From NCBI GenBank assembly GCA_017642935.1, contig JAEPOK010000001.1, positions 1,843,192 through 1,907,191 on the forward strand: a stretch of DNA of 64,000 bases, written 5' to 3'. This stretch comes from Hyphomicrobiales bacterium. Lineage in GTDB: Bacteria; Pseudomonadota; Alphaproteobacteria; Rhizobiales; MH13. Position 1 is the first letter of the stretch. The number at the start of each line of letters is the position of its first letter. Both the position numbers and the translations under genes were made by a program. A model generated the notes under the pieces. The model did no database searches. It was not told the origin of the DNA and saw nothing but the letters and a program-made list of their open reading frames with translations. This document shows, one piece after another, positions 1 to 64,000 of this stretch.

Positions 1-1
1 C

Positions 2-1465
2 GGTCATGAACCGAGCCATGCAGGTTTTGTTGGACAGGGCATGCTGACCGCGGCGGTGTGCGGCGATATCTTCGCTTCGCCCTCCGTGGACGCCGTGCTG
101 GCGGGGATCCTGGCGGTCACTGGCCCCGCGGGTTGCCTGCTGATTGTGAAAAACTATACCGGCGACCGCCTGAACTTCGGTCTGGCTGCCGAGCGCGCTC
201 GCGCCTTGGGGCACAAGGTCTCCATGGTTGTGGTCGATGACGATGTCGCCTTGCCCGACCTGCCACAGGCGCGCGGCGTGGCTGGCACGCTGTTCGTGCA
301 CAAAATCGCGGGTGCACTGGCCGATCAAGGCGCTGACCTAGAAACAGTGACCAAGGCTGCGGCAGGCGTGATCTCGCACGTCGTTTCCATCGGCATGTCG
401 CTGGACACTTGCACCATTCCTGGCTCTCCCAAGGAGGCGCGGATCGAGATTGGCAAAGCCGAGCTTGGCCTAGGCATTCATGGTGAGGCCGGCATTGAGC
501 AGGTGGATTATTCCGGCGCACGCGACGCCATGGCGATGGTGGTCGATAAGCTTGCGCCCAATATTGGTGACGGACCGCATGTCGCATTGCTCAACAATCT
601 TGGCGGCGCAACGCCTTTGGAAATGGCGGTGCTCGCCGAGGAGCTGGCTCGCTCGTCGATCGGGGATCAAATTACCTGGATGGTCGGCCCGGCACCGCTG
701 ATGACCTCGCTGGACATGCAAGGATTTTCGGTCTCGCTTCTGCCGATCAGCAGCACCGAACAAACGGCCTTGCTGGCACCGGTGGCGCCTCGCGCCTGGC
801 CGGGTTGCCTACCCGTCGCGGCGGAAGCTGTGCTGCCGCTGCCCGATGGATTAGCACCCATCCAGCCAACGCCATCGGCCCATGCCCGCACCGAGGACTT
901 TTTGAACCGCTGCTGCACCATATTGATTGCGGCGGAAAGCGATCTGAATTCGCTGGATGCCAAATCAGGTGATGGCGACACGGGGTCAACATTGGCCACC
1001 GCCTCTCGCGCGCTGATCGATGCCATGCCACGCCTGCCACTGGCCGATACGACCCAGCTCTATCGCGCCATCGGGCAGGAACTGAGCCAAACGATGGGCG
1101 GTTCATCGGGGGTGCTGCTCGCCATCTTTTTTGCCGCCGCCGGCGATGCCTCGGCCAATGGGGCAAACACCATCGATGCCTTGAAAGCCGGTCTCGACCG
1201 CATCCAGCAGGTTGGCGGCGCAGGACCTGGCGATCGCACCATGATCGATGCACTGCAGCCGGCGCTTGATGCGCTTCCAGATGGCTTGCAGGCCGCAGCA
1301 TCGGCCGCGCGCACGGGAGCCGATGGCACCGCGCAGATGACAAAGGCAAAAGCCGGTCGCGCCACTTACATCTCTGAGGAAAAACTCGCCGGGCACAATG
1401 ATCCAGGTGCCGAAGCGGTGGCACGTCTGCTAGAACAGATTGGAGCATCCAAAGAGGCAGCCTGA
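2..1465 (+). CDS. Dihydroxyacetone kinase-family enzyme, DhaK-DhaL fusion (5' end outside window)
   Basis: ATP-dependent kinase for short ketoses (dihydroxyacetone, or in some relatives erythrulose). The frame is open from base 2 and reads GHEPSHAGFVGQGML, a conserved DhaK N-terminal stretch, so about 50 residues lie outside the window. The ATG at base 41 is therefore internal. The DhaK part carries the GIHGEAG motif near 473-490, whose His binds the ketose covalently in this family. A DhaL ATP-binding part follows from about base 890, with the DGDTG metal-binding motif near 970-985 and GGSSGVLL near 1097. The single-chain DhaK-DhaL form is ATP-dependent, unlike the PTS-dependent three-protein form. 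A xylulokinase gene starts 5 bases downstream, so the two are probably one operon for pentose or tetrose use. The substrate cannot be decided from sequence. Confidence 0.9.
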   Translation, partial: GHEPSHAGFVGQGMLTAAVCGDIFASPSVDAVLAGILAVTGPAGCLLIVKNYTGDRLNFGLAAERARALGHKVSMVVVDDDVALPDLPQARGVAGTLFVHKIAGALADQGADLETVTKAAAGVISHVVSIGMSLDTCTIPGSPKEARIEIGKAELGLGIHGEAGIEQVDYSGARDAMAMVVDKLAPNIGDGPHVALLNNLGGATPLEMAVLAEELARSSIGDQITWMVGPAPLMTSLDMQGFSVSLLPISSTEQTALLAPVAPRAWPGCLPVAAEAVLPLPDGLAPIQPTPSAHARTEDFLNRCCTILIAAESDLNSLDAKSGDGDTGSTLATASRALIDAMPRLPLADTTQLYRAIGQELSQTMGGSSGVLLAIFFAAAGDASANGANTIDALKAGLDRIQQVGGAGPGDRTMIDALQPALDALPDGLQAAASAARTGADGTAQMTKAKAGRATYISEEKLAGHNDPGAEAVARLLEQIGASKEAA

Positions 1466-1470
1466 CACAC

Positions 1471-2910
1471 ATGTATATCGGTCTTGATCTTGGAACCTCG
1501 GGCCTGAAAGCCGTTGTCATTGACGATGACCAGCGGCTGGTCGCCTCCGCCAAGGCGGACCTTCAGGTTTCGCGCCCCTATTCTGGATGGTCGGAACAGG
1601 ATCCGGCGAGTTGGATTACGGCCTGTGAAGCCGTGCTGGGTGAGCTACGCGGTGCTGTTGAAATGAAAGCGGTGCGCGGCATCGGGCTTTCCGGCCAGAT
1701 GCATGGCGCTACAGCACTGGATGCCGCTGATAAGGTTCTCTGGCCAAGCATTCTTTGGAATGACACGCGCTCAGCTGATGAAGCTGCCGCGATGGATGCC
1801 GACCCCGATTTCCGGTCACTCTCCGGCAATATCGTTTTTCCAGGGTTCACCGCACCCAAAGTGGAGTGGCTGCGCAAGCACTACCCAGATATCTTCGGGA
1901 AAATAGCGAAAGTATTGCTGCCCAAAGACTATCTGCGCCTTTGGCTCACGGGCTCTTACGCGTCCGACATGTCCGACGCCGCGGGCACCAGCTGGCTCGA
2001 TACAGCCAAGCGGGACTGGTCGGATACACTGCTCTCCAAGTGCCATCTTTCTCGCGACCAGATGCCAATGCTGGTCGAAGGCTCAGCGACATCCGGCGAA
2101 CTGCGCGATGAGTTGGTCCAGCGCTTTGGTTTTTCCAAAGGTGTCGTGGTGGCTGGCGGCGGTGGCGACAACGCCGCTTCTGCGATTGGTGTGGGCGTGG
2201 TGAAGGCCGGTGAAGCGTTCGTCTCGCTTGGCACATCGGGCGTGCTTTTTGCTTCCAATGACAGCTACCGACCCGATCCCGACACCGCCGTGCACACGTT
2301 CTGCCACGCCGTTCCAGACACCTGGCACCAGATGGGTGTGATCCTTGCGGCCACCGATGCACTGGCCTGGTACGCAGGGTTGGTGGGCGATGATCCGGCC
2401 AGCCTCACCAGTGCACTCGGCAACCTTCAGGCGCCGGGCAAAGCACTCTTCCTGCCTTATCTCGGTGGTGAGCGTACGCCGCTCAACGATGCAGCGATTC
2501 GCGGTGCGTTTCTTGGACTGGAACATGCTACCGACCGACACGCCGCAACCCGCGCCGTTCTTGAGGGCGTGACGTTTGCATTGAAGGACTGCCAGGAGGC
2601 ACTGGCTTCCACAGGCACCAAACTTGATAGCGTAATTGCGGTGGGGGGCGGCAGCGCGTCGGATTATTGGCTTGCCGCCATCGCAACCGCGCTTGGTGTG
2701 CGCATCGATGTCCCTGCCGATGGCGATCTCGGCGGTGCGTTTGGGGCCGCGCGGCTAGGCCTTATGGCCGCCACAGGTGCAGGCGCAGAGATCGCTGCCC
2801 AGCCGGCGATGGCGCGGTCAATCGAACCAGATGCAAATCTCACCGACGCTTTTGCAGATGGGTATGCCCGTTACGTCGCGGGCCGCACCATCGTCGGATC
2901 CTTCCAATAA
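1471..2910 (+). CDS. xylB: Xylulokinase (FGGY family)
   Basis: Phosphorylates D-xylulose to D-xylulose 5-phosphate in the cytoplasm. The 479-residue product has the usual family length. It opens with the FGGY phosphate-binding motif GLDLGTSGLKAVV and carries a second nucleotide-binding segment (VGGGSASDYWLAAIATALG) in the C-terminal half. The gene follows the dihydroxyacetone kinase-type gene after only 5 bases and is probably cotranscribed with it. Related FGGY kinases act on other ketoses, so the name rests on overall similarity to XylB. A hairpin at 2985-3011 follows the gene. Confidence 0.88.
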   Translation: MYIGLDLGTSGLKAVVIDDDQRLVASAKADLQVSRPYSGWSEQDPASWITACEAVLGELRGAVEMKAVRGIGLSGQMHGATALDAADKVLWPSILWNDTRSADEAAAMDADPDFRSLSGNIVFPGFTAPKVEWLRKHYPDIFGKIAKVLLPKDYLRLWLTGSYASDMSDAAGTSWLDTAKRDWSDTLLSKCHLSRDQMPMLVEGSATSGELRDELVQRFGFSKGVVVAGGGGDNAASAIGVGVVKAGEAFVSLGTSGVLFASNDSYRPDPDTAVHTFCHAVPDTWHQMGVILAATDALAWYAGLVGDDPASLTSALGNLQAPGKALFLPYLGGERTPLNDAAIRGAFLGLEHATDRHAATRAVLEGVTFALKDCQEALASTGTKLDSVIAVGGGSASDYWLAAIATALGVRIDVPADGDLGGAFGAARLGLMAATGAGAEIAAQPAMARSIEPDANLTDAFADGYARYVAGRTIVGSFQ

Positions 2911-2984
2911 GCGGCTTGTTCAGCGATAGCAGCGCGGTTCCACTTGATGCTGGTTGGGCGACCTGCCCGATCGCGTAGCGATTG

Positions 2985-3011
2985 ACGAGCCGGCGGGTCC
3001 CGCCGACTCGT
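2985..3011. terminator. Hairpin between convergent xylB and chemoreceptor genes
   Basis: Two 13-base arms (2985-2997 and 2999-3011) pair with a single C/T difference around a one-base centre. The element sits 75 bases after the xylB stop and 19 bases after the end of the convergent chemoreceptor gene. No long T run follows on either strand, so it may be a bidirectional transcription end of modest strength. Confidence 0.5.
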
Positions 3012-3029
3012 ATCTTTCATGAGCTGCAA

Positions 3030-5396
3030 CTATGCCGCCTGTTTATCGGCCTCAGTCTCCGTGTCAAAGCCCTGACCGATGAGGAAGGTTGGGTCGTTGA
3101 TTGGCTCGTCAAACTCCAAGCCAATGCCATCGTCCTCGTTGCGGCGAACCATGCCGACCATGGTCCGGCCATCGGCCATTTCCACGCTCACTTGATCACC
3201 GACATTCACGCCATCGACCAGGCCAACCTTAGCCCCGGTCTTGCTGGCGTCGAGCAGACGTGTACGGCGGCGGCGACCAGCCGTACAGATGATCACGACC
3301 TCTGACATCTTCACGCGAAGCGCGCCGCGACGCTCTTCCACGTCCTTGGAAACCTCCGTCAGGAAGCTTTCAACCTGTGTCATCAAGCCTTCTGACTGCT
3401 CAGTGAGGACGTCCGCCGTCGAGTTGACAACGTTGGCTTCATTGGCGGTTTCTTCGATCGACTTGCTGACCGAAGCCACCTTGTCGGCGGCCGTTCCTGT
3501 GCCGCTAGACGCTGCACCAATGGAGTTGGCGATTTCCTGAGTCGCTGCCTCCTGCTCTTCCACTGCACTGGCAATGGCTGTGGTGAGTTCACGGATCTCA
3601 TCGACCGAGTCAGTGATCGCCTGAATGGATTCCACAGTTCCAGTGGTCGAGGTTTGGATGCCCGCAATTTGCTGGCCAATTTCCTCGGTCGCCTTGGCGG
3701 TCTGTGTTGCCAGTTCCTTCACTTCGGAGGCGACAACGGCAAAACCCTTGCCCGCCTCGCCGGCTCGCGCAGCCTCAATGGTCGCGTTGAGCGCCAGAAG
3801 ATTGGTTTGTTCGGCGATATCGCTGATGAGGCCAATGACGGTGCCGATACGGTCGGCAGACTGCGATAGCTGACCAACGTCTTCGTTTGTTGCAGCAGCA
3901 CGTTGCGCCGCCCCTTCCATAAGCGTGCTCACCCGATCGGTTTGACCAGCAATCTCTCGAATGGACGCGCTGAGCTCTTCGGTCGCCGCGGCCACGGTTT
4001 GCACATTGGACGAAGCCCCATTGGTGGCAGAGTGGGCACCTTGCGCCTCGTCCGCCGCGCTTTCCGCAACGCTGAGCAATCGGGCAGCCAGAGCGCGCAT
4101 TTCGCTTGTCTGACCGGAGACTTGCTCAGTCGATTCAGCGATCTTATCGCGGAAACCCATAACGATCGTTTCGATATGACTCTGCCGATAGCGCTCTTGG
4201 TCTCGCTCGGCCTGAGCTTTCTGCTCCAGATGCAGGCGATCAACCGCGTTCTCGCGAAAGACCTCCACAGCTTTGGCCATCTCACCGATCTCATCGGAGC
4301 GCCATGCATCTTCCACCACGATGTTGAAATTGTTGGTCGCAAGGACCCTCATCGTGGATGCCAGCTTACGGATTGGCGGCGCGATGGACTTGGCCACAAA
4401 GAAGGACACCAGCCCAGTCAAGGCGATCAAACCAGCGAGCATCGCTGCCAACATCCAAAAACCGCGCTGCGCATAGGCGACATTGGCCGTGGCCATCTGG
4501 TTGATGCCGGCAACGACCTGGTCTTCAACTGCCTTCAACGCATCGATGCGCCGCGTGCTGGCAGCAAACCAGTCCGGTCCCGACACAATGGAGATGTTGC
4601 CGCCAAACGGCGCGGATGCCGCCAAAGCGCGCAACGCATCGACCTCTTCAGCGCTCGGGCCAGCCATTTGCTCTTCAAAGAAGGCAACGTCGTCGGCATG
4701 ACCGTAGAGGCGGAAGGTGTCGAAATAGACATCTTGCATGGCACCAAGGCGGGTGAAATTGCGGTAGATGGGCTGAGAAAACTCGCCAGCGCCAAAACCA
4801 GCAGCGCCCATTGCTCGCTCGATCCCGGCGCGTTCCTTGCCTTCGAGCAAGGCCACATAGCCAAGGATTGGACGAAGCATCTCACCGTCTTCAATCACAG
4901 TCGCCATGCTCTCAATGACGTAGAGAAGATCGGCGATGAGCGGCGAATAGTAACCGGCCATCTCAGCGACGGTCAGGTCCAGCGCGTCAATGCTCGCCCG
5001 ACGCTCACGCAAACTGGCGAGCGCCGATTGTGCGCTTTGAAGTGGCTCGGAGATGGCTTCCAACTTTGTGGCCGACTCCAACTGCGCGAACGCCGCTTCA
5101 AATCCAGCCATTTGCTGGTCGGTTAACGCGCGCTGATCATCGATCGTGTCGGCGAACGCCTGTCCGCCAGATCCGATGAACCCGGCCGACATGCCGCGCT
5201 CTTTCTGCAACTCATGCACAAGATTGGAGACGTTTGGCGCAAGTTCCGCCACGCCCTGCACGGTAGACGATACCGAAATGTAGTTGCGTTCATTGATCAG
5301 TTTGGCAGCCCCAAGACCCATAAGGGCTAGCAGTGGGATCAAACACAAAATCAGAATTCGGACATAGATAGTCACATTGAGCATCATGCGAGCCAT
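3030..5396 (-). CDS. Methyl-accepting chemotaxis protein with NIT sensor and C-terminal PilZ domain
   Basis: Membrane chemoreceptor of 788 residues. Visible in order: a first membrane segment at about residues 9-30; a periplasmic NIT-type sensor region of about 270 residues (contains [15 protein letters not shown], typical of nitrate/nitrite-sensing domains); a second membrane segment near 313-337; a HAMP linker; and the methyl-accepting signalling hairpin with the conserved tip [19 protein letters not shown]. The last ~100 residues look like PilZ: RRGALR matches RxxxR and DASKTG matches [D/N]xSxxG, the two cyclic-di-GMP-binding motifs. A receptor ending in PilZ could couple c-di-GMP level to the chemotaxis kinase. 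The ligand is not known. The gene stands alone with its own promoter region upstream. Confidence 0.9.
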
Positions 5397-5485
5397 CGGT
5401 ACTCTCCCTTACGTGATGAGTTACCAATCGGCGAAATCTCTTAAGACAATACTATTAAAACGCGAACATACGCTTTAATGCACGT

Positions 5486-5509
5486 CAAAAAGGAATTGAT
5501 TGTTTCCTT
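5486..5509 (-). terminator. Weak terminator-like hairpin after iolG
   Basis: On the minus strand AAGGAA pairs with TTCCTT around an 8-base loop and is followed by TTTT. It lies about 140 bases after the iolG stop, in line with the end of the inositol operon. The six-pair stem is weak. Confidence 0.3.
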
Positions 5510-5511
5510 GA

Positions 5512-5539
5512 AAGATAGATTAACGAGAATTCACGTCAA
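5512..5539 (-). promoter_or_regulatory. Possible sigma-70 promoter of the chemoreceptor gene
   Basis: On the minus strand TTGACG (5534-5539) and TATCTT (5512-5517) are 16 bases apart in an AT-rich stretch (5397-5600) that contrasts with the GC-rich genes on both sides. It points toward the chemoreceptor start at 5396. This is a pattern match only. Confidence 0.3.
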
Positions 5540-5648
5540 CTTACCTTGCGTAAACCTATAGTATTTTGTTTAGTTTGCTAAGTTATTCCGTCCAACGTCC
5601 TGAACTGACTGTTAGGTCAAGATTAGTTCCGCCGGTCATCAGTTTCCG

Positions 5649-6638
5649 TTAACTGACGTCCACAGCTTGGCCGGTTTCCAGCGACCTCTGGGCGGCATCC
5701 GCCAGTATCTGGGCGCGCAATCCATCATGGATTGATGGCGATGGCATCGCGCCGTTACTGACGCTTGCCACGAAATGCTCCATCTCGCGGGCATAGGCGC
5801 GGGCGTAGCGTTCCAGGAAGAAATGCTGGGTTGGCGCGCCTTGGAACCCGTCGCCATTGGCAAGCACAACGGAGTGCTCGTGCTGGTTCTCGCCTTTGAG
5901 CAGGCCTTTGGATCCATGCACTTCCACGCGCTGATCATAACCATAGGTGGCGCGACGGGAGTTGGAAATCTGGCAGATGCGACCTGATGCTGTTTGCAGA
6001 GCAACGGCGGCGGTATCGACATCGCCGGCCTGTCCGATTGCCGGATCGACAAGGCTTGATCCAACCGCATGCACCCGCACCGGCTCTTCGGCCAAAAGAA
6101 ACCGCGCCATGTCAAAGTCGTGGATCATCATGTCGCGAAACAGACCGCCGGATTGTTGGATGTAGCTGACGGGTGGAGGCGAGGGATCGCGCGAGAGGAT
6201 CGTCACTAGCTCGATATCGCCCACAATTCCTTGACGAAGCTGGCTTTCAAGATGAGCAAAGCTTGGATCGAACCGGCGGTTGAAGGCAGTCATAAACGGC
6301 ACACCGGCAGCTTCCACGGCTTCTATGCACTGACGTGTGCGCTGCGTGGAAAGATCAATTGGCTTCTCGCAAAAGATCGCTTTGCCAGCCCCCGCCGCCT
6401 GATGGACCAGATCAAAATGGGTGGTGGTTGGTGTGCAGATCGCCACCGCATCCACGTCGCTTGATACGATCAATTCCTCCGATGTCATCACCGGCACATC
6501 ATATTTGGTGCCCAACGCACTGGCAGCAGCGGGCATCGCATCACTGACGGCGGCAAGCTTTGCGCCTTCAACACGTGCAAGCGTAAGGGCGTGTACCTGG
6601 CCGATACGCCCGCAGCCCAAAAGTCCGATACGCAGCAT
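5649..6638 (-). CDS. iolG: myo-Inositol 2-dehydrogenase (Gfo/Idh/MocA family)
   Basis: Oxidises myo-inositol to 2-keto-myo-inositol (inosose) with NAD, the first step of inositol catabolism. The 329-residue product starts with the Rossmann motif GLLGCGRIGQVHA and has FCEKPIDLS, the conserved EKP of the family, whose Lys is catalytic. The substrate region contains a DMMIHDFDMARFLL segment with the conserved Asp and His. It is the last gene of the operon iolD-dioxygenase-iolC-iolB-aldolase-iolG and starts 3 bases after the aldolase stop. Two further Gfo/Idh/MocA genes lie nearby, so isomer specificity may be divided among the three. Confidence 0.9.
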   Translation of the reverse strand: MLRIGLLGCGRIGQVHALTLARVEGAKLAAVSDAMPAAASALGTKYDVPVMTSEELIVSSDVDAVAICTPTTTHFDLVHQAAGAGKAIFCEKPIDLSTQRTRQCIEAVEAAGVPFMTAFNRRFDPSFAHLESQLRQGIVGDIELVTILSRDPSPPPVSYIQQSGGLFRDMMIHDFDMARFLLAEEPVRVHAVGSSLVDPAIGQAGDVDTAAVALQTASGRICQISNSRRATYGYDQRVEVHGSKGLLKGENQHEHSVVLANGDGFQGAPTQHFFLERYARAYAREMEHFVASVSNGAMPSPSIHDGLRAQILADAAQRSLETGQAVDVS

Positions 6639-6641
6639 GAA

Positions 6642-7484
6642 TCAATCTCTCTGAGGTGGTGCGGAAACCGCCCTGATCACAGCGCGTGCGGCCTGCTCCA
6701 CCGGGTCATGGGTTTCTTTCAAGATCTGCACGCGATCAAAGCGATCCGGATCGGCATTGACTGCCGTTCGCAGGGCCTGTCCGAAGGCCATGCGCAGCTC
6801 GGTCCCGATGTTGAACTTGCAAATCTTTGAGGTTGTCGCCAGGTGCATACGCTGCGCGACCGGCACGCCAGACCCACCATGGATCACCAGCGGCGTATCG
6901 CCCAAAGCCTCGATTGCACGGATGCGATCTTCGTCCAGTCCATCGCTGCTTTCCTGCTGAAGATGCACGTTGCCAACCGAGATCGCCATGGCATCAACAC
7001 CGGCTTCACGTGCGAACTGCGCGGCTTCCTGCGGGTCGGTCCCGGCAGACGCCTCGCCGCCATCATAGCCGACAAAACCGATCTCGCCCTCGCACGAAAT
7101 ACCAGCGCCGTGGGCGAGCTCAGTAATCCGCGCCGTCTCTGCAATGTTGTCGGCCAGCGGTTTGCGCGAGCCGTCAAACATCAAGCTGGTGAAGCCGCTA
7201 TCGAGCGCTTCCTGGCATTCCTCAAACGTGTAGCCATGGTCCAGATGCAGCACGACGGGCACAGATGCGTTTTCCGCAAGATGGCGCATCATCTTACCGA
7301 GCACCGGCAGTGGGGTGTGTTCGCGGCAACTTGGCCCGGCTTGAAGGATCACAGGCGCGTTTTCAGCTTCAGCAGCGGCCACATAGGCGCGCATATCTTC
7401 CCAGCCGAGGCAAACAAGACCGCCAACGGCATAGCCATTCTTCAAGGCAGGCTGAAGAACCTCAGCGAGGGTCGCAACCGTCAT
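6642..7484 (-). CDS. iolJ: Class II aldolase, probable 5-dehydro-2-deoxy-6-phosphogluconate aldolase (IolJ type)
   Basis: Class II (zinc-dependent) fructose-bisphosphate aldolase family, 280 residues. The zinc-binding motif LHLDHG, the GGSGVP phosphate-binding loop and NIGTELR are all present. In an inositol operon such an enzyme splits 5-dehydro-2-deoxygluconate 6-phosphate, the product of IolC, into dihydroxyacetone phosphate and malonic semialdehyde. It sits between iolB (10-base gap) and iolG (3-base gap), which supports this role. Activity on fructose bisphosphate or tagatose bisphosphate cannot be excluded. Confidence 0.82.
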   Translation of the reverse strand: MTVATLAEVLQPALKNGYAVGGLVCLGWEDMRAYVAAAEAENAPVILQAGPSCREHTPLPVLGKMMRHLAENASVPVVLHLDHGYTFEECQEALDSGFTSLMFDGSRKPLADNIAETARITELAHGAGISCEGEIGFVGYDGGEASAGTDPQEAAQFAREAGVDAMAISVGNVHLQQESSDGLDEDRIRAIEALGDTPLVIHGGSGVPVAQRMHLATTSKICKFNIGTELRMAFGQALRTAVNADPDRFDRVQILKETHDPVEQAARAVIRAVSAPPQRD

Positions 7485-7494
7485 GTCAAAAGGC

Positions 7495-8337
7495 TCATTT
7501 AAATTTCGCCACCATATCGAGAATGCCTGGAATGGTGTGCAGCTGCGCCGCGTGGGTGGGCTGGAAATATTGGATCAGCGAGCGCTGCGAGAGGCCACCA
7601 AGAATGGTGAAATAGTACATCTCGTAGCCCGGCAGCACCGCGCAGGGGTGGTAGCCCTTGTCCAGGCAAATCGTGGATCCATCGACGATGTGGTAGGCAT
7701 CGCCAGGTTCGTTATCGACACGCTGCAACATCTGAACGCCCGACCCGTAGTTCGGGCGGAAACGGAAATTGTAGGTTTCATCGTGCCGGGTTTCATCCGG
7801 CAATCTATCCGTGTCGTGCTTGTGGCTGGGGAAGCCCGACCATCCACCCTGCCCCACCGTGTAGAGCTCACTCACCAGCAGGCGGCCCACGTGGTCTTTC
7901 TGCTTTTGCCCAAGAATGTGTTTGATCTTGCGATGGGTTTTGGTGTCGTCCGAGCCGTACTGAACAAGATCCAGTTCGTCTTTGCGCACGGCAAACGGTT
8001 CAAGGGTTTCATCGAACTTGGCACCCGCGATGAACACTTCGGCTTCATCAGAAAGGCAGGTGAAACGGGCTTCTGCCGCGGTGGGCACATAGACGCCTTC
8101 TGGCTCACCATCCCAGACGTCAACGCCACGACCGCCAAGGTTTTTGGCCTCAAACCCACCGACCGACACATCGATCAAACCTGTGGCAGGCACGATGCAG
8201 GTTTCAAAACCTGGCACAGCGTAGCCAAAGCTCTCACCCTTTTTTAGCTTGACGATGTTGAAATAGTTCAGCGGAACGACCGCGTCTTCCACATCGACAA
8301 TGGGTTTGTTCTTGTTGTCATAGGGCGGGATATGCAT
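7495..8337 (-). CDS. iolB: 5-deoxy-glucuronate isomerase
   Basis: Converts 5-deoxy-D-glucuronate to 5-dehydro-2-deoxy-D-gluconate, the step between IolD and IolC. The 280-residue bicupin protein has the family's metal-binding core: SGFPSHKHDTD, then DETYNFRF, and later the GYHPCAVLPGYEMYYF segment. A Shine-Dalgarno AAGGA precedes the ATG by 7 bases, consistent with a 30-base gap after iolC. It is followed closely by the aldolase gene. Confidence 0.93.
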   Translation of the reverse strand: MHIPPYDNKNKPIVDVEDAVVPLNYFNIVKLKKGESFGYAVPGFETCIVPATGLIDVSVGGFEAKNLGGRGVDVWDGEPEGVYVPTAAEARFTCLSDEAEVFIAGAKFDETLEPFAVRKDELDLVQYGSDDTKTHRKIKHILGQKQKDHVGRLLVSELYTVGQGGWSGFPSHKHDTDRLPDETRHDETYNFRFRPNYGSGVQMLQRVDNEPGDAYHIVDGSTICLDKGYHPCAVLPGYEMYYFTILGGLSQRSLIQYFQPTHAAQLHTIPGILDMVAKFK

Positions 8338-8367
8338 GGCATGTCCTTTCGGCCATTCGGCCTTGTT

Positions 8368-9369
8368 TTATGTTTCTGTTGGGCCGGGATGCTGGTGCAG
8401 AAAGGTATCGAGATCGGCGGTGGTTGGCATTGCTGGCGAGCAAGCAGGCTTCGACACCGTGACGGAGGCGCAGGCTGAGCCGCGTAAGATCGCCTCTTTC
8501 ATGCCGTGACCACCGGCGAGCGACGCCATGAAGCCAGCCATAAAGCTGTCGCCAGCCCCTTCGGGCTTCAGTGCGTCCACGGGATAAATGCCCGTGCGCA
8601 CCTCACTGATGCTGCCTTCGCCACCGGCAAAGGTGATCGCGCCTTTTTCGCCCATCTTGTAGACGGTGATGGCCGCGCTCTTCTCGGCAAGCTCGCGCGC
8701 TTTATCGAGCCCCTTGTCATAGTCGCCAGCCATAAAGCCGAACTCGACATCATTGCCTACGATCACATCCGACGACGCACCGGCACGTGACAGCACCTCT
8801 GAGGCCACCTCGCGTGAGGGCCAAGAATAGGGCCGGTAGTCAACATCGAAGATGATGGGCAAACCAGCCTGCTTGGCCAGTTCAAAGGCGCGGAAGGTGG
8901 CGGATCTGGAAGGCTCAGCGGCAAACACGGTGCCCGCTGTGATCAGCGCGCCATAAGCACTGTAATCGACTGCTTCAACATCAACGTTGGAAAGCGCAAA
9001 GTCTGCGGCGCCATTGCGATAGATGACCGTTTGGTGGTCCTCAATGGTGCTTTCATAGACAGCCAAGGATGAGCGATGCTCACCGCCAACGGGCTGCACA
9101 TACTGGGTGCCAACGCCATAGTGTTTGAGTTGATTGGTGCAGTAGCGGCCAATAGAATCATCGGACACGCGAGTCACCAGATCAGCTTGGCCGCCAAGCT
9201 TGACGATACCCGCTGCGATGTTGGCCGAAGAGCCGCCCATGGCAACGATGGCTGTCTGCATGTCTTCGGTGCGGGTGCCTGGCGGATCGGCCACAACGTC
9301 CATGCCAACCCGCCCAACAATGATGAAGCGGTTTTTGGCAATGCCTGCGAGAACGGTTTCCAAGCTCAC
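8368..9369 (-). CDS. iolC: 5-dehydro-2-deoxygluconokinase (PfkB family)
   Basis: Phosphorylates 5-dehydro-2-deoxygluconate at C6 using ATP. The 333-residue product has the PfkB-family entry motif GGSSANIAAGIVKLGG and the C-terminal signature with the catalytic Asp (PEGAGDSFMAGFMASL). The start codon is GTG at 9369, immediately after the TAA of the dioxygenase gene (TAAGTG), with GGAAGG about 10 bases upstream. The N-terminal IVGRVGMDVVADPPGT fits IolC rather than generic ribokinases. Confidence 0.92.
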   Translation of the reverse strand: MSLETVLAGIAKNRFIIVGRVGMDVVADPPGTRTEDMQTAIVAMGGSSANIAAGIVKLGGQADLVTRVSDDSIGRYCTNQLKHYGVGTQYVQPVGGEHRSSLAVYESTIEDHQTVIYRNGAADFALSNVDVEAVDYSAYGALITAGTVFAAEPSRSATFRAFELAKQAGLPIIFDVDYRPYSWPSREVASEVLSRAGASSDVIVGNDVEFGFMAGDYDKGLDKARELAEKSAAITVYKMGEKGAITFAGGEGSISEVRTGIYPVDALKPEGAGDSFMAGFMASLAGGHGMKEAILRGSACASVTVSKPACSPAMPTTADLDTFLHQHPGPTET

Positions 9370-10209
9370 TTAAGCGCGACCTTCCGTGTTGCCCGCTTTG
9401 GCCGCATCCAGCACTTCAGGATAGGGGTAGTTGAAGCCAAGAAGCTGGCGCATATCCGGGCTCGCCTCGTCGACGAAACTTTGCGGCAGAGCGGCTGGCA
9501 TATCTTCCATCGGCTTCACAAATTTCGGCAGATACTGGATCAGCACCGCGTTGCGATCATGGTCAGCCTTGTTGGGCATCGCGCAGTGCCAGGTGACGCC
9601 ATAAAACAGCGCCACATCACCTGGCTCGCCCTCCATTTGAGCGCACCGCTCGAAAAACTTATCGCTTTCTTGCGGGTAGCGAAGCTCGCGCTGTGAACCA
9701 GGCACATAGGCCGTGGCACCGCTTTGCTTGGTGAATGGGTCTAGGATCACCGAGACCTGCGCATTCATCGGGAACGAGCCGTTGAGGCCAACGGGGTGCG
9801 TTTCTGGCGCATGGAAATCCCAGTAGGGATAATCCACGTGCGGCTCCTGACCCGGCCCACCAGGAAGCAAGCGGTTGGCGGCGATGGAGCCCATGATGAA
9901 CTCGCTGCCCAGGAACTTACGCAGAATCTGCATCAGCACCGGGTGCGTGGCCATTTGCGAAAACACCTCGCCCTTGGCCAGCAGGTTCCACACACGCCGT
10001 TGCAGGCTAATCGTGCCTTCAGCTTCCGCCGCCCCTTGAAAATGAGTGACCTTTTCGGAAGCCTGCTCAGAGTGCTGCATGATGATGGCGCGCGCTTCGG
10101 CGATCTGCTCAGGGGTAAAAAGCCCAGAAAGCAGCACCACGCCCTCGCCGTTCAACAGCTCTTGAACGATCTCATCTGTATCAACGGTATCGGGCGTATA
10201 GTGCTTCAT
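9370..10209 (-). CDS. PhyH-family Fe(II)/2-oxoglutarate dioxygenase inside the inositol operon
   Basis: Probable mononuclear non-haem iron dioxygenase of 279 residues. The iron-binding HxD is seen in QEPHVDYPYWDF and the distal His in TWHCAMPN, with a downstream Arg (DRNAV) suited to bind 2-oxoglutarate; ATAYVPGSQ is also typical of PhyH proteins. A longer reading reaches back to 10308, but the ATG at 10209 overlaps the iolD stop (TGATG) and is the likely start. It is flanked by iolD and iolC and translationally coupled to both. It is not a standard inositol-catabolism enzyme. Its place suggests a modified inositol, perhaps an O-methyl inositol, as substrate, but that is inference. Confidence 0.85.
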   Translation of the reverse strand: MKHYTPDTVDTDEIVQELLNGEGVVLLSGLFTPEQIAEARAIIMQHSEQASEKVTHFQGAAEAEGTISLQRRVWNLLAKGEVFSQMATHPVLMQILRKFLGSEFIMGSIAANRLLPGGPGQEPHVDYPYWDFHAPETHPVGLNGSFPMNAQVSVILDPFTKQSGATAYVPGSQRELRYPQESDKFFERCAQMEGEPGDVALFYGVTWHCAMPNKADHDRNAVLIQYLPKFVKPMEDMPAALPQSFVDEASPDMRQLLGFNYPYPEVLDAAKAGNTEGRA

Positions 10210-12104
10210 CAGACACCTTTCCGTTGGCGGCTGCGCGCGCTTTCCACTTCGGCATTGGCCGCGCGCACTTTTGGCTTGTTGGAGACGAACGGCGTACCAA
10301 CCTCCCACCAGGTGTGGCCCTCTTTGGTCCAGCCCTCATAGGCATCGACATTCATGACGATAACGCTGGTGGAGTTGGCGGCTTTGGCGCGCTTGAAGGC
10401 TTCGCCAAGCTCGGTGGGGTTTTCCACGCGCTCGACCAATGCGCCCATCGAGGCGGCGTGGGCGGCGAAGTCGACATTGAAGGGTTCAGGCACAGTTGGG
10501 CAGTCGGCGATGAGGTTGTTGAAACTCTCCTGGCCCATATTGTTTTGCAGCTTGTTGATGACGGCAAAGCCGCCATTGTCGAGCACCAGAAGGATGAGTT
10601 TTTTGCCGGTGAGCACCGAAGAGTAGATGTCGGAATTCATCAGCAAGTAAGAGCCATCACCGACAAAAACGATGGTTTCTGCGTCCGGCTCGTTTTCGCT
10701 TTGAGCGATGCGTGCGCCCCAGCCACCGGCGATTTCATAGCCCATGCAGGAGAAGCCGAACTCCACGTCCACCGTGCCGATGTCGAGCGTGCGCCAATTG
10801 GCGGCCACTTCTGCAGGCAAACCACCGGCTGCTGTTACCACGCGGTCGCGCGGGTCACAGAGCGCGTTTACGACGCCGATGGCTTGGGCATAGGAATTGG
10901 GGCGGTTGGAGCCATCGGACGCCGTGGCGCTGACATTGTCAGCGACATACGCATCCCATCTGGCACGCTCGGCTTTGGCGCTGTCTGTCCATGATGTCGG
11001 CGCCGTGTAGCCACTGATCGCCTCGTCGAGAGCTTTGATGCCAAGCTTGGCGTCACCGAACACGGGCAGCGAGCGGTGCTTGCCGGCATCATGGCGCGCG
11101 GCGTTGAGGCCGATGATCTGCGCGTCGAGCGCGAAAGCCGTCCACGAACCGGTGGTGAAATCCTGCAAGCGGCAGCCGACCGAAAGGATCACATCGGCTT
11201 GTTCGGCAATTGTGTTAGCACTGTTGGAGCCTGTCACGCCGACCGGGCCGATGTTCAGCGGGTGGGTCGCCAGAAGGTTGGCACGCCCAGCAATGCTTTC
11301 GATTACCGGAATGTTGTGGGTTTCGGCGAAGGCGGTCAGCTCAGTGACAGCGCGAGAGTATTGCACACCACCACCCGCGAGGATCACCGGGCGCTGTGCT
11401 GATTTCAGAGCGGCAGCGGCATCGGCAATCTCGGCGGCATCGGCCGCCTGGCGGCGGATGCGATGGGTCTTATCTTCGAAGAACTCCACCGGATAGTCGT
11501 ACGTCCAGCCTTGCACATCCTGCGGCAGGCCGAGAAACGCCGGACCGCAATCAGCGGGGTCGAGCATGGTGGCGAGGGCCGCCGGTAGGCTTTGGAGTAT
11601 CTGGGCGGGATGGGTGATGCGGTCCCAATAGCGGCTGACAGCCTTGAAGGCATCGTTGAGGCCAAGCGCTGGGTTGCCATAATGCTCCAACTGCTGGAGC
11701 ACCGGGTCCGGCAAGCGGGTCAGGAACGTGTCGCCGCAGAGCATCAGCATCGGCAGGCGGTTGGCATGGGCAAGCGCAGCGGCTGTCAAAAGGTTCGCCG
11801 TGCCGGGACCAGCCGACGCAGTGCAAAACATAAAGCGCTGGCGCAGATGATATTTGGCGTAAGCTGCCGCAGCAAAGCCCATCGACTGTTCGTTCTGCCC
11901 GCGATAGAGCGGCAAAATATCCTGCACATCGTAGAGCGCCTCGCCCAGGCATGGCACATTACCGTGGCCGAAAATGCCAAAGCCGCCGCCGCAGATACGC
12001 GTGCGATTTCCATCGATCTCCATGAACTGCGCCGTCAAATAGCGCACGATAGCCTGCGCCACCGTCAGCTTAACGGTATCACCCACGCTGAAACCTTGGG
12101 ACAT
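10209..12104 (-). CDS. iolD: 3D-(3,5/4)-trihydroxycyclohexane-1,2-dione acylhydrolase
   Basis: Thiamine-diphosphate enzyme that opens the ring of the dione made by IolE, giving 5-deoxyglucuronate. About 631 residues, the usual IolD length. The C-terminal ThDP motif begins GDGSYLLMNSDI and the N-terminal half has the TPP-enzyme PYR-domain fold features (CTASAGPGTANLLTAAALA). Two in-frame ATGs exist: at 12113 the AGGGG lies directly against the start codon, while at 12104 it is 9 bases away, so 12104 is preferred. First gene of the minus-strand inositol operon. A LacI-type palindrome (12202-12217) lies about 100 bases upstream. Confidence 0.94.
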   Translation of the reverse strand: MSQGFSVGDTVKLTVAQAIVRYLTAQFMEIDGNRTRICGGGFGIFGHGNVPCLGEALYDVQDILPLYRGQNEQSMGFAAAAYAKYHLRQRFMFCTASAGPGTANLLTAAALAHANRLPMLMLCGDTFLTRLPDPVLQQLEHYGNPALGLNDAFKAVSRYWDRITHPAQILQSLPAALATMLDPADCGPAFLGLPQDVQGWTYDYPVEFFEDKTHRIRRQAADAAEIADAAAALKSAQRPVILAGGGVQYSRAVTELTAFAETHNIPVIESIAGRANLLATHPLNIGPVGVTGSNSANTIAEQADVILSVGCRLQDFTTGSWTAFALDAQIIGLNAARHDAGKHRSLPVFGDAKLGIKALDEAISGYTAPTSWTDSAKAERARWDAYVADNVSATASDGSNRPNSYAQAIGVVNALCDPRDRVVTAAGGLPAEVAANWRTLDIGTVDVEFGFSCMGYEIAGGWGARIAQSENEPDAETIVFVGDGSYLLMNSDIYSSVLTGKKLILLVLDNGGFAVINKLQNNMGQESFNNLIADCPTVPEPFNVDFAAHAASMGALVERVENPTELGEAFKRAKAANSTSVIVMNVDAYEGWTKEGHTWWEVGTPFVSNKPKVRAANAEVESARSRQRKGV

Positions 12105-12201
12105 CGGGTCCATCCCCTGTGATCAACATATTTGTTTTTGGCGGACCGGACACCAGGCGAAACTTGCCCATTGACCAAAACGCGATGTGAGGATACCGCT
12201 T

Positions 12202-12217
12202 TTGCAACCGGTTGCAA
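12202..12217. promoter_or_regulatory. LacI-type operator palindrome in the iolD / dehydrogenase divergent promoter
   Basis: TTGCAACCGGTTGCAA is a perfect 16-base palindrome with the central CG typical of LacI/GalR operators. It lies between iolD (start 12104, minus) and the Gfo/Idh/MocA gene (start 12281, plus). The identical core is at 17487-17504 in front of the LacI-type repressor gene and the ABC importer. I found no third full copy by eye. Confidence 0.82.
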
Positions 12218-12280
12218 TATCTTTTCACGGGCAACCAACAAAAACAGGTCCGAAGCAACGGATTTCCGAGGGAACGCGCC

Positions 12281-13405
12281 ATGCAAATCAGCCAGGAGAT
12301 TGGCCGAGACATAGGTATCGGCATTGTCGGTGGTGGCTACATGGGCAAAGCCCATGCCGCTGCGATGAGCGCCGTGGGGGCGGTGTTTGAGACCAAACTG
12401 CGCCCTCGCTTGGAAATGATCGCCGCCTCCAGCCAGGCGTCCGCGCAGCGCTATGCCGATGCTTTTGGTTTTGCGCGCTCGGCCAAAGACTGGCGCGAGC
12501 TGGTTAACGATCCTGCCGTCGAGGCCGTGGTGATTGCCAGCCCCCAAGCGTTCCACCGTGACATCGCCGAGACTGCTTTTGCGCTGGGCAAGCCAGTGTT
12601 TTGCGAAAAGCCGCTTGGCGCCTCAATAGAAGACGCACGCGCCATGGTCGCGGCTGCTGAAACCTCTGGCCAACCCAACATGGTGGGTTTCAACTATATC
12701 CGCACACCCGCCTCGTCTTACGCCCGTCAGCTGATCGAAGAGGGTGTGATCGGTGACGTGACCTGGTTCCGCGGCGAGCACACCGAAGACTTCTTGGCCG
12801 ATCCTGAGCTGCCCGCCAATTGGCGCACCGAGGATGATGCGTCCGGCACGCTGGGCGATCTGGCCCCACACATGATCAACTGCGCGCTGGCGCTACTGGG
12901 CCCCATCGAGAGCGTGATGGGTGACTTTGAAACCGTGCATGCATCGCGCGACGGGGTTGCAGTGAAGAATGATGATCACGCCCAAATGATGTGCCGCTTT
13001 GCGCGCGGTACCATGGGCCACCTATATTTCAGCCGCATCGCGACGGGCCGGAAGATGGGCTATGCCTATGAGATCCATGGCACCAAGGGTGCGATACGCT
13101 TCGATCAGGAAGATCAAAACGCGCTCTGGCTTTACAAGGCCGAAGGGCCGGAGGCGCAGCGCGGCTTCACCAAAATCCTATCCGGTCCGGCCCATCCCAA
13201 CTATCTGGCATTCTGCCAAGGTCCAGGGCACGGCACGGGCTATCAGGACCAGATTATCATTGAAGCGCGGGATTTTTTGACCGCCATTGAAACCGGTGAA
13301 CCGGTCTGGCCCACTTTCAAGGATGGACTGGCGGTGAGCGAAGTGATCGAGGCGATCCGCGCCTCCAAAGCGAACAAGACTTGGGCCCAGGTGGGCTCGG
13401 CATAG
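12281..13405 (+). CDS. Gfo/Idh/MocA-family oxidoreductase, inositol-associated
   Basis: NAD(P)-dependent dehydrogenase of 374 residues. It has the Rossmann motif GIVGGGYMGKAHA, FCEKPLGASIEDA with the EKP catalytic Lys, and GTLGDLAPHMINCA with the conserved Asp/His pair. A reading open to 12212 exists, but the ATG at 12281 has GAGGGA 8 bases ahead and begins where homology would start. First gene of the plus-strand operon that continues with iolE and another dehydrogenase. Relatives include scyllo-inositol and other inositol-isomer dehydrogenases. The exact substrate is not determinable. Confidence 0.88.
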   Translation: MQISQEIGRDIGIGIVGGGYMGKAHAAAMSAVGAVFETKLRPRLEMIAASSQASAQRYADAFGFARSAKDWRELVNDPAVEAVVIASPQAFHRDIAETAFALGKPVFCEKPLGASIEDARAMVAAAETSGQPNMVGFNYIRTPASSYARQLIEEGVIGDVTWFRGEHTEDFLADPELPANWRTEDDASGTLGDLAPHMINCALALLGPIESVMGDFETVHASRDGVAVKNDDHAQMMCRFARGTMGHLYFSRIATGRKMGYAYEIHGTKGAIRFDQEDQNALWLYKAEGPEAQRGFTKILSGPAHPNYLAFCQGPGHGTGYQDQIIIEARDFLTAIETGEPVWPTFKDGLAVSEVIEAIRASKANKTWAQVGSA

Positions 13406-13415
13406 GACTATCCAT

Positions 13416-14309
13416 ATGACCATAAAAATCGGCAATGCGCCCTGCTCCTGGGGTGTGGAATTTGCAGGCGATCCACGCAACCCCGACTGGCGGTCGGTGC
13501 TGAAAGACAATGCGGAGGCGGGCTACAAAGGCATTGAGCTTGGTCCTGTTGGGTTCATGCCTGAGGACCCGCCGCAGGTGGCTGATGCGCTGGCCGAGCA
13601 CGATCTGGAACTGATCGGTGGCGTTATCTTTCGCGCCTTTAATGACCCCGCCCAATGGGACGATGTGCTTGACGGATCGGTGCGCACCTGCAAGGCGCTC
13701 ACGGCCCATCGCGCCAAGCATCTGGTGATCATCGACTCGATTTCACCGCGCCGCGCACCGACTGCCGGTCGTGCTGATGCCGCTGAACAGATGGATCAAG
13801 CCGAGTGGGCGACCTATCGCGACCGCATCGCTCATGTGGCCAAGATGGGGACCGAAGAGTACGGCCTAACTGTGGGCATCCACGCCCATGCAGGCGGCTT
13901 CATGGACTTTGAGCCGGAGCTGGAACGCTTGCTGGATGAGGTGAACGAGAGCATCCTCAAAATCTGCTTCGACACCGGCCATCATACTTATGCGGGTTTT
14001 GATCCGGTGGCGTTCATGAAGCGGCATATGGACCGTATCTCCTACATGCACTTCAAGGATATCGACCCGGTGGTGAAGGCCGATGTGATCGCCAAACGCA
14101 CTGGCTTTTACGATGCCTGTGGGCAAGGCATTTTCTGCAAGCTTGGAGAGGGCGATGTCGACTTTCCGGCCGTGCGCCAGGTTTTGCTGGAGGCAGGCTT
14201 TGAGGGCTGGTGCACCGTTGAACAGGATATTGATCCAACGCTCGGCAACACCGACCCGCTGGCCGATGCGAAGGCCAACCGCGACTATCTCGCCTCTATC
14301 GGCTTTTAA
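13416..14309 (+). CDS. iolE: 2-keto-myo-inositol dehydratase (inosose dehydratase)
   Basis: TIM-barrel enzyme of 297 residues that removes water from inosose to give the dione substrate of IolD. The N-terminal NAPCSWGVEF is an IolE hallmark. Metal-binding residues typical of the xylose isomerase-like barrel are visible in GIHAHAGGF, KICFDTGHHTYAG, SYMHFKDI and WCTVEQD. It starts 10 bases after the preceding dehydrogenase gene. With iolB, iolC, iolD and iolG in the divergent operon, the pathway down to the aldolase is complete in the window. No iolA-like methylmalonate-semialdehyde dehydrogenase is present. Confidence 0.92.
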   Translation: MTIKIGNAPCSWGVEFAGDPRNPDWRSVLKDNAEAGYKGIELGPVGFMPEDPPQVADALAEHDLELIGGVIFRAFNDPAQWDDVLDGSVRTCKALTAHRAKHLVIIDSISPRRAPTAGRADAAEQMDQAEWATYRDRIAHVAKMGTEEYGLTVGIHAHAGGFMDFEPELERLLDEVNESILKICFDTGHHTYAGFDPVAFMKRHMDRISYMHFKDIDPVVKADVIAKRTGFYDACGQGIFCKLGEGDVDFPAVRQVLLEAGFEGWCTVEQDIDPTLGNTDPLADAKANRDYLASIGF

Positions 14310-14320
14310 GGACGAAACGC

Positions 14321-15478
14321 ATGCAGAAGCTACTTTGGGGGATGGTTGGCGGCGGCGAAGGCAGCCAGATTGGCCCGGCGCACCGAATGGGCGCGATGGC
14401 GGACGGACATTTTTCGCTGGCCGCTGGGGCGCTGGACCACAATCCAGAGGCTGGACGCGCCTATGCGCAAACGCTCGGTATTGCGGCAGATCGTGCCTAT
14501 GGCGACTGGCGCGAGATGCTGGCGGGCGAGCGCAACCGTGATGACCGCATTGATTTGGTGACGGTCGCGACGCCCAATTCCACCCACTATGAGATCACCA
14601 AAGCGTTCTTGGACGCTGGCTTTCACGTGCTTTGCGAAAAGCCGATGACCATGACGGTGGAAGAAGGCGAAGACATTGTGCGCACCGCGCGCGCGTCGGG
14701 CAAAATGTGCGCCGTCAACTACGCCTACAGCGCCTACCCGATGATCCGCCACATGCGCCACATGGTGGACGCTGGGGACCTCGGCGCCATCCGCACGGTG
14801 GTTGCCAATTTCAGCCATGGACATCATGCAGCAGGCGATGATGCGGACAATCCACGTGTGCGCTGGCGCTATGATCCGGCGCAGGCTGGCGTCTCCGGGC
14901 AGATGGCCGATTGCGGCATCCACGCGCTGCATCTGGCGAGCTTCATCACCGGGGATGAAGTTGAAAAACTGTCCGCTGATTTCGCCTCGACTGTCTCAGG
15001 CCGCGTGCTGGAAGATGATGCGATGGTGAGCTTTCGTACCGCCAAAGGCACGGTCGGGCGGTTGTGGACATCCACGATTGCGCTGGGTCGCCAGCATGGC
15101 CTCGATATTCAGATCTTTGGTGAAAAAGGCGGTTTACGCTGGGCTTCGGAGCAGCCGAACCAGGTTTATTGGAGCCCGCTGGGTGGCCGCACCGAGATCA
15201 TCGAGAAAGGCGAAGCGGGCATTTCCGATATGGCCGCGCGCCTATCCCGTGTGCCCATTGCCCACCCTGAAGGTTTCCCACTGGCCGTGGCCAACATTTA
15301 TGTTGATCTGGCAGCAGCCATTCAGGCCCAGAAATCGGGTGAAGCCCTTGATCCAGTGGCCAACCATTTCCCGAAAGCTGAGGACGGTTTGCGCTCCATG
15401 GCGGCGGTCTACGCCAGTGTGGAGTCGGCCAAGCAGAACGGCGCCTGGGTGGATGCCCGCCCGCCTATATTTCGGTAG
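14321..15478 (+). CDS. Gfo/Idh/MocA-family oxidoreductase, third in the inositol region
   Basis: NAD(P)-dependent dehydrogenase of 385 residues. Visible are the nucleotide-binding GMVGGGEGSQIGPAHRMG, LCEKPMTMTVEEGE with the EKP motif, and MADCGIHALHLASF with the conserved Asp/His. It begins 11 bases after iolE and ends the plus-strand operon. The GGGEGSQIG variant of the glycine-rich motif occurs in a subgroup often found with sugar ABC importers. It may handle an inositol isomer or another cyclitol or sugar. The gene ends 7 bases before the convergent ATPase gene. Confidence 0.87.
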   Translation: MQKLLWGMVGGGEGSQIGPAHRMGAMADGHFSLAAGALDHNPEAGRAYAQTLGIAADRAYGDWREMLAGERNRDDRIDLVTVATPNSTHYEITKAFLDAGFHVLCEKPMTMTVEEGEDIVRTARASGKMCAVNYAYSAYPMIRHMRHMVDAGDLGAIRTVVANFSHGHHAAGDDADNPRVRWRYDPAQAGVSGQMADCGIHALHLASFITGDEVEKLSADFASTVSGRVLEDDAMVSFRTAKGTVGRLWTSTIALGRQHGLDIQIFGEKGGLRWASEQPNQVYWSPLGGRTEIIEKGEAGISDMAARLSRVPIAHPEGFPLAVANIYVDLAAAIQAQKSGEALDPVANHFPKAEDGLRSMAAVYASVESAKQNGAWVDARPPIFR

Positions 15479-15484
15479 CGACTC

Positions 15485-16198
15485 CTACGCCGCCTGATCC
15501 AATTGGATTTTTCCGTTGTGCAGGAAAAAGAACTTATCAAAGACCGAAAGATCAAGCGGGTTCGGTAGCCGGATATCAGATGTTTCCGGCATAGCTTTGC
15601 CTGCTAAATCGAACGAACGGTCGATTTGAGAAATCACAACACAGATGACCTTTTCTGCAGCGGCATAGCTTTGGAGCATCATCATTTGATCTTCAAGGCT
15701 TGGGTTGGTGCGCTTCTGATCAAGCAGTTGAAGGTAGTCAATAACGGCCAGTGCAGGCTCTTTGTTGGAGGACAGGCGACCAATGACGTGTTCTGCGGAC
15801 ACATCATCCGAGGTATCAACCGTGGGCAACGCGTTTGCGGGCGTGGGATTGGTGCCGATCGCTGAAAGCTGGTCCGCAACATCGCGCTCATGATAATCGA
15901 GCGTGAAGAAGTAGCCTTTTCGACCCAGTTTATGGGCGTTCGATGCCAGCTCAAGTCCAAGACGTGTTTTTCCGTGGCCAGGCCTTGCACCCAGTAGCAC
16001 CAGGTCGCCTGGATCGAGTTGCGACACGATTTTTTCGACAGGGCTTTGACCAGACGCCGATGATGAGAGGTGGCTCCAAGTCTGGAACCCTTCGTCAATG
16101 GCAATGCGATCCAAGGCCTGATGCAGGGCAATATCGGACTGCCTTGCCAAGAGCTTGGCGTTGCGTTTCAGCATGTAAATGGGAGTAGATAGCTGCAT
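15485..16198 (-). CDS. Stand-alone DnaB/RecA-fold ATPase with small N-terminal domain
   Basis: 237-residue protein with a DnaB-type helicase ATPase core: Walker A GARPGHGKTRLG, Walker B LAVIDYLQLL, and a Gln/Arg-rich sensor stretch (VVISQIDRSFD). The first ~45 residues (AKLLARQSDIALHQALDRIAIDEGFQTWSHL) resemble a short helical module seen at the start of some glyoxalase-related proteins. There is no DnaB N-terminal collar, so it is not the replicative helicase. An open frame reaches 16336, but ATG 16198 has a strong GGAGGA 5 bases ahead. It sits between the inositol operon and the repressor gene. Its role is unknown. Confidence 0.8.
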   Translation of the reverse strand: MQLSTPIYMLKRNAKLLARQSDIALHQALDRIAIDEGFQTWSHLSSSASGQSPVEKIVSQLDPGDLVLLGARPGHGKTRLGLELASNAHKLGRKGYFFTLDYHERDVADQLSAIGTNPTPANALPTVDTSDDVSAEHVIGRLSSNKEPALAVIDYLQLLDQKRTNPSLEDQMMMLQSYAAAEKVICVVISQIDRSFDLAGKAMPETSDIRLPNPLDLSVFDKFFFLHNGKIQLDQAA

Positions 16199-16375
16199 GG
16201 CGTCCTCCTCTTTCGAGCCGCTTCTGCAATCCCTCCTTATGCCAGCGCTCGAACGAGACAGGTTCAAAACAAAATGCTCCGCATGAACAATGCTTCCCAG
16301 GTGGAGGGCGGAGGCCCGAGCAAGGCCGGTCGCCACTGTGCTCTAACTCGACCCAGGACTCAACATCTTTGCCGC

Positions 16376-17383
16376 TTACACCTTCGGTAGAGTCCCCCTT
16401 CGCACCACACGGCACGGGAAAAGCCGTGCCTCAGGATAGCGGTCGGGCTCTTCGAGCATGGAGACTACAAGCTCAATCGATGAGGACACGATCTGCGCAA
16501 TCGGCTGATGGATGGTGGTGAGGTCGATGTTCTCCCATCGCGCCATTTCCATATCGTTGAGACCGATCAGGCCGATATCCTCGGGCACTTTTTTGCCTGC
16601 ATGTTGAAGCGCTGATAGCGCACCGATCGTCAGCACATCGTCGCCGCAGAAGTAGGCCTGCGCCATCGCACCCTTGCTGTCGCCTTTCAAAAGGCGCTCC
16701 ATCTCGTCACGCCCGGCATCGAAGGAATAGGCCTTGGCAAAGCTATAGCGCAGTTTGATGCCGGCATGCTTGGCAAGCTCGGTCGTGAAGCCGGTGTAGC
16801 GATCCTGAGTCGAGGTGGCTGACTCTGGCCCACCCAAAAAACCCACATCTGTGTAGCCGCAGGCAAGAAGCTCGCGCGCCGCCATGCGACCGCATTCCAC
16901 ATTGTCGATGCCGACCACATGAACTTTTGGGCTTGTCGTGTGTCGTCCGAAGGAATGCACCACAGGAATGCCAGCCTTTTTGAAAGCGTTCGCAAAATCC
17001 GGACTAAGCGTTGAGGACGCCACGATGACGCCATCAACGGAGTACTGACGCACCATGCGCACCGATTTTTCAGGCTCGGTTTCATCGGTCAGATTGACCA
17101 GCAACGGTCGTAGGCCACGATCCTGCAGACCGCGGGTGAAGAGATCGAAGACCTCCAAAAAGATCGGGTTGTGGAAGTTGTTGGAGATCAGGCCGATCAG
17201 TTTGGTGCGACCTGTCGTAAGGCTGGAGGCCAAGGCGTTTGGGTGATAGCCGAGTTCGCGCGCCGCCCGCTCCACCTTCTGGCGCATCTTTGCCGAGACC
17301 GATGCGCCATCGGTAAAGGTGCGCGAGACCGCAGAGCGCGATACGCCGGCTTTCAGCGCAACATCTTTAAGCGTGACATTCAT
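16376..17383 (-). CDS. LacI-family transcriptional repressor of the inositol genes
   Basis: 335-residue DNA-binding regulator. The N-terminus has the LacI helix-turn-helix (VTLKDVALKAGVSRSAVSR) and hinge region (NALASSLTTGRTKLIGLI), followed by a periplasmic-binding-protein-like ligand domain. The frame is open to 17443, but the ATG at 17383 puts the HTH at the usual position right at the N-terminus. It is divergent from the ABC importer, with an 18-base palindrome at 17487-17504 between them and the same core near iolD. It probably represses both operons and itself until an inositol-derived inducer binds. The inducer is inferred from neighbours. Confidence 0.9.
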   Translation of the reverse strand: MNVTLKDVALKAGVSRSAVSRTFTDGASVSAKMRQKVERAARELGYHPNALASSLTTGRTKLIGLISNNFHNPIFLEVFDLFTRGLQDRGLRPLLVNLTDETEPEKSVRMVRQYSVDGVIVASSTLSPDFANAFKKAGIPVVHSFGRHTTSPKVHVVGIDNVECGRMAARELLACGYTDVGFLGGPESATSTQDRYTGFTTELAKHAGIKLRYSFAKAYSFDAGRDEMERLLKGDSKGAMAQAYFCGDDVLTIGALSALQHAGKKVPEDIGLIGLNDMEMARWENIDLTTIHQPIAQIVSSSIELVVSMLEEPDRYPEARLFPCRVVRRGTLPKV

Positions 17384-17486
17384 ACCAATTGAGCGCCCGG
17401 CCGTATTTTGCCTTGCGCGTTCCTTCCAGCTCCCATGACCCAAAGGATTGAACTACCACCAGAAAGAATGGCTTTATAGCTTCAAT

Positions 17487-17504
17487 TTTGCAACCGGTTG
17501 CAAA
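17487..17504. promoter_or_regulatory. LacI-type operator palindrome between repressor and ABC importer
   Basis: TTTGCAACCGGTTGCAAA is a perfect 18-base palindrome. It lies 104 bases upstream of the repressor start and 87 bases upstream of the binding-protein start. Its 16-base core is identical to the site at 12202-12217, which argues for one regulator controlling both loci. Confidence 0.84.
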
Positions 17505-17590
17505 TAGCGCTGCACTGTGCTTTGCTTCACGCTGAAGGGGATCAAACCCCCTCAAAGGAACCAAAACCAAAGTTGTCTGGGAGGACAATC

Positions 17591-18541
17591 ATGAAGTCGC
17601 TTCTCGCGAAACTCGCCATTGCAACGGCCGTCATCGCCGCGCCGATGATGACCGCAACCACCGCGTCCGCCGAGGGCGAACGCTATGTGCTTGTCAGCCA
17701 CGCTCCTGATTCAGATAGCTGGTGGAACACCATCAAAAACGGCATCGCGCTTGCCGGCGAGCAGATGGGCGTTGAAGTCGAGTACCGCAATCCGCCAACC
17801 GGCGATATCGCCGACATGGCACGCATCATTGAACAGGCGGCTGCCTCGGGTCCCAATGGCATCATCACCACGCTTGCAGATTATGACGTGCTGCGTGGAC
17901 CGATTACCGACGCCGTCGATCAAGGCATCAACGTCATCATCATGAACACCGGCACGCCGGATCAGGCCCGCGAAGTGGGCGCCCTGATGTATGTGGGTCA
18001 GCCAGAGTATGATGCAGGTTTTGCCGCCGGTCAGCGCGCTGCTGGCGAAGGCGTGACAAGCTTCCTCTGTGTCAACCATGCGATCCAGCAGCCAACCGTC
18101 GGTGAACGTTGCCGTGGTTATGCCGATGGCCTGGGCGTTGATCTTGGCAACTCCATGATGGATTCCGGTACCGATCCGGCTGAAATCAAGAACAAGGTTC
18201 TGGCCTATCTCTCCGCCAACCCAGAAACCGATGGCATTCTGACCCTCGGCCCAGTGTCGGCCAACCCAACCATCCAGGCTCTGCAAGAAAATGGCATGGC
18301 TGGCGACATCCACTTCGGCACGTTCGATCTGGGCGATGAAATCGTTCAGGCGATCAAAGACGGGATCATCGAATGGGGCATCGATCAACAACCCTTCCTG
18401 CAGGCCTATCTGCCTGTCGTGGTTCTGGCCAACTATGATCGCTACGGCGTGCTGCCAGGCAACAACATCAACTCCGGCCCAGGCTTTGTGACAGCCGATG
18501 GCCTTGAATTGGTGGAAGAATTCGCTGGCGAATATCGCTAA
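17591..18541 (+). CDS. Periplasmic sugar-binding protein of ribose-type ABC importer (probable inositol)
   Basis: Exported solute-binding protein of 316 residues. A Sec signal peptide (MKSLLAKLAIATAVIAAP, cleavage near ASAEG) precedes a ribose/galactose-type type I binding fold. The open frame begins at 17498, but ATG 17591 has GGGAGGA a few bases upstream and gives a normal signal peptide. It is followed by a strong terminator (18558-18584) and then the permease and ATPase genes. That layout usually lets binding protein be made in excess. Cyclitol as ligand is inferred from the shared operator with iol genes. Confidence 0.9.
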   Translation: MKSLLAKLAIATAVIAAPMMTATTASAEGERYVLVSHAPDSDSWWNTIKNGIALAGEQMGVEVEYRNPPTGDIADMARIIEQAAASGPNGIITTLADYDVLRGPITDAVDQGINVIIMNTGTPDQAREVGALMYVGQPEYDAGFAAGQRAAGEGVTSFLCVNHAIQQPTVGERCRGYADGLGVDLGNSMMDSGTDPAEIKNKVLAYLSANPETDGILTLGPVSANPTIQALQENGMAGDIHFGTFDLGDEIVQAIKDGIIEWGIDQQPFLQAYLPVVVLANYDRYGVLPGNNINSGPGFVTADGLELVEEFAGEYR

Positions 18542-18557
18542 GCGGCCTCCCGGAAAA

Positions 18558-18584
18558 GGCGCCCCAATGCGGGGCGCCTTTTTT
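18558..18584 (+). terminator. Rho-independent terminator or attenuator after the binding-protein gene
   Basis: GGCGCCCC (18558-18565), a 5-base loop and GGGGCGCC (18571-18578) are followed by TTTTTT. It begins 17 bases after the stop codon. Being inside the transporter operon, it probably lowers expression of permease and ATPase relative to the binding protein. Confidence 0.88.
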
Positions 18585-18678
18585 CTTCCTGGGCCATTGA
18601 TGGCCAGTACATCGTGGGCGGCAGTCCCCTTTCTTGCTGACCGACCTTGAGACATCCAAGACAGACAGGTCACACACA

Positions 18679-19806
18679 ATGTCTGAGACAGCTTCAACCA
18701 CTCCCGCTGACAGCGACGAGCGCGTCAAAGAGATATCCCGCTTTCGGCAGGCTCTGATCCGTCCGGAACTGGGCGGCATCGTCGGCACCATCGCCGTCTT
18801 CACCTTTTTTCTGCTGTTCGCCTTTGACAGCGGCATGTTCGCCGCGCAGGGCGTCATCAACTGGTCGGTCGTCTCGGCTCAGTTCATGATCATCGCCGTG
18901 GGCGCTTGTCTTCTGATGATCGCTGGCGAATTCGATCTGTCCGTCGGTTCGATGATCGGCTTTGCCGGCATGATGACGGCGATCTTTTCGGTCACCATGG
19001 GCTGGCCCGTGTGGGCGGCGATCCTCATTACATTTGCCATGTGCCTAACTATCGGTGCGCTCAACGGCTTCATCGTCATTCGCACCGGCTTGCCGAGCTT
19101 CATTGTGACGCTCGCCTTCTTGTTCATTCTGCGCGGCTTCACGATCTTCCTGCCGCAAACGGTGGAAAACAAAACCATCATTGGCGGGATCCGCGAGGCT
19201 GCAGAAGGCGATTGGCTGGCCCCCATTTTTGGCGGCAAAGTTGGCGAGTGGTTCTTTGTGTGGATGGGCAACAATGGGCTGATCGATACCTTTGAACGCG
19301 GCACGCGCGAAGGTCAGCCTGTGGTCGACGGCATTCCGATGCTGGTCGTTTGGGCCATTGGCCTGGTGATCTTCGGCCATGTGCTTTTGACAAAGACACG
19401 CTTCGGCAATTGGATTTTTGCCGCTGGTGGCGATGCGGAATCGGCGCGCAATTCTGGTGTCCCGGTCAATCGCGTGAAAATTTTGATGTTCATGTTCACT
19501 GCCTTCTGCGCCACGGTTTTTGCCATGTGCCAGATCTTTGAATTCGGCTCAGCCGGTGCGGACCGCGGTCTGCTCAAAGAGTTCGAGGCCATCATTGCGG
19601 TGGTGATCGGCGGCGCACTGCTCACCGGCGGGTACGGCTCGGTGATCGGCGCTGCGCTCGGCGCGCTCATTTTCGGTGTCGTCCAGCAAGGGCTGTTCTT
19701 TGCCGGGGTTGAAAGCTCGCTGTTCCGGGTTTTCTTGGGCATCATTCTGCTCGGCGCGGTGGTTTTGAACACCTACATCCGACGCATGATCACGGGAGAA
19801 CGTTGA
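18679..19806 (+). CDS. Ribose-type ABC importer permease
   Basis: Integral membrane protein of 375 residues of the BPD_transp_2 (RbsC-like) family. It has many hydrophobic segments and the family landmark IAGEFDLSVGSMIGFAG, with INGxx-like GALNGFIVIRTGLPSFIVTLA after it. The frame is open to a TTG at 18634; the ATG at 18679 is preferred although its Shine-Dalgarno (AGGT) is weak. It is longer than RbsC because of an inserted segment around residues 175-215 (TVENKTIIGGIREAAEG onwards). It ends just before the ATPase gene. Confidence 0.9.
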   Translation: MSETASTTPADSDERVKEISRFRQALIRPELGGIVGTIAVFTFFLLFAFDSGMFAAQGVINWSVVSAQFMIIAVGACLLMIAGEFDLSVGSMIGFAGMMTAIFSVTMGWPVWAAILITFAMCLTIGALNGFIVIRTGLPSFIVTLAFLFILRGFTIFLPQTVENKTIIGGIREAAEGDWLAPIFGGKVGEWFFVWMGNNGLIDTFERGTREGQPVVDGIPMLVVWAIGLVIFGHVLLTKTRFGNWIFAAGGDAESARNSGVPVNRVKILMFMFTAFCATVFAMCQIFEFGSAGADRGLLKEFEAIIAVVIGGALLTGGYGSVIGAALGALIFGVVQQGLFFAGVESSLFRVFLGIILLGAVVLNTYIRRMITGER

Positions 19807-19807
19807 T

Positions 19808-20602
19808 ATGAACACCCGTACAACCCATGCACCCATCGTTCAGATGAAGAACATTGAGAAGCATTTCGGCTCGGTGATCGCGTTGGCCGGAGTCTCGGTG
19901 GATGTCTATCCCGGCGAGTGCCACTGCCTCTTGGGCGACAATGGCGCCGGCAAATCGACCTTCATCAAAACGATGTCCGGCGTGCATAAACCGACCAAAG
20001 GCGAGATCGAATTCGAAGGCAAACCGATGCACTTCGACGATCCACGTGACGCCATGGATGCGGGGATTGCAACGGTGCACCAACACCTTGCCATGATCCC
20101 GCTAATGTCGGTCAGCCGCAATTTCTTCATGGGCAATGAGCCGGTCAAGAAAATCCTCGGCTTCAACTTCTTTGACCGGGAAAAAGCCGACGCAATCACC
20201 ATGGAAGAGATGCGCAAAATGGGCATCAATCTGCGTGGTCCTGATCAAGCGGTTGGAACATTGTCGGGCGGCGAGCGCCAGACGGTGGCCATTTCGCGCG
20301 CGGTGCATTTCGGGGCGAAAGTGCTCATCCTCGATGAGCCAACCTCCGCGCTTGGTGTGCGCCAAACCTCCAACGTGCTGGCGACTATCGACAAGGTGCG
20401 CAAGCAGGATGTGGCCGTGGTGTTCATCACCCACAATGTGCGCCACGCGATGGCGGTGGGGGATCGGTTCACGGTGCTCAATCGCGGCCAAACGCTGGGC
20501 ACGGCACAGCGCGGTCAGATCACGCCAGAAGAGCTGCAAGACCTGATGGCGGGCGGCCAGGAACTGGCGACGCTGGAAGGCTCGCTGGGCGGCACCGTCT
20601 AG
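19808..20602 (+). CDS. ABC importer ATPase, single-domain
   Basis: Energy-coupling subunit of 264 residues. It has Walker A GDNGAGKST, signature LSGGERQ and Walker B VLILDEPTS, with the switch His in VFITHN. It has one nucleotide-binding domain, unlike the tandem ATPases of most ribose-type importers, so it would act as a homodimer. It starts one base after the permease stop. This completes the importer with the binding protein and permease. Confidence 0.92.
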   Translation: MNTRTTHAPIVQMKNIEKHFGSVIALAGVSVDVYPGECHCLLGDNGAGKSTFIKTMSGVHKPTKGEIEFEGKPMHFDDPRDAMDAGIATVHQHLAMIPLMSVSRNFFMGNEPVKKILGFNFFDREKADAITMEEMRKMGINLRGPDQAVGTLSGGERQTVAISRAVHFGAKVLILDEPTSALGVRQTSNVLATIDKVRKQDVAVVFITHNVRHAMAVGDRFTVLNRGQTLGTAQRGQITPEELQDLMAGGQELATLEGSLGGTV

Positions 20603-20613
20603 ACGGACAAGAC

Positions 20614-20650
20614 TTGTGGCGCCGGATTTGGAACCGGCGTCACGCCACAA
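20614..20650. terminator. Bulged hairpin between convergent ABC ATPase and DUF2848 genes
   Basis: TTGTGG pairs with CCACAA and CGCCGG with CCGGCG around ATTTGGAA, with a 5-base bulge. It starts 12 bases after the ATPase stop and covers the stop of the convergent DUF2848 gene. No T run follows, so its function as a bidirectional terminator is tentative. Confidence 0.4.
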
Positions 20651-21299
20651 CAGGCAGTGTGCTTACCGCATAGTCTGCACTGATTGAGCGCCCGGCCTGC
20701 GGGTCGCGAAGCTCCATTGAAAATTTGGCTGAAGGGCGCACGCCGCCGATGGCACCCAGCGTGCCACACAGCATGGCCTCGCCCTCGCCGAGCGGATGGC
20801 GTTCGAGCAGTTCCTCCAGCGGGCGAATGCCAGCCAGTGTTCCCTCCTGATAGGTTACCTGCCGACCGTTCTCCTCAATTGTGGAGGAAAGCTCCAGCGT
20901 GTCCAGTCGGTCTTTCACATCTGCATAGCGCCATAGCGCGCTGGCCACAGGCTTTCCGCATAGCTGTTTGGAATGAGCAATCGACGTGGTCTCAAATGCC
21001 CGGTCGGTGTGGTCGGACCCAAGACCCAGCCAAAGCTCTCCGTCGGCACGCAGTAGGAACGGTTCCACCTCACCGGAGCTTTCTGTGCCGATCACCGTCA
21101 CCTCTTCGGTTTGGCAGAGCAGGCTTGGTGAAAGCTGGTAGAACAAGGGCACCTGAGACGGAGGAGCAACGCCCAGTTCGGCAAGCTCATCAATATGGTG
21201 GCGGACTGCTGCCTCATCTCTTCCGGTGAAACCCGCCGTTGCCAAGGCTGTCGGCGCGACCGTGAGCGGGCCGGCGTCGGTTGAAAAATTCAGAGGCAT
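20640..21299 (-). CDS. DUF2848 family protein
   Basis: 219-residue protein of the DUF2848 family, recognised from the LLRADGELWLGLGSDHTDR and MLCGTLGAIGGVRPS regions. The core resembles fumarylacetoacetate-hydrolase-like folds, but no function is established. The open frame reaches 21884 inside the upstream permease gene; the ATG at 21299 has AGGA ahead and lies 8 bases after the DctM stop, so it is the real start. It closes a minus-strand operon with a TRAP importer and a DUF1445 protein, hinting that it acts on the imported acid. Confidence 0.82.
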   Translation of the reverse strand: MPLNFSTDAGPLTVAPTALATAGFTGRDEAAVRHHIDELAELGVAPPSQVPLFYQLSPSLLCQTEEVTVIGTESSGEVEPFLLRADGELWLGLGSDHTDRAFETTSIAHSKQLCGKPVASALWRYADVKDRLDTLELSSTIEENGRQVTYQEGTLAGIRPLEELLERHPLGEGEAMLCGTLGAIGGVRPSAKFSMELRDPQAGRSISADYAVSTLPVVA

Positions 21300-21307
21300 G
21301 GGTTTTC

Positions 21308-22588
21308 CTAGAGTCCGGAGGGCAGGAAGAGGGCGATCTGCGGGAACAGGATCAGCAAGCCCACCATCAACAGCATCACCAGCGCATAGGGGATGGCGCC
21401 GATCATTACATCGGTAAAAGAGCCGCTGCGCCGCGCGCCTTGCACAACAAAGAGGTTCAACCCCACTGGTGGCGTGATGAGCGCCATCTCTACCAGGATG
21501 ATCATCAAGATGCCGAACCAGATTTTGTCGTATCCGAGCCCAACCACGATGGGCACGATGATGGGAATGGTGGCGACCATCAGCGACAGGGTTTCGATGA
21601 AGAACCCCAAAATGATGTACATGAGGATGATGACGAAGAGGGTCATCAATGGGGTCAAACCGAGACCCGTCATCAAGTCCTGAAGGGCGCGCCCAAGCCC
21701 AGCCGATGACAGCGCAAAATTCAACACATAGGCGCCGATCACCACCAGCATGATCATCGCGGTGATGCGAACTGCGCCGCGCAAACTGTCCACCAGCATG
21801 CGCACCGATAGGCCCTTGTTGACGGCGGCAATCAGCAGCGCGATGGCAACGCCAATGGCAGCCGCTTCGGTGGGCGTTGCCCAACCGGTGTAGATGGACC
21901 CGACAATCGCGCCAAACAGGAACAGGATCGGCAGCAGGTCAGATAAGCCCGCCATGCGTTCACCCCAACTGGAGGATCGCGATGGTCCGCCCAGTGAAGG
22001 TTTGATGGTGCAGAGTATGGCGGTGATCGCCATGAACATCAGCGCCAGCAGAAGGCCAGGGACTAAGCCTGCAAGAAACAGTTGCGGGATCGAGCTTTCG
22101 GTCAAAAACCCATAAACGATGAGGTTGATCGAGGGCGGGATCATGATGCCCAGCGTGCCACCGGCGGCGATGGCACCAGAGAAGAGCCGTGGATTGTAAT
22201 TGAGTTGTTCGGCCTGAGGCATGGCAACGGTGGCCACGGTTGCGGCTGTCGCCACAGACGACCCTGATGTCGCGGAGAACAGCGTGGCGGTGCCAATGTT
22301 GGCGTGTATTAAGCCGCCAGGTAGCCACGACACCCAGCGATCAAGCGCGGTGTAGGTGCGCTCGGCCACTCCGCTGCGCACCAGAATTTCGCCAAGCAGC
22401 ACAAAGAAGGGAATTGCGATCAGCGTGGCACTGTTGGACGAGGACCAGACGACCTGGCCAAGGCCGCGCATGAGGGGGAAAGGGCTGAAGAACGCATCAA
22501 TGCCGAACGCCAGCACGAACAAAACAATGCCGACGGGGATGGACGCTGCCAGCAAGCCAAGCAAACCAAAGGCGATGTAGGCGATCAT
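21308..22588 (-). CDS. dctM: TRAP importer large permease subunit
   Basis: DctM-type 12-helix permease of 426 residues. Family landmarks are PFFVLLGEILVRSG near the N-terminus, GTLGIMIPPSINLIVYG in the first half, and ALITPPVGLNLFVVQG in the second half. It overlaps the small subunit gene by 4 bases. With DctP and DctQ it forms a secondary importer driven by the sodium or proton gradient. Substrate not known; carboxylates are usual. Confidence 0.94.
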   Translation of the reverse strand: MIAYIAFGLLGLLAASIPVGIVLFVLAFGIDAFFSPFPLMRGLGQVVWSSSNSATLIAIPFFVLLGEILVRSGVAERTYTALDRWVSWLPGGLIHANIGTATLFSATSGSSVATAATVATVAMPQAEQLNYNPRLFSGAIAAGGTLGIMIPPSINLIVYGFLTESSIPQLFLAGLVPGLLLALMFMAITAILCTIKPSLGGPSRSSSWGERMAGLSDLLPILFLFGAIVGSIYTGWATPTEAAAIGVAIALLIAAVNKGLSVRMLVDSLRGAVRITAMIMLVVIGAYVLNFALSSAGLGRALQDLMTGLGLTPLMTLFVIILMYIILGFFIETLSLMVATIPIIVPIVVGLGYDKIWFGILMIILVEMALITPPVGLNLFVVQGARRSGSFTDVMIGAIPYALVMLLMVGLLILFPQIALFLPSGL

Positions 22589-23151
22589 AGCTCTGCCCCC
22601 ACGCCACCGGCGGCTTCAGCTTGCTTCAGCCTGCCACGTGCGGTGTTCCACAGGAGTGCGAGCGCCAGAACAGAGGCCGAGAAAGCGAACCAGGCCCAGC
22701 CGGACCACCAGATGGCCTGCGGAATCCAGAGCGGCGTTTCCAGTGGTGTGTTGGCGGTGGAGCCAAGGCGGAGAGAACGGGCAAGCACCGGCCAGCCCTG
22801 ATAGGCGACATAAAGCGCAGTGGCTGCCAGCGTCCAAAGCGCCAAGCAGTCCATCAGTGCGCGGCCGAGCGGGCGAAGTTTCACGCGCACAAGGTCGATA
22901 CGCACATGAGCAAGCTTGGTGAGTGCGTAGGCCATGGCCCAACTGGTGACACCAGCCATGACATAGCCGGAGATTTCATCTGTGCCGCCGAACGAAGCGT
23001 CGAAGCGGCGCAAGATGATATCGGCCAAAATGTACCCAGCGGTCAAAAGAAGAGCGAGCCCCGCCGCAAGAGCGAAAACATCGTTGATGTGGCGGAGGCT
23101 CAAAACAGCCCGGTCAATCAGGTGATCCATGAGAGGGGACTCAGCGGTCAT
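22585..23151 (-). CDS. dctQ: TRAP importer small permease subunit
   Basis: DctQ-type four-helix membrane protein of 188 residues. Hydrophobic segments are seen at about residues 25-48, 60-80, 95-118 and 140-165, with the usual GTDEISGYVMAGVTSWAMAY-like second region. It lies between the binding protein (39-base gap) and the large subunit (ATGA overlap). Sequence conservation is low in this family, so the call depends partly on position. Confidence 0.88.
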   Translation of the reverse strand: MTAESPLMDHLIDRAVLSLRHINDVFALAAGLALLLTAGYILADIILRRFDASFGGTDEISGYVMAGVTSWAMAYALTKLAHVRIDLVRVKLRPLGRALMDCLALWTLAATALYVAYQGWPVLARSLRLGSTANTPLETPLWIPQAIWWSGWAWFAFSASVLALALLWNTARGRLKQAEAAGGVGAEL

Positions 23152-23190
23152 TGGTTGGGTCCGGGCTGTTTGTTGGTTAGGGTCGGAACT

Positions 23191-24240
23191 CTAGTTCAGT
23201 GGAATGGACACACCGGTTGCTTCGCCAACGCTGGCGTTCCAGCGTTGTGCCCAATCATCGCCGGCACGTTCAGCCCAATCGGGAAGAACCTCGGTGACCA
23301 GAATATCGCGGGCGCGGGCCACATCTTCCTCGCTGGCCTCAACCAGCGCCAAGTCGCGGGCATCGCCAAGGGTGCATTCCGATGTGCCGGTAAGGCAGGC
23401 AATGTCCATGGCAAGACCATCCTGGGCCACCTCCCAGGCTGGATCTTCAAACTGCTCTTTGATGGCGGATTCCAGCGTTGCCTGATCCTCTGCGGACAGG
23501 CCGTTCCACGTGTCCATGTTGATGGCTGTGACCACTGGATCCCAGCCGCCAAGGGGGATCGCCAACAGGTGGGTGGAGACTTCCCACCAACCAGCATTGT
23601 AGCCCGAACCTGCGCCCGTGATCGCGCAATCGACGACGCCGCGTTGCAGCGCGCCAGGCACCTCGCCGAAGCCGAGTGTGATGCCTTCAGCGCCGAGCGC
23701 TTCCAGGAAAAGCGCGGTCATGCGGCCAGAAGCGCGGATTTTCTTGCCTTCAAGATCGGCCAGGCTTGCAACATCCGCGTTGCAGAACACGACCTGCGGT
23801 GGGTAAGGCGCGATGGCGAGCACATGGGCGTTGAAGGTGTCAGCGTAAATGTCAGCAACCATTGGGCGAGCCGCATCCACCATGGTGCGGGCTGAGGCCG
23901 CATCGGTAGCAATGAGAGGCACATCCAGACCTTCCAGTTCCGGGGCATCGGACACGGCGTAATCGGCCACAGTCATACCAACATCAAAGACGCCATCCCC
24001 GAGCATGCGGAACACATCACCGCCACCGATACCCATCTGGTCATGGGTGGTGAGCGCGGAGGACAGGCTGCCTTGGCTGACTTCACTCAAAACGTCGTTC
24101 CAAAACGGCGCTTCGAACTGACGGTGAAGCGGCAGTCCACTCCACGAGCCGACAACGGCCAACTCTTCGGAGATTGCCGGGGCGGCCAATAGCGTTGCGC
24201 CGAGCGTGGTGGAAAGGGTGAGGATCAGAGTGCGTTTCAT
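23191..24240 (-). CDS. dctP: TRAP importer periplasmic binding protein
   Basis: 349-residue exported binding protein. An N-terminal signal peptide (MKRTLILTLSTTLGATLLAA, cleavage near AISEE) is followed by the DctP fold. The conserved ligand-carboxylate Arg is in GKKIRASGRMT, and GALQRGVVDCAITG is the usual hinge motif. It is the second gene of the operon after the DUF1445 gene. Organic acids are typical ligands; the two associated enzymes would process what is brought in. Confidence 0.92.
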   Translation of the reverse strand: MKRTLILTLSTTLGATLLAAPAISEELAVVGSWSGLPLHRQFEAPFWNDVLSEVSQGSLSSALTTHDQMGIGGGDVFRMLGDGVFDVGMTVADYAVSDAPELEGLDVPLIATDAASARTMVDAARPMVADIYADTFNAHVLAIAPYPPQVVFCNADVASLADLEGKKIRASGRMTALFLEALGAEGITLGFGEVPGALQRGVVDCAITGAGSGYNAGWWEVSTHLLAIPLGGWDPVVTAINMDTWNGLSAEDQATLESAIKEQFEDPAWEVAQDGLAMDIACLTGTSECTLGDARDLALVEASEEDVARARDILVTEVLPDWAERAGDDWAQRWNASVGEATGVSIPLN

Positions 24241-24288
24241 CGAAAGTCTCTCCTGTTTGCATTGTTTTTTGTAGTTTTGTGATCGGTG

Positions 24289-25131
24289 TCAGGCCCCATC
24301 GAAGGTTCCACCAATGGCACCGTGGAACTCATCGAGATCGGTGATCAGCATGGAGCCCGGCGCGTGGGTCACGCAGATGGCGGGCTTGGCGTTGGTGATG
24401 GCAACTTGCGGCGTCACCCCGCAGGCCCAAAACACGGGCACCTCTTCCGGAAGAACGTCCAGCTGGTCGCCCCAGTTGGGGAGGTTAAGGTCGGCGATAC
24501 CAAGCTCTTTGGGATCGCCAATGTGAATGGGCGCGCCATGGGCAAGGGGATAGCGCGCGGAAATGGTTATGGCGCGGTCCACGTCAGGCTCAGCGATCGG
24601 GCGCATAGAGGCGACCATCGCGCCATGGAACACGCCGCTTGGCACTGTCTGGCGATTGGTTATGAACATCGGCACAGTGCGGTCCTGCTCCACATGACGC
24701 ATCGCGATACCCGCTTCCATCAAAGCCCGTTCAAAGGTGAAAGAGCAGCCGATGGCGAAAGCCACCCAGTCATCTTGCCAGAGCGTGTTCAGGTCCGTAA
24801 CCGACGCGTCGAGCACGCCGTTGCGGTAGACATTGTATAGCGGCACATCGGTGCGTAGATCGATATCAGCACCCAGCGAAGGGATCGTCTGGTCACCAGG
24901 CTTGGTCATGCCGACCAAGGGGCAGGCCTGCGAGTTGGCCGCGCAGTAGCCTTCAAAAGCTTCGGCGTCAGATTGGGGTAAAATGACCAAGTTGCATTGC
25001 AAATGCCCAGCGCCCAAACCCGCTGTATGGCGCGTGTAGGCACCTTGGCGGATCACCTCACGCACCGTCTGCAACGGCTCACCTTTCAAGGCGGCATGGC
25101 TGATTGATGATGGGGTAGGCGCTTGCAGCAA
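24289..25131 (-). CDS. DUF1445 / D-glutamate cyclase-like putative hydro-lyase
   Basis: 280-residue protein of the DUF1445 family (YcsI-like, annotated as putative hydro-lyase; a mammalian relative acts on D-glutamate and 5-oxoproline). Characteristic stretches are TRHTAGLGAGHLQCNLVILP, FAIGCSFTFE and FWACGVTPQ with THAPGSMLITDL at the C-terminus. It is the first gene of the TRAP operon, so its product likely acts on the imported compound. Whether that is a D-amino acid derivative or lactam is not visible from sequence. Confidence 0.85.
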   Translation of the reverse strand: MLQAPTPSSISHAALKGEPLQTVREVIRQGAYTRHTAGLGAGHLQCNLVILPQSDAEAFEGYCAANSQACPLVGMTKPGDQTIPSLGADIDLRTDVPLYNVYRNGVLDASVTDLNTLWQDDWVAFAIGCSFTFERALMEAGIAMRHVEQDRTVPMFITNRQTVPSGVFHGAMVASMRPIAEPDVDRAITISARYPLAHGAPIHIGDPKELGIADLNLPNWGDQLDVLPEEVPVFWACGVTPQVAITNAKPAICVTHAPGSMLITDLDEFHGAIGGTFDGA

Positions 25132-25189
25132 AGGGGCTTCCTCTTCGTGTGCATGAAGAGTGTCCGCTTGGGTGCGATAACGTCAAATC

Positions 25190-25227
25190 GTGATTATTTG
25201 TAGGTATCGATAAATTATTATTATCAC
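25190..25227. promoter_or_regulatory. Dyad upstream of the DUF1445-TRAP operon
   Basis: GTGATTAT (25190-25197) and ATTATCAC (25220-25227) form a dyad with one mismatch in an AT-rich stretch of about 40 bases. It lies about 60-95 bases ahead of the DUF1445 start and overlaps the LysR stop codon. Such a spaced dyad could be a regulator site or the operon promoter. No direct proof. Confidence 0.3.
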
Positions 25228-26090
25228 TTAGAGGCGACGTCGCGCGCGATCAAAGCCGCCTGGGCCGCCACGCGATCAACCGGTTCGGCAAGGTAAGAGG
25301 CGGTGAAGCGAAGCGGATTGACCGACCAGCCCGGATCAAACGGCTGGAGATCACCGCGGGCGATGCGCGCTTGGGCCAGACGGATGGGCAGAACCCCAAC
25401 ACCAAGCCCGGCGGTCACCATCTCAAAACAGGCGGACAACGAACTGGAGGGAAACAAGCGCACCGACGGGCCAAAGCGATCCACCAGGGCGGCATGTACT
25501 TCGCGATAAGGCCGCGTGTTGCGGGCATAGGTGATGACTGCCACGGTGCTGAGGTCGGGCGTGCCATCGCGGCAAAGATCGGGTGCTGAAAACCACCCCA
25601 GCTCAAACGAGGGCAGCTCGATATTTTCAATGCTGTATTCCGAGATTGGCCCCATCAGCAGCGCAAGGTCGATGGAGCGGTCGAGCAGTTGGTCACGCAG
25701 ATTGACGGAGATATCCACCGACACCTCAATCGTCAGCGCATCGTAGCGCGCCTGCACTGCTGAGACCAAAGCGGGCAACCAGGCCTGGGCGATGGTTTCT
25801 GCCGCGCCGATACGCAGCTGACCGGTGAGTTTATCGCGCGGGGTGATCTCGGCGCGCACACGGCCCACAAGGTCCATCATCTGCCGAGCGTAGGGCGCAA
25901 AGTCGGCTCCAGATTTGGTCAGCACCAGCCCCTTGGCGCGGCGCTCAAACAGCGGTGCGCCCAAGCTTTCTTCCAGCGCTGCTAGGCGGGCCGACAAAGC
26001 TGGCTGGGTGATGTGCAACTGCTGAGCAGCGGCGCGCACCGATCCGTAGCGCACGATGAAGAGAAAGGTCTTGATCTGATCGAGCGTCAC
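25224..26090 (-). CDS. LysR-family transcriptional regulator
   Basis: 288-residue regulator with the LysR N-terminal helix-turn-helix (VRAAAQQLHITQPALSARLAALEESLG) and a C-terminal substrate-sensing domain. It is read in the same direction as the TRAP operon and ends about 90 bases before it, so it probably controls that operon. Its own start region faces mobA, with 78 bases between them. The inducer is not known. Confidence 0.92.
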   Translation of the reverse strand: MTLDQIKTFLFIVRYGSVRAAAQQLHITQPALSARLAALEESLGAPLFERRAKGLVLTKSGADFAPYARQMMDLVGRVRAEITPRDKLTGQLRIGAAETIAQAWLPALVSAVQARYDALTIEVSVDISVNLRDQLLDRSIDLALLMGPISEYSIENIELPSFELGWFSAPDLCRDGTPDLSTVAVITYARNTRPYREVHAALVDRFGPSVRLFPSSSLSACFEMVTAGLGVGVLPIRLAQARIARGDLQPFDPGWSVNPLRFTASYLAEPVDRVAAQAALIARDVASK

Positions 26091-26168
26091 GGGGCGATCT
26101 GCTGCTCTGGCGGCTGGGAGTTTGCTATAGCACTTCGCGCGTCAGGCAAAAGCGGTTATGCCAATGCC

Positions 26169-26732
26169 ATGCGTATTGCAGCCATCCTAACCGGCGGGAA
26201 AAGCCGCCGTATGGGCGAAGACAAAGCTCTGCTTGATCTGGGCGGTGAGCGGCTGGTGGATCGCGTTATTGCGCGGCTCGCGCCACAAGTCGATCGGGTC
26301 TGTTTGGTCGGGCCTATCGATTATGGTACCGGCCTTGCCACCGTGGCTGACGATCCAAACTTTCAAGGTCCGTTGGCTGGCATTTTTGGGATGCTGGCCT
26401 GGATGCAGGAGCATCACGCCGAGGCGGATGCTTTTCTCACGGCGCCAGTGGACACACCGCATTGTCCAAACGATCTCTACGAGAAGCTGACAGAGATGCC
26501 CGGCAGCGCCATGGCTGCGGATGCCAAGCGTATTCATCCAACCTTCGCGCATTGGCATGTGTCCGAGCTGGTCAAAGCGCGTGAAGGCGTAGATGCATCA
26601 GGATCACTGCACAGCTTGGCTGAGGCGGTGGGCGCGTGGCCGGTCGCATGGCCCTCGGGCGCGCCATTCCTGAACCTTAACACGCCTGAAGAGGCTCAAT
26701 CCTTCTTAGCGTCAGAGGAAGCCGCCGGTTAG
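26169..26732 (+). CDS. mobA: Molybdenum cofactor guanylyltransferase
   Basis: Attaches GMP to molybdopterin, giving the MGD cofactor of DMSO reductase-family enzymes. 187 residues, with the nucleotidyltransferase motif LTGGKSRRMGEDKALLDLGG at the start, FQGPLAGIFGML and the metal-binding APVDTP. The frame is open to 26013, but that part overlaps the divergent LysR gene; the ATG at 26169 starts the protein just before the GG motif. The 3' end overlaps the convergent RuBisCO-like gene by 4 bases. Confidence 0.9.
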   Translation: MRIAAILTGGKSRRMGEDKALLDLGGERLVDRVIARLAPQVDRVCLVGPIDYGTGLATVADDPNFQGPLAGIFGMLAWMQEHHAEADAFLTAPVDTPHCPNDLYEKLTEMPGSAMAADAKRIHPTFAHWHVSELVKAREGVDASGSLHSLAEAVGAWPVAWPSGAPFLNLNTPEEAQSFLASEEAAG

Positions 26733-27859
26733 AGGCTCTTGTCGATAGCACGGTGTAGTTCGGCTAGGCCTTCGCCAATGTTGTCACCATAGCGTAGCAG
26801 ATTGCCGCCGAGCAGGAACACGGCGTCTTCCCCATACATGTCATTCATGTCAGTGGCGCGCTCTACACTCATGCCTCCGCCGGGTGATGGAAAGATCCCC
26901 GGGCCCGGTGCGCTATCATCGCGGCAAGCATCGGCAATGGAGAGGCATTCCTCGGCGGTAAACCCAAAGCGCCCACCAACATTTGGAAACACCGAAATGT
27001 CCGACCCAGCGATGCGTTGCAGCGTGCCGAACATCATCGCGTGGGTAAGGCCAGTGTCTTTGGACAGAACATAAGGTCCAAGAAAACTCGGGTGGGTCAT
27101 CACCGGCATGGCGAGCGTTTCATCGCGGGCGATGCGGCGCACCAGATCAAACCCAAACAGGCCCGGCATAATCAGCAGCCCATGCACGCCATGGTCTTTG
27201 GCGAAGCGCGCATTGTCCATCAGATCTTCGCTGTGCCCGGCCAGGCCTGCGAAGTAGAGTGTGGTGCGTCCTGTTTCCTGGTTGGCTTTGGCAACCGCCT
27301 CACCGATGCGCTGCACGCGTTCGCGGAACGGGGCGCAGGGCTGATCGGTCAGGCCATGATCTTCTTTCACCAGATGTGCGCCACCGACGGCGCAACGATA
27401 GGCGATGTCGGCCAGCGTTTGCGCGCTGGAGCCCTGCGGCTTCAACACCGGCGAAAGCAATGGGCCGCGTGGCGCGCCAGCCAGTTTGCGCAGGCCTGCA
27501 ATGCCAAAGCGTGCGCCCGGATGGGCGTCCGCCAGTGGACCCAGATCAACGCCGATGGTTTTGACACCGGTCTGGATCGACGTGTTGCCCATGACCACGT
27601 TGAGAAGTTGCGGCAACTCGGTGCCGGTGCTTTGCGGGCTATAGCTGATGATAGCGTCAAACGCGCCCTCGCCCGATGGCGTGACCGTTTCCACCTGTCC
27701 CATAACAGTGTCTTCGACGAACCCGGCAGGCACCACATCGCGTGGTATCTCGACGGTCTGCTCTAGAGCGATACCAACCGCACGTTTCTCTGCCTGCGCT
27801 TGGCTGCTGGCAAAGACGCGATAGGTGACCTTGAACCGGCCCTCAAGAACGCCCGGCAT
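26729..27859 (-). CDS. RuBisCO-like protein (form IV large-subunit homologue)
   Basis: 376-residue homologue of the RuBisCO large subunit that should not fix CO2. The barrel motif that is KPKLG in RuBisCO reads KPQGS here. The metal-site KDDE reads KEDH, keeping the carbamylated Lys and one Asp but changing the Glu to His. HRAMH reads HPSFL, losing the Arg. GGGM remains as the phosphate loop. Known relatives are enolases or isomerases in methionine salvage and decarboxylase-type enzymes in apionate catabolism. Its ATG overlaps the stop of the transketolase C-subunit gene (TAATG), and mtnK/mtnA lie in the same locus, so a methylthioribulose- or deoxyribulose-phosphate substrate is plausible but unproven. 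Confidence 0.88.
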   Translation of the reverse strand: MPGVLEGRFKVTYRVFASSQAQAEKRAVGIALEQTVEIPRDVVPAGFVEDTVMGQVETVTPSGEGAFDAIISYSPQSTGTELPQLLNVVMGNTSIQTGVKTIGVDLGPLADAHPGARFGIAGLRKLAGAPRGPLLSPVLKPQGSSAQTLADIAYRCAVGGAHLVKEDHGLTDQPCAPFRERVQRIGEAVAKANQETGRTTLYFAGLAGHSEDLMDNARFAKDHGVHGLLIMPGLFGFDLVRRIARDETLAMPVMTHPSFLGPYVLSKDTGLTHAMMFGTLQRIAGSDISVFPNVGGRFGFTAEECLSIADACRDDSAPGPGIFPSPGGGMSVERATDMNDMYGEDAVFLLGGNLLRYGDNIGEGLAELHRAIDKSL

Positions 27860-28863
27860 TAGAGACCTTCGGCTTTGACGGTGGAGTGAACAGCATCGAC
27901 ACGCGCGGTGGTCAGATCATCCTCGGTGATGCCGAGCTCAGCGCCTAAAAGATCTTCCACACCGGCCACCAAGGCGGTGGCATCCAGGCCATAATACTTC
28001 ATCAGATAGCCGCGAGAACCGCCATGGGCATAGGTGTCTTTCAGGCCCAGCCGCACCAGGCGTTTGCCAACGCCATTGTCGGCCATAATCTCGGCAAGCA
28101 GCGACCCGATGCCACCTTCGGTCACGTGGTTTTCCAGTGTGACCACACCACCTTTGACCGACTGAATATGGTCCAACATGGCTTTGGCATCGAACGGTTT
28201 GATTGTGTTCAGATGCAGATGGCGCACCGAGACGCCCTTTTCTTCCAAAGCACCGCGTGCACGCAGTGCTTCCTCGGTGCTGATGCCTGACGTGACGATC
28301 AGAACATCGTCCCCCAGCGCCAGCTCGCGCATCTTGCCGACTTCAATCGGCGTATCGAACAGGCGCGGCACGGAGCCACGCAGCACGCGACAATAGACCG
28401 GGCCGTCAATGCTATCGGCAGCCTCGCAGATCGATTCCACCTCGGTGGCATCGCCGGTTTCCAGAATCGTCATGTTGGGGATCGAACGCATCACCGAGAT
28501 GTCTTCAATCGCTTGGTGGGTCATGCCACCAGGCGTCGTGACGCCGGGCAGAAAACCCATCAAGCGAACCTTGCGGCGTGGATAAGCGATAGACGCCATC
28601 AACTGATCATAGGGGCGGCGATAGAGGAACACGCCGAACGTGTGCAGGAACGGGCGGAAGCCAGCCATGCCCAAACCACCGGCAAAGGAGAGCATGTTCT
28701 GCTCAGCCATACCCAGCGAGAGAAACTTATCGGGATGCTTGTCGCGGAATTTATCAATCTCGCACGACGAGGTGAGATCTGCGGACAGGCACAGCACTTC
28801 GGGGTGCGCCATCGCATAGGCTTCAAAGGCCCGCTCATAGGGGCGACTGACCATCTCCGGCAT
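27859..28863 (-). CDS. Transketolase-like protein, C-terminal subunit
   Basis: 334 residues covering the PYR and C-terminal domains of a transketolase/DXS-type enzyme. It contains the family Glu in FLSLGMAEQNMLSFAGGLGMAG and the GGMTHQAIEDISVMRSIPNM segment. The frame extends to 28914, but the ATG at 28863 lies 1 base after the stop of the N-subunit gene (TGATATG) and is the likely start. Split transketolases with separate N and C chains occur in sugar-specific operons, for example apulose-phosphate cleavage. Together with the N-subunit it should make one ThDP enzyme that moves two-carbon units. Confidence 0.88.
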   Translation of the reverse strand: MPEMVSRPYERAFEAYAMAHPEVLCLSADLTSSCEIDKFRDKHPDKFLSLGMAEQNMLSFAGGLGMAGFRPFLHTFGVFLYRRPYDQLMASIAYPRRKVRLMGFLPGVTTPGGMTHQAIEDISVMRSIPNMTILETGDATEVESICEAADSIDGPVYCRVLRGSVPRLFDTPIEVGKMRELALGDDVLIVTSGISTEEALRARGALEEKGVSVRHLHLNTIKPFDAKAMLDHIQSVKGGVVTLENHVTEGGIGSLLAEIMADNGVGKRLVRLGLKDTYAHGGSRGYLMKYYGLDATALVAGVEDLLGAELGITEDDLTTARVDAVHSTVKAEGL

Positions 28864-28864
28864 A

Positions 28865-29815
28865 TCAGTGCGCTCCCTGGTAATCGACAGGATCAACGCC
28901 AAGGGCGCGGGCAATGTCGTGGTTCATCTCCGCGCGCTCTTCTTCGGATTTGAAGCGCACATAGTGGAGGCGAGGAAAGCGGCGTTGCAGCGTTGGCATG
29001 CCACGGAACGGCGAGGTGTTGGCGAGGATGATCAGCGGCTTGCCTTTGTGCTTTTCCTGCACGGCATCGCGCATCTCATCGAGCTTGTGACCGTCGATGG
29101 AGACGACGACAGCGCCGAAATTTTCCATCTTGGTTTTGATGTCGCCGACTTCCATCACCGAACTCATGGCGCCGTCGCACTGTTGACGATTCACATCCAT
29201 GATGGCGTAGAGATTGTCGATGCCATGATGGGCGGCGCATTGAATGGCCTCCCAGGTCTGGCCTTCCTGCACCTCACCGTCGGACATAAAGACCCAGGTT
29301 TTGCCGGTCTCTTTCTTGCGCTTGCGCGCCCAGGCAAGGCCCGCTGCGGTAGAGAAACCGATGCCCAGCGTGCCATTGTGCACCTCCATGCCGGGCGAGT
29401 GTTCTGCGCCGATCATTTCAACCGAGGATCCATCCTTGTTGAACATCTCAAGGCCTTCCGGCGCCATGCGGCCGACCTCAATCAGGGTGGCGTAAGCGAC
29501 CAGCGCATAGTGGGCAGGGGCGATGAAAAGCCGATCCAGATCGCTGCGCTCTGGGCCATTGTAACCAGCGCCGGTGTGATAGGTGGGATTGTCAGCCGAC
29601 GGCACACCGCCAAAGGGTTTGGGGATCATTGGCAGCGTTGGCGCACCAAGCTCCAACTGCTCATTGTAGAGCCACGACAATTGCTCAGCGGCGGAGCAGG
29701 CTTGGCTCAGATACCCACCATTGTTGCGCATCGCGTGCTCGAACACGCGACGGCGAATGCCAAGCGCAATCTCTTCGGTGGTTTTTGCGTTCCGACGGAT
29801 CATGGCCATCGTCAC
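28865..29815 (-). CDS. Transketolase-like protein, N-terminal ThDP-binding subunit
   Basis: 316 residues carrying the ThDP-pyrophosphate half of a split transketolase. The motif begins at SDGEVQEGQTWEA (usual GDGE is SDGE here) and ends at DVNRQQ; GMEVHNGTLGIGFSTAAG is also typical. It is the first gene of a three-gene unit with the C-subunit and the RuBisCO-like protein, all coupled. The 137-base gap upstream contains a terminator for the preceding binding-protein gene and a set of TGTCAA/TTGACA repeats that may be an operator. Confidence 0.88.
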   Translation of the reverse strand: MTMAMIRRNAKTTEEIALGIRRRVFEHAMRNNGGYLSQACSAAEQLSWLYNEQLELGAPTLPMIPKPFGGVPSADNPTYHTGAGYNGPERSDLDRLFIAPAHYALVAYATLIEVGRMAPEGLEMFNKDGSSVEMIGAEHSPGMEVHNGTLGIGFSTAAGLAWARKRKKETGKTWVFMSDGEVQEGQTWEAIQCAAHHGIDNLYAIMDVNRQQCDGAMSSVMEVGDIKTKMENFGAVVVSIDGHKLDEMRDAVQEKHKGKPLIILANTSPFRGMPTLQRRFPRLHYVRFKSEEERAEMNHDIARALGVDPVDYQGAH

Positions 29816-29863
29816 CTTTCCTTAGGGAACTCGTTGAGCAACATTTGCATAAGTCAAATGAAC

Positions 29864-29902
29864 TGACAATTGTCAAAATGCCGTTTGGGGCATCTTTTGA
29901 CA
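29864..29902. promoter_or_regulatory. Palindrome and inverted repeat upstream of the transketolase/RuBisCO-like operon
   Basis: TGACAATTGTCA (29864-29875) is a perfect 12-base palindrome. Overlapping it, TGTCAAAA (29871-29878) and TTTTGACA (29895-29902) form an inverted repeat. A related dyad, GTCAAG-AGCA-CTTGAC, sits at 33824-33839 in the divergent mtnK/ABC promoter. The shared TTGAC/GTCAA half-site may be bound by the SorC-type regulator of the locus. TTGACA also resembles a -35 box, so part of it may be promoter. Confidence 0.4.
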
Positions 29903-29907
29903 TAACA

Positions 29908-29927
29908 AGGGGGCCAAGTTGGCCCCC
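29908..29927 (-). terminator. Terminator-like hairpin after the second binding-protein gene
   Basis: A 9-pair GC-rich stem (arms GGGGGCCAA and TTGGCCCCC around one base) starts 26 bases after the stop of the binding-protein gene on the minus strand and is followed by a short T-rich stretch (CTTGTTATG). It probably separates the transporter transcript from the transketolase unit. Confidence 0.5.
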
Positions 29928-29952
29928 ATGCAATCGCTTTGGCTGGTCAGCC

Positions 29953-31005
29953 TTAACGTGGCGGCAGCGGCATCCAGTCGGTCATCGCCACATCAGCGTG
30001 CTGGAACTGCGGCATGGCCGAGGAGAGATCCGCCATGTTGGAAATGTCAGCCTCATTGAGGAAATCCTGGGTGATGAGGGTCGGTGGGACGACCACCTGA
30101 GCACCCGGATCGCCACCGGCCAGCATGATGGCCAGCGCGCGCACCGACACTTCGCCAACAACAGCGGGGTTGGTGGCAACGGTTGCCTTCCACGGGCTGC
30201 CAGGTTCCCGCATGACGGCGATATCGGCGGTGGAAACGTCGGCAGAGTAGATCGAAACATCTGAGGACATGCCAGCCTCGTTCACCGCAATCACCACGCC
30301 TTTGGCGAACTCGTCATAGGGTGCAAACACCACATTGATGTTGGGGTTGGCCTGCAGCACCGAGCGCGCCTGGTTGGCGTTGGAGTTGGCGATCGGATTG
30401 TCCAAGGTGCCGAAGCGGGCAACCTCATTGATGCCTGGGTTTTCCTCACGCACTTCCTGCCAAGCAACATCACGACGATCGAGCGGCGCGATGCCGGGCA
30501 CGTAGACGTAGCCTGCAGTCCACTCGGTGCCATTGTCTTCAATCGCCTGATCCAGCGCCATGCGGCCAAGCAGATAATCGGACTGCTCGATCTGCGGGAT
30601 GGATTCATTTTCCACGTTAACATCGAAGGCGACAACACGAATGCCTGCATCGACGGCACGTTGGGCAGCCTCACGCATCGACTCTGTCAAACCATGCTGG
30701 ATGATGATGCCGTCCACACCAAGCGCGATGGCTTGGTCGACCATGTCGGCCTGCAACGCCGCATCCTGACGGCTGTCAAAGACACGTAGATCGACGCCGA
30801 GCGCTTCGGATTGGGCCTCAACGCCTGCCAGATAGGCCTGGAAGAAATCACCGGTGGAGAGATACCGCACCAGTGCGATTTGCACGTCGCCAGCATTGTC
30901 AAACGGGGCAGGCATGTCCTGGGCGAGCGCAGCGCCGGTCATGCCGGTGGAGGCGACAAGCGCGCCGGCCACCATTTTCATGAAAGTTCGTTTTGTGCCG
31001 ATCAT
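29953..31005 (-). CDS. Periplasmic sugar-binding protein, ABC importer of the mtn locus
   Basis: 350-residue exported type I binding protein. The N-terminus MIGTKRTFMKMVAGALVAS is a signal peptide; the KRTFMK stretch resembles a Tat motif with KR instead of RR, but Sec export is also possible. The frame is open to 31107; ATG 31005 has AAGGGAGA ahead and is preferred. The fold resembles ribose-binding proteins. It is separated from the permease gene by a 138-base structured repeat region. The likely cargo, methylthioribose or 5-deoxyribose, is inferred from the kinase and isomerase across the divergent promoter. Confidence 0.87.
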   Translation of the reverse strand: MIGTKRTFMKMVAGALVASTGMTGAALAQDMPAPFDNAGDVQIALVRYLSTGDFFQAYLAGVEAQSEALGVDLRVFDSRQDAALQADMVDQAIALGVDGIIIQHGLTESMREAAQRAVDAGIRVVAFDVNVENESIPQIEQSDYLLGRMALDQAIEDNGTEWTAGYVYVPGIAPLDRRDVAWQEVREENPGINEVARFGTLDNPIANSNANQARSVLQANPNINVVFAPYDEFAKGVVIAVNEAGMSSDVSIYSADVSTADIAVMREPGSPWKATVATNPAVVGEVSVRALAIMLAGGDPGAQVVVPPTLITQDFLNEADISNMADLSSAMPQFQHADVAMTDWMPLPPR

Positions 31006-31058
31006 TGGAGTTTCTCCCTTTTCAAGTTCGGTCTTTTTGCGGGTGTATGACCCGGTTC

Positions 31059-31084
31059 GAGCAAGCGCGCATGCGCGCTTGCTC
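31059..31084. repeat. 26-base perfect palindrome in the permease/binding-protein gap
   Basis: The two 13-base arms are perfect reverse complements; the left arm begins GAGCAAGCGCGC. It lies 54 bases upstream of the binding-protein start inside a transporter operon. In RNA it would form a very stable hairpin that could stabilise the upstream message or halt transcription. Confidence 0.7.
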
Positions 31085-31100
31085 TGTTTCTTTGTCTGAC

Positions 31101-31143
31101 GCGCCATTGTTCCGAAAACCGGTTCCCACTTTTCAGATGGCGC
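31101..31143. repeat. Structured intergenic element with CCGAAAACCGG core
   Basis: GCGCCAT (31101-31107) and ATGGCGC (31137-31143) are inverted repeats flanking a core that reads CCGAAAACCGGTTCCCAC. This core matches a dispersed intergenic motif I recognise from rhizobial genomes. With the palindrome at 31059-31084 it probably forms one mosaic repeat. It ends next to the permease stop codon. Confidence 0.5.
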
Positions 31144-32217
31144 TTAATGCCCCCCGCCACGCTTGCGCGTGGAAAGGGCAAAGGTGAACATGAGCGCGAC
31201 GACAAGGACGCCGCCTTTGACGAAATCCTGGGTGTAGTAAGGCGCGTTCATCATGGTGAGGCCTTGCAACAAAACGCCGACGAACAGCGCACCAATGGCC
31301 GTGCCGAAGGCGTTGGGTTTGGCAGCGCCGAGCACAGCAAAACCGATCAAGGCGGCCGCCACACTGTCGAGCAGCAGATTGTTGCCAGAGGCGATGTCGC
31401 CACGCCCGAGACGAGCGGCCAGCAAGATACCTCCGATGGAGGCCATGACGCCGGAGATCATGTAAGCAGTGATCTTGTAGCGATTAACATTGGTGCCAGC
31501 GAGCGCGGTGGCGCGCTCATTGGAGCCGATGGCGTACATCAGGCGGCCATGACGGGTAAGTTCCAAAAACACCCAGACCAGGAGTCCGACGATCAGAAAT
31601 ACGATCACCGGTACCGGGATCAAATCTTCCAGCACGAAGTCAAACCGGTGCCGGCCCAGCCAAAGGAAAGCGGGCGAAAAGACGCCTTCAGCCACGTCGC
31701 CACCCGGCAAGGTCATGCCGGTGGAAATGGAGCGCCCCTCGGTCGGGATGCGCTGTAAGCCGATTAGCAGGAACATCATGCCAAGCGTCGCCAAAAGGTC
31801 TGGAACGCGCATTTTCACAATCAACAGACCGTTGATGAGGCCAACAAAGGCCCCCATCATCAGACAGGCCAGCACGGCCACAAACGCCGACTGTTCGAGC
31901 ACCACCATCATGTAGGCCGAGAGCATCAGCGCTGATGTTGCAACCGACCCGATGGAAAGATCAAAGCCGCCCACGACCAGCGTGCAGGTAACGCCAAGCG
32001 CCAAGATGCCCGTGATCGCCACGGACTGGAAGATGAAGGCAGCAGAACGCGGACCCGCAAAACCATTGGTGGCGAGCGAGAAGAAGACGATCAGACCCAG
32101 TAGCAGGCACAAAAAACCATACCGGATGGCCAGGTTCACCAGCGTCTGCGACCGGTCGACACTCGGGGGAAGAGGCTTTGCGGTATCAGGTTGGGAGGTC
32201 TGCGTGTCGGTTGTCAT
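31144..32217 (-). CDS. Ribose-type ABC importer permease of the mtn locus
   Basis: 357-residue integral membrane protein of the RbsC-like family. It contains VGGFDLSIGSVATSALML, INGLLIVKMRVPDLLATLG and the cytoplasmic-loop region AIGSNERATALAGTNVNRYK, all standard in the family, plus about nine hydrophobic segments. Its ATG overlaps the ATPase stop by 4 bases. It would pair with the tandem ATPase upstream and the binding protein downstream. Confidence 0.92.
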   Translation of the reverse strand: MTTDTQTSQPDTAKPLPPSVDRSQTLVNLAIRYGFLCLLLGLIVFFSLATNGFAGPRSAAFIFQSVAITGILALGVTCTLVVGGFDLSIGSVATSALMLSAYMMVVLEQSAFVAVLACLMMGAFVGLINGLLIVKMRVPDLLATLGMMFLLIGLQRIPTEGRSISTGMTLPGGDVAEGVFSPAFLWLGRHRFDFVLEDLIPVPVIVFLIVGLLVWVFLELTRHGRLMYAIGSNERATALAGTNVNRYKITAYMISGVMASIGGILLAARLGRGDIASGNNLLLDSVAAALIGFAVLGAAKPNAFGTAIGALFVGVLLQGLTMMNAPYYTQDFVKGGVLVVALMFTFALSTRKRGGGH

Positions 32218-33770
32218 GAAGCGTGTGTTTCTATGTTGGAAGACTGGTTTGCCTGACCGGACACCTGCGCCAGCATAGCGCCCAAGTCGACATCCTCATT
32301 GCGGTGCTCGCCCACCAGGCTGTGCTCGTAAAGGACAAGAATGCGGTCAGCGATTTCGAGCGCCTCATCCAGTTCGGCAGCAAAAACGATGGTCGCACGC
32401 TCGCTGGCGGTATCGCGGATGGAGCGGCCAATGTCGCGGCGGGCGCGGATATCCACGCCCTGGAAAGGCTCATCGAGCACCAGAAGCTCACTGGCTTCAG
32501 CCATCCAACGGCCAACCATCACCTTTTGCTGGTTGCCGCCCGACAGCGTGCCGATATCGTCGGCGGGTGATTGGCAGACCACGCCCAGCTGGTCGATCAT
32601 CGATTGTGTGGTCCGCTTTTCGCTGGCCCTGCTCAAAAAGGAGAGAGGGGCATGGCGGGCGGTGAACGGCAAGGTGAGATTTTGCGTGATATCGAAGGTT
32701 GGGATAACGCCATTCGACGCGCGGTCTTTGGGCGACATAAACACACCAGCGGCGATGGCAGCTTCTGGTGAGGCGGGTGTGTAGGCCTTACCGGCCAAAC
32801 GCATCTGGCCAGCGAGCGGCTTCTCCATGCCGAACAGGATCGAGGCAAGCTTGGTCTTGCCGCTGCCCAACAGCCCGGTGATCGCCACCACCTCGTTGCG
32901 GTGGATCGTCAAAGTGATCGGTGCGCCGCCTTCAGAGAGCTTCAAGCCGTCCAGTTCGATCACGGGCTCGCCTTCGGTGGCGACGTTGATGTCGACTGCT
33001 GTCATGGCATGGCCAAGCATGGCCGTAACAGCGCCTTCATAGTCGAGCGGCTCGGTTTCGAACGTGCCAGAAATCTGACCATCGCGCATCGAAATGATGC
33101 GGTCGGCGATGCGGCGAATGTCCGACATACGGTGCGAGATGTAGAGGATCGCGACGCCAGTTTCACGCAAGTGATCGAGCAGCTTGAAGAGACGCTCAGC
33201 TTCCGTGGCCGAGAGCGATGAAGTCGGCTCATCAAGGATGAGAACTTTCGGATCCTTGGCCATGGCGCGGGCGATAGCAATCAGCTGGCGCTCGGCGACA
33301 CCCAAATCAGAAACCTGCGTGCGCACATCAATGTCCAAGCCCATGGCCGACGCAATTTTGCGTGCATCCTTACGCAGCTTGCCCTGGTTGATGAAGAAAC
33401 CTGCACCCGGCTCGTTCAGGCGGTCGAGCATCAGGTTGGAAGCAACGTCAAGGTCAGGGATTACGCCATCATTGATGGACTGGTGGACGGTGACCACGCC
33501 AGCTTCAATCGCCTGGCTGGGGGATGCGGGGGAAAACGATTCGCCAAACAGTTCGATGCTGCCGCCATCGCATGCATGCACACCGCAAAGAATTTTCACC
33601 AATGTGGATTTGCCAGCGCCGTTCGCGCCCATCAGCACGGTGATCTGACCGGCTGGGATCGTAAGATCGATGCCCCGCAAAACGCGGTTTGGCCCAAAGG
33701 CTTTTTCGATTCCGACGACGCGGCACGCGGCGTGTTGCATAGGCTGGTGGCCCGTTTGTTGTTCGCCCAT
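32214..33770 (-). CDS. Tandem-domain ABC importer ATPase of the mtn locus
   Basis: About 518 residues with two ATP-binding domains, as in RbsA-type importers. Domain 1: Walker A GANGAGKST, Walker B VLILDEPTSSLS, and a degenerate signature (LGVAERQ). Domain 2: degenerate Walker A GLLGSGKTK, signature LSGGNQQK, Walker B LLVLDEPFQGVD. Start choice is uncertain: the frame is open to 33821, with in-frame ATGs at 33770 and 33740; 33770 has a distant GGGAG. It is the first gene of the minus-strand transporter operon, divergent from mtnK. Confidence 0.9.
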   Translation of the reverse strand: MGEQQTGHQPMQHAACRVVGIEKAFGPNRVLRGIDLTIPAGQITVLMGANGAGKSTLVKILCGVHACDGGSIELFGESFSPASPSQAIEAGVVTVHQSINDGVIPDLDVASNLMLDRLNEPGAGFFINQGKLRKDARKIASAMGLDIDVRTQVSDLGVAERQLIAIARAMAKDPKVLILDEPTSSLSATEAERLFKLLDHLRETGVAILYISHRMSDIRRIADRIISMRDGQISGTFETEPLDYEGAVTAMLGHAMTAVDINVATEGEPVIELDGLKLSEGGAPITLTIHRNEVVAITGLLGSGKTKLASILFGMEKPLAGQMRLAGKAYTPASPEAAIAAGVFMSPKDRASNGVIPTFDITQNLTLPFTARHAPLSFLSRASEKRTTQSMIDQLGVVCQSPADDIGTLSGGNQQKVMVGRWMAEASELLVLDEPFQGVDIRARRDIGRSIRDTASERATIVFAAELDEALEIADRILVLYEHSLVGEHRNEDVDLGAMLAQVSGQANQSSNIETHAS

Positions 33771-33823
33771 GGTTTGTCCATGGTTGCTCCCTGAGGATGA
33801 TCGTGAGCGCCCAAATGGCAAAA

Positions 33824-33839
33824 GTCAAGAGCACTTGAC
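33824..33839. promoter_or_regulatory. Dyad in the divergent ABC importer / mtnK promoter region
   Basis: GTCAAG and CTTGAC are perfect inverted repeats around AGCA. The site lies about 55 bases from the ATPase start and 97 bases from the mtnK start. It shares its TTGAC half-site with the repeats at 29864-29902 ahead of the transketolase genes. It is a candidate site for the SorC-type regulator encoded at the end of the mtn operon. Confidence 0.4.
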
Positions 33840-33935
33840 AAATGGCGAATTGGACGACCAGACTTGCGGTTAATGAATAAGGTTCGAGCAGGCGCACCCA
33901 CCAAATGAGGTGTGCAGCATAGGAGGAACGAACCC

Positions 33936-35201
33936 GTGGCGACCACTCAAACTCCACATGACTATAAAGCGCTCAGCGTTGAAACGCTGCCTGGCCGGCT
34001 TGTCGGCGTAGCTGACCTTTCAACACGCGTTGGGGCCGATCCGGCCAGTTGGTCAGTTGAAGAAGTTGGCGATGGCAATTTGAACCTGGTGTTCATCGTC
34101 ACTGGGCCATCTGGCCGCGTGGTGGTGAAGCAGGCCTTGCCCTATGTGCGATTGGTCGGCGACAGCTGGCCGCTTCCATTGAAGCGCGCCTTCTTTGAAT
34201 TTCACGCTCTGACACGCCAAGCCGCACGTGACCCTGGCATGGTGCCCGACATCTACCATTTCGATGAAGCTCAAGCGCTGATCGTGATGGAGTATCTGTC
34301 ACCGCACATCATTTTGCGTGGCAAGCTGATCAAGGGCGAAAGTGTCGATGGTTTGGGCAAGGCGCTCGGGCTGTTCTGCGCCCGCACCGCCTTTCGCGGC
34401 TCTGACCTTGCGATGAACGCCGGCGAGAAGAAGGCTGATACGGCTCTATTCACTGGCAATGTGGAGCTGTGTGACATCACCGAGCAGTTGGTGTTCACCG
34501 ACAGCTACCATGACGCTGAGCGCAACCATCACACGCCTGAGCTTCAGCCGGTCGTCGATGAGCTACGGGCCGATCCCGCGCTGAAGGCTGCCGCACAGTT
34601 CATGCTGATGCGGTTCACGTCGGGCGGCGAAACGCTGATGCACGGCGACCTGCACACCGGCTCGGTGATGTGCACTGACACCGATACGAAGGTGATCGAT
34701 CCCGAATTCGCGTTTTACGGCCCGCTTGGTTTCGACCTTGGGATGCTGATTGCGAACTATCTGATGGCCTATTTCAGCCAGCCTGCCCATCGCTCTGCCG
34801 ATGAGCTGGACGGCTATCAGAACTGGCTTCTCGACGTCACGCGCGAGACCAGCATAACCTTCCACGCCGAGTTTGCTCACCTCTGGGCCAACGAACGCAC
34901 GGGCATTCTCTATCCCCCGGCGCTTTTGGAAGATCAGGGTCAGTCTTCAGACGGCGCGCGCGATGCGCTGCTCAACCACATCTGGAACGACGCGATGGGC
35001 TTTTGCGGCGTGGAGCTGCACCGGCGCATCCTAACGCTGGCGCACAACGCTGATTTCGAGACCATTGAGGACACCGCTGCGCGCGCCAAACTGGAGGCGC
35101 GAAGCCTCGATCTTGGTCGCGCCATCTTGCTCAAGCGCCCATCCAACGTTGACGAGCTAATCGCGTTGGCGCGGGAAACGAACGCAAAGGACCTGCTATG
35201 A
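33936..35201 (+). CDS. mtnK: 5-methylthioribose kinase
   Basis: Phosphorylates C1 of 5-methylthioribose (relatives also accept 5-deoxyribose). 421 residues. Visible: [14 protein letters not shown] with the glycine-rich ATP loop, [10 protein letters not shown] with the ATP-binding Lys, [10 protein letters not shown] with the catalytic Asp, and [16 protein letters not shown] with the metal-binding Asp. The start is GTG at 33936, 9 bases after AGGAGG; an earlier in-frame GTG at 33912 lies upstream of that ribosome site. First gene of the operon mtnK-mtnA-aldolase/SDR-regulator, each joined by a 4-base overlap or tiny gap. Confidence 0.93.
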
Positions 35202-36304
35202 AAGTCGATGGCACGCACTACCGCTCCATCTGGTACGATGCGGACACCGATGAGGTGCGCATCATCGACCAGCGCTGGCTGCCGCATGCGTTTAAGATCG
35301 TCTCGCTGAAAAGCCTGGAAAGCTTTGCCACAGCCATCCGCGACATGTGGGTGCGCGGCGCCCCGCTGATCGGAGCGACAGCGGCCTATGGCATGGCCGA
35401 AGAGATGCGTCGTGATCCCTCCGACGCTGCGCTGAACAGCGCCTGGGATGTGCTCCACGACACGCGCCCCACCGCGATCAATCTGAAATGGGCGCTGGAC
35501 AGGTGTAGGACATATTTGCAGCCGCTGGCGCCCGCCGACCGGGCTGACGCTGCGATGAGGCTAGCGCACGAGATCGCTGACGAGGATGTTGAGATCAATC
35601 GGATGATCGGCGTCCACGGGCTAGAAATCATCAAACAGATCGCGGCGAAGAAACCCGCTGGCGAGCCGGTGCGGTTGCTGACTCATTGCAATGCCGGTTG
35701 GCTTGCGACCGTCGACTGGGGCACCGCCACCAGTCCGATGTATCACGCGGCCAATGCTGGCCTGCCGATCCATGTTTGGGTGGATGAAACCCGCCCGCGC
35801 AACCAAGGCGCGCTGACCGCCTGGGAGGTGGGCAGCCACGGCATCAACCACGCCTACATTACCGACAATGCAGGCGGCCATCTGATGCAGCACGGGCAAG
35901 TGGATATGGTGATCACCGGCACCGACCGCACCACGGCGCGCGGCGATGTCTGTAACAAGATCGGCACCTATCTCAAAGCGCTCGCCGCCCATGACAATGG
36001 CGTGCCGTTTTATGTGGCCCTGCCCTCACCCACCATCGATTGGACGGTGCAGGATGGGGTGAAGGAAATTCCCATCGAAGAGCGCCCGGGCCGCGAAGTT
36101 TCGCACATTCAAGGCGTTTTGGCAGATGGGTTGATTGGCGAGGCGCAGGTGTCGCCTGATGGATCACCGCTTGGCAACTCAGCCTTTGACGTGACCCCTG
36201 CTCGTCTCGTCACCGGCCTCATCACCGAGCGCGGCGTTTGCGAGGCGTCGCCAGAGGGCTTGGCCACGCTGTTTCCTGAACGCGCGGCGGCCGAACCGAT
36301 ATGA
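35198..36304 (+). CDS. mtnA: Methylthioribose-1-phosphate isomerase
   Basis: Converts methylthioribose 1-phosphate (or 5-deoxyribose 1-phosphate) to the ribulose 1-phosphate. 368 residues, of the eIF2B-related family. The catalytic Cys is in [16 protein letters not shown] and the catalytic Asp in [33 protein letters not shown] is the family N-terminal motif. ATGA overlaps join it to mtnK before it and to the aldolase gene after it, so the three enzymes should be made together. Confidence 0.95.
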
Positions 36305-38334
36305 TCGACAATCGATGGAGTGATGCAGACGCGCAAGCGTGGGTGGATGCGCTTGGGCCCGATGCCAGCGAGGCCGATAAAGTGTTGGCCCATCGCGTCT
36401 ACACAAGCCAGATTATTGGCCAGAACCCCGACCTTGTGATGCATGGCGGGGGCAACACGTCTGTGAAGGTGACGCGGCCTGATTTGTTTGGTGAGCCGCA
36501 GCGCGTTCTGCATGTGAAGGGTTCAGGCTGGGATCTTGATACCATCCAGGCGCCTGGTCTGCCCGGGGTTCGTCTTGACCCACTGCTTGCGCTGCGCGCG
36601 CTTGACGCTCTGTCGGACGAAGAGATGGTCAATGTCCAACGGCAGAACCTGCTTGATTCCACCGCGCCGAACCCGTCCGTTGAGACGCTGCTGCACGCCT
36701 TCCTGCCGCACACCTTTGTCGATCACACCCACGCCACACCGTTTCTGGTCCTGGCCAATTTGCCCAACGCCGAAGACGTGGCGCGGCAGATATTCGGCGG
36801 CCGGCTGGGCATCGTTCCTTACATCATGCCCGGTTTCGCTTTGGCCAAGGCGGCGGCGGAAGTCTACGATTCCAACCCCGATGTTGAGGGCTTGCTGCTG
36901 TTGAAGCATGGCCATTTCGCGTTCGGGCCAGATGCCAAATCCAGCTACGATCTAATTGTTTCGCACACCAATGAGGTGGCTGATTTCCTGAAAATGCAGG
37001 AAGCAACGTCGCTTCAGGTACGTTTGCCAGCCCAGGCTCCCGACGGGTTGGCACGATTGCGCGGTGCGTTGGCCGCGGACCATGCGGATGCCGCTATGCC
37101 GATCCTTGCGCTGCGCAACGGATCGGAAGTCATGACGTTCTTTGAGCGTAACGATGCCACCGATTTGGCGACACGCGGCGTTGCTTCTCCCGACCATGTA
37201 ATCCGCACCAAAGCCAAACCGCTGGTGCTTTCGAAGGATGACCTTGCCTCACAGGAGGCGATCACGGCCAAGATCAATGCGTTCAAAGCGGAGTATGAGG
37301 CCTATTTCACCCGGCAGAATGCGCGCGTTGGAAACGACCGCAAGATGCTCTCCCCTAGCCCCAATTTGGTTTGGGCAGAAGGCTTTGGGCTGATCGGCAT
37401 CGGATCATCAGACAAGGCGGCCCATATTGCTGCCGATCTTGGTGAGCAGAATTTGCGGGTTCGTGCTTTTGGCGAGGATGTTGGCGGCTTCAAACCCATC
37501 CAAGAGAACGATCTTTTCGACATGGAGTATTGGTCACTGGAGCAGGCCAAGCTCGGCAAGGGCAAGCCTGCCGCCTTTGCCAGCCGTGTGGTGATGGTCA
37601 CCGGTGGAGGCGGTGCCATTGGACACGCGATTGCCAAAGCGTTTGCGGCCCTTGGCGCAAGTGTCTTTCTGGTGGATCGCGACAAGGACCAGCTGGCCGC
37701 AGCGTTGAAAAGCTTGGGCGCTAGCCATGATGGCCTGGCCCTAGATGTGACCGATCCTGATGCCGCCGAGCAGGCGATGGATCAGGTGACGCAGCGGTTC
37801 GGTGGGCTGGATATCTTGTTGTCCAATGCAGGCGCGGCGCTGAGCGGCGCGCTTGCTGATCTCACCGATGAGCAGTTGCGGGCGGCCTTTGAGCTTAACT
37901 TCTTCTCCCATCAGCGTTTTGCCAAGGAAGCAGCAGCTTTGTTTGCGCGTCAGGGACGTGGCGGGCAGATGCTCTTCAACATCTCCAAACAGGCGGTGAA
38001 TCCGGGTAAGAATTTCGGCGCCTACGGCATGCCCAAAGCAACGACCTTCTTCCTGATGCGGCAGCTTGCTCTGGAGCTTGGAGATCAGGGCATTCGGGTC
38101 AATGGCGTCAACGCTGATCGTATCCGCTCCGGTCTTCTGACGGATGACTTCATCGCTGAGCGGGCCAAAGCGCGCGGCACCGATGAAGCCTCTTACATGG
38201 CTGGCAATCTGTTGAAGCGCGAAGTGGAGGCCCATCATGTGGCCGATGCTTTCACTGCCTTGGCGCACATGGAACGCACCACCGGCCATGTGGTAACGGT
38301 CGATGGCGGCAACATCGAAGCCGCTTTGAGGTAG
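36301..38334 (+). CDS. Class II aldolase / short-chain dehydrogenase fusion
   Basis: 677-residue bifunctional enzyme. Residues about 30-300 are a class II (AraD/fuculose-type) aldolase with [10 protein letters not shown], the metal-binding DHTHATPF and KHGHFAFG. From about residue 420 a short-chain dehydrogenase follows: [13 protein letters not shown] for the nucleotide, [13 protein letters not shown] with the Ser, and YGMPK with Tyr and Lys. Its best-known relatives split L-rhamnulose 1-phosphate and process lactaldehyde. Here it is coupled to mtnA, so the likely reaction is cleavage of methylthioribulose or 5-deoxyribulose 1-phosphate to DHAP plus methylthioacetaldehyde or acetaldehyde, with the second domain reducing or oxidising the aldehyde. 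Confidence 0.9.
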
Positions 38335-38342
38335 GAGTCTGA

Positions 38343-39308
38343 ATGCCGGACGGGAAGACAGCCAAGGATGCCAGCCACTCCGAGGCGCAGCTCGCCCATG
38401 TGGCCATGCTCTACTACCGCGAAGGGCTGACGCAGAGCGAGATCGCCCAGCGCATTGGTCTGTCGCGTGCAACCATCGTGAACTATCTGCGGCTCGCCCG
38501 TGACCTTGGCATTGTCGATATCCGCATTCGCGGCGAAAGCTTCACCGCCTCGCCGCTTTCGCGCAAACTGACAGAGCGGTATGGCCTGACAGACTGCTAC
38601 ATTGCGCATAATGATGTGGAGCCGCAGCGCGACGAAGGTGTGCTGGAACGGGTTGGGCAACTGGCAGCCTCGGCCATGCGTGATCTACTGGAGCCGCGCG
38701 ACAAGCTTGGCATCGCTTGGGGTGAGACCATCCAGCATGTGGCGAACACGTTTCCCAACGGGCCGGTGCCGGGTCTCACTTGCTACCAACTGATCGGGTC
38801 GATGGATTTCAACGCGCTGTTTGCGCCTGAAGCCTGCACGATTGAGATTGCCCGGCGCACACTGGCGCCGTGCCGCACGCTGCACGCGCCTGCGGTTGTG
38901 TCTTCGGTTGATCTGGCATCGCAACTGCGCGAGGAACCGATCATTGCCCGGCAGTTGAACGAGCTCGCAGACCTCACCAAAGCATTGTTCTCGGTTGGTA
39001 GTCTGAGCCACCCGCTCACCCTGGTGGGCTCGGGCATGGCCACGCAGGATGAGCTCGACACCTATGTGGCAATGGGCGCCAAAGGCGTGTTCTGGGGGCA
39101 CTTCATCGACAAGGATGGCAACTGGCTGGACGGCCCGTTAACAGGTCGGCTGGTCGGCGCGTCGCTAGACCAATTACGCGCCATCGCCATGCGTATGTTA
39201 GTCGCCTGTGGCAAAAGCAAACGCGAGGCTATCGAAGCTGCGCTGCACGGCGGGTATGCCACACATCTTGTGACGGACGAAGACACCGCTTCTTGGTTGC
39301 TGCGCTAG
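38343..39308 (+). CDS. SorC/DeoR-type sugar-responsive transcriptional regulator
   Basis: 321-residue regulator: an N-terminal helix-turn-helix (EGLTQSEIAQRIGLSRATIVNYL) and a C-terminal sugar-phosphate-sensing domain of the SorC family, recognised from LGIAWGETIQHVANTF and GAKGVFWGHFIDKDG. It lies 8 bases after the aldolase/dehydrogenase gene and is probably cotranscribed. It likely controls the mtn operon and the divergent importer, with a sugar phosphate intermediate as effector. Candidate binding sites are the TTGAC-type dyads at 33824-33839 and 29864-29902. Confidence 0.92.
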   Translation: MPDGKTAKDASHSEAQLAHVAMLYYREGLTQSEIAQRIGLSRATIVNYLRLARDLGIVDIRIRGESFTASPLSRKLTERYGLTDCYIAHNDVEPQRDEGVLERVGQLAASAMRDLLEPRDKLGIAWGETIQHVANTFPNGPVPGLTCYQLIGSMDFNALFAPEACTIEIARRTLAPCRTLHAPAVVSSVDLASQLREEPIIARQLNELADLTKALFSVGSLSHPLTLVGSGMATQDELDTYVAMGAKGVFWGHFIDKDGNWLDGPLTGRLVGASLDQLRAIAMRMLVACGKSKREAIEAALHGGYATHLVTDEDTASWLLR

Positions 39309-39367
39309 AGCGTTTCGCGTTGACAGCTCTTCTTTGATCGGTCGCTGCAGTGTAAACCAACGCCGTC

Positions 39368-40003
39368 ATGACGCCTGTCCTCTACTCCTTTCGCCGCTGC
39401 CCCTACGCCATGCGGGCGCGCCTTGCCTTGCTGGTTTCAGGTGTTGAAGTCGAACTGCGCGAGGTCGTGCTGCGCGACAAGCCGCAAGCCTTTTTGGATG
39501 TGTCACCCAGCGCGACGGTGCCATGCCTCGTCACACCGACCGAGGTGATCGATGAAAGCCTGGACGTGATGCTGTGGGCTTTGAAGCAAAACGATCCGGA
39601 CGGCTGGCTTGCCATGCCCGATGAGGGCCACGCTTGGATCGAGCGGGCTGACGGACCGTTCAAACAAGCGCTTGATCGCACCAAGTATGAAACCCGCTAT
39701 CCAGGCACCGACCCTAATGCGGAACGCGACAAGGCCTCGGTTTTTTTGTCTGATCTCAATGCCCAGATCGACAGTTGGATGTTTGGTCGCGAGAGCTTAG
39801 CCGACAACGCCATTCTCCCGTTTGTGCGGCAATTTGCGTTCATCGATAAAGACTGGTTTGACGCCCAACCCTGGCCAAATCTTCAGGCCTGGCTGGAACG
39901 ATTTTTGGATTCTCAACGCTTCACGGCCATCATGGACAAGTACCCAACCTGGAAGGACGGGGATGAGGCGACCTACTTTCCGCCGATTGTGGCTATGGAG
40001 TAG
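39368..40003 (+). CDS. Glutathione S-transferase family protein
   Basis: 211 residues. The N-terminal thioredoxin-like domain has FRRCPYAMRARLAL, a CPYxxR motif with one potential redox Cys, and the glutathione-binding SATVPCLVTP (cis-Pro) followed by DESLDVMLW. The C-terminal part is helical with the DNAILPFVRQF motif. The gene is alone between the mtn operon and the glycan region. Its substrate is unknown. Confidence 0.88.
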   Translation: MTPVLYSFRRCPYAMRARLALLVSGVEVELREVVLRDKPQAFLDVSPSATVPCLVTPTEVIDESLDVMLWALKQNDPDGWLAMPDEGHAWIERADGPFKQALDRTKYETRYPGTDPNAERDKASVFLSDLNAQIDSWMFGRESLADNAILPFVRQFAFIDKDWFDAQPWPNLQAWLERFLDSQRFTAIMDKYPTWKDGDEATYFPPIVAME

Positions 40004-40274
40004 ATCGGCGAAGGACGCCCACTCATGTCGCTTGGGTTTACAACGATATCCAGAATGGAAATCATGACCGCAAGGGGACAGAAAGCAGCTTGCAAACGCC
40101 CCAAATGATTGAAAGGCAGCCGGAGTTATGCTCAGCCATCTCGAGCGCGGATTGTTAGAAACCCGCCTAACACCTCGTTTTCGTTACCGATCAGAACCAG
40201 CCCCACGCTTTGCGTCGGCTGCAATCTGACCGTGCTGAACGACGACGAAAGTGTGTGCCCAAAAGGACTAAGAA

Positions 40275-41120
40275 TTGCGAACAACAATTGGAGTGCCGGT
40301 GTACAATGGGGTCCAACTGATAGGTGAATGCCTGGAATGCTTGGCGGGCCAGAGCGCGGCAGAATTCCGCGTGATAATCTCCGACAATGCGTCAACCGAC
40401 GGCACGTCTGATATCTGCCAAGACTATGCTAGCCGTTATGACAATTTTGAGCATCACCGTCATGCTCAGACCAGTGATGCTTTTGCAAACTTTGACTGGT
40501 TGCTCAGGCAAGCCTCGGACGAACTTTTCATGTGGCGCGCCCACGATGATCTATCCTCTGCAGATTATGTCGAGCGATTGCAGGCGCAGTTCACAGACCC
40601 CACTTGCCGCCTAGCGGTGGCGCAAGTCGAAACTCTGCGGGTCAAGCCTGATGGTAGCGTTCGACGCCGGCTAGCTCACCCACCCCGCAAATTGAGCGGC
40701 GGGCGAGGTTTTGGCATGGTCAAGGACCTCATGATGAGAGCACATGCAAGTTGGATATATGGGCTCTGGCATCGCCAAACGCTTAAAGATGCGTTTGACA
40801 GCGTTGGCGCAGATTATGGAGAACTGTGGGGCTGGGATCATCTTACCCTTCTTCCAGTACTCTTCAGTCAGTCCGTGCGGGCGGATTCTCAGGCAAGGTT
40901 TACCCAACGCATCGGTGCTACACGCGGCCCCTCGCTTGACCCTACCAGCGCGATGCGCAGGCGTAGGCAAAAGGCGCAGCGCGTTTTGCTTCAGCAGATC
41001 GAAGAGGCCGATCTGGGACCTATAGAGAGGTGGACGGCACTGGTGCTGGCGCCGCTATGGCTGGACAAGCGCATTCACTCGCGCTCAGATCTTCTCAAAC
41101 TGAGCCTTAGGGGGCGTTAA
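40275..41120 (+). CDS. Family 2 glycosyltransferase
   Basis: 281-residue GT-A glycosyltransferase. It opens with TIGVPVYNGVQLIGECLECLA and has VIISDNASTDGTSDI (sugar-nucleotide Asp) and MWRAHDDLSSADYV in place of the usual DxD. The start is TTG at 40275 with AAGGA about 8 bases upstream; no in-frame ATG lies near. It marks the left border of the surface-glycan region. Both flanking gaps (40004-40274 and 41121-41415) show no convincing gene. Confidence 0.86.
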   Translation: MRTTIGVPVYNGVQLIGECLECLAGQSAAEFRVIISDNASTDGTSDICQDYASRYDNFEHHRHAQTSDAFANFDWLLRQASDELFMWRAHDDLSSADYVERLQAQFTDPTCRLAVAQVETLRVKPDGSVRRRLAHPPRKLSGGRGFGMVKDLMMRAHASWIYGLWHRQTLKDAFDSVGADYGELWGWDHLTLLPVLFSQSVRADSQARFTQRIGATRGPSLDPTSAMRRRRQKAQRVLLQQIEEADLGPIERWTALVLAPLWLDKRIHSRSDLLKLSLRGR

Positions 41121-41415
41121 GGGGTGCGCAATCCACTACCGCATTGTGTGTAAAGGTTACCGTATCTCCCACGCCCCGACTCGGTCCCAGACTTGGAGCG
41201 GCGCAAAGATCCTCAAAAAACAACCGTTGATGCATCGGCCGCTGCCTGGCGCACCGGTTGGGTAAACCTATGGCAGAGTAGACATGCCTTGGAGATGATG
41301 AGACATGCCATTCCTCGGCGTCAAGCATACAACCCAAACCAATTGCCTGAAACCCATCCGGCTCTGAATGGCAATCGCGCCGTTCAACTGCAAATTGAGC
41401 ACGAGGTCGATCCAG

Positions 41416-42189
41416 ATGAAAGTTGTTATCCTTGCGGGTGGCTTAGGCACCCGAATCTCGGAGGAAACTCATCTGCGCCCCAAGCCTATGATAGAGATCG
41501 GCGGGCGACCTATCCTCTGGCATATAATGAAGAGCTATTCAGCACACGGGATGAACGACTTTATCGTGTGTTGTGGCTATAAGGGCTACGTAATCAAGGA
41601 ATATTTCGCCAATTACTTTCTGCATATGTCTGACGTCACGATCGATATGGCGCAAAACAAGATGGAGGTTCATCAGCAAAAGGCTGAGCCGTGGCGAGTT
41701 ACCCTGGTCGACACTGGCGAAGCGACGATGACTGGAGGAAGGCTGAAGCGGGTTGCGCCGTATTTGCTGGGCGAAGAGGCTTTCTGTTTTACATACGGTG
41801 ACGGTCTAGCAGACATTGACCTTACAGCGGAGATTGAGTTCCACCGATCTCATGGGAAGCTTGCGACTGTATGCGCTGTCCAGCCGCCTGGGCGCTACGG
41901 AGCACTCGCCATCTCGCGAGGACAAGTGTCAGGTTTTGTCGAAAAACCACGGGGAGATGGGGCCTTAATCAACGGAGGTTTCTTTGTGCTCTCGCCTAGG
42001 GTGATAGAATTCATTGAGGATGACTCAACACCTTGGGAAGGCCAGCCCCTTAGGCAGTTGGCGGAAGGTGGGCATGTCATGGCCTTCGCGCATTCGGGAT
42101 TTTGGCAGCCAATGGACACCTTGCGTGAACGGACTGCGTTAGAAGAGTTGTGGGCCTCGGGCAAAGCACCCTGGAAGGTTTGGGATTGA
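41416..42189 (+). CDS. rfbF: Glucose-1-phosphate cytidylyltransferase
   Basis: Makes CDP-glucose from CTP and glucose 1-phosphate. 257 residues with the nucleotidyltransferase signature [20 protein letters not shown] and the catalytic Lys, [12 protein letters not shown], and [16 protein letters not shown]. The frame is open to 41368, but ATG 41416 is where the family begins and has GAGGT upstream. Its stop overlaps the TTG start of rfbG. First step of the CDP-sugar cassette. Confidence 0.94.
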
Positions 42190-43238
42190 GCAGTGAATTT
42201 TGGTTTGGCCGCAGAGTATTTCTGACAGGTCACACAGGCTTCAAGGGTGGCTGGCTTGCGCTCTGGTTGGCGCACATGGGCGCCGACGTCTTTGGCTATG
42301 CCTTGCCGCCTGAGCATGCAAGCGGAGTGTACGCCACATCTGATGTGGCATTGCGGTTGGCCGGCGAAACCCTAGCGGATATCCGCGACGGACAAGCGCT
42401 GGCGATGGCCCTGCGGCAAGCGAAACCGGAGATTGTGTTCCATCTCGCCGCGCAGCCCCTTGTTCGCGCATCCTATCGCGATCCATCAGAAACTATGTCA
42501 ACCAACGTCATGGGCCTAGTGTCGCTTTTCGAAGCGATACGCGCCACCTCTGACGTTCGAGCGCTTGTGAACGTGACATCCGACAAATGCTACCAAAATC
42601 AAGAGTGGGCTTGGCCGTACAGGGAGAATGAGGCTCTGGGCGGTCACGACCCATATTCGGCCAGTAAAGCGTGCGCTGAAATCATTACCGAATCCTACCG
42701 CAATGCCTTCTTTGCCGATACAGGTGTGGCCGTGGCAACGGCACGTGCTGGCAATGTAATTGGCGGCGGCGATTATGCCGATGACAGGCTCCTGCCCGAT
42801 TTTCTGCGCGCAACTGACCAGGGGAAACCGCTTGTTGTGCGAAATCCCGAAGCGACCAGACCATGGCAGCATGTTCTTGAGCCGCTGTCTGGGTATATGA
42901 CGCTAGCCCAGGCATTGGTGGAGAAAGGCTCATGTTTCGCCGAAGCCTGGAATTTTGGTCCAGGTCCGCATGATATCATCACGGTCCGGCAAATCGCCGA
43001 TACACTGTGTGACAAGCTCCCCAAAGCGTCGTGGACCCTTTCAGAAGATTCGCATCCTAAAGAGGCGCAAAGCCTGGCGCTTGATAGCACCAAGGCGCGG
43101 GCAAGATTGGGCTGGTCTCCTCGTTGGCAGATAGATACGGCATTGGCGCGTTTGCTTGACTGGCACGTTGCATGGAAAGCCGGGTCAAACATGCTGGACG
43201 TTACGCTATCGCAAGTTACGGACTATGAGGCGGCATGA
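42186..43238 (+). CDS. rfbG: CDP-glucose 4,6-dehydratase
   Basis: Short-chain dehydrogenase-type enzyme that converts CDP-glucose to CDP-4-keto-6-deoxyglucose. 350 residues. [18 protein letters not shown] is the NAD-binding motif, [11 protein letters not shown] holds the catalytic Thr-Ser-Asp/Lys stretch, and [11 protein letters not shown] the YxxxK. The start is TTG at 42186 overlapping the rfbF stop (TTGA), with GGAAGG 7 bases upstream; the longer reading from 42150 overlaps rfbF without need. Translational coupling to rfbF fits equal supply. Confidence 0.92.
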
Positions 43239-43792
43239 GCAGTCGTTTCACTGCCGAGCAAACTCCCCTTGATGGTGTGGTTCACCTCAAGCGCAATCCA
43301 ATTGGTGATACTCGTGGGTTTTTGGAGCGCCTTTTCTGCATCGATGAGATCGATGCCTGGGGTGGTCGCGCTGTCGAGCAGATTAACCGCACGCGCACAC
43401 TCAGTCGTGGCACCTTGCGTGGGCTGCATTTTCAATATCCGCCCCATGCAGAATGCAAATACGTGACCTGCCTGTCTGGAAAGGTATTCGATGTGGCCGT
43501 CGATCTACGGCTTGGAGCAACTACCTATGGCGCATGGTTCGGCGCAGAACTGTCTGGCGATGCTCACAACGCGCTCATCATTCCGGAGGGATATGCTCAC
43601 GGCTTCCTGACATTGACGGATAACGTAGAGATGCTCTACCTGCACAGCTCCGCGCATAGCGCTGCGGCGGAGGGCGGTGTGAACGCACTTGATGCGATGC
43701 TAGGCATCGATTGGCCGATGCCCATTGTGGAGCGATCTGCGCGCGATAAGGCGTTGCCTCTCATGAGAGATTTTCAGGGCATATCCCAATGA
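43235..43792 (+). CDS. rfbC: NDP-4-keto-6-deoxyhexose 3,5-epimerase (RmlC family)
   Basis: Cupin-fold epimerase of 185 residues. RNPIGDTRGFLERLF, LRGLHFQYPPHAECK with the catalytic His, and IPEGYAHGFLTL are RmlC landmarks. It overlaps rfbG by 4 bases, so its substrate is probably the CDP-4-keto-6-deoxy sugar rather than dTDP-4-keto-rhamnose. Epimerase activity may be at C3, C5 or both; this would set the sugar's configuration before C-methylation. Confidence 0.9.
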   Translation: MSSRFTAEQTPLDGVVHLKRNPIGDTRGFLERLFCIDEIDAWGGRAVEQINRTRTLSRGTLRGLHFQYPPHAECKYVTCLSGKVFDVAVDLRLGATTYGAWFGAELSGDAHNALIIPEGYAHGFLTLTDNVEMLYLHSSAHSAAAEGGVNALDAMLGIDWPMPIVERSARDKALPLMRDFQGISQ

Positions 43793-45018
43793 GCTGCCGG
43801 TTTTGTGGCGCGCCGCTTTCGCTTGATTTCCTCGACCTCGGCTACCAGCCACCGTCCAACGCATACCTGCCGTTGGAGGCACTATCGCGGCCCGAAACGA
43901 CGTATCCCTTGCGGCTGTACGTCTGCCAGACGTGTTGGCTTGTACAAACAGAGGATTACACGGCTGCGGACGAGGTGTTCACGTCAGATTATGCCTATTT
44001 CTCGTCCACATCGAAAGGTTGGTTGGCCCACGCGAAGGGATATTGCAACGCGATGTCGTCGAGATTGGCCTTAGGAAAAGAAAGCTTCGTTGTCGAAGTT
44101 GCCTCCAATGATGGCTACCTCCTCAAAAACTTCACCGCAAATGGCATTCCCTGCCTTGGCATCGAGCCGACTGACAGCACCGCCGATGCCGCAGAGGAAA
44201 GCGGTGTGCCAACGCTACGACGTTTTTTCGGAGCAGCGCTGGCAGGTGAGCTTGTTGAAAGCGATCGCGCCGCCGATCTGGTTATCGGAAACAATGTCTT
44301 TGCGCACGTACCAGACGTGAACGACTTCACAGAGGGTCTTGCACTGCTACTAAAGCCAGATGGAGTGGTCACGCTTGAGTTCCCGCACCTAATGAAGCTG
44401 GTTGAGTTTGGCCAGTTTGATACGGTCTATCACGAACATTTCTCTTACCTTTCGCTGGTAACAACACAACGGATTTTCGAGCGCGCCGGTCTTCGCGTGT
44501 TTGATGCGGAGGAATTGCCTACTCATGGAGGGTCGCTGCGGATATACGGATGTCTGAAGGACTCAAACCACCCGATCAGTTCATCTGTCACGGCTATCCT
44601 GGACGAGGAACGTAAGCGCGGCATGGAAACGGCTTCCTTCTACGAGGGTTTCCAGAAGCGCGCCGAGGGCATCAAGAACCGGCTGCTCCAGTTCCTGTTG
44701 GAAGCGCAAGAGCAAGGTTCAACCGTGGCGGGTTACGGCGCGGCGGCTAAGGGCAATACAATCTTGAACTTTGCCGGCGTTAAGCCGGACCTTTTGCCCT
44801 TTGTTTGCGATGCTGCCGAGGCCAAGCAAGGCATGTTTTTGCCGGGCAGTCACATCCCGATCCATCCGCCAGCAGCGCTACATCAGAATCCGCCAGACTA
44901 TGTGCTTGTTCTGCCCTGGAATATCTCATCTGAAATACAAGAACAGCTAGCCGAGCTATCCGCGAAGGGCACGCGCTTTGTGACCGCGGTGCCTGAACTG
45001 CATGTGACGCCGGCATGA
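43789..45018 (+). CDS. SAM-dependent sugar C-methyltransferase
   Basis: 409-residue three-domain methyltransferase of the type that adds a methyl branch to NDP-4-keto-6-deoxy sugars. The N-terminal zinc module has CRFCGAPL and CQTCW. The SAM domain begins VVEVASNDGYLLKNF. The C-terminal domain has AGYGAAAKGNTILNFAG, a hallmark of this family. YHEHFSYLSL lies at the sugar site and supplies likely catalytic Tyr/His. It overlaps the epimerase gene by 4 bases. The methyl position (C3 or C5) is not decided by sequence alone. Confidence 0.9.
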   Translation: MSCRFCGAPLSLDFLDLGYQPPSNAYLPLEALSRPETTYPLRLYVCQTCWLVQTEDYTAADEVFTSDYAYFSSTSKGWLAHAKGYCNAMSSRLALGKESFVVEVASNDGYLLKNFTANGIPCLGIEPTDSTADAAEESGVPTLRRFFGAALAGELVESDRAADLVIGNNVFAHVPDVNDFTEGLALLLKPDGVVTLEFPHLMKLVEFGQFDTVYHEHFSYLSLVTTQRIFERAGLRVFDAEELPTHGGSLRIYGCLKDSNHPISSSVTAILDEERKRGMETASFYEGFQKRAEGIKNRLLQFLLEAQEQGSTVAGYGAAAKGNTILNFAGVKPDLLPFVCDAAEAKQGMFLPGSHIPIHPPAALHQNPPDYVLVLPWNISSEIQEQLAELSAKGTRFVTAVPELHVTPA

Positions 45019-45869
45019 AAGTGCTACTTACAGGAGCCACGGGTTTCGTCGGGCGCTCCATTGTTGATGCCATGATCGCCCGAGGCATTGATATCCGGGC
45101 AATCGTGCGCGGTGAAAAGCCGCTCCCTTCCGCAGCGGTTGAGCGCGTTCAGACTGCGGACCTGTTTGCCGAAACCCCTGCTTTTTTTGCCCGTGCCATG
45201 GACAGCGTTGATGCCATTGTTCACGCTGCCTGGTATGTTGAGCATGGGACCTACGTTACCTCGCCAAAAAACCTGGCGGCGCTCATGGGTACGGTGCGAT
45301 TAGGGCAAGCTGCGCTCGAGGCTGGCGTTCCACGGTTTGTCGGACTGGGAACCTGTTTTGAGTATGATCTGACCGCGGAAATGCCGCTGTCGTCGGAAAC
45401 AAAGCTTGCACCATCAACGCCATACGGCGCGGCAAAGGCTGCGGCTTATCTGGCTTTGTCGCGTGCGTTTGAGCAGGCCGGTTTATCCTTTGCCTGGGCA
45501 CGTTTGTTTTACTTGTATGGTGAAGGCGAGGACGCTCGCCGGTTTGTTGCCCACATCAAAGCGCAACTCGAAGCGGGCAAGCCGGCAAAAATGTCCAGTG
45601 GCCGACAGGTTCGCGACTATTTGCATGTGGAAAAAGCCGGCCGTTTGATCGCGGACCTCTGCTTGGACGATACCCAAGGCGCAGTAAACGTCTGCTCCGG
45701 GCAGAACCAAAGCTTGGCAGACCTTGCGCGCAGCATCGCTGCACCCTTGGGGCGAGAAGACCTGCTTCGCTTCGGTGCCCTACCGGACCGGATTGGCGAC
45801 CCACCAGTCATCACTGGGGTCCCCTATGTTCCTGACGAAAAGATCGTAGATGACCGAAACCACACGTGA
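45015..45869 (+). CDS. NAD-dependent epimerase/dehydratase, probable NDP-4-ketosugar reductase
   Basis: 284-residue extended short-chain dehydrogenase. VLLTGATGFVGRSIVDAM binds the nucleotide; GLGTCFEYDL and TPYGAAKAAAY give Thr and YxxxK. In this cassette it would reduce the C4 ketone of the methylated CDP-sugar to finish it. It overlaps the C-methyltransferase gene by 4 bases and the next gene by 20 bases. Confidence 0.88.
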   Translation: MKVLLTGATGFVGRSIVDAMIARGIDIRAIVRGEKPLPSAAVERVQTADLFAETPAFFARAMDSVDAIVHAAWYVEHGTYVTSPKNLAALMGTVRLGQAALEAGVPRFVGLGTCFEYDLTAEMPLSSETKLAPSTPYGAAKAAAYLALSRAFEQAGLSFAWARLFYLYGEGEDARRFVAHIKAQLEAGKPAKMSSGRQVRDYLHVEKAGRLIADLCLDDTQGAVNVCSGQNQSLADLARSIAAPLGREDLLRFGALPDRIGDPPVITGVPYVPDEKIVDDRNHT

Positions 45870-46899
45870 ACTCTACCGCCAGAGCGATCTGCCCATTTTT
45901 CAAAACCGGATGTATGAAAGTGCCCAGGCTGGGCGCGATTGTCCTAAAGGCCAGATGCGACTTGTCGAGGACCTTGCCACCGGATTGGTGCGCAATGCGG
46001 CGTTTGACGCCTCGCTGATGGACTATGACGCTGCTTACCAAAATGAACAGGGAAACAGTCGGCGTTTTGCTGAACATCTGAGCGACGTCGCCGATTTGAT
46101 CCTTGAAAAAATTGGTCGCGATGGATTGATTGAAATTGGCTGCGGCAAAGGGCTTTTTTTAGACTATCTCTGGGGCCGTGGGGCGCAAGCAAAAGGTTTT
46201 GACCCGACTTATGAAGGGGACAGCCCACTTGTGCAAAAGGTCTATTTCTCAAGCGATCTGAATATCAAAGGGCGCGGGCTCATTTTGCGCCACGTCCTGG
46301 AACATGTTGAGGACCCTGTGAGCTTTCTCTTTGAGCTCGCCGCGGCAAACGGCAATGAGGGCCTGATTTACATTGAGGTCCCCTGTCTGGACTGGATATT
46401 GGAGAACCGTGCGTGGTTTGACGTGTTCTACGAGCATGTCAACTACTTTCGTTTGAACGATTTCAAACGCATTTTTGGTCGTCTCGTTCATGCTGACCGC
46501 ACATTTGGCGGCCAATATCTTAGAGTTGTTGGTGATCTCTCAACGCTTCGGCGACCCACCTACGTCCCCTTGGATGCAGTGCACTTTCCAGAAGATTTTG
46601 TAGACAGCCTCACAAAGGCCGCAACCTCGTCTCCCCCAATTGCCGTATGGGGTGGGGCATCCAAAGGCGTCATTTTTTGCCTTTTCATGGAACGCGCCGG
46701 TTGCAAGATCGGTCGGGTGATCGACATCAACCCCGCCAAGCAGGGGCATTTTCTTCCGGGAACGGGATTGCGCGTGATGTCGCCAGAAGAGGGCTTGGCC
46801 GATCTGTCTGAAGGCAGCGTGGTACAGGTCATGAACCCCAACTATCTGGAAGAGATACGCCAAAGTTCGCCAAAGCACCTCCAGTACAAGGCCCTTTGA
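45850..46899 (+). CDS. Class I SAM-dependent methyltransferase
   Basis: 349 residues. The SAM-binding motif is LIEIGCGKGLFLDYL, and LRHVLEHVEDPVSFL is the usual post-motif. The C-terminal part (AVWGGASKGVIFCLFMERAG) resembles the extra domain of the sugar C-methyltransferase family, so it is a second relative of the gene at 43789 without the zinc module. The acceptor is unknown; an O- or C-methylation of the same glycan is likely from position. Confidence 0.85.
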   Translation: MTETTRELYRQSDLPIFQNRMYESAQAGRDCPKGQMRLVEDLATGLVRNAAFDASLMDYDAAYQNEQGNSRRFAEHLSDVADLILEKIGRDGLIEIGCGKGLFLDYLWGRGAQAKGFDPTYEGDSPLVQKVYFSSDLNIKGRGLILRHVLEHVEDPVSFLFELAAANGNEGLIYIEVPCLDWILENRAWFDVFYEHVNYFRLNDFKRIFGRLVHADRTFGGQYLRVVGDLSTLRRPTYVPLDAVHFPEDFVDSLTKAATSSPPIAVWGGASKGVIFCLFMERAGCKIGRVIDINPAKQGHFLPGTGLRVMSPEEGLADLSEGSVVQVMNPNYLEEIRQSSPKHLQYKAL

Positions 46900-46900
46900 T

Positions 46901-47671
46901 ATGTCCGATTTTAATGCAGAAGTTGCGGAAAGGCTCGCGGCTGCCAAAACCAATGACCAACTTTGCACGGCACGAGACCGATTTTTGCAAGCGTCAATCG
47001 CGTCGCACTATTCCTATAACTTTTTTTGGATGGGTCGCCCCATTATCCAATACCCGCAAGACATGGTGGCGGTTCAGGAACTCATTTGGCGTGTGAAACC
47101 TGATCTCATCATTGAGACCGGAATTGCGCATGGAGGCTCATTGATCCTCTCGGCATCCATGCTGGCGCTGTTGGATTACTGCGATGCGATCGAGAACAAC
47201 GAAGTTTTGAATCCCAAGAATCCCAAGCGACGGGTTCTGGGCGTGGACATCGACATCCGTGCGCACAATCGAAGAGCTATTGAGCAGCATCCGATGTCTG
47301 GCCGGATCGAGATGCTTCAGGGGTCCTCTGTGGCTGCGGACATCATCGACAAAGTGGCAACGCGTGCCGCGCGGGCGGAACGCGTGATGGTCTTTCTGGA
47401 CAGCAATCACACGCATGATCATGTGCTACAAGAGCTACGGGCGTATGGCCCCATGACAAGTGCGCAAAGCTACTGCGTCGTGTTTGACACCGTGGTAGAA
47501 AAACTCCCTTCAGAACCCTTTAAAGACAGACCCTGGGAGGTCGGGGACAATCCCATGACAGCGGTTGATTCCTATCTGGATGAAACATCCTTGTTTGAAA
47601 TCGACCACGACATAGACGCAAAATTGCAAATTAGTGTCGCCCCACGTGGATACCTTAGACGCGTGGAATAA
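46901..47671 (+). CDS. CmcI-family (cephalosporin hydroxylase / rhamnosyl O-methyltransferase-like) protein
   Basis: 256-residue SAM-fold protein of the CmcI family. PDLIIETGIAHGGSLILSAS is the SAM motif, LGVDIDIRAHNRRAI follows, and VFLDSNHTHDHVLQEL and PRGYLRRVE are conserved. Members methylate sugar hydroxyls in cell-surface glycolipids. It begins directly after the previous methyltransferase gene and closes this plus-strand run. Confidence 0.87.
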   Translation: MSDFNAEVAERLAAAKTNDQLCTARDRFLQASIASHYSYNFFWMGRPIIQYPQDMVAVQELIWRVKPDLIIETGIAHGGSLILSASMLALLDYCDAIENNEVLNPKNPKRRVLGVDIDIRAHNRRAIEQHPMSGRIEMLQGSSVAADIIDKVATRAARAERVMVFLDSNHTHDHVLQELRAYGPMTSAQSYCVVFDTVVEKLPSEPFKDRPWEVGDNPMTAVDSYLDETSLFEIDHDIDAKLQISVAPRGYLRRVE

Positions 47672-47836
47672 AGTTCTCCGGATTGGCCGTAATTGTGTTG
47701 GGCGATTAGCTCGGGTGCAAGCGAGGAAAAACGCCGAGGCGCAAGCATCCATTTCAAATTTGGACCGTGGTGTTTTGCAGGGAGCTACACCATAACCGGG
47801 TGAGGTGCCCTGAGAATCGACGTTATCGGGCGCTGG

Positions 47837-49765
47837 CTAAGCTGGCTGCTTCTGCCCCGGAAACTGGATCAGCGTGTGCTCGCCGGTTTGATTGCTATGA
47901 AACCCCGTCACGTAGTTCCTAGCTACGGCCCGGACCAATGCGCGGTCTCGCCGCTCCACAGCCAAGCTCACCTGTTCGAGCATCGATTTGGTTTCACTTT
48001 CAGGTTGACCGCTTTCCTGCGCTCGTAAAATCTTTTCGTGAGGGGTCTTGATCAGGGTTTTGTTGTCGATCAGCAACTCTTCATACAGCTTCTCGCCAGG
48101 CCGCATGCCGATCAATTCGATCTCGATGTCGCCATCGGGATGCACAGCATCACGCAACGTTCGACCGGACAGCTCGATCATACGACGCGCAAGATCCATG
48201 ATCTTGATGGGCTCTCCCATGTCGAGCACAAATAGGTCGTTTCCCTCGGCGTAGGCTCCAGCCAGCAAGACCAATCGCGCTGCTTCCGGTATGGTCATAA
48301 AGAACCTAGTGACCTGCGGATGAGTGACGGTTACTGGCCCGCCGTCCGCAATCTGTTTGGTGAAAAGAGGGACCACCGAGCCCGATGACCCCAGCACGTT
48401 GCCAAATCGCACCATTGAGAACCGGGTTGTTTGACACCGTCTTTGAGCGTCGCTGACGACCAGTTCCGCCAGTCGCTTTGTGGCGCCCATGATATTGGTC
48501 GGTCGAACGGCTTTATCGGTGGAAATGAGAATGAACCGTTCAACGTTGGCAGCAACGGCGGCATCGCAGACGATCTTGGTTCCCAGGACATTGTTGCGGG
48601 CACCTTCTACCTCATTTTCCTCAATAATGGGTACGTGTTTGTATGCGGCTGCGTGCAAGACGACATCAACGCTATGCTGCTTCAAAACGGCCTGAATGGC
48701 TGTTAGGTCAGTAATGGAGCCCAGGCAAGATTCGACCGCTACACCCCGTTCACCAGACCCCGGCTTGATCAGGCGGTTAATCTCGTAAAGAGCTGGCTCG
48801 CTTCTTTCGAACAGAACGATTTTTGACGGCTGACAGTTCAAGAGTTGCAGGCAAAGTTCCGCGCCGATTGAACCGCCTGCGCCAGTGACCATGACGCAGC
48901 GACCAGTATAGGCTTCTGTAATCTCGGGCGTGTTGAGGTCGACCCTGTCGCGTCCCAGGAGCTCGTCGGTTGTCACCGTGCGCAGGTCACTGACCGTATT
49001 CTTTCCCGACACAAGGTCAACATATGACGGAACAACCTTCACATCGCAGCCGATGGCTTTGAGCCTTTCAATCATTTCAGCCTTGCGGCTGATCGAAAGG
49101 GATGGAATGGCGATCAAGACCTGCCGGATCCGGCCCGTTTGAGCCGCTTTTTCCAACACAGATGGCGGCTTCACACGCGTGCCGGAAACAATCAGATTGT
49201 GCAAAGCTGGATTGTCATCGACAAACATGACAGGGACGACTTCACGCGACTGTTTTAACGATGCAGCCAACTGAATGCCTGCGGACCCCGCGCCGTAGAT
49301 CGCCACTGGAACACGGTTTTCTCCGAGGACTGATAAGGCTTGCAGCAAGCGAAGCGCGATAAGGCGCGTAATGATCGCCAAAATGAAAAAGATCGCACCA
49401 AAATAAATCGGAACCGAGCGCGGGAAACCTGCTTGAAGGAAAAATGCGCCGACCGATGCGAGCAGCATGATACTGAGCGAGAAACCAGCTATCCGAAATA
49501 TCGCATCCAGATCGATGGCGTGCATTTTGATGCGATGGAGTTTAAAAAAGAACAGAAGCAGCCCACACGCGCCCAGCACGAAGAGGCTGTCGAGAATTTC
49601 CACGCGTTCAAATGGATTGAAAAGTCCCAACCAGCCATCAGCATCAAAGATGCCGAGCCTGAAGCCAAAGGCGGCCCAGAAAGCGATGGGCAACAGCAAT
49701 AAATCAGTGCCGAAAATAAGGGCCGATTTTTTTGCTCGTGAAAGCTTGCTGGGGTCGAAAATCAT
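47837..49765 (-). CDS. Membrane-bound NDP-sugar 4,6-dehydratase (WbpM/FlaA1/CapD family)
   Basis: 642 residues. About four hydrophobic segments (residues ~13-135) anchor the N-terminus. A CoA-binding-like Rossmann segment follows (VPVAIYGAGSAGIQLAASL). The catalytic short-chain dehydrogenase begins VMVTGAGGSIGAEL. The catalytic stretch STDKAVRPTNIMGATKR has Met where classical enzymes have Tyr, as known for the WbpM group. These enzymes turn UDP-GlcNAc into a UDP-4-keto-6-deoxy sugar. It is the only such dehydratase in the window, so it may feed the pseC aminotransferase. Read alone on the minus strand. Confidence 0.92.
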   Translation of the reverse strand: MIFDPSKLSRAKKSALIFGTDLLLLPIAFWAAFGFRLGIFDADGWLGLFNPFERVEILDSLFVLGACGLLLFFFKLHRIKMHAIDLDAIFRIAGFSLSIMLLASVGAFFLQAGFPRSVPIYFGAIFFILAIITRLIALRLLQALSVLGENRVPVAIYGAGSAGIQLAASLKQSREVVPVMFVDDNPALHNLIVSGTRVKPPSVLEKAAQTGRIRQVLIAIPSLSISRKAEMIERLKAIGCDVKVVPSYVDLVSGKNTVSDLRTVTTDELLGRDRVDLNTPEITEAYTGRCVMVTGAGGSIGAELCLQLLNCQPSKIVLFERSEPALYEINRLIKPGSGERGVAVESCLGSITDLTAIQAVLKQHSVDVVLHAAAYKHVPIIEENEVEGARNNVLGTKIVCDAAVAANVERFILISTDKAVRPTNIMGATKRLAELVVSDAQRRCQTTRFSMVRFGNVLGSSGSVVPLFTKQIADGGPVTVTHPQVTRFFMTIPEAARLVLLAGAYAEGNDLFVLDMGEPIKIMDLARRMIELSGRTLRDAVHPDGDIEIELIGMRPGEKLYEELLIDNKTLIKTPHEKILRAQESGQPESETKSMLEQVSLAVERRDRALVRAVARNYVTGFHSNQTGEHTLIQFPGQKQPA

Positions 49766-50132
49766 GATGGGGACTCGACAACATGGAAAAGCTGGGCAGA
49801 TACCAAGGTCATGTTCTTTCAGAGAGACATTTTATCGCTAAGCGGTCACGACTGGCTCTATATGCCAAAACCAACGATTAAGTCTTTGAACAACAGCGCC
49901 GTTGGATCACTGTTGGCAGCAACTGGCAGGTTCTGATGAAGATGCTTCCCCTTTGCATCATCCAACCATGATTGGCAACGATTCGCGCAACATCTCAAAG
50001 CAGCTTGAGGCGTACCGCACTGCGACCTTGCATGCCTGGGCATTTCACGCGTAGTTGGTCAGCATGCCTATGTCCTCGATTTGCTCGCTAACCGCACTTT
50101 TCGCCGCCGATAGAGTTCTTTAGAGAGTAGCG
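49766..50132. other. Intergenic stretch between divergent dehydratase and reductase genes
   Basis: 367 bases with no supported gene. It must carry the promoters of the membrane dehydratase (minus) and of the nonulosonic-acid cassette (plus). I see no strong palindrome or terminator. GAGAG at 50122-50128 is the likely ribosome site of the gene at 50133. Confidence 0.6.
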
Positions 50133-51053
50133 ATGCGAACCGATAGTGGTATCTTCATTACAGGCGGCACGGGCCTTCTGGGCCTGCATTGGGCTCAGGC
50201 TTGTAAAACCAGGTGGCAGGTCACAGTCGCTACCCACCGACGGGTGCATGTGCCCTCGGCCATCACTGCGCGCCCGGTTGATCTGGCGAATCCAGCAGCT
50301 TTCGATGAAGCCCTCCGCGCGAGCAATGCTGATCTTGTGGTTCACACGGCTGGGCTTACCAGCGTCGAGACGTGTGAGGCTGAACCAGAACGGGCGAAGT
50401 ATGAGAACACCTTTTTGGCCGAACAAGTCGCGCAAGCGGCGGCGCGGCGCGGCGCTCGGTTGATTCATATTTCGACGGATCATTTATTTTCCGGTGACGC
50501 CGAGCTTTACAGCGAAACCGACCCCGTCGAACCGATAAATGTCTATGCCCGCACAAAAGCGGCGGCGGAAGAACTTGTGCTGAAAGCCTGCCCGGAAGCC
50601 CTCGTTCTTCGAACGAATTTCTACGGCTGGGGACCGTCCTATAGGCCTTCGTTCAGCGACTGGATCCTAAAAAGTCTGGCAGCGGGCGAGTCGATCCCGC
50701 TGTTTGGCGATGTACACTATACGCCGGTCCTGATAGCCCCCTTGATCAAGGCGGCATTGCGCCTCGTGGAGAAGAAAGCAAGCGGTATCGTGCACGCAAC
50801 CGGGGACGATGTTCTGACCAAACTTGCATTTGGACAGGCTGTCGCTCGGCAGTTCGGTTATTCAGACCTGTCGATAAAGTCCAGCAGGCTGTCCGCCCAG
50901 AAAAACCTCGTGCGCCGCCCTGTTGTCATGGCTTTGTCAAACGCACGCTTGCGCCGTCTTCTGGGCCACGGCATGGGCACTCTCACCGACCAGATAGAAC
51001 AACTAAAGGCCGAGGCTGAGCAGCCGCCCATCGAGGAGATCCGAGCGCTATGA
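50133..51053 (+). CDS. RmlD-like NDP-sugar reductase/epimerase
   Basis: 306-residue extended short-chain dehydrogenase of the dTDP-4-dehydrorhamnose reductase group. FITGGTGLLGLHWAQA binds the nucleotide, LIHISTDHLFSGD is the conserved STDxxF, and NVYARTKAAAEELV gives YxxxK. It begins the plus-strand nonulosonic-acid operon and overlaps pseC by 4 bases. In the Pse pathway no reductase of this type is needed, so it may make a separate sugar or a variant intermediate. Confidence 0.87.
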   Translation: MRTDSGIFITGGTGLLGLHWAQACKTRWQVTVATHRRVHVPSAITARPVDLANPAAFDEALRASNADLVVHTAGLTSVETCEAEPERAKYENTFLAEQVAQAAARRGARLIHISTDHLFSGDAELYSETDPVEPINVYARTKAAAEELVLKACPEALVLRTNFYGWGPSYRPSFSDWILKSLAAGESIPLFGDVHYTPVLIAPLIKAALRLVEKKASGIVHATGDDVLTKLAFGQAVARQFGYSDLSIKSSRLSAQKNLVRRPVVMALSNARLRRLLGHGMGTLTDQIEQLKAEAEQPPIEEIRAL

Positions 51054-52222
51054 TACCTTATGGCCGCCACCATCTGGAAGAGGACGATATAGTAGCGGTT
51101 ACCGAGATCCTCAAAGCCGGGCTTCTAACACAAGGCCCCATGATTGAGGCCTTTGAGACTGCGGTGGCGGACTATGTCGGCTCGCGCTATGCGGTCGCGG
51201 TCTCCAGTTGCACGGCAGCGCTTCACCTTGCAGCCCTGTCTGCTGATATCAGACCGGGCCGAAAGCTGGTGACATCTCCAATAACGTTTGTCGCCAGCGC
51301 CAATGCTGCGCTGTATTGTGGTGGTACAATCGCTTTCTGCGATATCGATCCGTCGACGGTCAATATGGATCCCAACGCCCTTGAGGCGGTTTTGGCGGAA
51401 GCTGATGATGTAGGCGTCGTCTCCCCCGTGCATTTTGGCGGTTTGCCGTGCGATATGGAGCGCATTGGCCACTTGGCGCGTAAAGCCGGTGCTCTGGTGG
51501 TCGAGGATGCGGCGCATGCCCTTGGTGCGCGCTATTCCGATGGTAGCCGCGTCGGCTCAGGCACCTACGGCGACATGACAGCCTTCTCCTTTCATCCTGT
51601 CAAAGCGATCGCTGCCGGTGAAGGCGGTATGATCACGACAAATGACGAGAACCTGTATCGCCGTCTGTTGCGCCTCCGCAGTCACGGGATCAACAAACTC
51701 AACGACAGTATGGTCGGATCGGATTTGGCTTTTGAGAACGGCAAGCTCAATCCCTGGTATTACGAAATGCAGGAACTGGGCCACCATTACCGCATCACCG
51801 ATATTCAGTGTGCTTTGGCATTGTCTCAGCTCAAGAAACTGGATCGGTTTCTGGCACGGCGCCAGCAGCTTGCTGCGGTGTATGATGCGGCATTTAGCTC
51901 ATTCACCAACCTGAGCCCGGCCCAGCCAATGGCGCGCGAACGCTCCGGCCTGCACATCTATGTGGTCCGGATCGATTACGCCGCTGCCGGCATAAGCCGT
52001 GGAGATCTGATGCGCGCTTTGAGGTCCAGGGATATCGGATCACAGGTGCACTATGTTCCGGTGCCAGCTCACCCCTATTATCGCCAACGCGGTTTTGATC
52101 CTAAATCCTACGGGCACGCGTGGAAGTACTACCAGGATGCGCTGAGCATCCCGCTTTTTTTCGACCTCACGGACGCCCAGCAAAGCGACGTGATCACTGC
52201 TCTGCAAGAGATCGTCGGTTGA
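51050..52222 (+). CDS. pseC: PLP-dependent sugar aminotransferase, PseC type
   Basis: 390-residue DegT/DnrJ/EryC1 enzyme that aminates C4 of a UDP-4-keto-6-deoxy-HexNAc, an early step to pseudaminic acid. MIPYGRHHLEEDDIVAV at the start and VVEDAAHALGARY are typical; the PLP Lys lies in TAFSFHPVKAIAAGEGG. RLRSHGINK and YEMQELGHHYRITDIQCAL are PseC-like. It starts inside the end of the previous gene (ATGA) and its own stop overlaps the TTG start of the aldo/keto reductase. Confidence 0.9.
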   Translation: MIPYGRHHLEEDDIVAVTEILKAGLLTQGPMIEAFETAVADYVGSRYAVAVSSCTAALHLAALSADIRPGRKLVTSPITFVASANAALYCGGTIAFCDIDPSTVNMDPNALEAVLAEADDVGVVSPVHFGGLPCDMERIGHLARKAGALVVEDAAHALGARYSDGSRVGSGTYGDMTAFSFHPVKAIAAGEGGMITTNDENLYRRLLRLRSHGINKLNDSMVGSDLAFENGKLNPWYYEMQELGHHYRITDIQCALALSQLKKLDRFLARRQQLAAVYDAAFSSFTNLSPAQPMARERSGLHIYVVRIDYAAAGISRGDLMRALRSRDIGSQVHYVPVPAHPYYRQRGFDPKSYGHAWKYYQDALSIPLFFDLTDAQQSDVITALQEIVG

Positions 52223-53109
52223 AGCTTGCGCTCGGCACCGTCCAGTTTGGACTCGATTATGGCGTCGCCAATTCTGCAGGACAGGTCACGATGGCCGAAG
52301 CCGAGCGCATCGTTCGTCGTGCGCGGGCGTTGAGGATCGACACGCTCGACACCGCGGTCGCCTATGGCACCAGTGAGAGCGTTCTAGGTGAGATCGGTGT
52401 GTCGGGTTTTCGCGTCGTGACAAAACTTCCACCGCTGGAGGGTTCGGTCGCCAAGAATGCACACGCCGATCCGGCGGGTTTTGTCGAGCGTTTGGTCGTG
52501 GGCAGCTTGAGGCGCTTGAACGTCGAACGGTTGGAGGCCGTTCTTTTTCATCGGTCATCCGACGCGCGCGGATCAACGGGCGATGCTCTTGGACGCGCGC
52601 TCGCAGATCTTCAGGCCGCCGATACGATTGGCGCAATGGGTATTTCGGTCTACAGTCCGACGGAGCTCGAGAACTATCCTGAAGACTTGCATGTCGGTCT
52701 GATTCAGGCGCCTGTGAATGCGCTCGACACGCGGCTGGAAGACAGCGGATGGACCGCCCGCCTGACCGAACGCCAGATACGGATCCACAGCCGTTCGGCC
52801 TTTCTACAGGGCCTTCTACTGATGGCGCCCAATGACCGGCCGGCGAAATTCAACCGGTGGGCACAGGTGTGGCGGGCGTGGGATCAGTGGCGGGCCAAGC
52901 ATGGGCTGACGCCGCTCCAGGCTGCCGCTTTTTGCGTTTTGGCCGCTCCCGGGATCGAGCGCATCGTCGTTGGCGTTGACACCGAAGCGCAACTGCGGGC
53001 TATCGCCCAGGCCGTGGACGAGGTCTCGCAGAGAACGGATTTGCAAAGGCCGGTTTTTCATGGACAGGACACAGACCTGCTCACGCCGATTAGATGGAAC
53101 AGCTTATGA
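52219..53109 (+). CDS. Aldo/keto reductase in glycan cassette
   Basis: 296-residue TIM-barrel NADPH oxidoreductase. LALGTVQFGLDYGVAN opens the barrel; IDTLDTAVAYGTSE has the catalytic Asp and Tyr; VLFHRSS stands at the usual catalytic His. The start is TTG at 52219 within the pseC stop (TTGA); no ATG is available until well inside the domain. The following synthase starts at ATGA in its stop. Aldo/keto reductases of this subgroup occur beside NeuB-like and SpsF-like genes; their reaction is not established. Confidence 0.85.
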   Translation: MKLALGTVQFGLDYGVANSAGQVTMAEAERIVRRARALRIDTLDTAVAYGTSESVLGEIGVSGFRVVTKLPPLEGSVAKNAHADPAGFVERLVVGSLRRLNVERLEAVLFHRSSDARGSTGDALGRALADLQAADTIGAMGISVYSPTELENYPEDLHVGLIQAPVNALDTRLEDSGWTARLTERQIRIHSRSAFLQGLLLMAPNDRPAKFNRWAQVWRAWDQWRAKHGLTPLQAAAFCVLAAPGIERIVVGVDTEAQLRAIAQAVDEVSQRTDLQRPVFHGQDTDLLTPIRWNSL

Positions 53110-54125
53110 CGCACAACCTACTGCCTGGACTTCAGATCGTTGCCGAAGTGGCGCAAGGATTCGAGGGCAATCCCGCCCAGGCGGCGCTCTTGATCCGCGC
53201 AGCGGCCAAGTCGGGAGCCGATGCTGTCAAGTTTCAGCTCGTGTTCGCCGATGAACTGGCGACGCCTGACTACCAGTATTACGATCTGTTTCGCGGGCTC
53301 GAGATGAGCGATGAAACCTGGCAAAGCCTGGCCGACCAATGCCGTGCCGAGGGCATTGCCCTGCAGGTCGATATCTTCGGCCGCAGAAGCTTGGACCTGG
53401 CTGCACGGATCGGCGTCGAGACGGTAAAGCTGCACGGCACCGATATCGCGAATCCCGGCCTTTTGCGCGATGTTGCCGCCAGTTCCGTGCCGCAGGTCAT
53501 GCTGGGCGCCGGCGGAGCGCATCTGGACGAAATCGACACCGCATTGGCCGTTCTGGCCGACAAGAAGGTCGTTGTGCTTTTGGGTTTTCAGGCCTATCCG
53601 ACACCGACGGACACCAACCAGATCGACCGGGTAGGGGTTTTGTGCGAGCGCTTTGCAGACGCATCGAACGTCACGGTCGGGTTTGCCGATCATGCCGATC
53701 CCGAGAATGCCCTGCGCATGGCGCTGGCTGCCGCGGCGCTGGGCAAAGGCGCACGGGTCATCGAGAAGCACCTGACGCTAGGGCGGAACATGGAGTTGGA
53801 GGATTTTGAATCAGCGCTGAACCCTGACCAGTTCGCCGAGTTCGCGACCACCTTGCGCGGCGTCGATTCAGCCTTGGGTGTCACGGCCGACAGCGCGGAC
53901 TTTGGCATGTCTGAGGCTGAAAAGAGCTACCGCAAAATGATCCGGCGCCATGTGGTCAGTGCCCATGCCTTGCAGGCGGGCCAGCTTGTTGAAGCCTCCG
54001 ATCTGGTCTTGAAGCGCGCGGCGATCGGCAATCCGCTCACGGATCTGGACCAGTCCATCGGCCATCGATTGGTGCGTGACGTTGCCGCCAACTCACCCTT
54101 GCGCGCAAACGATCTGGAGGGCTAG
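53106..54125 (+). CDS. NeuB/SpsE-family nonulosonic acid synthase-like protein (paralogue 1)
   Basis: 339-residue enzyme of the N-acetylneuraminate synthase family, condensing phosphoenolpyruvate with an amino sugar. IVAEVAQGFEGNPAQAALL opens the barrel, GADAVKFQLV and VIEKHLTLGRNMELEDF are conserved; the family CSxYP site is replaced by FQAYPTP. A C-terminal SAF domain (about residues 280-339) is present. It differs clearly from the PseI-type paralogue at 57208. The frame also allows ATG 53094, but ATG 53106 overlaps the previous stop (ATGA). Confidence 0.87.
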   Translation: MTHNLLPGLQIVAEVAQGFEGNPAQAALLIRAAAKSGADAVKFQLVFADELATPDYQYYDLFRGLEMSDETWQSLADQCRAEGIALQVDIFGRRSLDLAARIGVETVKLHGTDIANPGLLRDVAASSVPQVMLGAGGAHLDEIDTALAVLADKKVVVLLGFQAYPTPTDTNQIDRVGVLCERFADASNVTVGFADHADPENALRMALAAAALGKGARVIEKHLTLGRNMELEDFESALNPDQFAEFATTLRGVDSALGVTADSADFGMSEAEKSYRKMIRRHVVSAHALQAGQLVEASDLVLKRAAIGNPLTDLDQSIGHRLVRDVAANSPLRANDLEG

Positions 54126-54128
54126 GCG

Positions 54129-54896
54129 ATGGCGCGCAGACTGGTGGCAGCTTTGGCGTGCCGCAACCAGGGAAGCCGGCTTTACGGCAAGCCCGTACAG
54201 AATCTGGATGTGGACCGCGGCGTTTGCATTCTCGACAACATCATCGACTGCCTGCATAGCATCGCCTGCATTGACGAGGTCGTGTTGGGCATTGCCGAGG
54301 GTGCGGAGAATACGGGCTATGAGCGGATTGCCGAGGCCCGCGGTCTGCGCTGGATTCGAGGCGACGAGACCGATGTTCTTGGTCGCCTGATAGCCTGCGG
54401 GGAGGCCGCCGGTGCGACCGACATCTTCCGCACCACAAGCGAAAGTCCCTTTCCCTTTTTCGAACCCGTCGATGAGGCCTGGACGCGATATGTCGACGCG
54501 GGCGCGGATGGTTTGTTTCTGGACGACATTGTCGATGGTTGCGGATTCGAGCTTCTCTCGCTGGACGCCTTGCGCCGCTCCCATCGTGAGGGTGAGGAGC
54601 GGCACCGGTCGGAATTGTGCACGCTCTACATGCGCGAGAACCATGACACCTTCAATATTCTGCGCGACACCGCACCTGCGGAGCTTGTCCGGCAAGATTT
54701 GCGGCTGACGGTGGATAACCCGGAAGACCTCATCCTCGCCCGCGCCGTCTATCAGGCGTTTGCCGGTCAGGCACCGCGCATCCCGGTATCGGACATCGTC
54801 AGGTTTCTCGATGCACATCCGGATTTGATCGCCTTGACAGCGTCCTTCACCGAAGCCGGCTATCAGACCATGTATATCTGGGGGAAGAACGCATGA
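54129..54896 (+). CDS. SpsF-like acylneuraminate cytidylyltransferase
   Basis: 255-residue nucleotidyltransferase of the CMP-sugar type. ALACRNQGSRLYGKPVQNL is the CTP-binding N-terminus of SpsF-like proteins; RTTSESPFPFFEP and LRLTVDNPEDLILA follow. It would activate a nonulosonic acid with CMP. Both synthases in this cassette could feed it. It starts 3 bases after the NeuB-like gene and overlaps the aminotransferase gene by 4 bases. Confidence 0.85.
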   Translation: MARRLVAALACRNQGSRLYGKPVQNLDVDRGVCILDNIIDCLHSIACIDEVVLGIAEGAENTGYERIAEARGLRWIRGDETDVLGRLIACGEAAGATDIFRTTSESPFPFFEPVDEAWTRYVDAGADGLFLDDIVDGCGFELLSLDALRRSHREGEERHRSELCTLYMRENHDTFNILRDTAPAELVRQDLRLTVDNPEDLILARAVYQAFAGQAPRIPVSDIVRFLDAHPDLIALTASFTEAGYQTMYIWGKNA

Positions 54897-56203
54897 GCAG
54901 CAGCGGACAAGACCTCTGGCGGCGCGCCAAGCAGCTCATTCCAGGCGGCAACATGCTTCTTTCCAAGCGTGCCGAGATGCTTCTGCCGGAACACTGGCCA
55001 ACTTACTTCAGCCGGACGCAGGGGACCCGGGTGTGGGACCTGGACGGCAACGCCTACACCGATATGTTCCTCATGGGAGTCGGCACCAACACCCTGGGAT
55101 ACTCGCACCCTGAGGTCGACGCGGCCGTGACCAAGGTCGTGCAGAATGGCAATCTTTCGACGTTCAACGCGCCTGAAGAAGTCTGGCTCGCGGAGCGGTT
55201 GACCGACATGCATGCGTTTGCCGACATGGCGCGGTTCTGCCGCTCGGGAGGCGAGGCCAACGCGGTGGCCGTTCGCATCGCAAGGGCCGCGTCAGGACGC
55301 GACAAGGTGGCGTTCTGCGGTTACCACGGCTGGCACGATTGGTATCTCGCCGCCAATCTCGCCCAGGGTGAGACACTGGCCGGCCATCTTCTGCCAGGTC
55401 TTGAGCCCAACGGCGTTCCGCGCGAGCTCACCGGATCGGTGCGCCCGTTCGCCTACAACGACTTGGAAGCGTTCGACCGCGCCGTGTCGGATCCGCAGGT
55501 CGGCGTCATCTTCATGGAAGTCTCGCGCAATGAAGGGCCGGCCGCCGGTTTTCTGGAACATGTGCGCGACACCGCGACGCGCAAAGGGATCGTCCTGATC
55601 TTCGATGAGTGCACCAGCGGGTTCCGCGAGACTCTTGGCGGATTGCACCTGAAATATGGGGTTGAACCCGACATGGCCGTGTTCGGCAAGACGTTGGGCA
55701 ATGGCTACGCGATCACGGCAATCATCGGTTCGCGCTCCGTCATGGAGGCGGCGCAGGGCACCTTCATCTCGTCGACCTTTTGGACGGAGCGGATTGGTCC
55801 TGCTGCAGCACTGAAAACATTGGAGGTGATGGAACGCGAACGGTCATGGGACACGATCACCCAAACCGGTCACGCCATTCGCGCACGGTGGACTGCGCTC
55901 GCCGGGGAGCTTGGCTTGTCGCTTGACCATTGGGGGCTTCCAGCGCTTTGCGGATTCACCATCAAAAGCGCAAATTCCCAGGCCTACAAGACGCTGATCA
56001 CACAAGAGATGCTGAAGAAAGGCTATCTCGCCGGCAACTCCATCTACGTCTCGTTGGCCCATACGCCGGAACTGATTGACGGCTATTTTGACGAACTCCG
56101 CCCAGTCTTCGACCTGATCAGACAATGCGAAGATGGGGCGGTGAACGTCATGGACCTCCTTGACGGTCCGATTGCGCACGCTGGCTTCAAGCGGCTGAAT
56201 TGA
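54893..56203 (+). CDS. Class III aminotransferase (glutamate-1-semialdehyde aminomutase-like)
   Basis: 436-residue PLP enzyme. KQLIPGGNMLL and DGNAYTDMFLMGVGTNTLGYSHP are near HemL; CRSGGEANAVAVRIARA is the PLP-phosphate loop, IFDECTSGFRE gives the PLP Asp, and VFGKTLGNGYAI the Schiff-base Lys. Inside a glycan operon it is unlikely to serve haem synthesis. It may aminate a nonulosonic acid or its precursor. Coupled to genes on both sides (ATGA and TGATG). Confidence 0.88.
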   Translation: MSSSGQDLWRRAKQLIPGGNMLLSKRAEMLLPEHWPTYFSRTQGTRVWDLDGNAYTDMFLMGVGTNTLGYSHPEVDAAVTKVVQNGNLSTFNAPEEVWLAERLTDMHAFADMARFCRSGGEANAVAVRIARAASGRDKVAFCGYHGWHDWYLAANLAQGETLAGHLLPGLEPNGVPRELTGSVRPFAYNDLEAFDRAVSDPQVGVIFMEVSRNEGPAAGFLEHVRDTATRKGIVLIFDECTSGFRETLGGLHLKYGVEPDMAVFGKTLGNGYAITAIIGSRSVMEAAQGTFISSTFWTERIGPAAALKTLEVMERERSWDTITQTGHAIRARWTALAGELGLSLDHWGLPALCGFTIKSANSQAYKTLITQEMLKKGYLAGNSIYVSLAHTPELIDGYFDELRPVFDLIRQCEDGAVNVMDLLDGPIAHAGFKRLN

Positions 56204-56697
56204 TGGCGAGCCACATGCGAGACTATGCGTCTGCGCTTTCAGGTCCCGAACGCGGTTGGCAACTCGGCCTTGTCGAAGATGTGCCGGGAGCGACCAGAAT
56301 ACTCTACGATCTCCTCCAGGTTCGCAGTTCAGAAGCCCGCATCAGTTCTCACCACGTGCCGACGTTCGAGGAGCATGAGCAGTTCGTTAGGGGGCACCCT
56401 TATCGCGCCTGGTTTCTCGTTCGTGCGGGCGAAAACTGGGCTGGCTCGCTCTATCTGGGCAAAGACAATGCCGTTGGCCTGCACCTGGAAAAATTCGATG
56501 CCGACCTCTGTCGGTTCCTGCTGTCTCGAGTTGTCGAAACGATACCACCTTTGCCACCGATCCCATCGGTCCGGTCCAAGCATTTCATTGTGAATATCAC
56601 TCCATCCAACACCGATTTCGCCGACGTCCTGACGAGTGTGGGCGCATCCGTGGTGCAAACGACGTTTCGATTGCCTTTTAACGAGGACGGCCAATGA
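56203..56697 (+). CDS. Conserved protein of unknown function in nonulosonic-acid cassette
   Basis: 164 residues. I do not recognise a named domain with certainty. RSSEARISSHHVPTFEEH, PYRAWFLVRAGENWAGSLYLG and the proline-rich PPLPPIPSVRSKHFIVNI look conserved; the middle resembles part of a GNAT acetyltransferase, without a clear acetyl-CoA loop. It is coupled to the class III aminotransferase (TGATG) and overlaps the GNAT gene by 4 bases. An alternative start is ATG 56215. Possibly an acyltransferase or a partner of the next protein. Confidence 0.7.
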   Translation: MASHMRDYASALSGPERGWQLGLVEDVPGATRILYDLLQVRSSEARISSHHVPTFEEHEQFVRGHPYRAWFLVRAGENWAGSLYLGKDNAVGLHLEKFDADLCRFLLSRVVETIPPLPPIPSVRSKHFIVNITPSNTDFADVLTSVGASVVQTTFRLPFNEDGQ

Positions 56698-57227
56698 TCG
56701 TGCGGGCAGCCCGTGCCGATGACAGCGCGCGTTTGTTCGCGTGGCGAAACGACCCAACAACCGTTGCCATGTCGGGCACCGGCAGTCCTGTCGCTTGGCA
56801 GGACCATGCGGCCTGGTACCAAGCAGCGCTTGCGGCTACGACAAGAGCGATCTTTATCGGAGAGCAGAACGGGGTCGCGATCGGCACGGTCCGGTTCGAT
56901 GAAGCTAAGACGCGCAATGAGGCTGAGGTTTCAATCAATCTTGCCCCGGAGATACGCGGGCGTGGTATGTCTCGACCCTTGCTGAATGCCGCGATGCGTG
57001 CCTATCGCCCGGTTTCCGCCGTCTCTTTTCGAGCTCGGGTTCGCAGGGAAAATGCGGCTAGCCGCCGGCTGTTTGAACGGTGCGGTTTCAAGGAGGATGG
57101 ACTCGACGGCCAGCTCTTGAATTACGTGCGCCCAGTAGACGAAATAAGGGAAGATGATCGTCCGATTGGCATGTCTCAGCAATCGAGAAACAGCGGTCGC
57201 CCGGTCAATGAGCAACATGATGACTAG
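56694..57227 (+). CDS. pseH: GNAT N-acetyltransferase, probable PseH-type
   Basis: 177 residues. The GNAT fold is shown by ADDSARLFAWRNDPTTVAMS at the N-terminus, ISINLAPEIRGRGMSRPLL (acetyl-CoA loop RGRGMS) and RRENAASRRLFERCGF. In the Pse pathway PseH acetylates the C4 amine made by PseC. It lies between the pathway's aminotransferases and pseI, which it overlaps. The last ~25 residues are hydrophilic and poorly conserved. Confidence 0.82.
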   Translation: MIVRAARADDSARLFAWRNDPTTVAMSGTGSPVAWQDHAAWYQAALAATTRAIFIGEQNGVAIGTVRFDEAKTRNEAEVSINLAPEIRGRGMSRPLLNAAMRAYRPVSAVSFRARVRRENAASRRLFERCGFKEDGLDGQLLNYVRPVDEIREDDRPIGMSQQSRNSGRPVNEQHDD

Positions 57228-58272
57228 TCTTAAGATAGGCTCGCACGCAATCGGGCCGCACCATGCTCCGTTCGTTATTGCGGAGATGTCAGGCAATCAC
57301 AATCAATCCTTGGATCGCGCCTTTGCCTTGGTCGACGCTGCTGCGAAAGCTGGAGCGCATGCACTGAAACTGCAGACCTACACCGCCGATTCGATCACGC
57401 TCGATGTGCGCGGCGGCAGCTTTGACATCAAAGATGGCGACAGCCTGTGGAAGAACCGCAACTTGCACGACCTCTATTCTGAGGCTGCAACGCCGTGGGA
57501 TTGGCATGCGCCGATCATGGAGCGGGCGTGCGGGCATGGCATGGCCTGCTTCAGTTCACCATTTGACGAGACCGCCGTGGACTTCCTGGAAACCCTGGAC
57601 GTCCCAGCTTACAAAATCGCATCCTTCGAGAACACGCACCTGCCGCTGATCCGCAAGGCCGCAGCGACCGGCAAGCCGCTGATCATCTCGACTGGTATGG
57701 CGAGCGTGGCGGAGTTGGACGAAGCGGTCACTGCTGCTCGGACGGCTGGATGCAAAGACCTTGTGCTGTTGAAATGCACGAGCACCTACCCAGCGACGCC
57801 GGACAACACCAACATCGCGACCATCCCGCATATGCGTGAACTATTTGGCTGTCAGATCGGCCTGTCCGACCACACGATGGGCGTCGGTGTCTCGGTAGGC
57901 GCCGTTGCGCTCGGAGCAACGGTGATCGAGAAGCACTTCACGCTTGCACGCGCTGACGGCGGGGTCGACAGCGCCTTCTCGCTTGAGCCCGATGAACTGG
58001 CCGCTCTGGTCACGGAGACAGGCCGCGTCTGGCATGCCATTGGCTCGGTTCGGTATGGCCCGACGGAAGCCGAGCGTAATTCGATGCAATTCCGACGGTC
58101 TTTGTATGTCGCCCAAGACATGCGCGCAGGCGACACATTCAATGCTCGAAACCTTCGCGTTGTGCGGCCGGGCGCAGGTCTGCCGCCGAAGCTGATCGAT
58201 CACATGCTGGGCAAGACGATCACGCGTGATGCAAAAAAAGGGACGCCGTTGAGCTGGGATCTGGTCGGGTGA
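57208..58272 (+). CDS. pseI: Pseudaminic acid synthase (NeuB family paralogue 2)
   Basis: About 354 residues. Condenses phosphoenolpyruvate with the 2,4-diacetamido-altrose derivative to give pseudaminic acid. FVIAEMSGNHNQSLDRAF, ALKLQTYTADSITLD, LKCTSTYPATPDNTN, IGLSDHTMG and VIEKHFTLARADGGVDSAFS are PseI/NeuB landmarks; a SAF domain ends the protein. Three near in-frame ATGs (57208, 57217, 57220) compete; all lie inside the end of the acetyltransferase gene and none has a clear ribosome site. No PseG hydrolase gene is recognisable nearby. Confidence 0.91.
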   Translation: MSNMMTSLKIGSHAIGPHHAPFVIAEMSGNHNQSLDRAFALVDAAAKAGAHALKLQTYTADSITLDVRGGSFDIKDGDSLWKNRNLHDLYSEAATPWDWHAPIMERACGHGMACFSSPFDETAVDFLETLDVPAYKIASFENTHLPLIRKAAATGKPLIISTGMASVAELDEAVTAARTAGCKDLVLLKCTSTYPATPDNTNIATIPHMRELFGCQIGLSDHTMGVGVSVGAVALGATVIEKHFTLARADGGVDSAFSLEPDELAALVTETGRVWHAIGSVRYGPTEAERNSMQFRRSLYVAQDMRAGDTFNARNLRVVRPGAGLPPKLIDHMLGKTITRDAKKGTPLSWDLVG

Positions 58273-58337
58273 CCAGCTAACCGGTCTTCTGGAAGGAATG
58301 GTCAATCCGAACGATCCGACAGGGCTTGAAGGGGCTT

Positions 58338-59417
58338 TTATTTGGGGCCGCGTGGGGTGAAGACCGCGCGGCTTGTGCGCTGCTCAAGCTTGTCCACCGG
58401 CGTATGGAAGCGATCGCCGGGTTTGATGCGATCCAGGATGCTGTTTCCATCGGCGTCCTCGACCCTCTCCACAACCAGAGTGCCACCGCCGGCACAAACA
58501 CAGATCCAATTCGGATTGACACGAAAGACCATTCCATTCTGGAAACTGTGAAAACCGCCCTCGGCGCCATCTTGAAAGGCGCCCTTGAGGAAGACCTGCT
58601 TGTCCGCCAGAAAAGTCTTTGCTCCCTCATAAGGATCATCGAACGCGCATACAAAACGTTCCAAATCCGTGAGCGTATCTCTCCAATCTATCCAGCCATT
58701 GATCTCCGTGTTGAGGCGCGGCCAGTATGTCGAAAGGTACTCCGGCTGCGATAGACGATCTAAGTCGACAGTTTCCCGACGGATCTCTGAAAGGAATCTC
58801 GTCAGGAACTGATGGTTCCTCGCATTGTATTCCTCTTGAAAATCAGCTGGGACACGACAGGCTGCCGGATACAAGAACTCCTCGAAACGGACAATGCTTC
58901 CCGTATCGATGCCACCATCGACGAGGTGAAGAAGGCAGTACCCGAAACGCGATCCCATCATGATCTGCCAACTGAAACCGCCGGCGCCGCGATTCTGCGG
59001 CAGTCTCGCGCCGTGTAGATTGAAAAGCTGATCGTCGAAGAGGTCCTGGATGGTGTCTTTCTTGAATATCCAGGCCGCGCCGAGCGACAAACAGAACGCC
59101 TGCGTTGCATCACCCAAAAACCCTGCGACGCCTTGGTCGTTGATGCTGTCGGCCACGATGTGTCGGACGCCGTTGTCTTCAAGGAACGATCGTAGGCTCT
59201 TGTCGCCACCACCGACCGTTTCGTCTGCATGGCGCGGTGAGGTGACCACGGCAACCGGCAATCCCTCGCTCAGCGCCCATGAGACGAGCCTGGCCAGAAG
59301 GTCTCCGCCACCGAGAAGGACTAGGCGATCGATTGGGCCGATGGAGGAGTGCATGTCAATTCTCATGGCTTGAGGGCAGTGAGGCTCGAACATCAAAGGC
59401 GCATTCGGCCCGTTCAT
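58338..59417 (-). CDS. Methionyl-tRNA formyltransferase-like sugar formyltransferase
   Basis: Up to 359 residues. The formyltransferase core is seen in LFNLHGARLPQNRGAGGFSWQI with the catalytic Asn/His, and HLVDGGIDTGSIV with the Asp. The C-terminal part (TPRGPK, LVVERVEDADGN) resembles the Fmt C-terminal barrel. Such proteins put a formyl group on amino sugars using 10-formyl-tetrahydrofolate. The start is uncertain: 59417, 59366 and 59354 are possible and none has a good Shine-Dalgarno. It is read toward the end of pseI. Confidence 0.82.
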   Translation of the reverse strand: MNGPNAPLMFEPHCPQAMRIDMHSSIGPIDRLVLLGGGDLLARLVSWALSEGLPVAVVTSPRHADETVGGGDKSLRSFLEDNGVRHIVADSINDQGVAGFLGDATQAFCLSLGAAWIFKKDTIQDLFDDQLFNLHGARLPQNRGAGGFSWQIMMGSRFGYCLLHLVDGGIDTGSIVRFEEFLYPAACRVPADFQEEYNARNHQFLTRFLSEIRRETVDLDRLSQPEYLSTYWPRLNTEINGWIDWRDTLTDLERFVCAFDDPYEGAKTFLADKQVFLKGAFQDGAEGGFHSFQNGMVFRVNPNWICVCAGGGTLVVERVEDADGNSILDRIKPGDRFHTPVDKLEQRTSRAVFTPRGPK

Positions 59418-59547
59418 GGCGCAATGCGACGTCCGCCAATCGACTGACCGGCAATCCGCGTCGTGGGCGGAAGCTGGGATGGCACCAAGTGCACCGCATT
59501 CAAGACGCGGCTGAAGAAACTACACGATAATCCTGTCGCGTCGGATA

Positions 59548-59781
59548 TCAATCACCGAAGAAGAATTTCTTAATATCGCCAAGGGTTTTGATGCCCTCCA
59601 TGTCCTCATCGGACATTTTCCTGCTCGTCGCTTCCTCCAGCTCACCAATCACAGTGAACAAATCAAGACTATCCATCGGCAGCTGATCAAGGGCCGTCGC
59701 TTGCTCAACGTCACCCAGCGACGTGCCGACAGCGTTTTCAATCAATCCAACGATTTTCTTCAGATCAGAATCCGGCATCAT
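59548..59781 (-). CDS. Acyl carrier protein
   Basis: 77-residue acidic carrier protein. LDQLPMDSLDLFTVIGELEE contains the DSL motif whose Ser carries phosphopantetheine. ATG overlaps the KASIII gene stop (ATGA), so the pair is made together. It is distinct from a housekeeping AcpP, which would have DSLDTVELVM. Probably a dedicated carrier for an acyl group used in glycan decoration. Confidence 0.88.
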   Translation of the reverse strand: MMPDSDLKKIVGLIENAVGTSLGDVEQATALDQLPMDSLDLFTVIGELEEATSRKMSDEDMEGIKTLGDIKKFFFGD

Positions 59782-60719
59782 TTGACCCTCTCAACCCAGG
59801 TTATTCCCCACGACAAACCCACACCGAAGCCGGCAAGAATAGCCGTTTTCATCGCGGGGTCTGCCAGTCGCTTTTCGAGCAGGAGCGGTATCGACGAGGA
59901 GACCGCGTTGCCAATCCCTTCCAACTCAACAGGAACGGTTGCATTCGGAAGTGCCAATTTCTTTCCGATTTCCTCCACGATAATCCTGCTACCCTGGTGG
60001 AGCAGAAGCGCGTCGATTGTGTCTTCTCCAAGGTTGTTGTCGGACATGAAAGCGCGGATTTCGCTCGGCATCACCGAACGGGCAAAATTGAAAACGCCGC
60101 GGCCGTTCATGTGGATCGTTTCATTGGTCTTTATGATGGCGTCGTAAGAGCTCCCATCCGTCCCAAATCGATAGCCTCGCAGGGCCAGGGGGCCAGTTTT
60201 TTTACTCACCACCGTCGCCGCAGCGCCATCACCGAAGATCAACCGTGTCGACGAATCCTCGTGGTCCAGCCTGCTGCGGTATTGATCGGATGTAACGATG
60301 AGTGCGGTTTCGATATCGCTGGTCGCCATAATGGCCGCGGCGATCTTCAAACCATAGATGTACCCCGAGCACCCTAAACCAACATCAAAGCACATCGCGC
60401 TTGTGGGAAGTCCCAATTCCGCCTGCAAGATCGCTGAATTGTGCGGGATGCCGCCATAGTCAGGGTTCTGCGTGACGAAGATCAGCAACCCGACATGCTC
60501 AGGCGTCACATCCGCAGAAGACAAGGCATTGCTCGCGGCGCTCTTGGCCAGAACGGTTGCTGTTTCATCGATGGTGGCCTCAGCGAGCTCGAAAGCACCA
60601 AGTCGCTTTTCGACAAAGGATTCGTCCTTCCCGGCCAGGGAGGATTGCTGAACGTTGTCAACGCGGCGGCTTCCCGCAACCGACCTGATCGTGGAAATGT
60701 AGATCGGGTTCGTATCCAA
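59778..60719 (-). CDS. 3-oxoacyl-ACP synthase III family protein
   Basis: 313-residue thiolase-fold enzyme. The catalytic triad is visible: Cys in VGLGCSGYIYGL, His in LLLHQGSRI and Asn in GIGNAVSSSIP. It would condense a short acyl-CoA with malonyl-ACP. The start is TTG at 60719, directly after the TAG of the previous gene, with AGGA 9 bases ahead. Coupled to the ACP gene, it could prepare a short acyl chain, for example acetoacetyl, on that carrier. Confidence 0.89.
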   Translation of the reverse strand: MDTNPIYISTIRSVAGSRRVDNVQQSSLAGKDESFVEKRLGAFELAEATIDETATVLAKSAASNALSSADVTPEHVGLLIFVTQNPDYGGIPHNSAILQAELGLPTSAMCFDVGLGCSGYIYGLKIAAAIMATSDIETALIVTSDQYRSRLDHEDSSTRLIFGDGAAATVVSKKTGPLALRGYRFGTDGSSYDAIIKTNETIHMNGRGVFNFARSVMPSEIRAFMSDNNLGEDTIDALLLHQGSRIIVEEIGKKLALPNATVPVELEGIGNAVSSSIPLLLEKRLADPAMKTAILAGFGVGLSWGITWVERVK

Positions 60720-61328
60720 CTACTCGTGTCCTAAGAAATCTATGCGTCCAATTTCCTCATCGTCGATCAGTATCTTCGATGAGACGAAACGGCCAGCAGT
60801 GATCCGTGGGTCTTTGAGGGTGATAGTGCCGGCTGTGGACGGCAGCGGACCGTCCTTCGCCAAGCGAACAAACCACCACCTTTTGCGGGCGGGCATGGCT
60901 TGCGTGCAAAGCCGCTTCATCGCGCTCGACAAATTCTCCGCCGTCGTGAGGCTATCGACGGGGCGCAAGCTGATCCATTCGCCCTTCGGATCAATCTTGC
61001 AGTTGTCCCAGGCTTTTTCCTCCGCGTAGTCTCGATCATGGTCTGCGATGACATTGTCGGTGGGAAAAATTGCGAACCGCCGTATACCGGATTGATTGGC
61101 CAAAATCCCTGTTACGGATGCCGCCTTTTTCTCCTCGGCCGACAGGGGCTGCGCGACCTCCAGCTTGCCGATTGTCGAAAGCTGTTGGTGGAATTCAACC
61201 TTCTTTACAACCGAAGCGTCACCGAGATCCGCGGCGAAGGCATCCAGCCAAACAATGAGATCCGTCGCGTGTACATAGCGCCGCCCACCCTTGAAACTGG
61301 CAGCGACCCCAGATAATTTCGTGCTCAT
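60720..61328 (-). CDS. Protein of unknown function upstream of KASIII/ACP
   Basis: 202 residues, soluble. I recognise no domain. Charged stretches and WWFVRLAKDGPLPST, ITLKDPRITAGRFVSSKI near the C-terminus stand out. A GTG at 61337 is also in frame, but ATG 61328 has GAGG at a better distance. It heads a minus-strand operon with KASIII and ACP, so it probably works with them, perhaps in acyl transfer. Nothing in the sequence proves this. Confidence 0.65.
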   Translation of the reverse strand: MSTKLSGVAASFKGGRRYVHATDLIVWLDAFAADLGDASVVKKVEFHQQLSTIGKLEVAQPLSAEEKKAASVTGILANQSGIRRFAIFPTDNVIADHDRDYAEEKAWDNCKIDPKGEWISLRPVDSLTTAENLSSAMKRLCTQAMPARKRWWFVRLAKDGPLPSTAGTITLKDPRITAGRFVSSKILIDDEEIGRIDFLGHE

Positions 61329-61527
61329 CAAGGCCACCGCCTCGCCCTAACAAAATGTCATGTCCATCGCATAAACTTGGTTGGTCGAGTTGACAACGTC
61401 ATTCATGCGGTTCAACACCAAGCCTTCGACGCAAGGAGTCATTGCAGAAATGATCCAAGCATCAACCATCATATATTTGCGATAGTGATTTATTGTGGTC
61501 ACTTTAACTGCAAGAGGGAATTAGCAC

Positions 61528-62337
61528 ATAGCTATCTCACTTGATTATAAAGACTTGCGCCAGGCTTACATTAATTGTGGCGTCCAAAAAGGCAGAACAA
61601 TCTACGTAACTGGCAATCTGGGGCGGGTCGGGCTGCTGCACGTCAATGGTGCGGCTGACAAGGCCGCCACAATCGACGCGCACATATCGATTTTATTGGA
61701 GTTGATCGGAGAGCACGGCAATATTGCATTTCCAACCCACTCCACTGAACTTGTCGGCTCTGGGCTGGAATTCGACCCTTATTCGACGCCTACAAAGTTC
61801 ACGCTGAGCGAAGCCTTGCGCAAGGCAATTCCGCACGAGCGTCAATTCCATCCATTTCTGTCCACTTCAGTCCATGGGCCCGATGCGAAGGAACTCGTGC
61901 CACAGGGAATCTTTCCGCACTGCTTCGGTCATGGCTCACCAATGGCGCAGCTGCGTGATGCCGACTGTCTGCATGTCTCCATTGGAGAGCCTGTGCGAAA
62001 GACGATAAGTGCGGTGCATCATTGCGAACTGATCGCCGGGGTGCCCTATCGATATGTCAAGGCCTTCAATGTGGCGTGCCTGTTAGAAGGCGAGCGAAAA
62101 GAGAAAGAGTTTTTTCTCCACGTTTGGTATCGGAAAATGGACATGAAGCGTGACGGCAATCAAAAGATCACCGATCTACCGGGTATCAAAAATGCGATCA
62201 GATCGGAAAACGTCGGTCGTAGTGTGATCTCCAGTGTTCCAATTAAGACCTTCATCGATACCACACTATCGGCAATGCGCCGGGACCCTTACATCTGGCT
62301 TGCGACCAAGCCGACCATACGTCCCTGGGAAGAATAA
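61528..62337 (+). CDS. AAC(3)-family N-acetyltransferase-like protein, start codon unusual
   Basis: About 269 residues of the aminoglycoside 3-N-acetyltransferase fold. TIYVTGNLGRVGLLHVNG, IAFPTHSTEL and HPFLSTSVHG, HCFGHGSPMAQL are typical. In glycan loci such proteins acylate amino sugars rather than give drug resistance. The only conventional start codon is TTG 61555, but family-like coding continues upstream (ISLDYKDLRQAY) to an in-frame TAG at 61522. ATA 61528 lies 8 bases after AGAGGGA, so a rare AUA (or AUC 61534) start is likely. The next gene follows immediately. Confidence 0.83.
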   Translation: MAISLDYKDLRQAYINCGVQKGRTIYVTGNLGRVGLLHVNGAADKAATIDAHISILLELIGEHGNIAFPTHSTELVGSGLEFDPYSTPTKFTLSEALRKAIPHERQFHPFLSTSVHGPDAKELVPQGIFPHCFGHGSPMAQLRDADCLHVSIGEPVRKTISAVHHCELIAGVPYRYVKAFNVACLLEGERKEKEFFLHVWYRKMDMKRDGNQKITDLPGIKNAIRSENVGRSVISSVPIKTFIDTTLSAMRRDPYIWLATKPTIRPWEE

Positions 62338-63642
62338 ATGGCCGAGGACCCGAAAACCGTCAGCGCAATTGAAGGCACCGAAATCTATCGATGGTGCGTG
62401 GATCTTTTCCCCATCTGTCGGTCAATAACTGGGAAAGGCGTGCGGCAGACACTTGAGTACTACAAGGGAATTGTTCCAGAGCTATCGCTACTTAGTCTTC
62501 CGACAGGAACGGAGGTTTTCGATTGGGCGATTCCTCAGGAGTGGATCGTCCGTGACGCATTCATCGAGCATGACAGCGGGCAGAGGTTTGCGGAATTCAA
62601 GAAGACGAACCTGCATGTGCTGAATTACTCGGCTCCGCTCGATAAATCGGTCGGGAAGGCAGAGCTTGCAGATTACATCTGGGTGCAAGACGACCAGCCC
62701 GACCGCATCCCTTATGTGACCAGCTATTATGATCGTCGCTCCGGTTTCTGTCTGAGCCGAAAGGAATATGAAAGCCTGCCCAGCGGCAGTTATCATCTGT
62801 ACATCGATTCAGAGCATGTGGACGGCCAACTGGATATGGCCGAACTGATCATCGAAGGGCGAAGCAAGCAGGAGATCCTCATCTCCTCCTATGTCTGCCA
62901 CCCGTCCATGGCGAACAATGAACTGTCGGGCCCGTCCCTTGCCATCGGCCTGGCCAAGTACATCAAATCCTTAGGCGGCGATCATCATTACACCTACAGG
63001 TTCGTCTTGGTGCCAGAGACGATTGGTGCGTTGGCATATCTGTCGTTGCGGCTTGAGGATATGCAAGCCGCAACGGTCGCCGGCTTCGTTCTGTCCTGCG
63101 TCGGCGACGACGGCGACTACAGTTCGGTTGCATCGCGCAGCGGCGAAACCCTCGCCGACCAAGCGCTGTTTGCGTCGCTGAGGAGCCGAGAACGCCATAA
63201 GCAATATAGTTTTTTGCATCGAGGGAGTGACGAGCGCCAGTATTGTGCGCCGGGTGTCGATCTTCCCGTCGCCTGCTTTTGCCGCACGAAGTTTGGCGAG
63301 TTTCCCGAATACCATACCGATGCGGACGATCTCGATTTCATCAGTCCCGGCGGACTTCAAGGCGCGTTCGACGTCATGCGAGAGATAATAGAAGCCTTTG
63401 AGGCGGGCCTTTATCCGAAGACCACGACAATTGGCGAACCGCAGTTTGGGCGTCGTGGTCTCAGATCGACCATAGGTAAGAAGGAGGCTTACTTCGAGGG
63501 CATCTATAAGCTTTGCTCAGATGTTGTTGCCTACGCAGACGGAAAGACCAGCATATTCGAAATGTCGAGGATTTTCGGCGTCGATCTGGCGAAGACAACG
63601 AGTTGCGTGCGACTGCTGAAGCAAAACGATTTGCTCGTTTGA
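62338..63642 (+). CDS. DUF4910 aminopeptidase-like protein
   Basis: 434 residues. The middle has a zinc-peptidase-like fold: ISSYVCHPSMANNELSGPSLA (His and Asp/Asn ligands), VLVPETIGALAYL and PEYHTDADDLDFISP. The C-terminus has a winged-helix-like part (TSIFEMSRIFGVDLAKTTSCVRLLKQNDLL). It starts directly after the AAC(3)-like gene with no spacer. Members are common in polysaccharide loci and may be amidases or deacylases of sugars. The family has no settled function. Confidence 0.84.
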   Translation: MAEDPKTVSAIEGTEIYRWCVDLFPICRSITGKGVRQTLEYYKGIVPELSLLSLPTGTEVFDWAIPQEWIVRDAFIEHDSGQRFAEFKKTNLHVLNYSAPLDKSVGKAELADYIWVQDDQPDRIPYVTSYYDRRSGFCLSRKEYESLPSGSYHLYIDSEHVDGQLDMAELIIEGRSKQEILISSYVCHPSMANNELSGPSLAIGLAKYIKSLGGDHHYTYRFVLVPETIGALAYLSLRLEDMQAATVAGFVLSCVGDDGDYSSVASRSGETLADQALFASLRSRERHKQYSFLHRGSDERQYCAPGVDLPVACFCRTKFGEFPEYHTDADDLDFISPGGLQGAFDVMREIIEAFEAGLYPKTTTIGEPQFGRRGLRSTIGKKEAYFEGIYKLCSDVVAYADGKTSIFEMSRIFGVDLAKTTSCVRLLKQNDLLV

Positions 63643-63670
63643 CAACACGGTTTGCCACCAAGGCCGCCCA

Positions 63671-64000
63671 ATGAAGGCCTTCATCTGCAGGATCATCGAC
63701 AGGCTTCGTCGTCGGGCCCAATTCGGCCGTGTCACAAGGCTATTGAGGGGCTATCGGGTTCTGCAGTCGAATCAAGATCCCGAGTTCATACGCTCAATCC
63801 GCGTCGATATCCAAAAGCAACATTTGTCCATCCCGAAGGACTCGCTTTCGGACTACATTTTTGGCGCTATTCGGCATGACCGGGAAATCGTCGTTCGGCA
63901 ATATGCCGTCAGTCGTTTGGCGATGCACCCGCTGTTTGCGCAGATCGTATCGTCGTTGGCAGCAAACGGTCGTCGGACCGTCTATTGCCTTCCCAAGGAA
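63671..64000 (+). CDS. Partial protein of unknown function, continues beyond window
   Basis: A frame open from ATG 63671 to the window end gives 110 residues with no stop. The start MKAFICRIIDRLRRRAQFG is basic; later VDIQKQHLSIPKDSL and DREIVVRQYAVSRLAMHP. No domain recognised. It follows the DUF4910 gene by 28 bases, with AAGG about 9 bases before the ATG, so it probably continues the operon. Confidence 0.6.
   Translation, partial: MKAFICRIIDRLRRRAQFGRVTRLLRGYRVLQSNQDPEFIRSIRVDIQKQHLSIPKDSLSDYIFGAIRHDREIVVRQYAVSRLAMHPLFAQIVSSLAANGRRTVYCLPKE

Follow-up and report, generated by a model that had tools for sequence, protein, structure and literature searches.

A conserved gene set in hundreds of mostly marine bacteria, in which a RuBisCO-like protein (RLP) accompanies the two chains of a split transketolase (TKN and TKC), appears to degrade methylthioribose, a metabolic by-product of methionine; we consider this likely although no biochemical data exist. 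In our preferred reading these genes form a catabolic or salvage branch for 5-methylthioribose (MTR), and probably also for 5-deoxyribose, in which the RLP product would serve as the transketolase donor. We give this reading a probability of about 0.77, a figure that covers the pathway and the RLP product as donor and excludes the second half-reaction. The pathway is made likely by the linkage to mtnK and mtnA, loci of the MTA-salvage type, an MtnA-TKN fusion, the grouping of the RLP, the exclusion of the cupin and the transketolase donor site.

Organisation of the locus

In the window, i.e. the whole stretch of 64,000 nucleotides analysed, the RLP gene (26729..27859, reverse strand) encodes a RuBisCO_large protein whose best PDB relative is 3qfw (216 bits). 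It is preceded on the same strand by the genes of the C-terminal chain TKC (27859..28863), which has the pyrimidine-binding and C-terminal domains (Transket_pyr PF02779 and Transketolase_C PF02780), and of the N-terminal, ThDP diphosphate-binding chain TKN (28865..29809; Transketolase_N PF00456), whose ATG follows an RBS-like AGGAAAG. The best PDB matches of TKC and TKN are respectively 6yaj, a split transketolase, and 6yak. The TKN/TKC junction reads ...cacTGATATGccg... and the TKC/RLP junction reads ...ctcTAATGccg... The sequence-only reading had claimed that the three genes overlap or nearly overlap (TGATATG, TAATG) beside methylthioribose genes, and both points held, the junctions being exactly as written and mtnK and mtnA scoring above their curated cut-offs.

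A ribose-type ABC permease (31144..32217) and ATPase with two ATP-binding domains (32214..33821, start possibly 33770) lie on the reverse strand together with an RbsB-like ABC sugar-binding protein (29953..31107, start possibly nearer 30981), which is co-conserved with the cluster. Import is inferred, and the system can be proposed only as a possible MTR/5-deoxyribose importer. Between the binding-protein gene and TKN sits a terminator-like stem-loop (29909..29927, reverse strand), a possible site of attenuation, so that the expression level of TKN-TKC-RLP may differ from that of the transporter; this is weak evidence, since 17 such stems were found in the region for 11.5 expected.

Divergently from the transporter and TKN-TKC-RLP, the forward strand carries MtnK (S-methyl-5-thioribose kinase; 33912..35201, start possibly 33936; TIGR01767, 465.8 bits, cut-off 275), MtnA (S-methyl-5-thioribose-1-phosphate isomerase; 35198..36304; TIGR00512, 414.6 bits, cut-off 279) and a class II aldolase / short-chain dehydrogenase (SDR) fusion (36301..38334; Aldolase_II and adh_short, full-length match to PRK08324.1-6 with 856 bits, cut-off 639). 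They are followed on that strand by a SorC/DeoR-type sugar-binding transcriptional regulator (38343..39308; PF04198, 195.7 bits, and HTH), a gene found repeatedly next to the cluster in other genomes, whose product probably controls it. At the length tried, the divergent region between mtnK and the ATPase gene showed no inverted repeat.

The kinase, MtnA and the class II aldolase are all adjacent in the window and meet the test for a DHAP shunt. The RLP and the transketolase are not part of that shunt. A close homologue of the aldolase fusion (at least 50% identity, full length) was present in only 8 of 22 genomes with the RLP and transketolase, which points to an alternative, DHAP-shunt-type way of using the same intermediate and not to a required step. 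The sequence-only reading had named the aldolase fusion alongside MtnK/MtnA and the unit; the fusion was rejected as a fixed component given that 14 of the 22 genomes have no close homologue. Because the window also encodes this aldolase exit, it is possible that the RLP/transketolase branch does not carry the main flux in this genome.

Conservation of the gene set

TKN, TKC and RLP are adjacent in 19 of 21 order-level genomes with an RLP of this clade, and in 13 of these 21 mtnK and mtnA lie close by. A GTDB survey with TKN alone as query, in which the best 80 of 474 relatives were examined, showed the RLP near TKN in 47 loci, 33 of which also hold mtnK and mtnA. These counts support the earlier claim that TKN-TKC-RLP is one functional unit. 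MtnA was found in all 22 RLP-transketolase genomes. Harmless species in culture that carry the genes include Ahrensia kielensis and Oceanicola granulosus. At three loci (L048-L050) the order is mtnK-mtnA-TKN-TKC-RLP, all in one direction. At three others (L103, L104, L117) TKN-TKC-RLP occurs with a purine nucleoside phosphorylase, an MtnA homologue and a deaminase with relatives among the MTA/SAH and 5'-deoxyadenosine deaminases, all contiguous in the case of L104. Moreover, two MAGs of one genus encode an in-frame MtnA-TKN fusion with TKC and then RLP behind it, and one of the two has a nucleoside transporter and a phosphorylase nearby. On the conservation and this fusion, a chance neighbourhood was rejected.

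Two loci (L033 and L043) have an RLP without an adjacent transketolase and are probably not true exceptions. In genome G171 the RLP and TKN/TKC are each found at the end of a contig (L033, L148); in genome G073 TKN/TKC are elsewhere, on a contig of the same size, 317022 bases (L138).

The same transketolase clade occurs without an RLP in 33 of the best 80 GTDB loci, and therefore the RLP is not always the source of the transketolase donor. A BisC-family S/N-oxide reductase is present at 29 of these 33 loci, often with an FGGY kinase and an AraD-type epimerase. A homocysteine S-methyltransferase-family gene was also seen near clade members (L034, L035, L039).

Family and phylogeny of the RLP

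In the RLP tree, a check that the sequence-only reading had proposed, the protein falls outside the OiaX-like position and groups with 3qfw and the cupin-paired (DeepYkr-like) RLPs, away from MtnW, Photo and OiaX-like sequences (99/98). The tree does not show it nested inside the cupin-paired RLPs, and the separation of transketolase-paired from cupin-paired RLPs as a clade has weak support (67/34). A single OiaX-like sequence stands for the apionate group in this tree, a search of 142 class-level genomes having turned up no OiaX above cut-off. Residues K140, K165, D167, H168, H256 and G295-G296-R297 are invariant in transketolase-paired and cupin-paired RLPs. From the tree and these residues we infer, without biochemical data, that the RLP is likely to be a 5-methylthioribulose-1-phosphate 1,3-isomerase.

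The protein meets neither the OiaX model (59.6 bits, cut-off 700) nor the MtnW model TIGR03332 (144 bits, cut-off 513.6). Acireductone dioxygenase (ARD), which with MtnW marks universal methionine salvage, is absent from the window's genome and exceeds its cut-off in only one of the 22 RLP-transketolase genomes. An MtnW enolase was rejected on the low score, the tree position and the absence of ARD. Neither the window's genome nor any of the 22 had a match to the cupin of the MTA-isoprenoid shunt, while the same search was positive in 7 of 7 comparison genomes; hence the transketolase seems to replace the cupin.

Donor site of the split transketolase

TKN and TKC meet the transketolase superfamily test by ThDP/Mg motif, catalytic Glu and domain make-up, and the equivalents of H69 (in TKN), H263, E418, H481 (in TKC) and R528 are kept along with the ThDP/Mg residues and the catalytic Glu of TKC. 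The donor-site test for a canonical transketolase (His30, His103, Asp477) is not met. Indeed, in the alignment yeast H30 is replaced by Tyr in 99 of 99 TKN sequences and H103 by Met in 98 of 99, and H469 by Phe and D477 by Gly in all 98 TKC sequences. In human transketolase the modelled surroundings of the X5P-ThDP adduct include His37, His110, His416 and Asp424 (PMC8016368). The mapping relies on alignment only, which has a one-residue gap next to the column of H103, and is not backed by a structural model of the complex. As inferred from it, the changes are likely to be those expected for a donor bearing S-methyl or hydrogen at C1.

The window's genome encodes seven other Transket_pyr proteins, including DXS and a full-length transketolase that retains all the donor-site and ThDP residues compared. 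Given these proteins and the different donor site of TKN/TKC, a housekeeping transketolase was rejected.

Proposed pathway

In the preferred reading the sugar would be taken up by the ABC transporter, MtnK would form MTR-1-phosphate and MtnA 5-methylthioribulose-1-phosphate, both assignments resting on family membership. The RLP would then shift the carbonyl to give 1-methylthio-xylulose-5-phosphate, as inferred from the tree and the conserved residues; this 1,3-isomerase step is the known reaction of related cupin-paired RLPs (PMC5893883). TKN/TKC, with thiamine diphosphate, would attack the ketose at C2 and cleave C2-C3. This would release glyceraldehyde-3-phosphate and keep the other two carbons, with their S-methyl group, bound to the cofactor; the step is inferred from the context and from the loss of residues contacting donor hydroxyls. 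The transketolase would in effect fill the place of the shunt cupin. An isomerising RLP followed by a transketolase acting on a xylulose-type product had been suggested by the sequence-only reading, and the comparative data support it with no enzyme activity shown.

There is no direct evidence on the second half-reaction. Slightly favoured over transfer to an aldehyde acceptor is a route analogous to those of phosphoketolase and sulfoacetaldehyde acetyltransferase (Xsc), in which the thiamine-bound enamine may lose methanethiol by beta-elimination to form acetyl-ThDP, and the acetyl group would leave as acetate or acetyl phosphate. A bolder reading, which we put forward tentatively and hold to be rather less probable than not in the absence of biochemical data, is that TKN/TKC is a new thiamine-dependent lyase, a methylthio-ketose phosphoketolase, that would convert 1-methylthio-xylulose-5-phosphate into glyceraldehyde-3-phosphate, methanethiol and acetate or acetyl phosphate. 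If so, RLP and lyase would constitute a further oxygen-independent methionine-salvage route in marine Rhodobacteraceae and related bacteria, and those clusters that lack an RLP but encode a BisC-type reductase and a xylulokinase-like enzyme would feed the lyase from S-oxidised methylthio-sugars.

Methylthioadenosine and 5'-deoxyadenosine arise generally as by-products when SAM is metabolised and have to be cleared; the methanethiol that such pathways release belongs to the marine sulfur cycle. Most of the genomes examined have neither the dioxygenase pathway nor the cupin shunt, so that these two routes leave their methylthioribose disposal unexplained. If the preferred reading is true, one gene pair explains it and gives methylthioribulose-1-phosphate one more outlet, and a transketolase-fold subfamily is defined whose altered donor site predicts 1-deoxy- or 1-methylthio-ketose chemistry. 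No paper describing the combination was found in the open-access PMC literature, subscription papers being outside the scope, which is consistent with the earlier statement that no described pathway was known.

Alternative explanations

Two alternatives are sub-variants of the preferred reading. In the first, which remains possible and whose confidence overlaps with that of the main reading, the substrate is 5-deoxyribose, the RLP would yield 1-deoxy-xylulose-5-phosphate (DXP) and the transketolase would move a hydroxyethyl unit to an acceptor aldehyde, clearing 5'-deoxyadenosine, a by-product of radical SAM enzymes. In its favour, MtnK/MtnA/aldolase-type sets also serve 5-deoxyribose (PMC6079011, PMC10986504), the L104 deaminase matches the 5'-deoxyadenosine deaminase model as well as the MTA/SAH one, and loss of H103 suits any donor without a C1 hydroxyl. 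However, Met for H103 and Phe for H469 suggest space for a hydrophobic S-methyl and not just hydrogen, BisC-family reductases and the homocysteine S-methyltransferase-family gene lie beside clade members, and a dedicated transketolase would be needless as DXP could feed isoprenoid synthesis directly. The context cannot separate the two substrates.

In the second, TKN/TKC would be an ordinary transferase passing the methylthio-hydroxyethyl unit to an aldehyde to form a longer methylthio-ketose phosphate without methanethiol release. All catalytic thiamine residues are retained and loss of the D477 equivalent would loosen acceptor choice; in E. coli transketolase the variant S385Y/D469T/R520Q accepts aromatic aldehydes (PMC7057962). 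On the other hand, no recurrent cluster enzyme would consume the longer product and the methylthio group would merely be passed along, so that we lean against it.

Very unlikely, and already largely refuted, is the view that a cupin encoded elsewhere in the genome partners the RLP in the MTA-isoprenoid shunt and that the transketolase is an unrelated neighbour: the RLP does belong to the same broad group as cupin-paired RLPs, but the cupin is missing from all 22 genomes with this RLP, and chance can hardly account for the 19/21 adjacency and the MtnA-TKN fusion. Apionate/apulose catabolism, with an OiaX-type RLP and the apulose-4-phosphate transketolase AptA/AptB, was named as a rival by the sequence-only reading, split transketolases and RLPs both occurring in apiose pathways, but it found no support and is all but excluded, albeit without comparison to AptA/AptB sequences, by the OiaX score, the tree, the loss of the residues with which a donor site would hold an ordinary hydroxylated ketose, and clusters holding mtnK/mtnA, nucleoside phosphorylase and deaminase and showing no apiose or apionate genes.

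Comparison with known systems

The apiose pathways (OiaX RLP; AptA/AptB transketolase) draw on the same two superfamilies but use a different RLP group, differ in predicted donor chemistry, and have apiose genes where the present clusters have none. The 6-deoxy-6-sulfofructose transketolase of sulfoquinovose degradation (PMC11659671) also has two subunits and cuts a sulfur-bearing sugar, although sequences were not compared and that system, unlike this one, lacks an RLP. In that system the sulfur sits at the end on the acceptor side, and C1 of the donor carries a hydroxyl. The Carboxydothermus hydrogenoformans split transketolase (6yaj/6yak) shares the two-chain architecture, ThDP site and catalytic Glu, whereas its H30, H103 and D477 equivalents are replaced in TKN/TKC and TKN has about 30 extra residues before the DR motif.

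The DHAP shunt, DHAP-ethylene shunt and 5-deoxyribose disposal (PMC6079011, PMC10986504, PMC12632272) rely on MtnK or MtnP, MtnA and a class II aldolase. They have the kinase and isomerase genes in common with this gene set and, in the case of the window, also the aldolase fusion, but have no RLP or transketolase; the aldolase is dispensable here. With the MTA-isoprenoid shunt of Rhodospirillum rubrum and Rhodopseudomonas palustris (DeepYkr RLP and cupin; PMC5893883) the gene set shares the MtnA step, a related RLP with its active-site residues, including the Asp-His pair 167-168, and the predicted intermediate 1-methylthio-xylulose-5-phosphate. That shunt uses a cupin methylsulfurylase where the present set has a split transketolase, and its carbon leaves as DXP, whereas here it would leave as glyceraldehyde-3-phosphate and a two-carbon unit.

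Gene cluster and family assignment

The RuBisCO-like protein (RLP) and the N- and C-terminal chains of the split transketolase (TKN and TKC) of the window likely belong to a variant of methylthioribose salvage with an apparently undescribed transketolase subfamily, a function that is inferred. No description of the RLP and transketolase combination was found in the open-access literature searched, subscription literature being outside the scope.

On the minus strand, the reading order is ABC ATPase (32214-33821), permease (31144-32217), sugar-binding protein (29953-31107), TKN (28865-29809), TKC (27859-28863) and RLP (26729-27859), with a terminator-like stem between the sugar-binding-protein gene and TKN. 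The sequence-only reading had quoted the TKN-TKC and TKC-RLP junctions as TGATATG and TAATG; both held and are exact in the sequence. The plus strand carries a divergent set: mtnK (33912-35201) and mtnA (35198-36304), then a fused class II aldolase/SDR gene (36301-38334) and, last, the gene of a SorC-type sugar-binding regulator (38343-39308). The identity and order of the genes are shown by sequence, and methylthioribose import is inferred.

MtnK (S-methyl-5-thioribose kinase) and MtnA (S-methyl-5-thioribose-1-phosphate isomerase) pass their curated cut-offs. The window RLP reaches that of no curated RLP model, scoring 144 bits against MtnW (cut-off 513.6), 185 bits against the PRK09549 enolase (cut-off 409) and 59.6 bits against OiaX (cut-off 700). 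Among solved structures 3qfw comes closest to it (216 bits), and cupin-adjacent RLPs are nearer still to 3qfw (354 bits for the one at locus L054); for TKN/TKC the closest is the Carboxydothermus split transketolase (6yak/6yaj).

A convergent MobA-like gene (26013-26732) overlaps the 3' end of the RLP gene by 4 bases (26729-26732). The adjoining D-glutamate cyclase family gene, TRAP transporter and LysR regulator (20640-26090) were not seen conserved together with the cluster. Elsewhere, the window carries a tandem dihydroxyacetone-kinase-like protein and xylulokinase (41-2910, the latter over the TIGR01312 cut-off), myo-inositol catabolism genes (5649-12113; IolD over its cut-off, an IolC-like protein slightly below, and others) followed by a ribose-type ABC transporter (17498-20602), and a surface-glycan-type region (40275-56203) of reduced G+C (0.53-0.56 in parts) with glycosyltransferase, nucleotidyltransferase, epimerase and PseC-like aminotransferase (slightly below cut-off) genes.

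Conservation and MtnA-TKN fusion

At 1e-50 the RLP is found in 34 of 398 genomes of the same order, and RLPs at ≥44% identity come from 21 of the same-order genomes. TKN-TKC-RLP adjacency occurs at 19 same-order loci, 13 of them with mtnK and mtnA nearby. A GTDB scan with the TKN alignment as query gave 474 relatives, whose best 80 loci, being the closest relatives, are a biased sample: TKC is present in 79, RLP in 47, RLP with mtnK and mtnA in 33, a BisC-family oxidoreductase in 31 and the aldolase fusion in 13. Alphaproteobacteria make up almost the whole sample, with many marine Rhodobacteraceae; the outsiders are one MAG each labelled Acidobacteriaceae, Myxococcales and Gammaproteobacteria. 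In L048-L050 the order is mtnK, mtnA, TKN, TKC, RLP, all in the same direction. This conservation is shown by sequence.

Clusters L103, L104 and L117 combine a purine nucleoside phosphorylase and an MTA/SAH- and 5'-deoxyadenosine-type deaminase with an MtnA homologue at 42-44% to window MtnA. The L104 copy exceeds the MtnA cut-offs, and there the three genes are contiguous with TKN-TKC-RLP. In two MAGs of another genus, an MtnA homologue and TKN form a single in-frame open frame of 656 and 649 codons (L155:7149-9119 and L158:311-2257), with TKC then RLP downstream; one of these contigs also carries a Na+/nucleoside transporter and a nucleoside phosphorylase. Since both draft MAGs belong to one genus, the fusion, itself shown by sequence, represents a single evolutionary event. 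It is strong evidence, from sequence alone, that isomerase and transketolase serve one pathway.

Transketolase donor site and proposed mechanism

In an alignment of the TKN/TKC family to 6yak/6yaj and to the full-length transketolase of the window's genome, equivalents of yeast H69, D157, N187, H263, E418, H481 and R528 are kept, and H30 is replaced by Tyr (99/99 sequences), H103 by Met (98/99), H469 by Phe and D477 by Gly (98/98 each). A one-residue gap adjoins the H103 column, so the exact partner residue depends on the alignment; loss of the GHP motif in the TKN family does not. Modelling of the xylulose-5-phosphate adduct in human transketolase put His37, His110, His416 and Asp424 among its surrounding residues (PMC8016368); the yeast-human numbering correspondence is inferred here. 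Yeast His103 is required for recognising the substrate, according to the title of Wikner 1995 (cited in PMC3352088). These changes are shown by the alignment; the donor is inferred, and one without a C1 hydroxyl (1-methylthio- or 1-deoxy-xylulose-5-phosphate) would account for them.

The sequence-only reading had the RLP isomerise methylthioribulose phosphate and the transketolase act on a xylulose-type product; the RLP reaction likewise remains inferred. C2-C3 cleavage by the transketolase would give glyceraldehyde-3-phosphate, and the enamine CH3S-CH2-C(OH)=ThDP may then lose methanethiol to give acetyl-ThDP, by analogy with phosphoketolase and Xsc. At the comparable step phosphoketolase loses hydroxide and Xsc loses sulfite. 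A serious alternative is transfer of the C2 unit to an acceptor instead of methanethiol loss. No recurrent aldehyde dehydrogenase or product-specific enzyme lies beside the core genes in the loci compared, which fits products entering general metabolism, although this is weak evidence.

Wider transketolase clade

Of the best 80 loci, 29 have the transketolase with a BisC-family S/N-oxide reductase and no RLP. An FGGY kinase closest to xylulokinase is often present there, a zinc dehydrogenase and an AraD-type 4-epimerase in many, and in some a sulfatase with a gene resembling the formylglycine-generating enzyme; the substrate might be an S-oxidised, sulfated methylthio-pentitol. Examples are L082:2376-12630, L077, L065, L091 and L138, among others, where the dehydrogenase is of the Zn-alcohol type and SorC regulator genes are also present. 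A further group has RLP, transketolase and BisC, most with a different ABC transporter and some with a PfkB kinase (RLP, TKN, TKC and the BisC-type reductase together at L034:4434-19418, L038:290-12548, L041 and L061). A homocysteine S-methyltransferase-family gene was observed at L034, L035 and L039.

The common denominator of the clade could be a 1-substituted xylulose-5-phosphate, which would be made via RLP isomerisation or direct phosphorylation. The recurring S-oxide reductase speaks for a methylthio rather than a plain deoxy donor.

Other exits and relation to the MTA-isoprenoid shunt

Only one of the 22 genomes with a transketolase-paired RLP has acireductone dioxygenase above cut-off, and eight encode a close relative of the window's aldolase fusion, so that in many carriers RLP/transketolase is the sole recognisable methylthioribulose-1-phosphate exit. 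The window's genome has no high-scoring MTA phosphorylase, which fits the presence of a kinase and an importer.

Divergent RLPs were also observed. At L060:6553-12725 one of 34% identity apparently shares an operon with an MtnK-like kinase, a glycerol-1-phosphate dehydrogenase-like Fe-ADH_2 protein and a PfkB-like protein, with neither cupin nor transketolase seen in the operon; this is possibly another RLP pathway. In a close relative of the window genome, a second RLP (38% identity) lies beside an APH-family kinase-like protein (L051:9398-11157).

The MTA-isoprenoid shunt of R. rubrum and R. palustris has a DeepYkr-clade RLP that turns 5-methylthioribulose-1-phosphate into 1-methylthio-xylulose-5-phosphate, from which the shunt's cupin, a methylsulfurylase, strips the methylthio group to give 1-deoxy-xylulose-5-phosphate (PMC5893883). 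A cupin gene adjoins a 35-40%-identical RLP in seven same-order genomes (Cupin_2 confirmed in four). In a tree, transketolase-paired and cupin-paired RLPs group together against MtnW, Photo and one OiaX-like RLP with support of 99/98, and the transketolase-paired RLPs as a clade of their own are unresolved (67/34). K140, K165, D167, H168, H256 and G295-G296-R297, among others, are invariant in both sets. Genome searches found the cupin in 7/7 comparison genomes with a cupin-paired RLP and in 0/22 with a transketolase-paired one, a mutual exclusion shown by sequence. The simplest reading, inferred but likely, has the transketolase taking the cupin's place and acting on the intermediate that the cupin uses.
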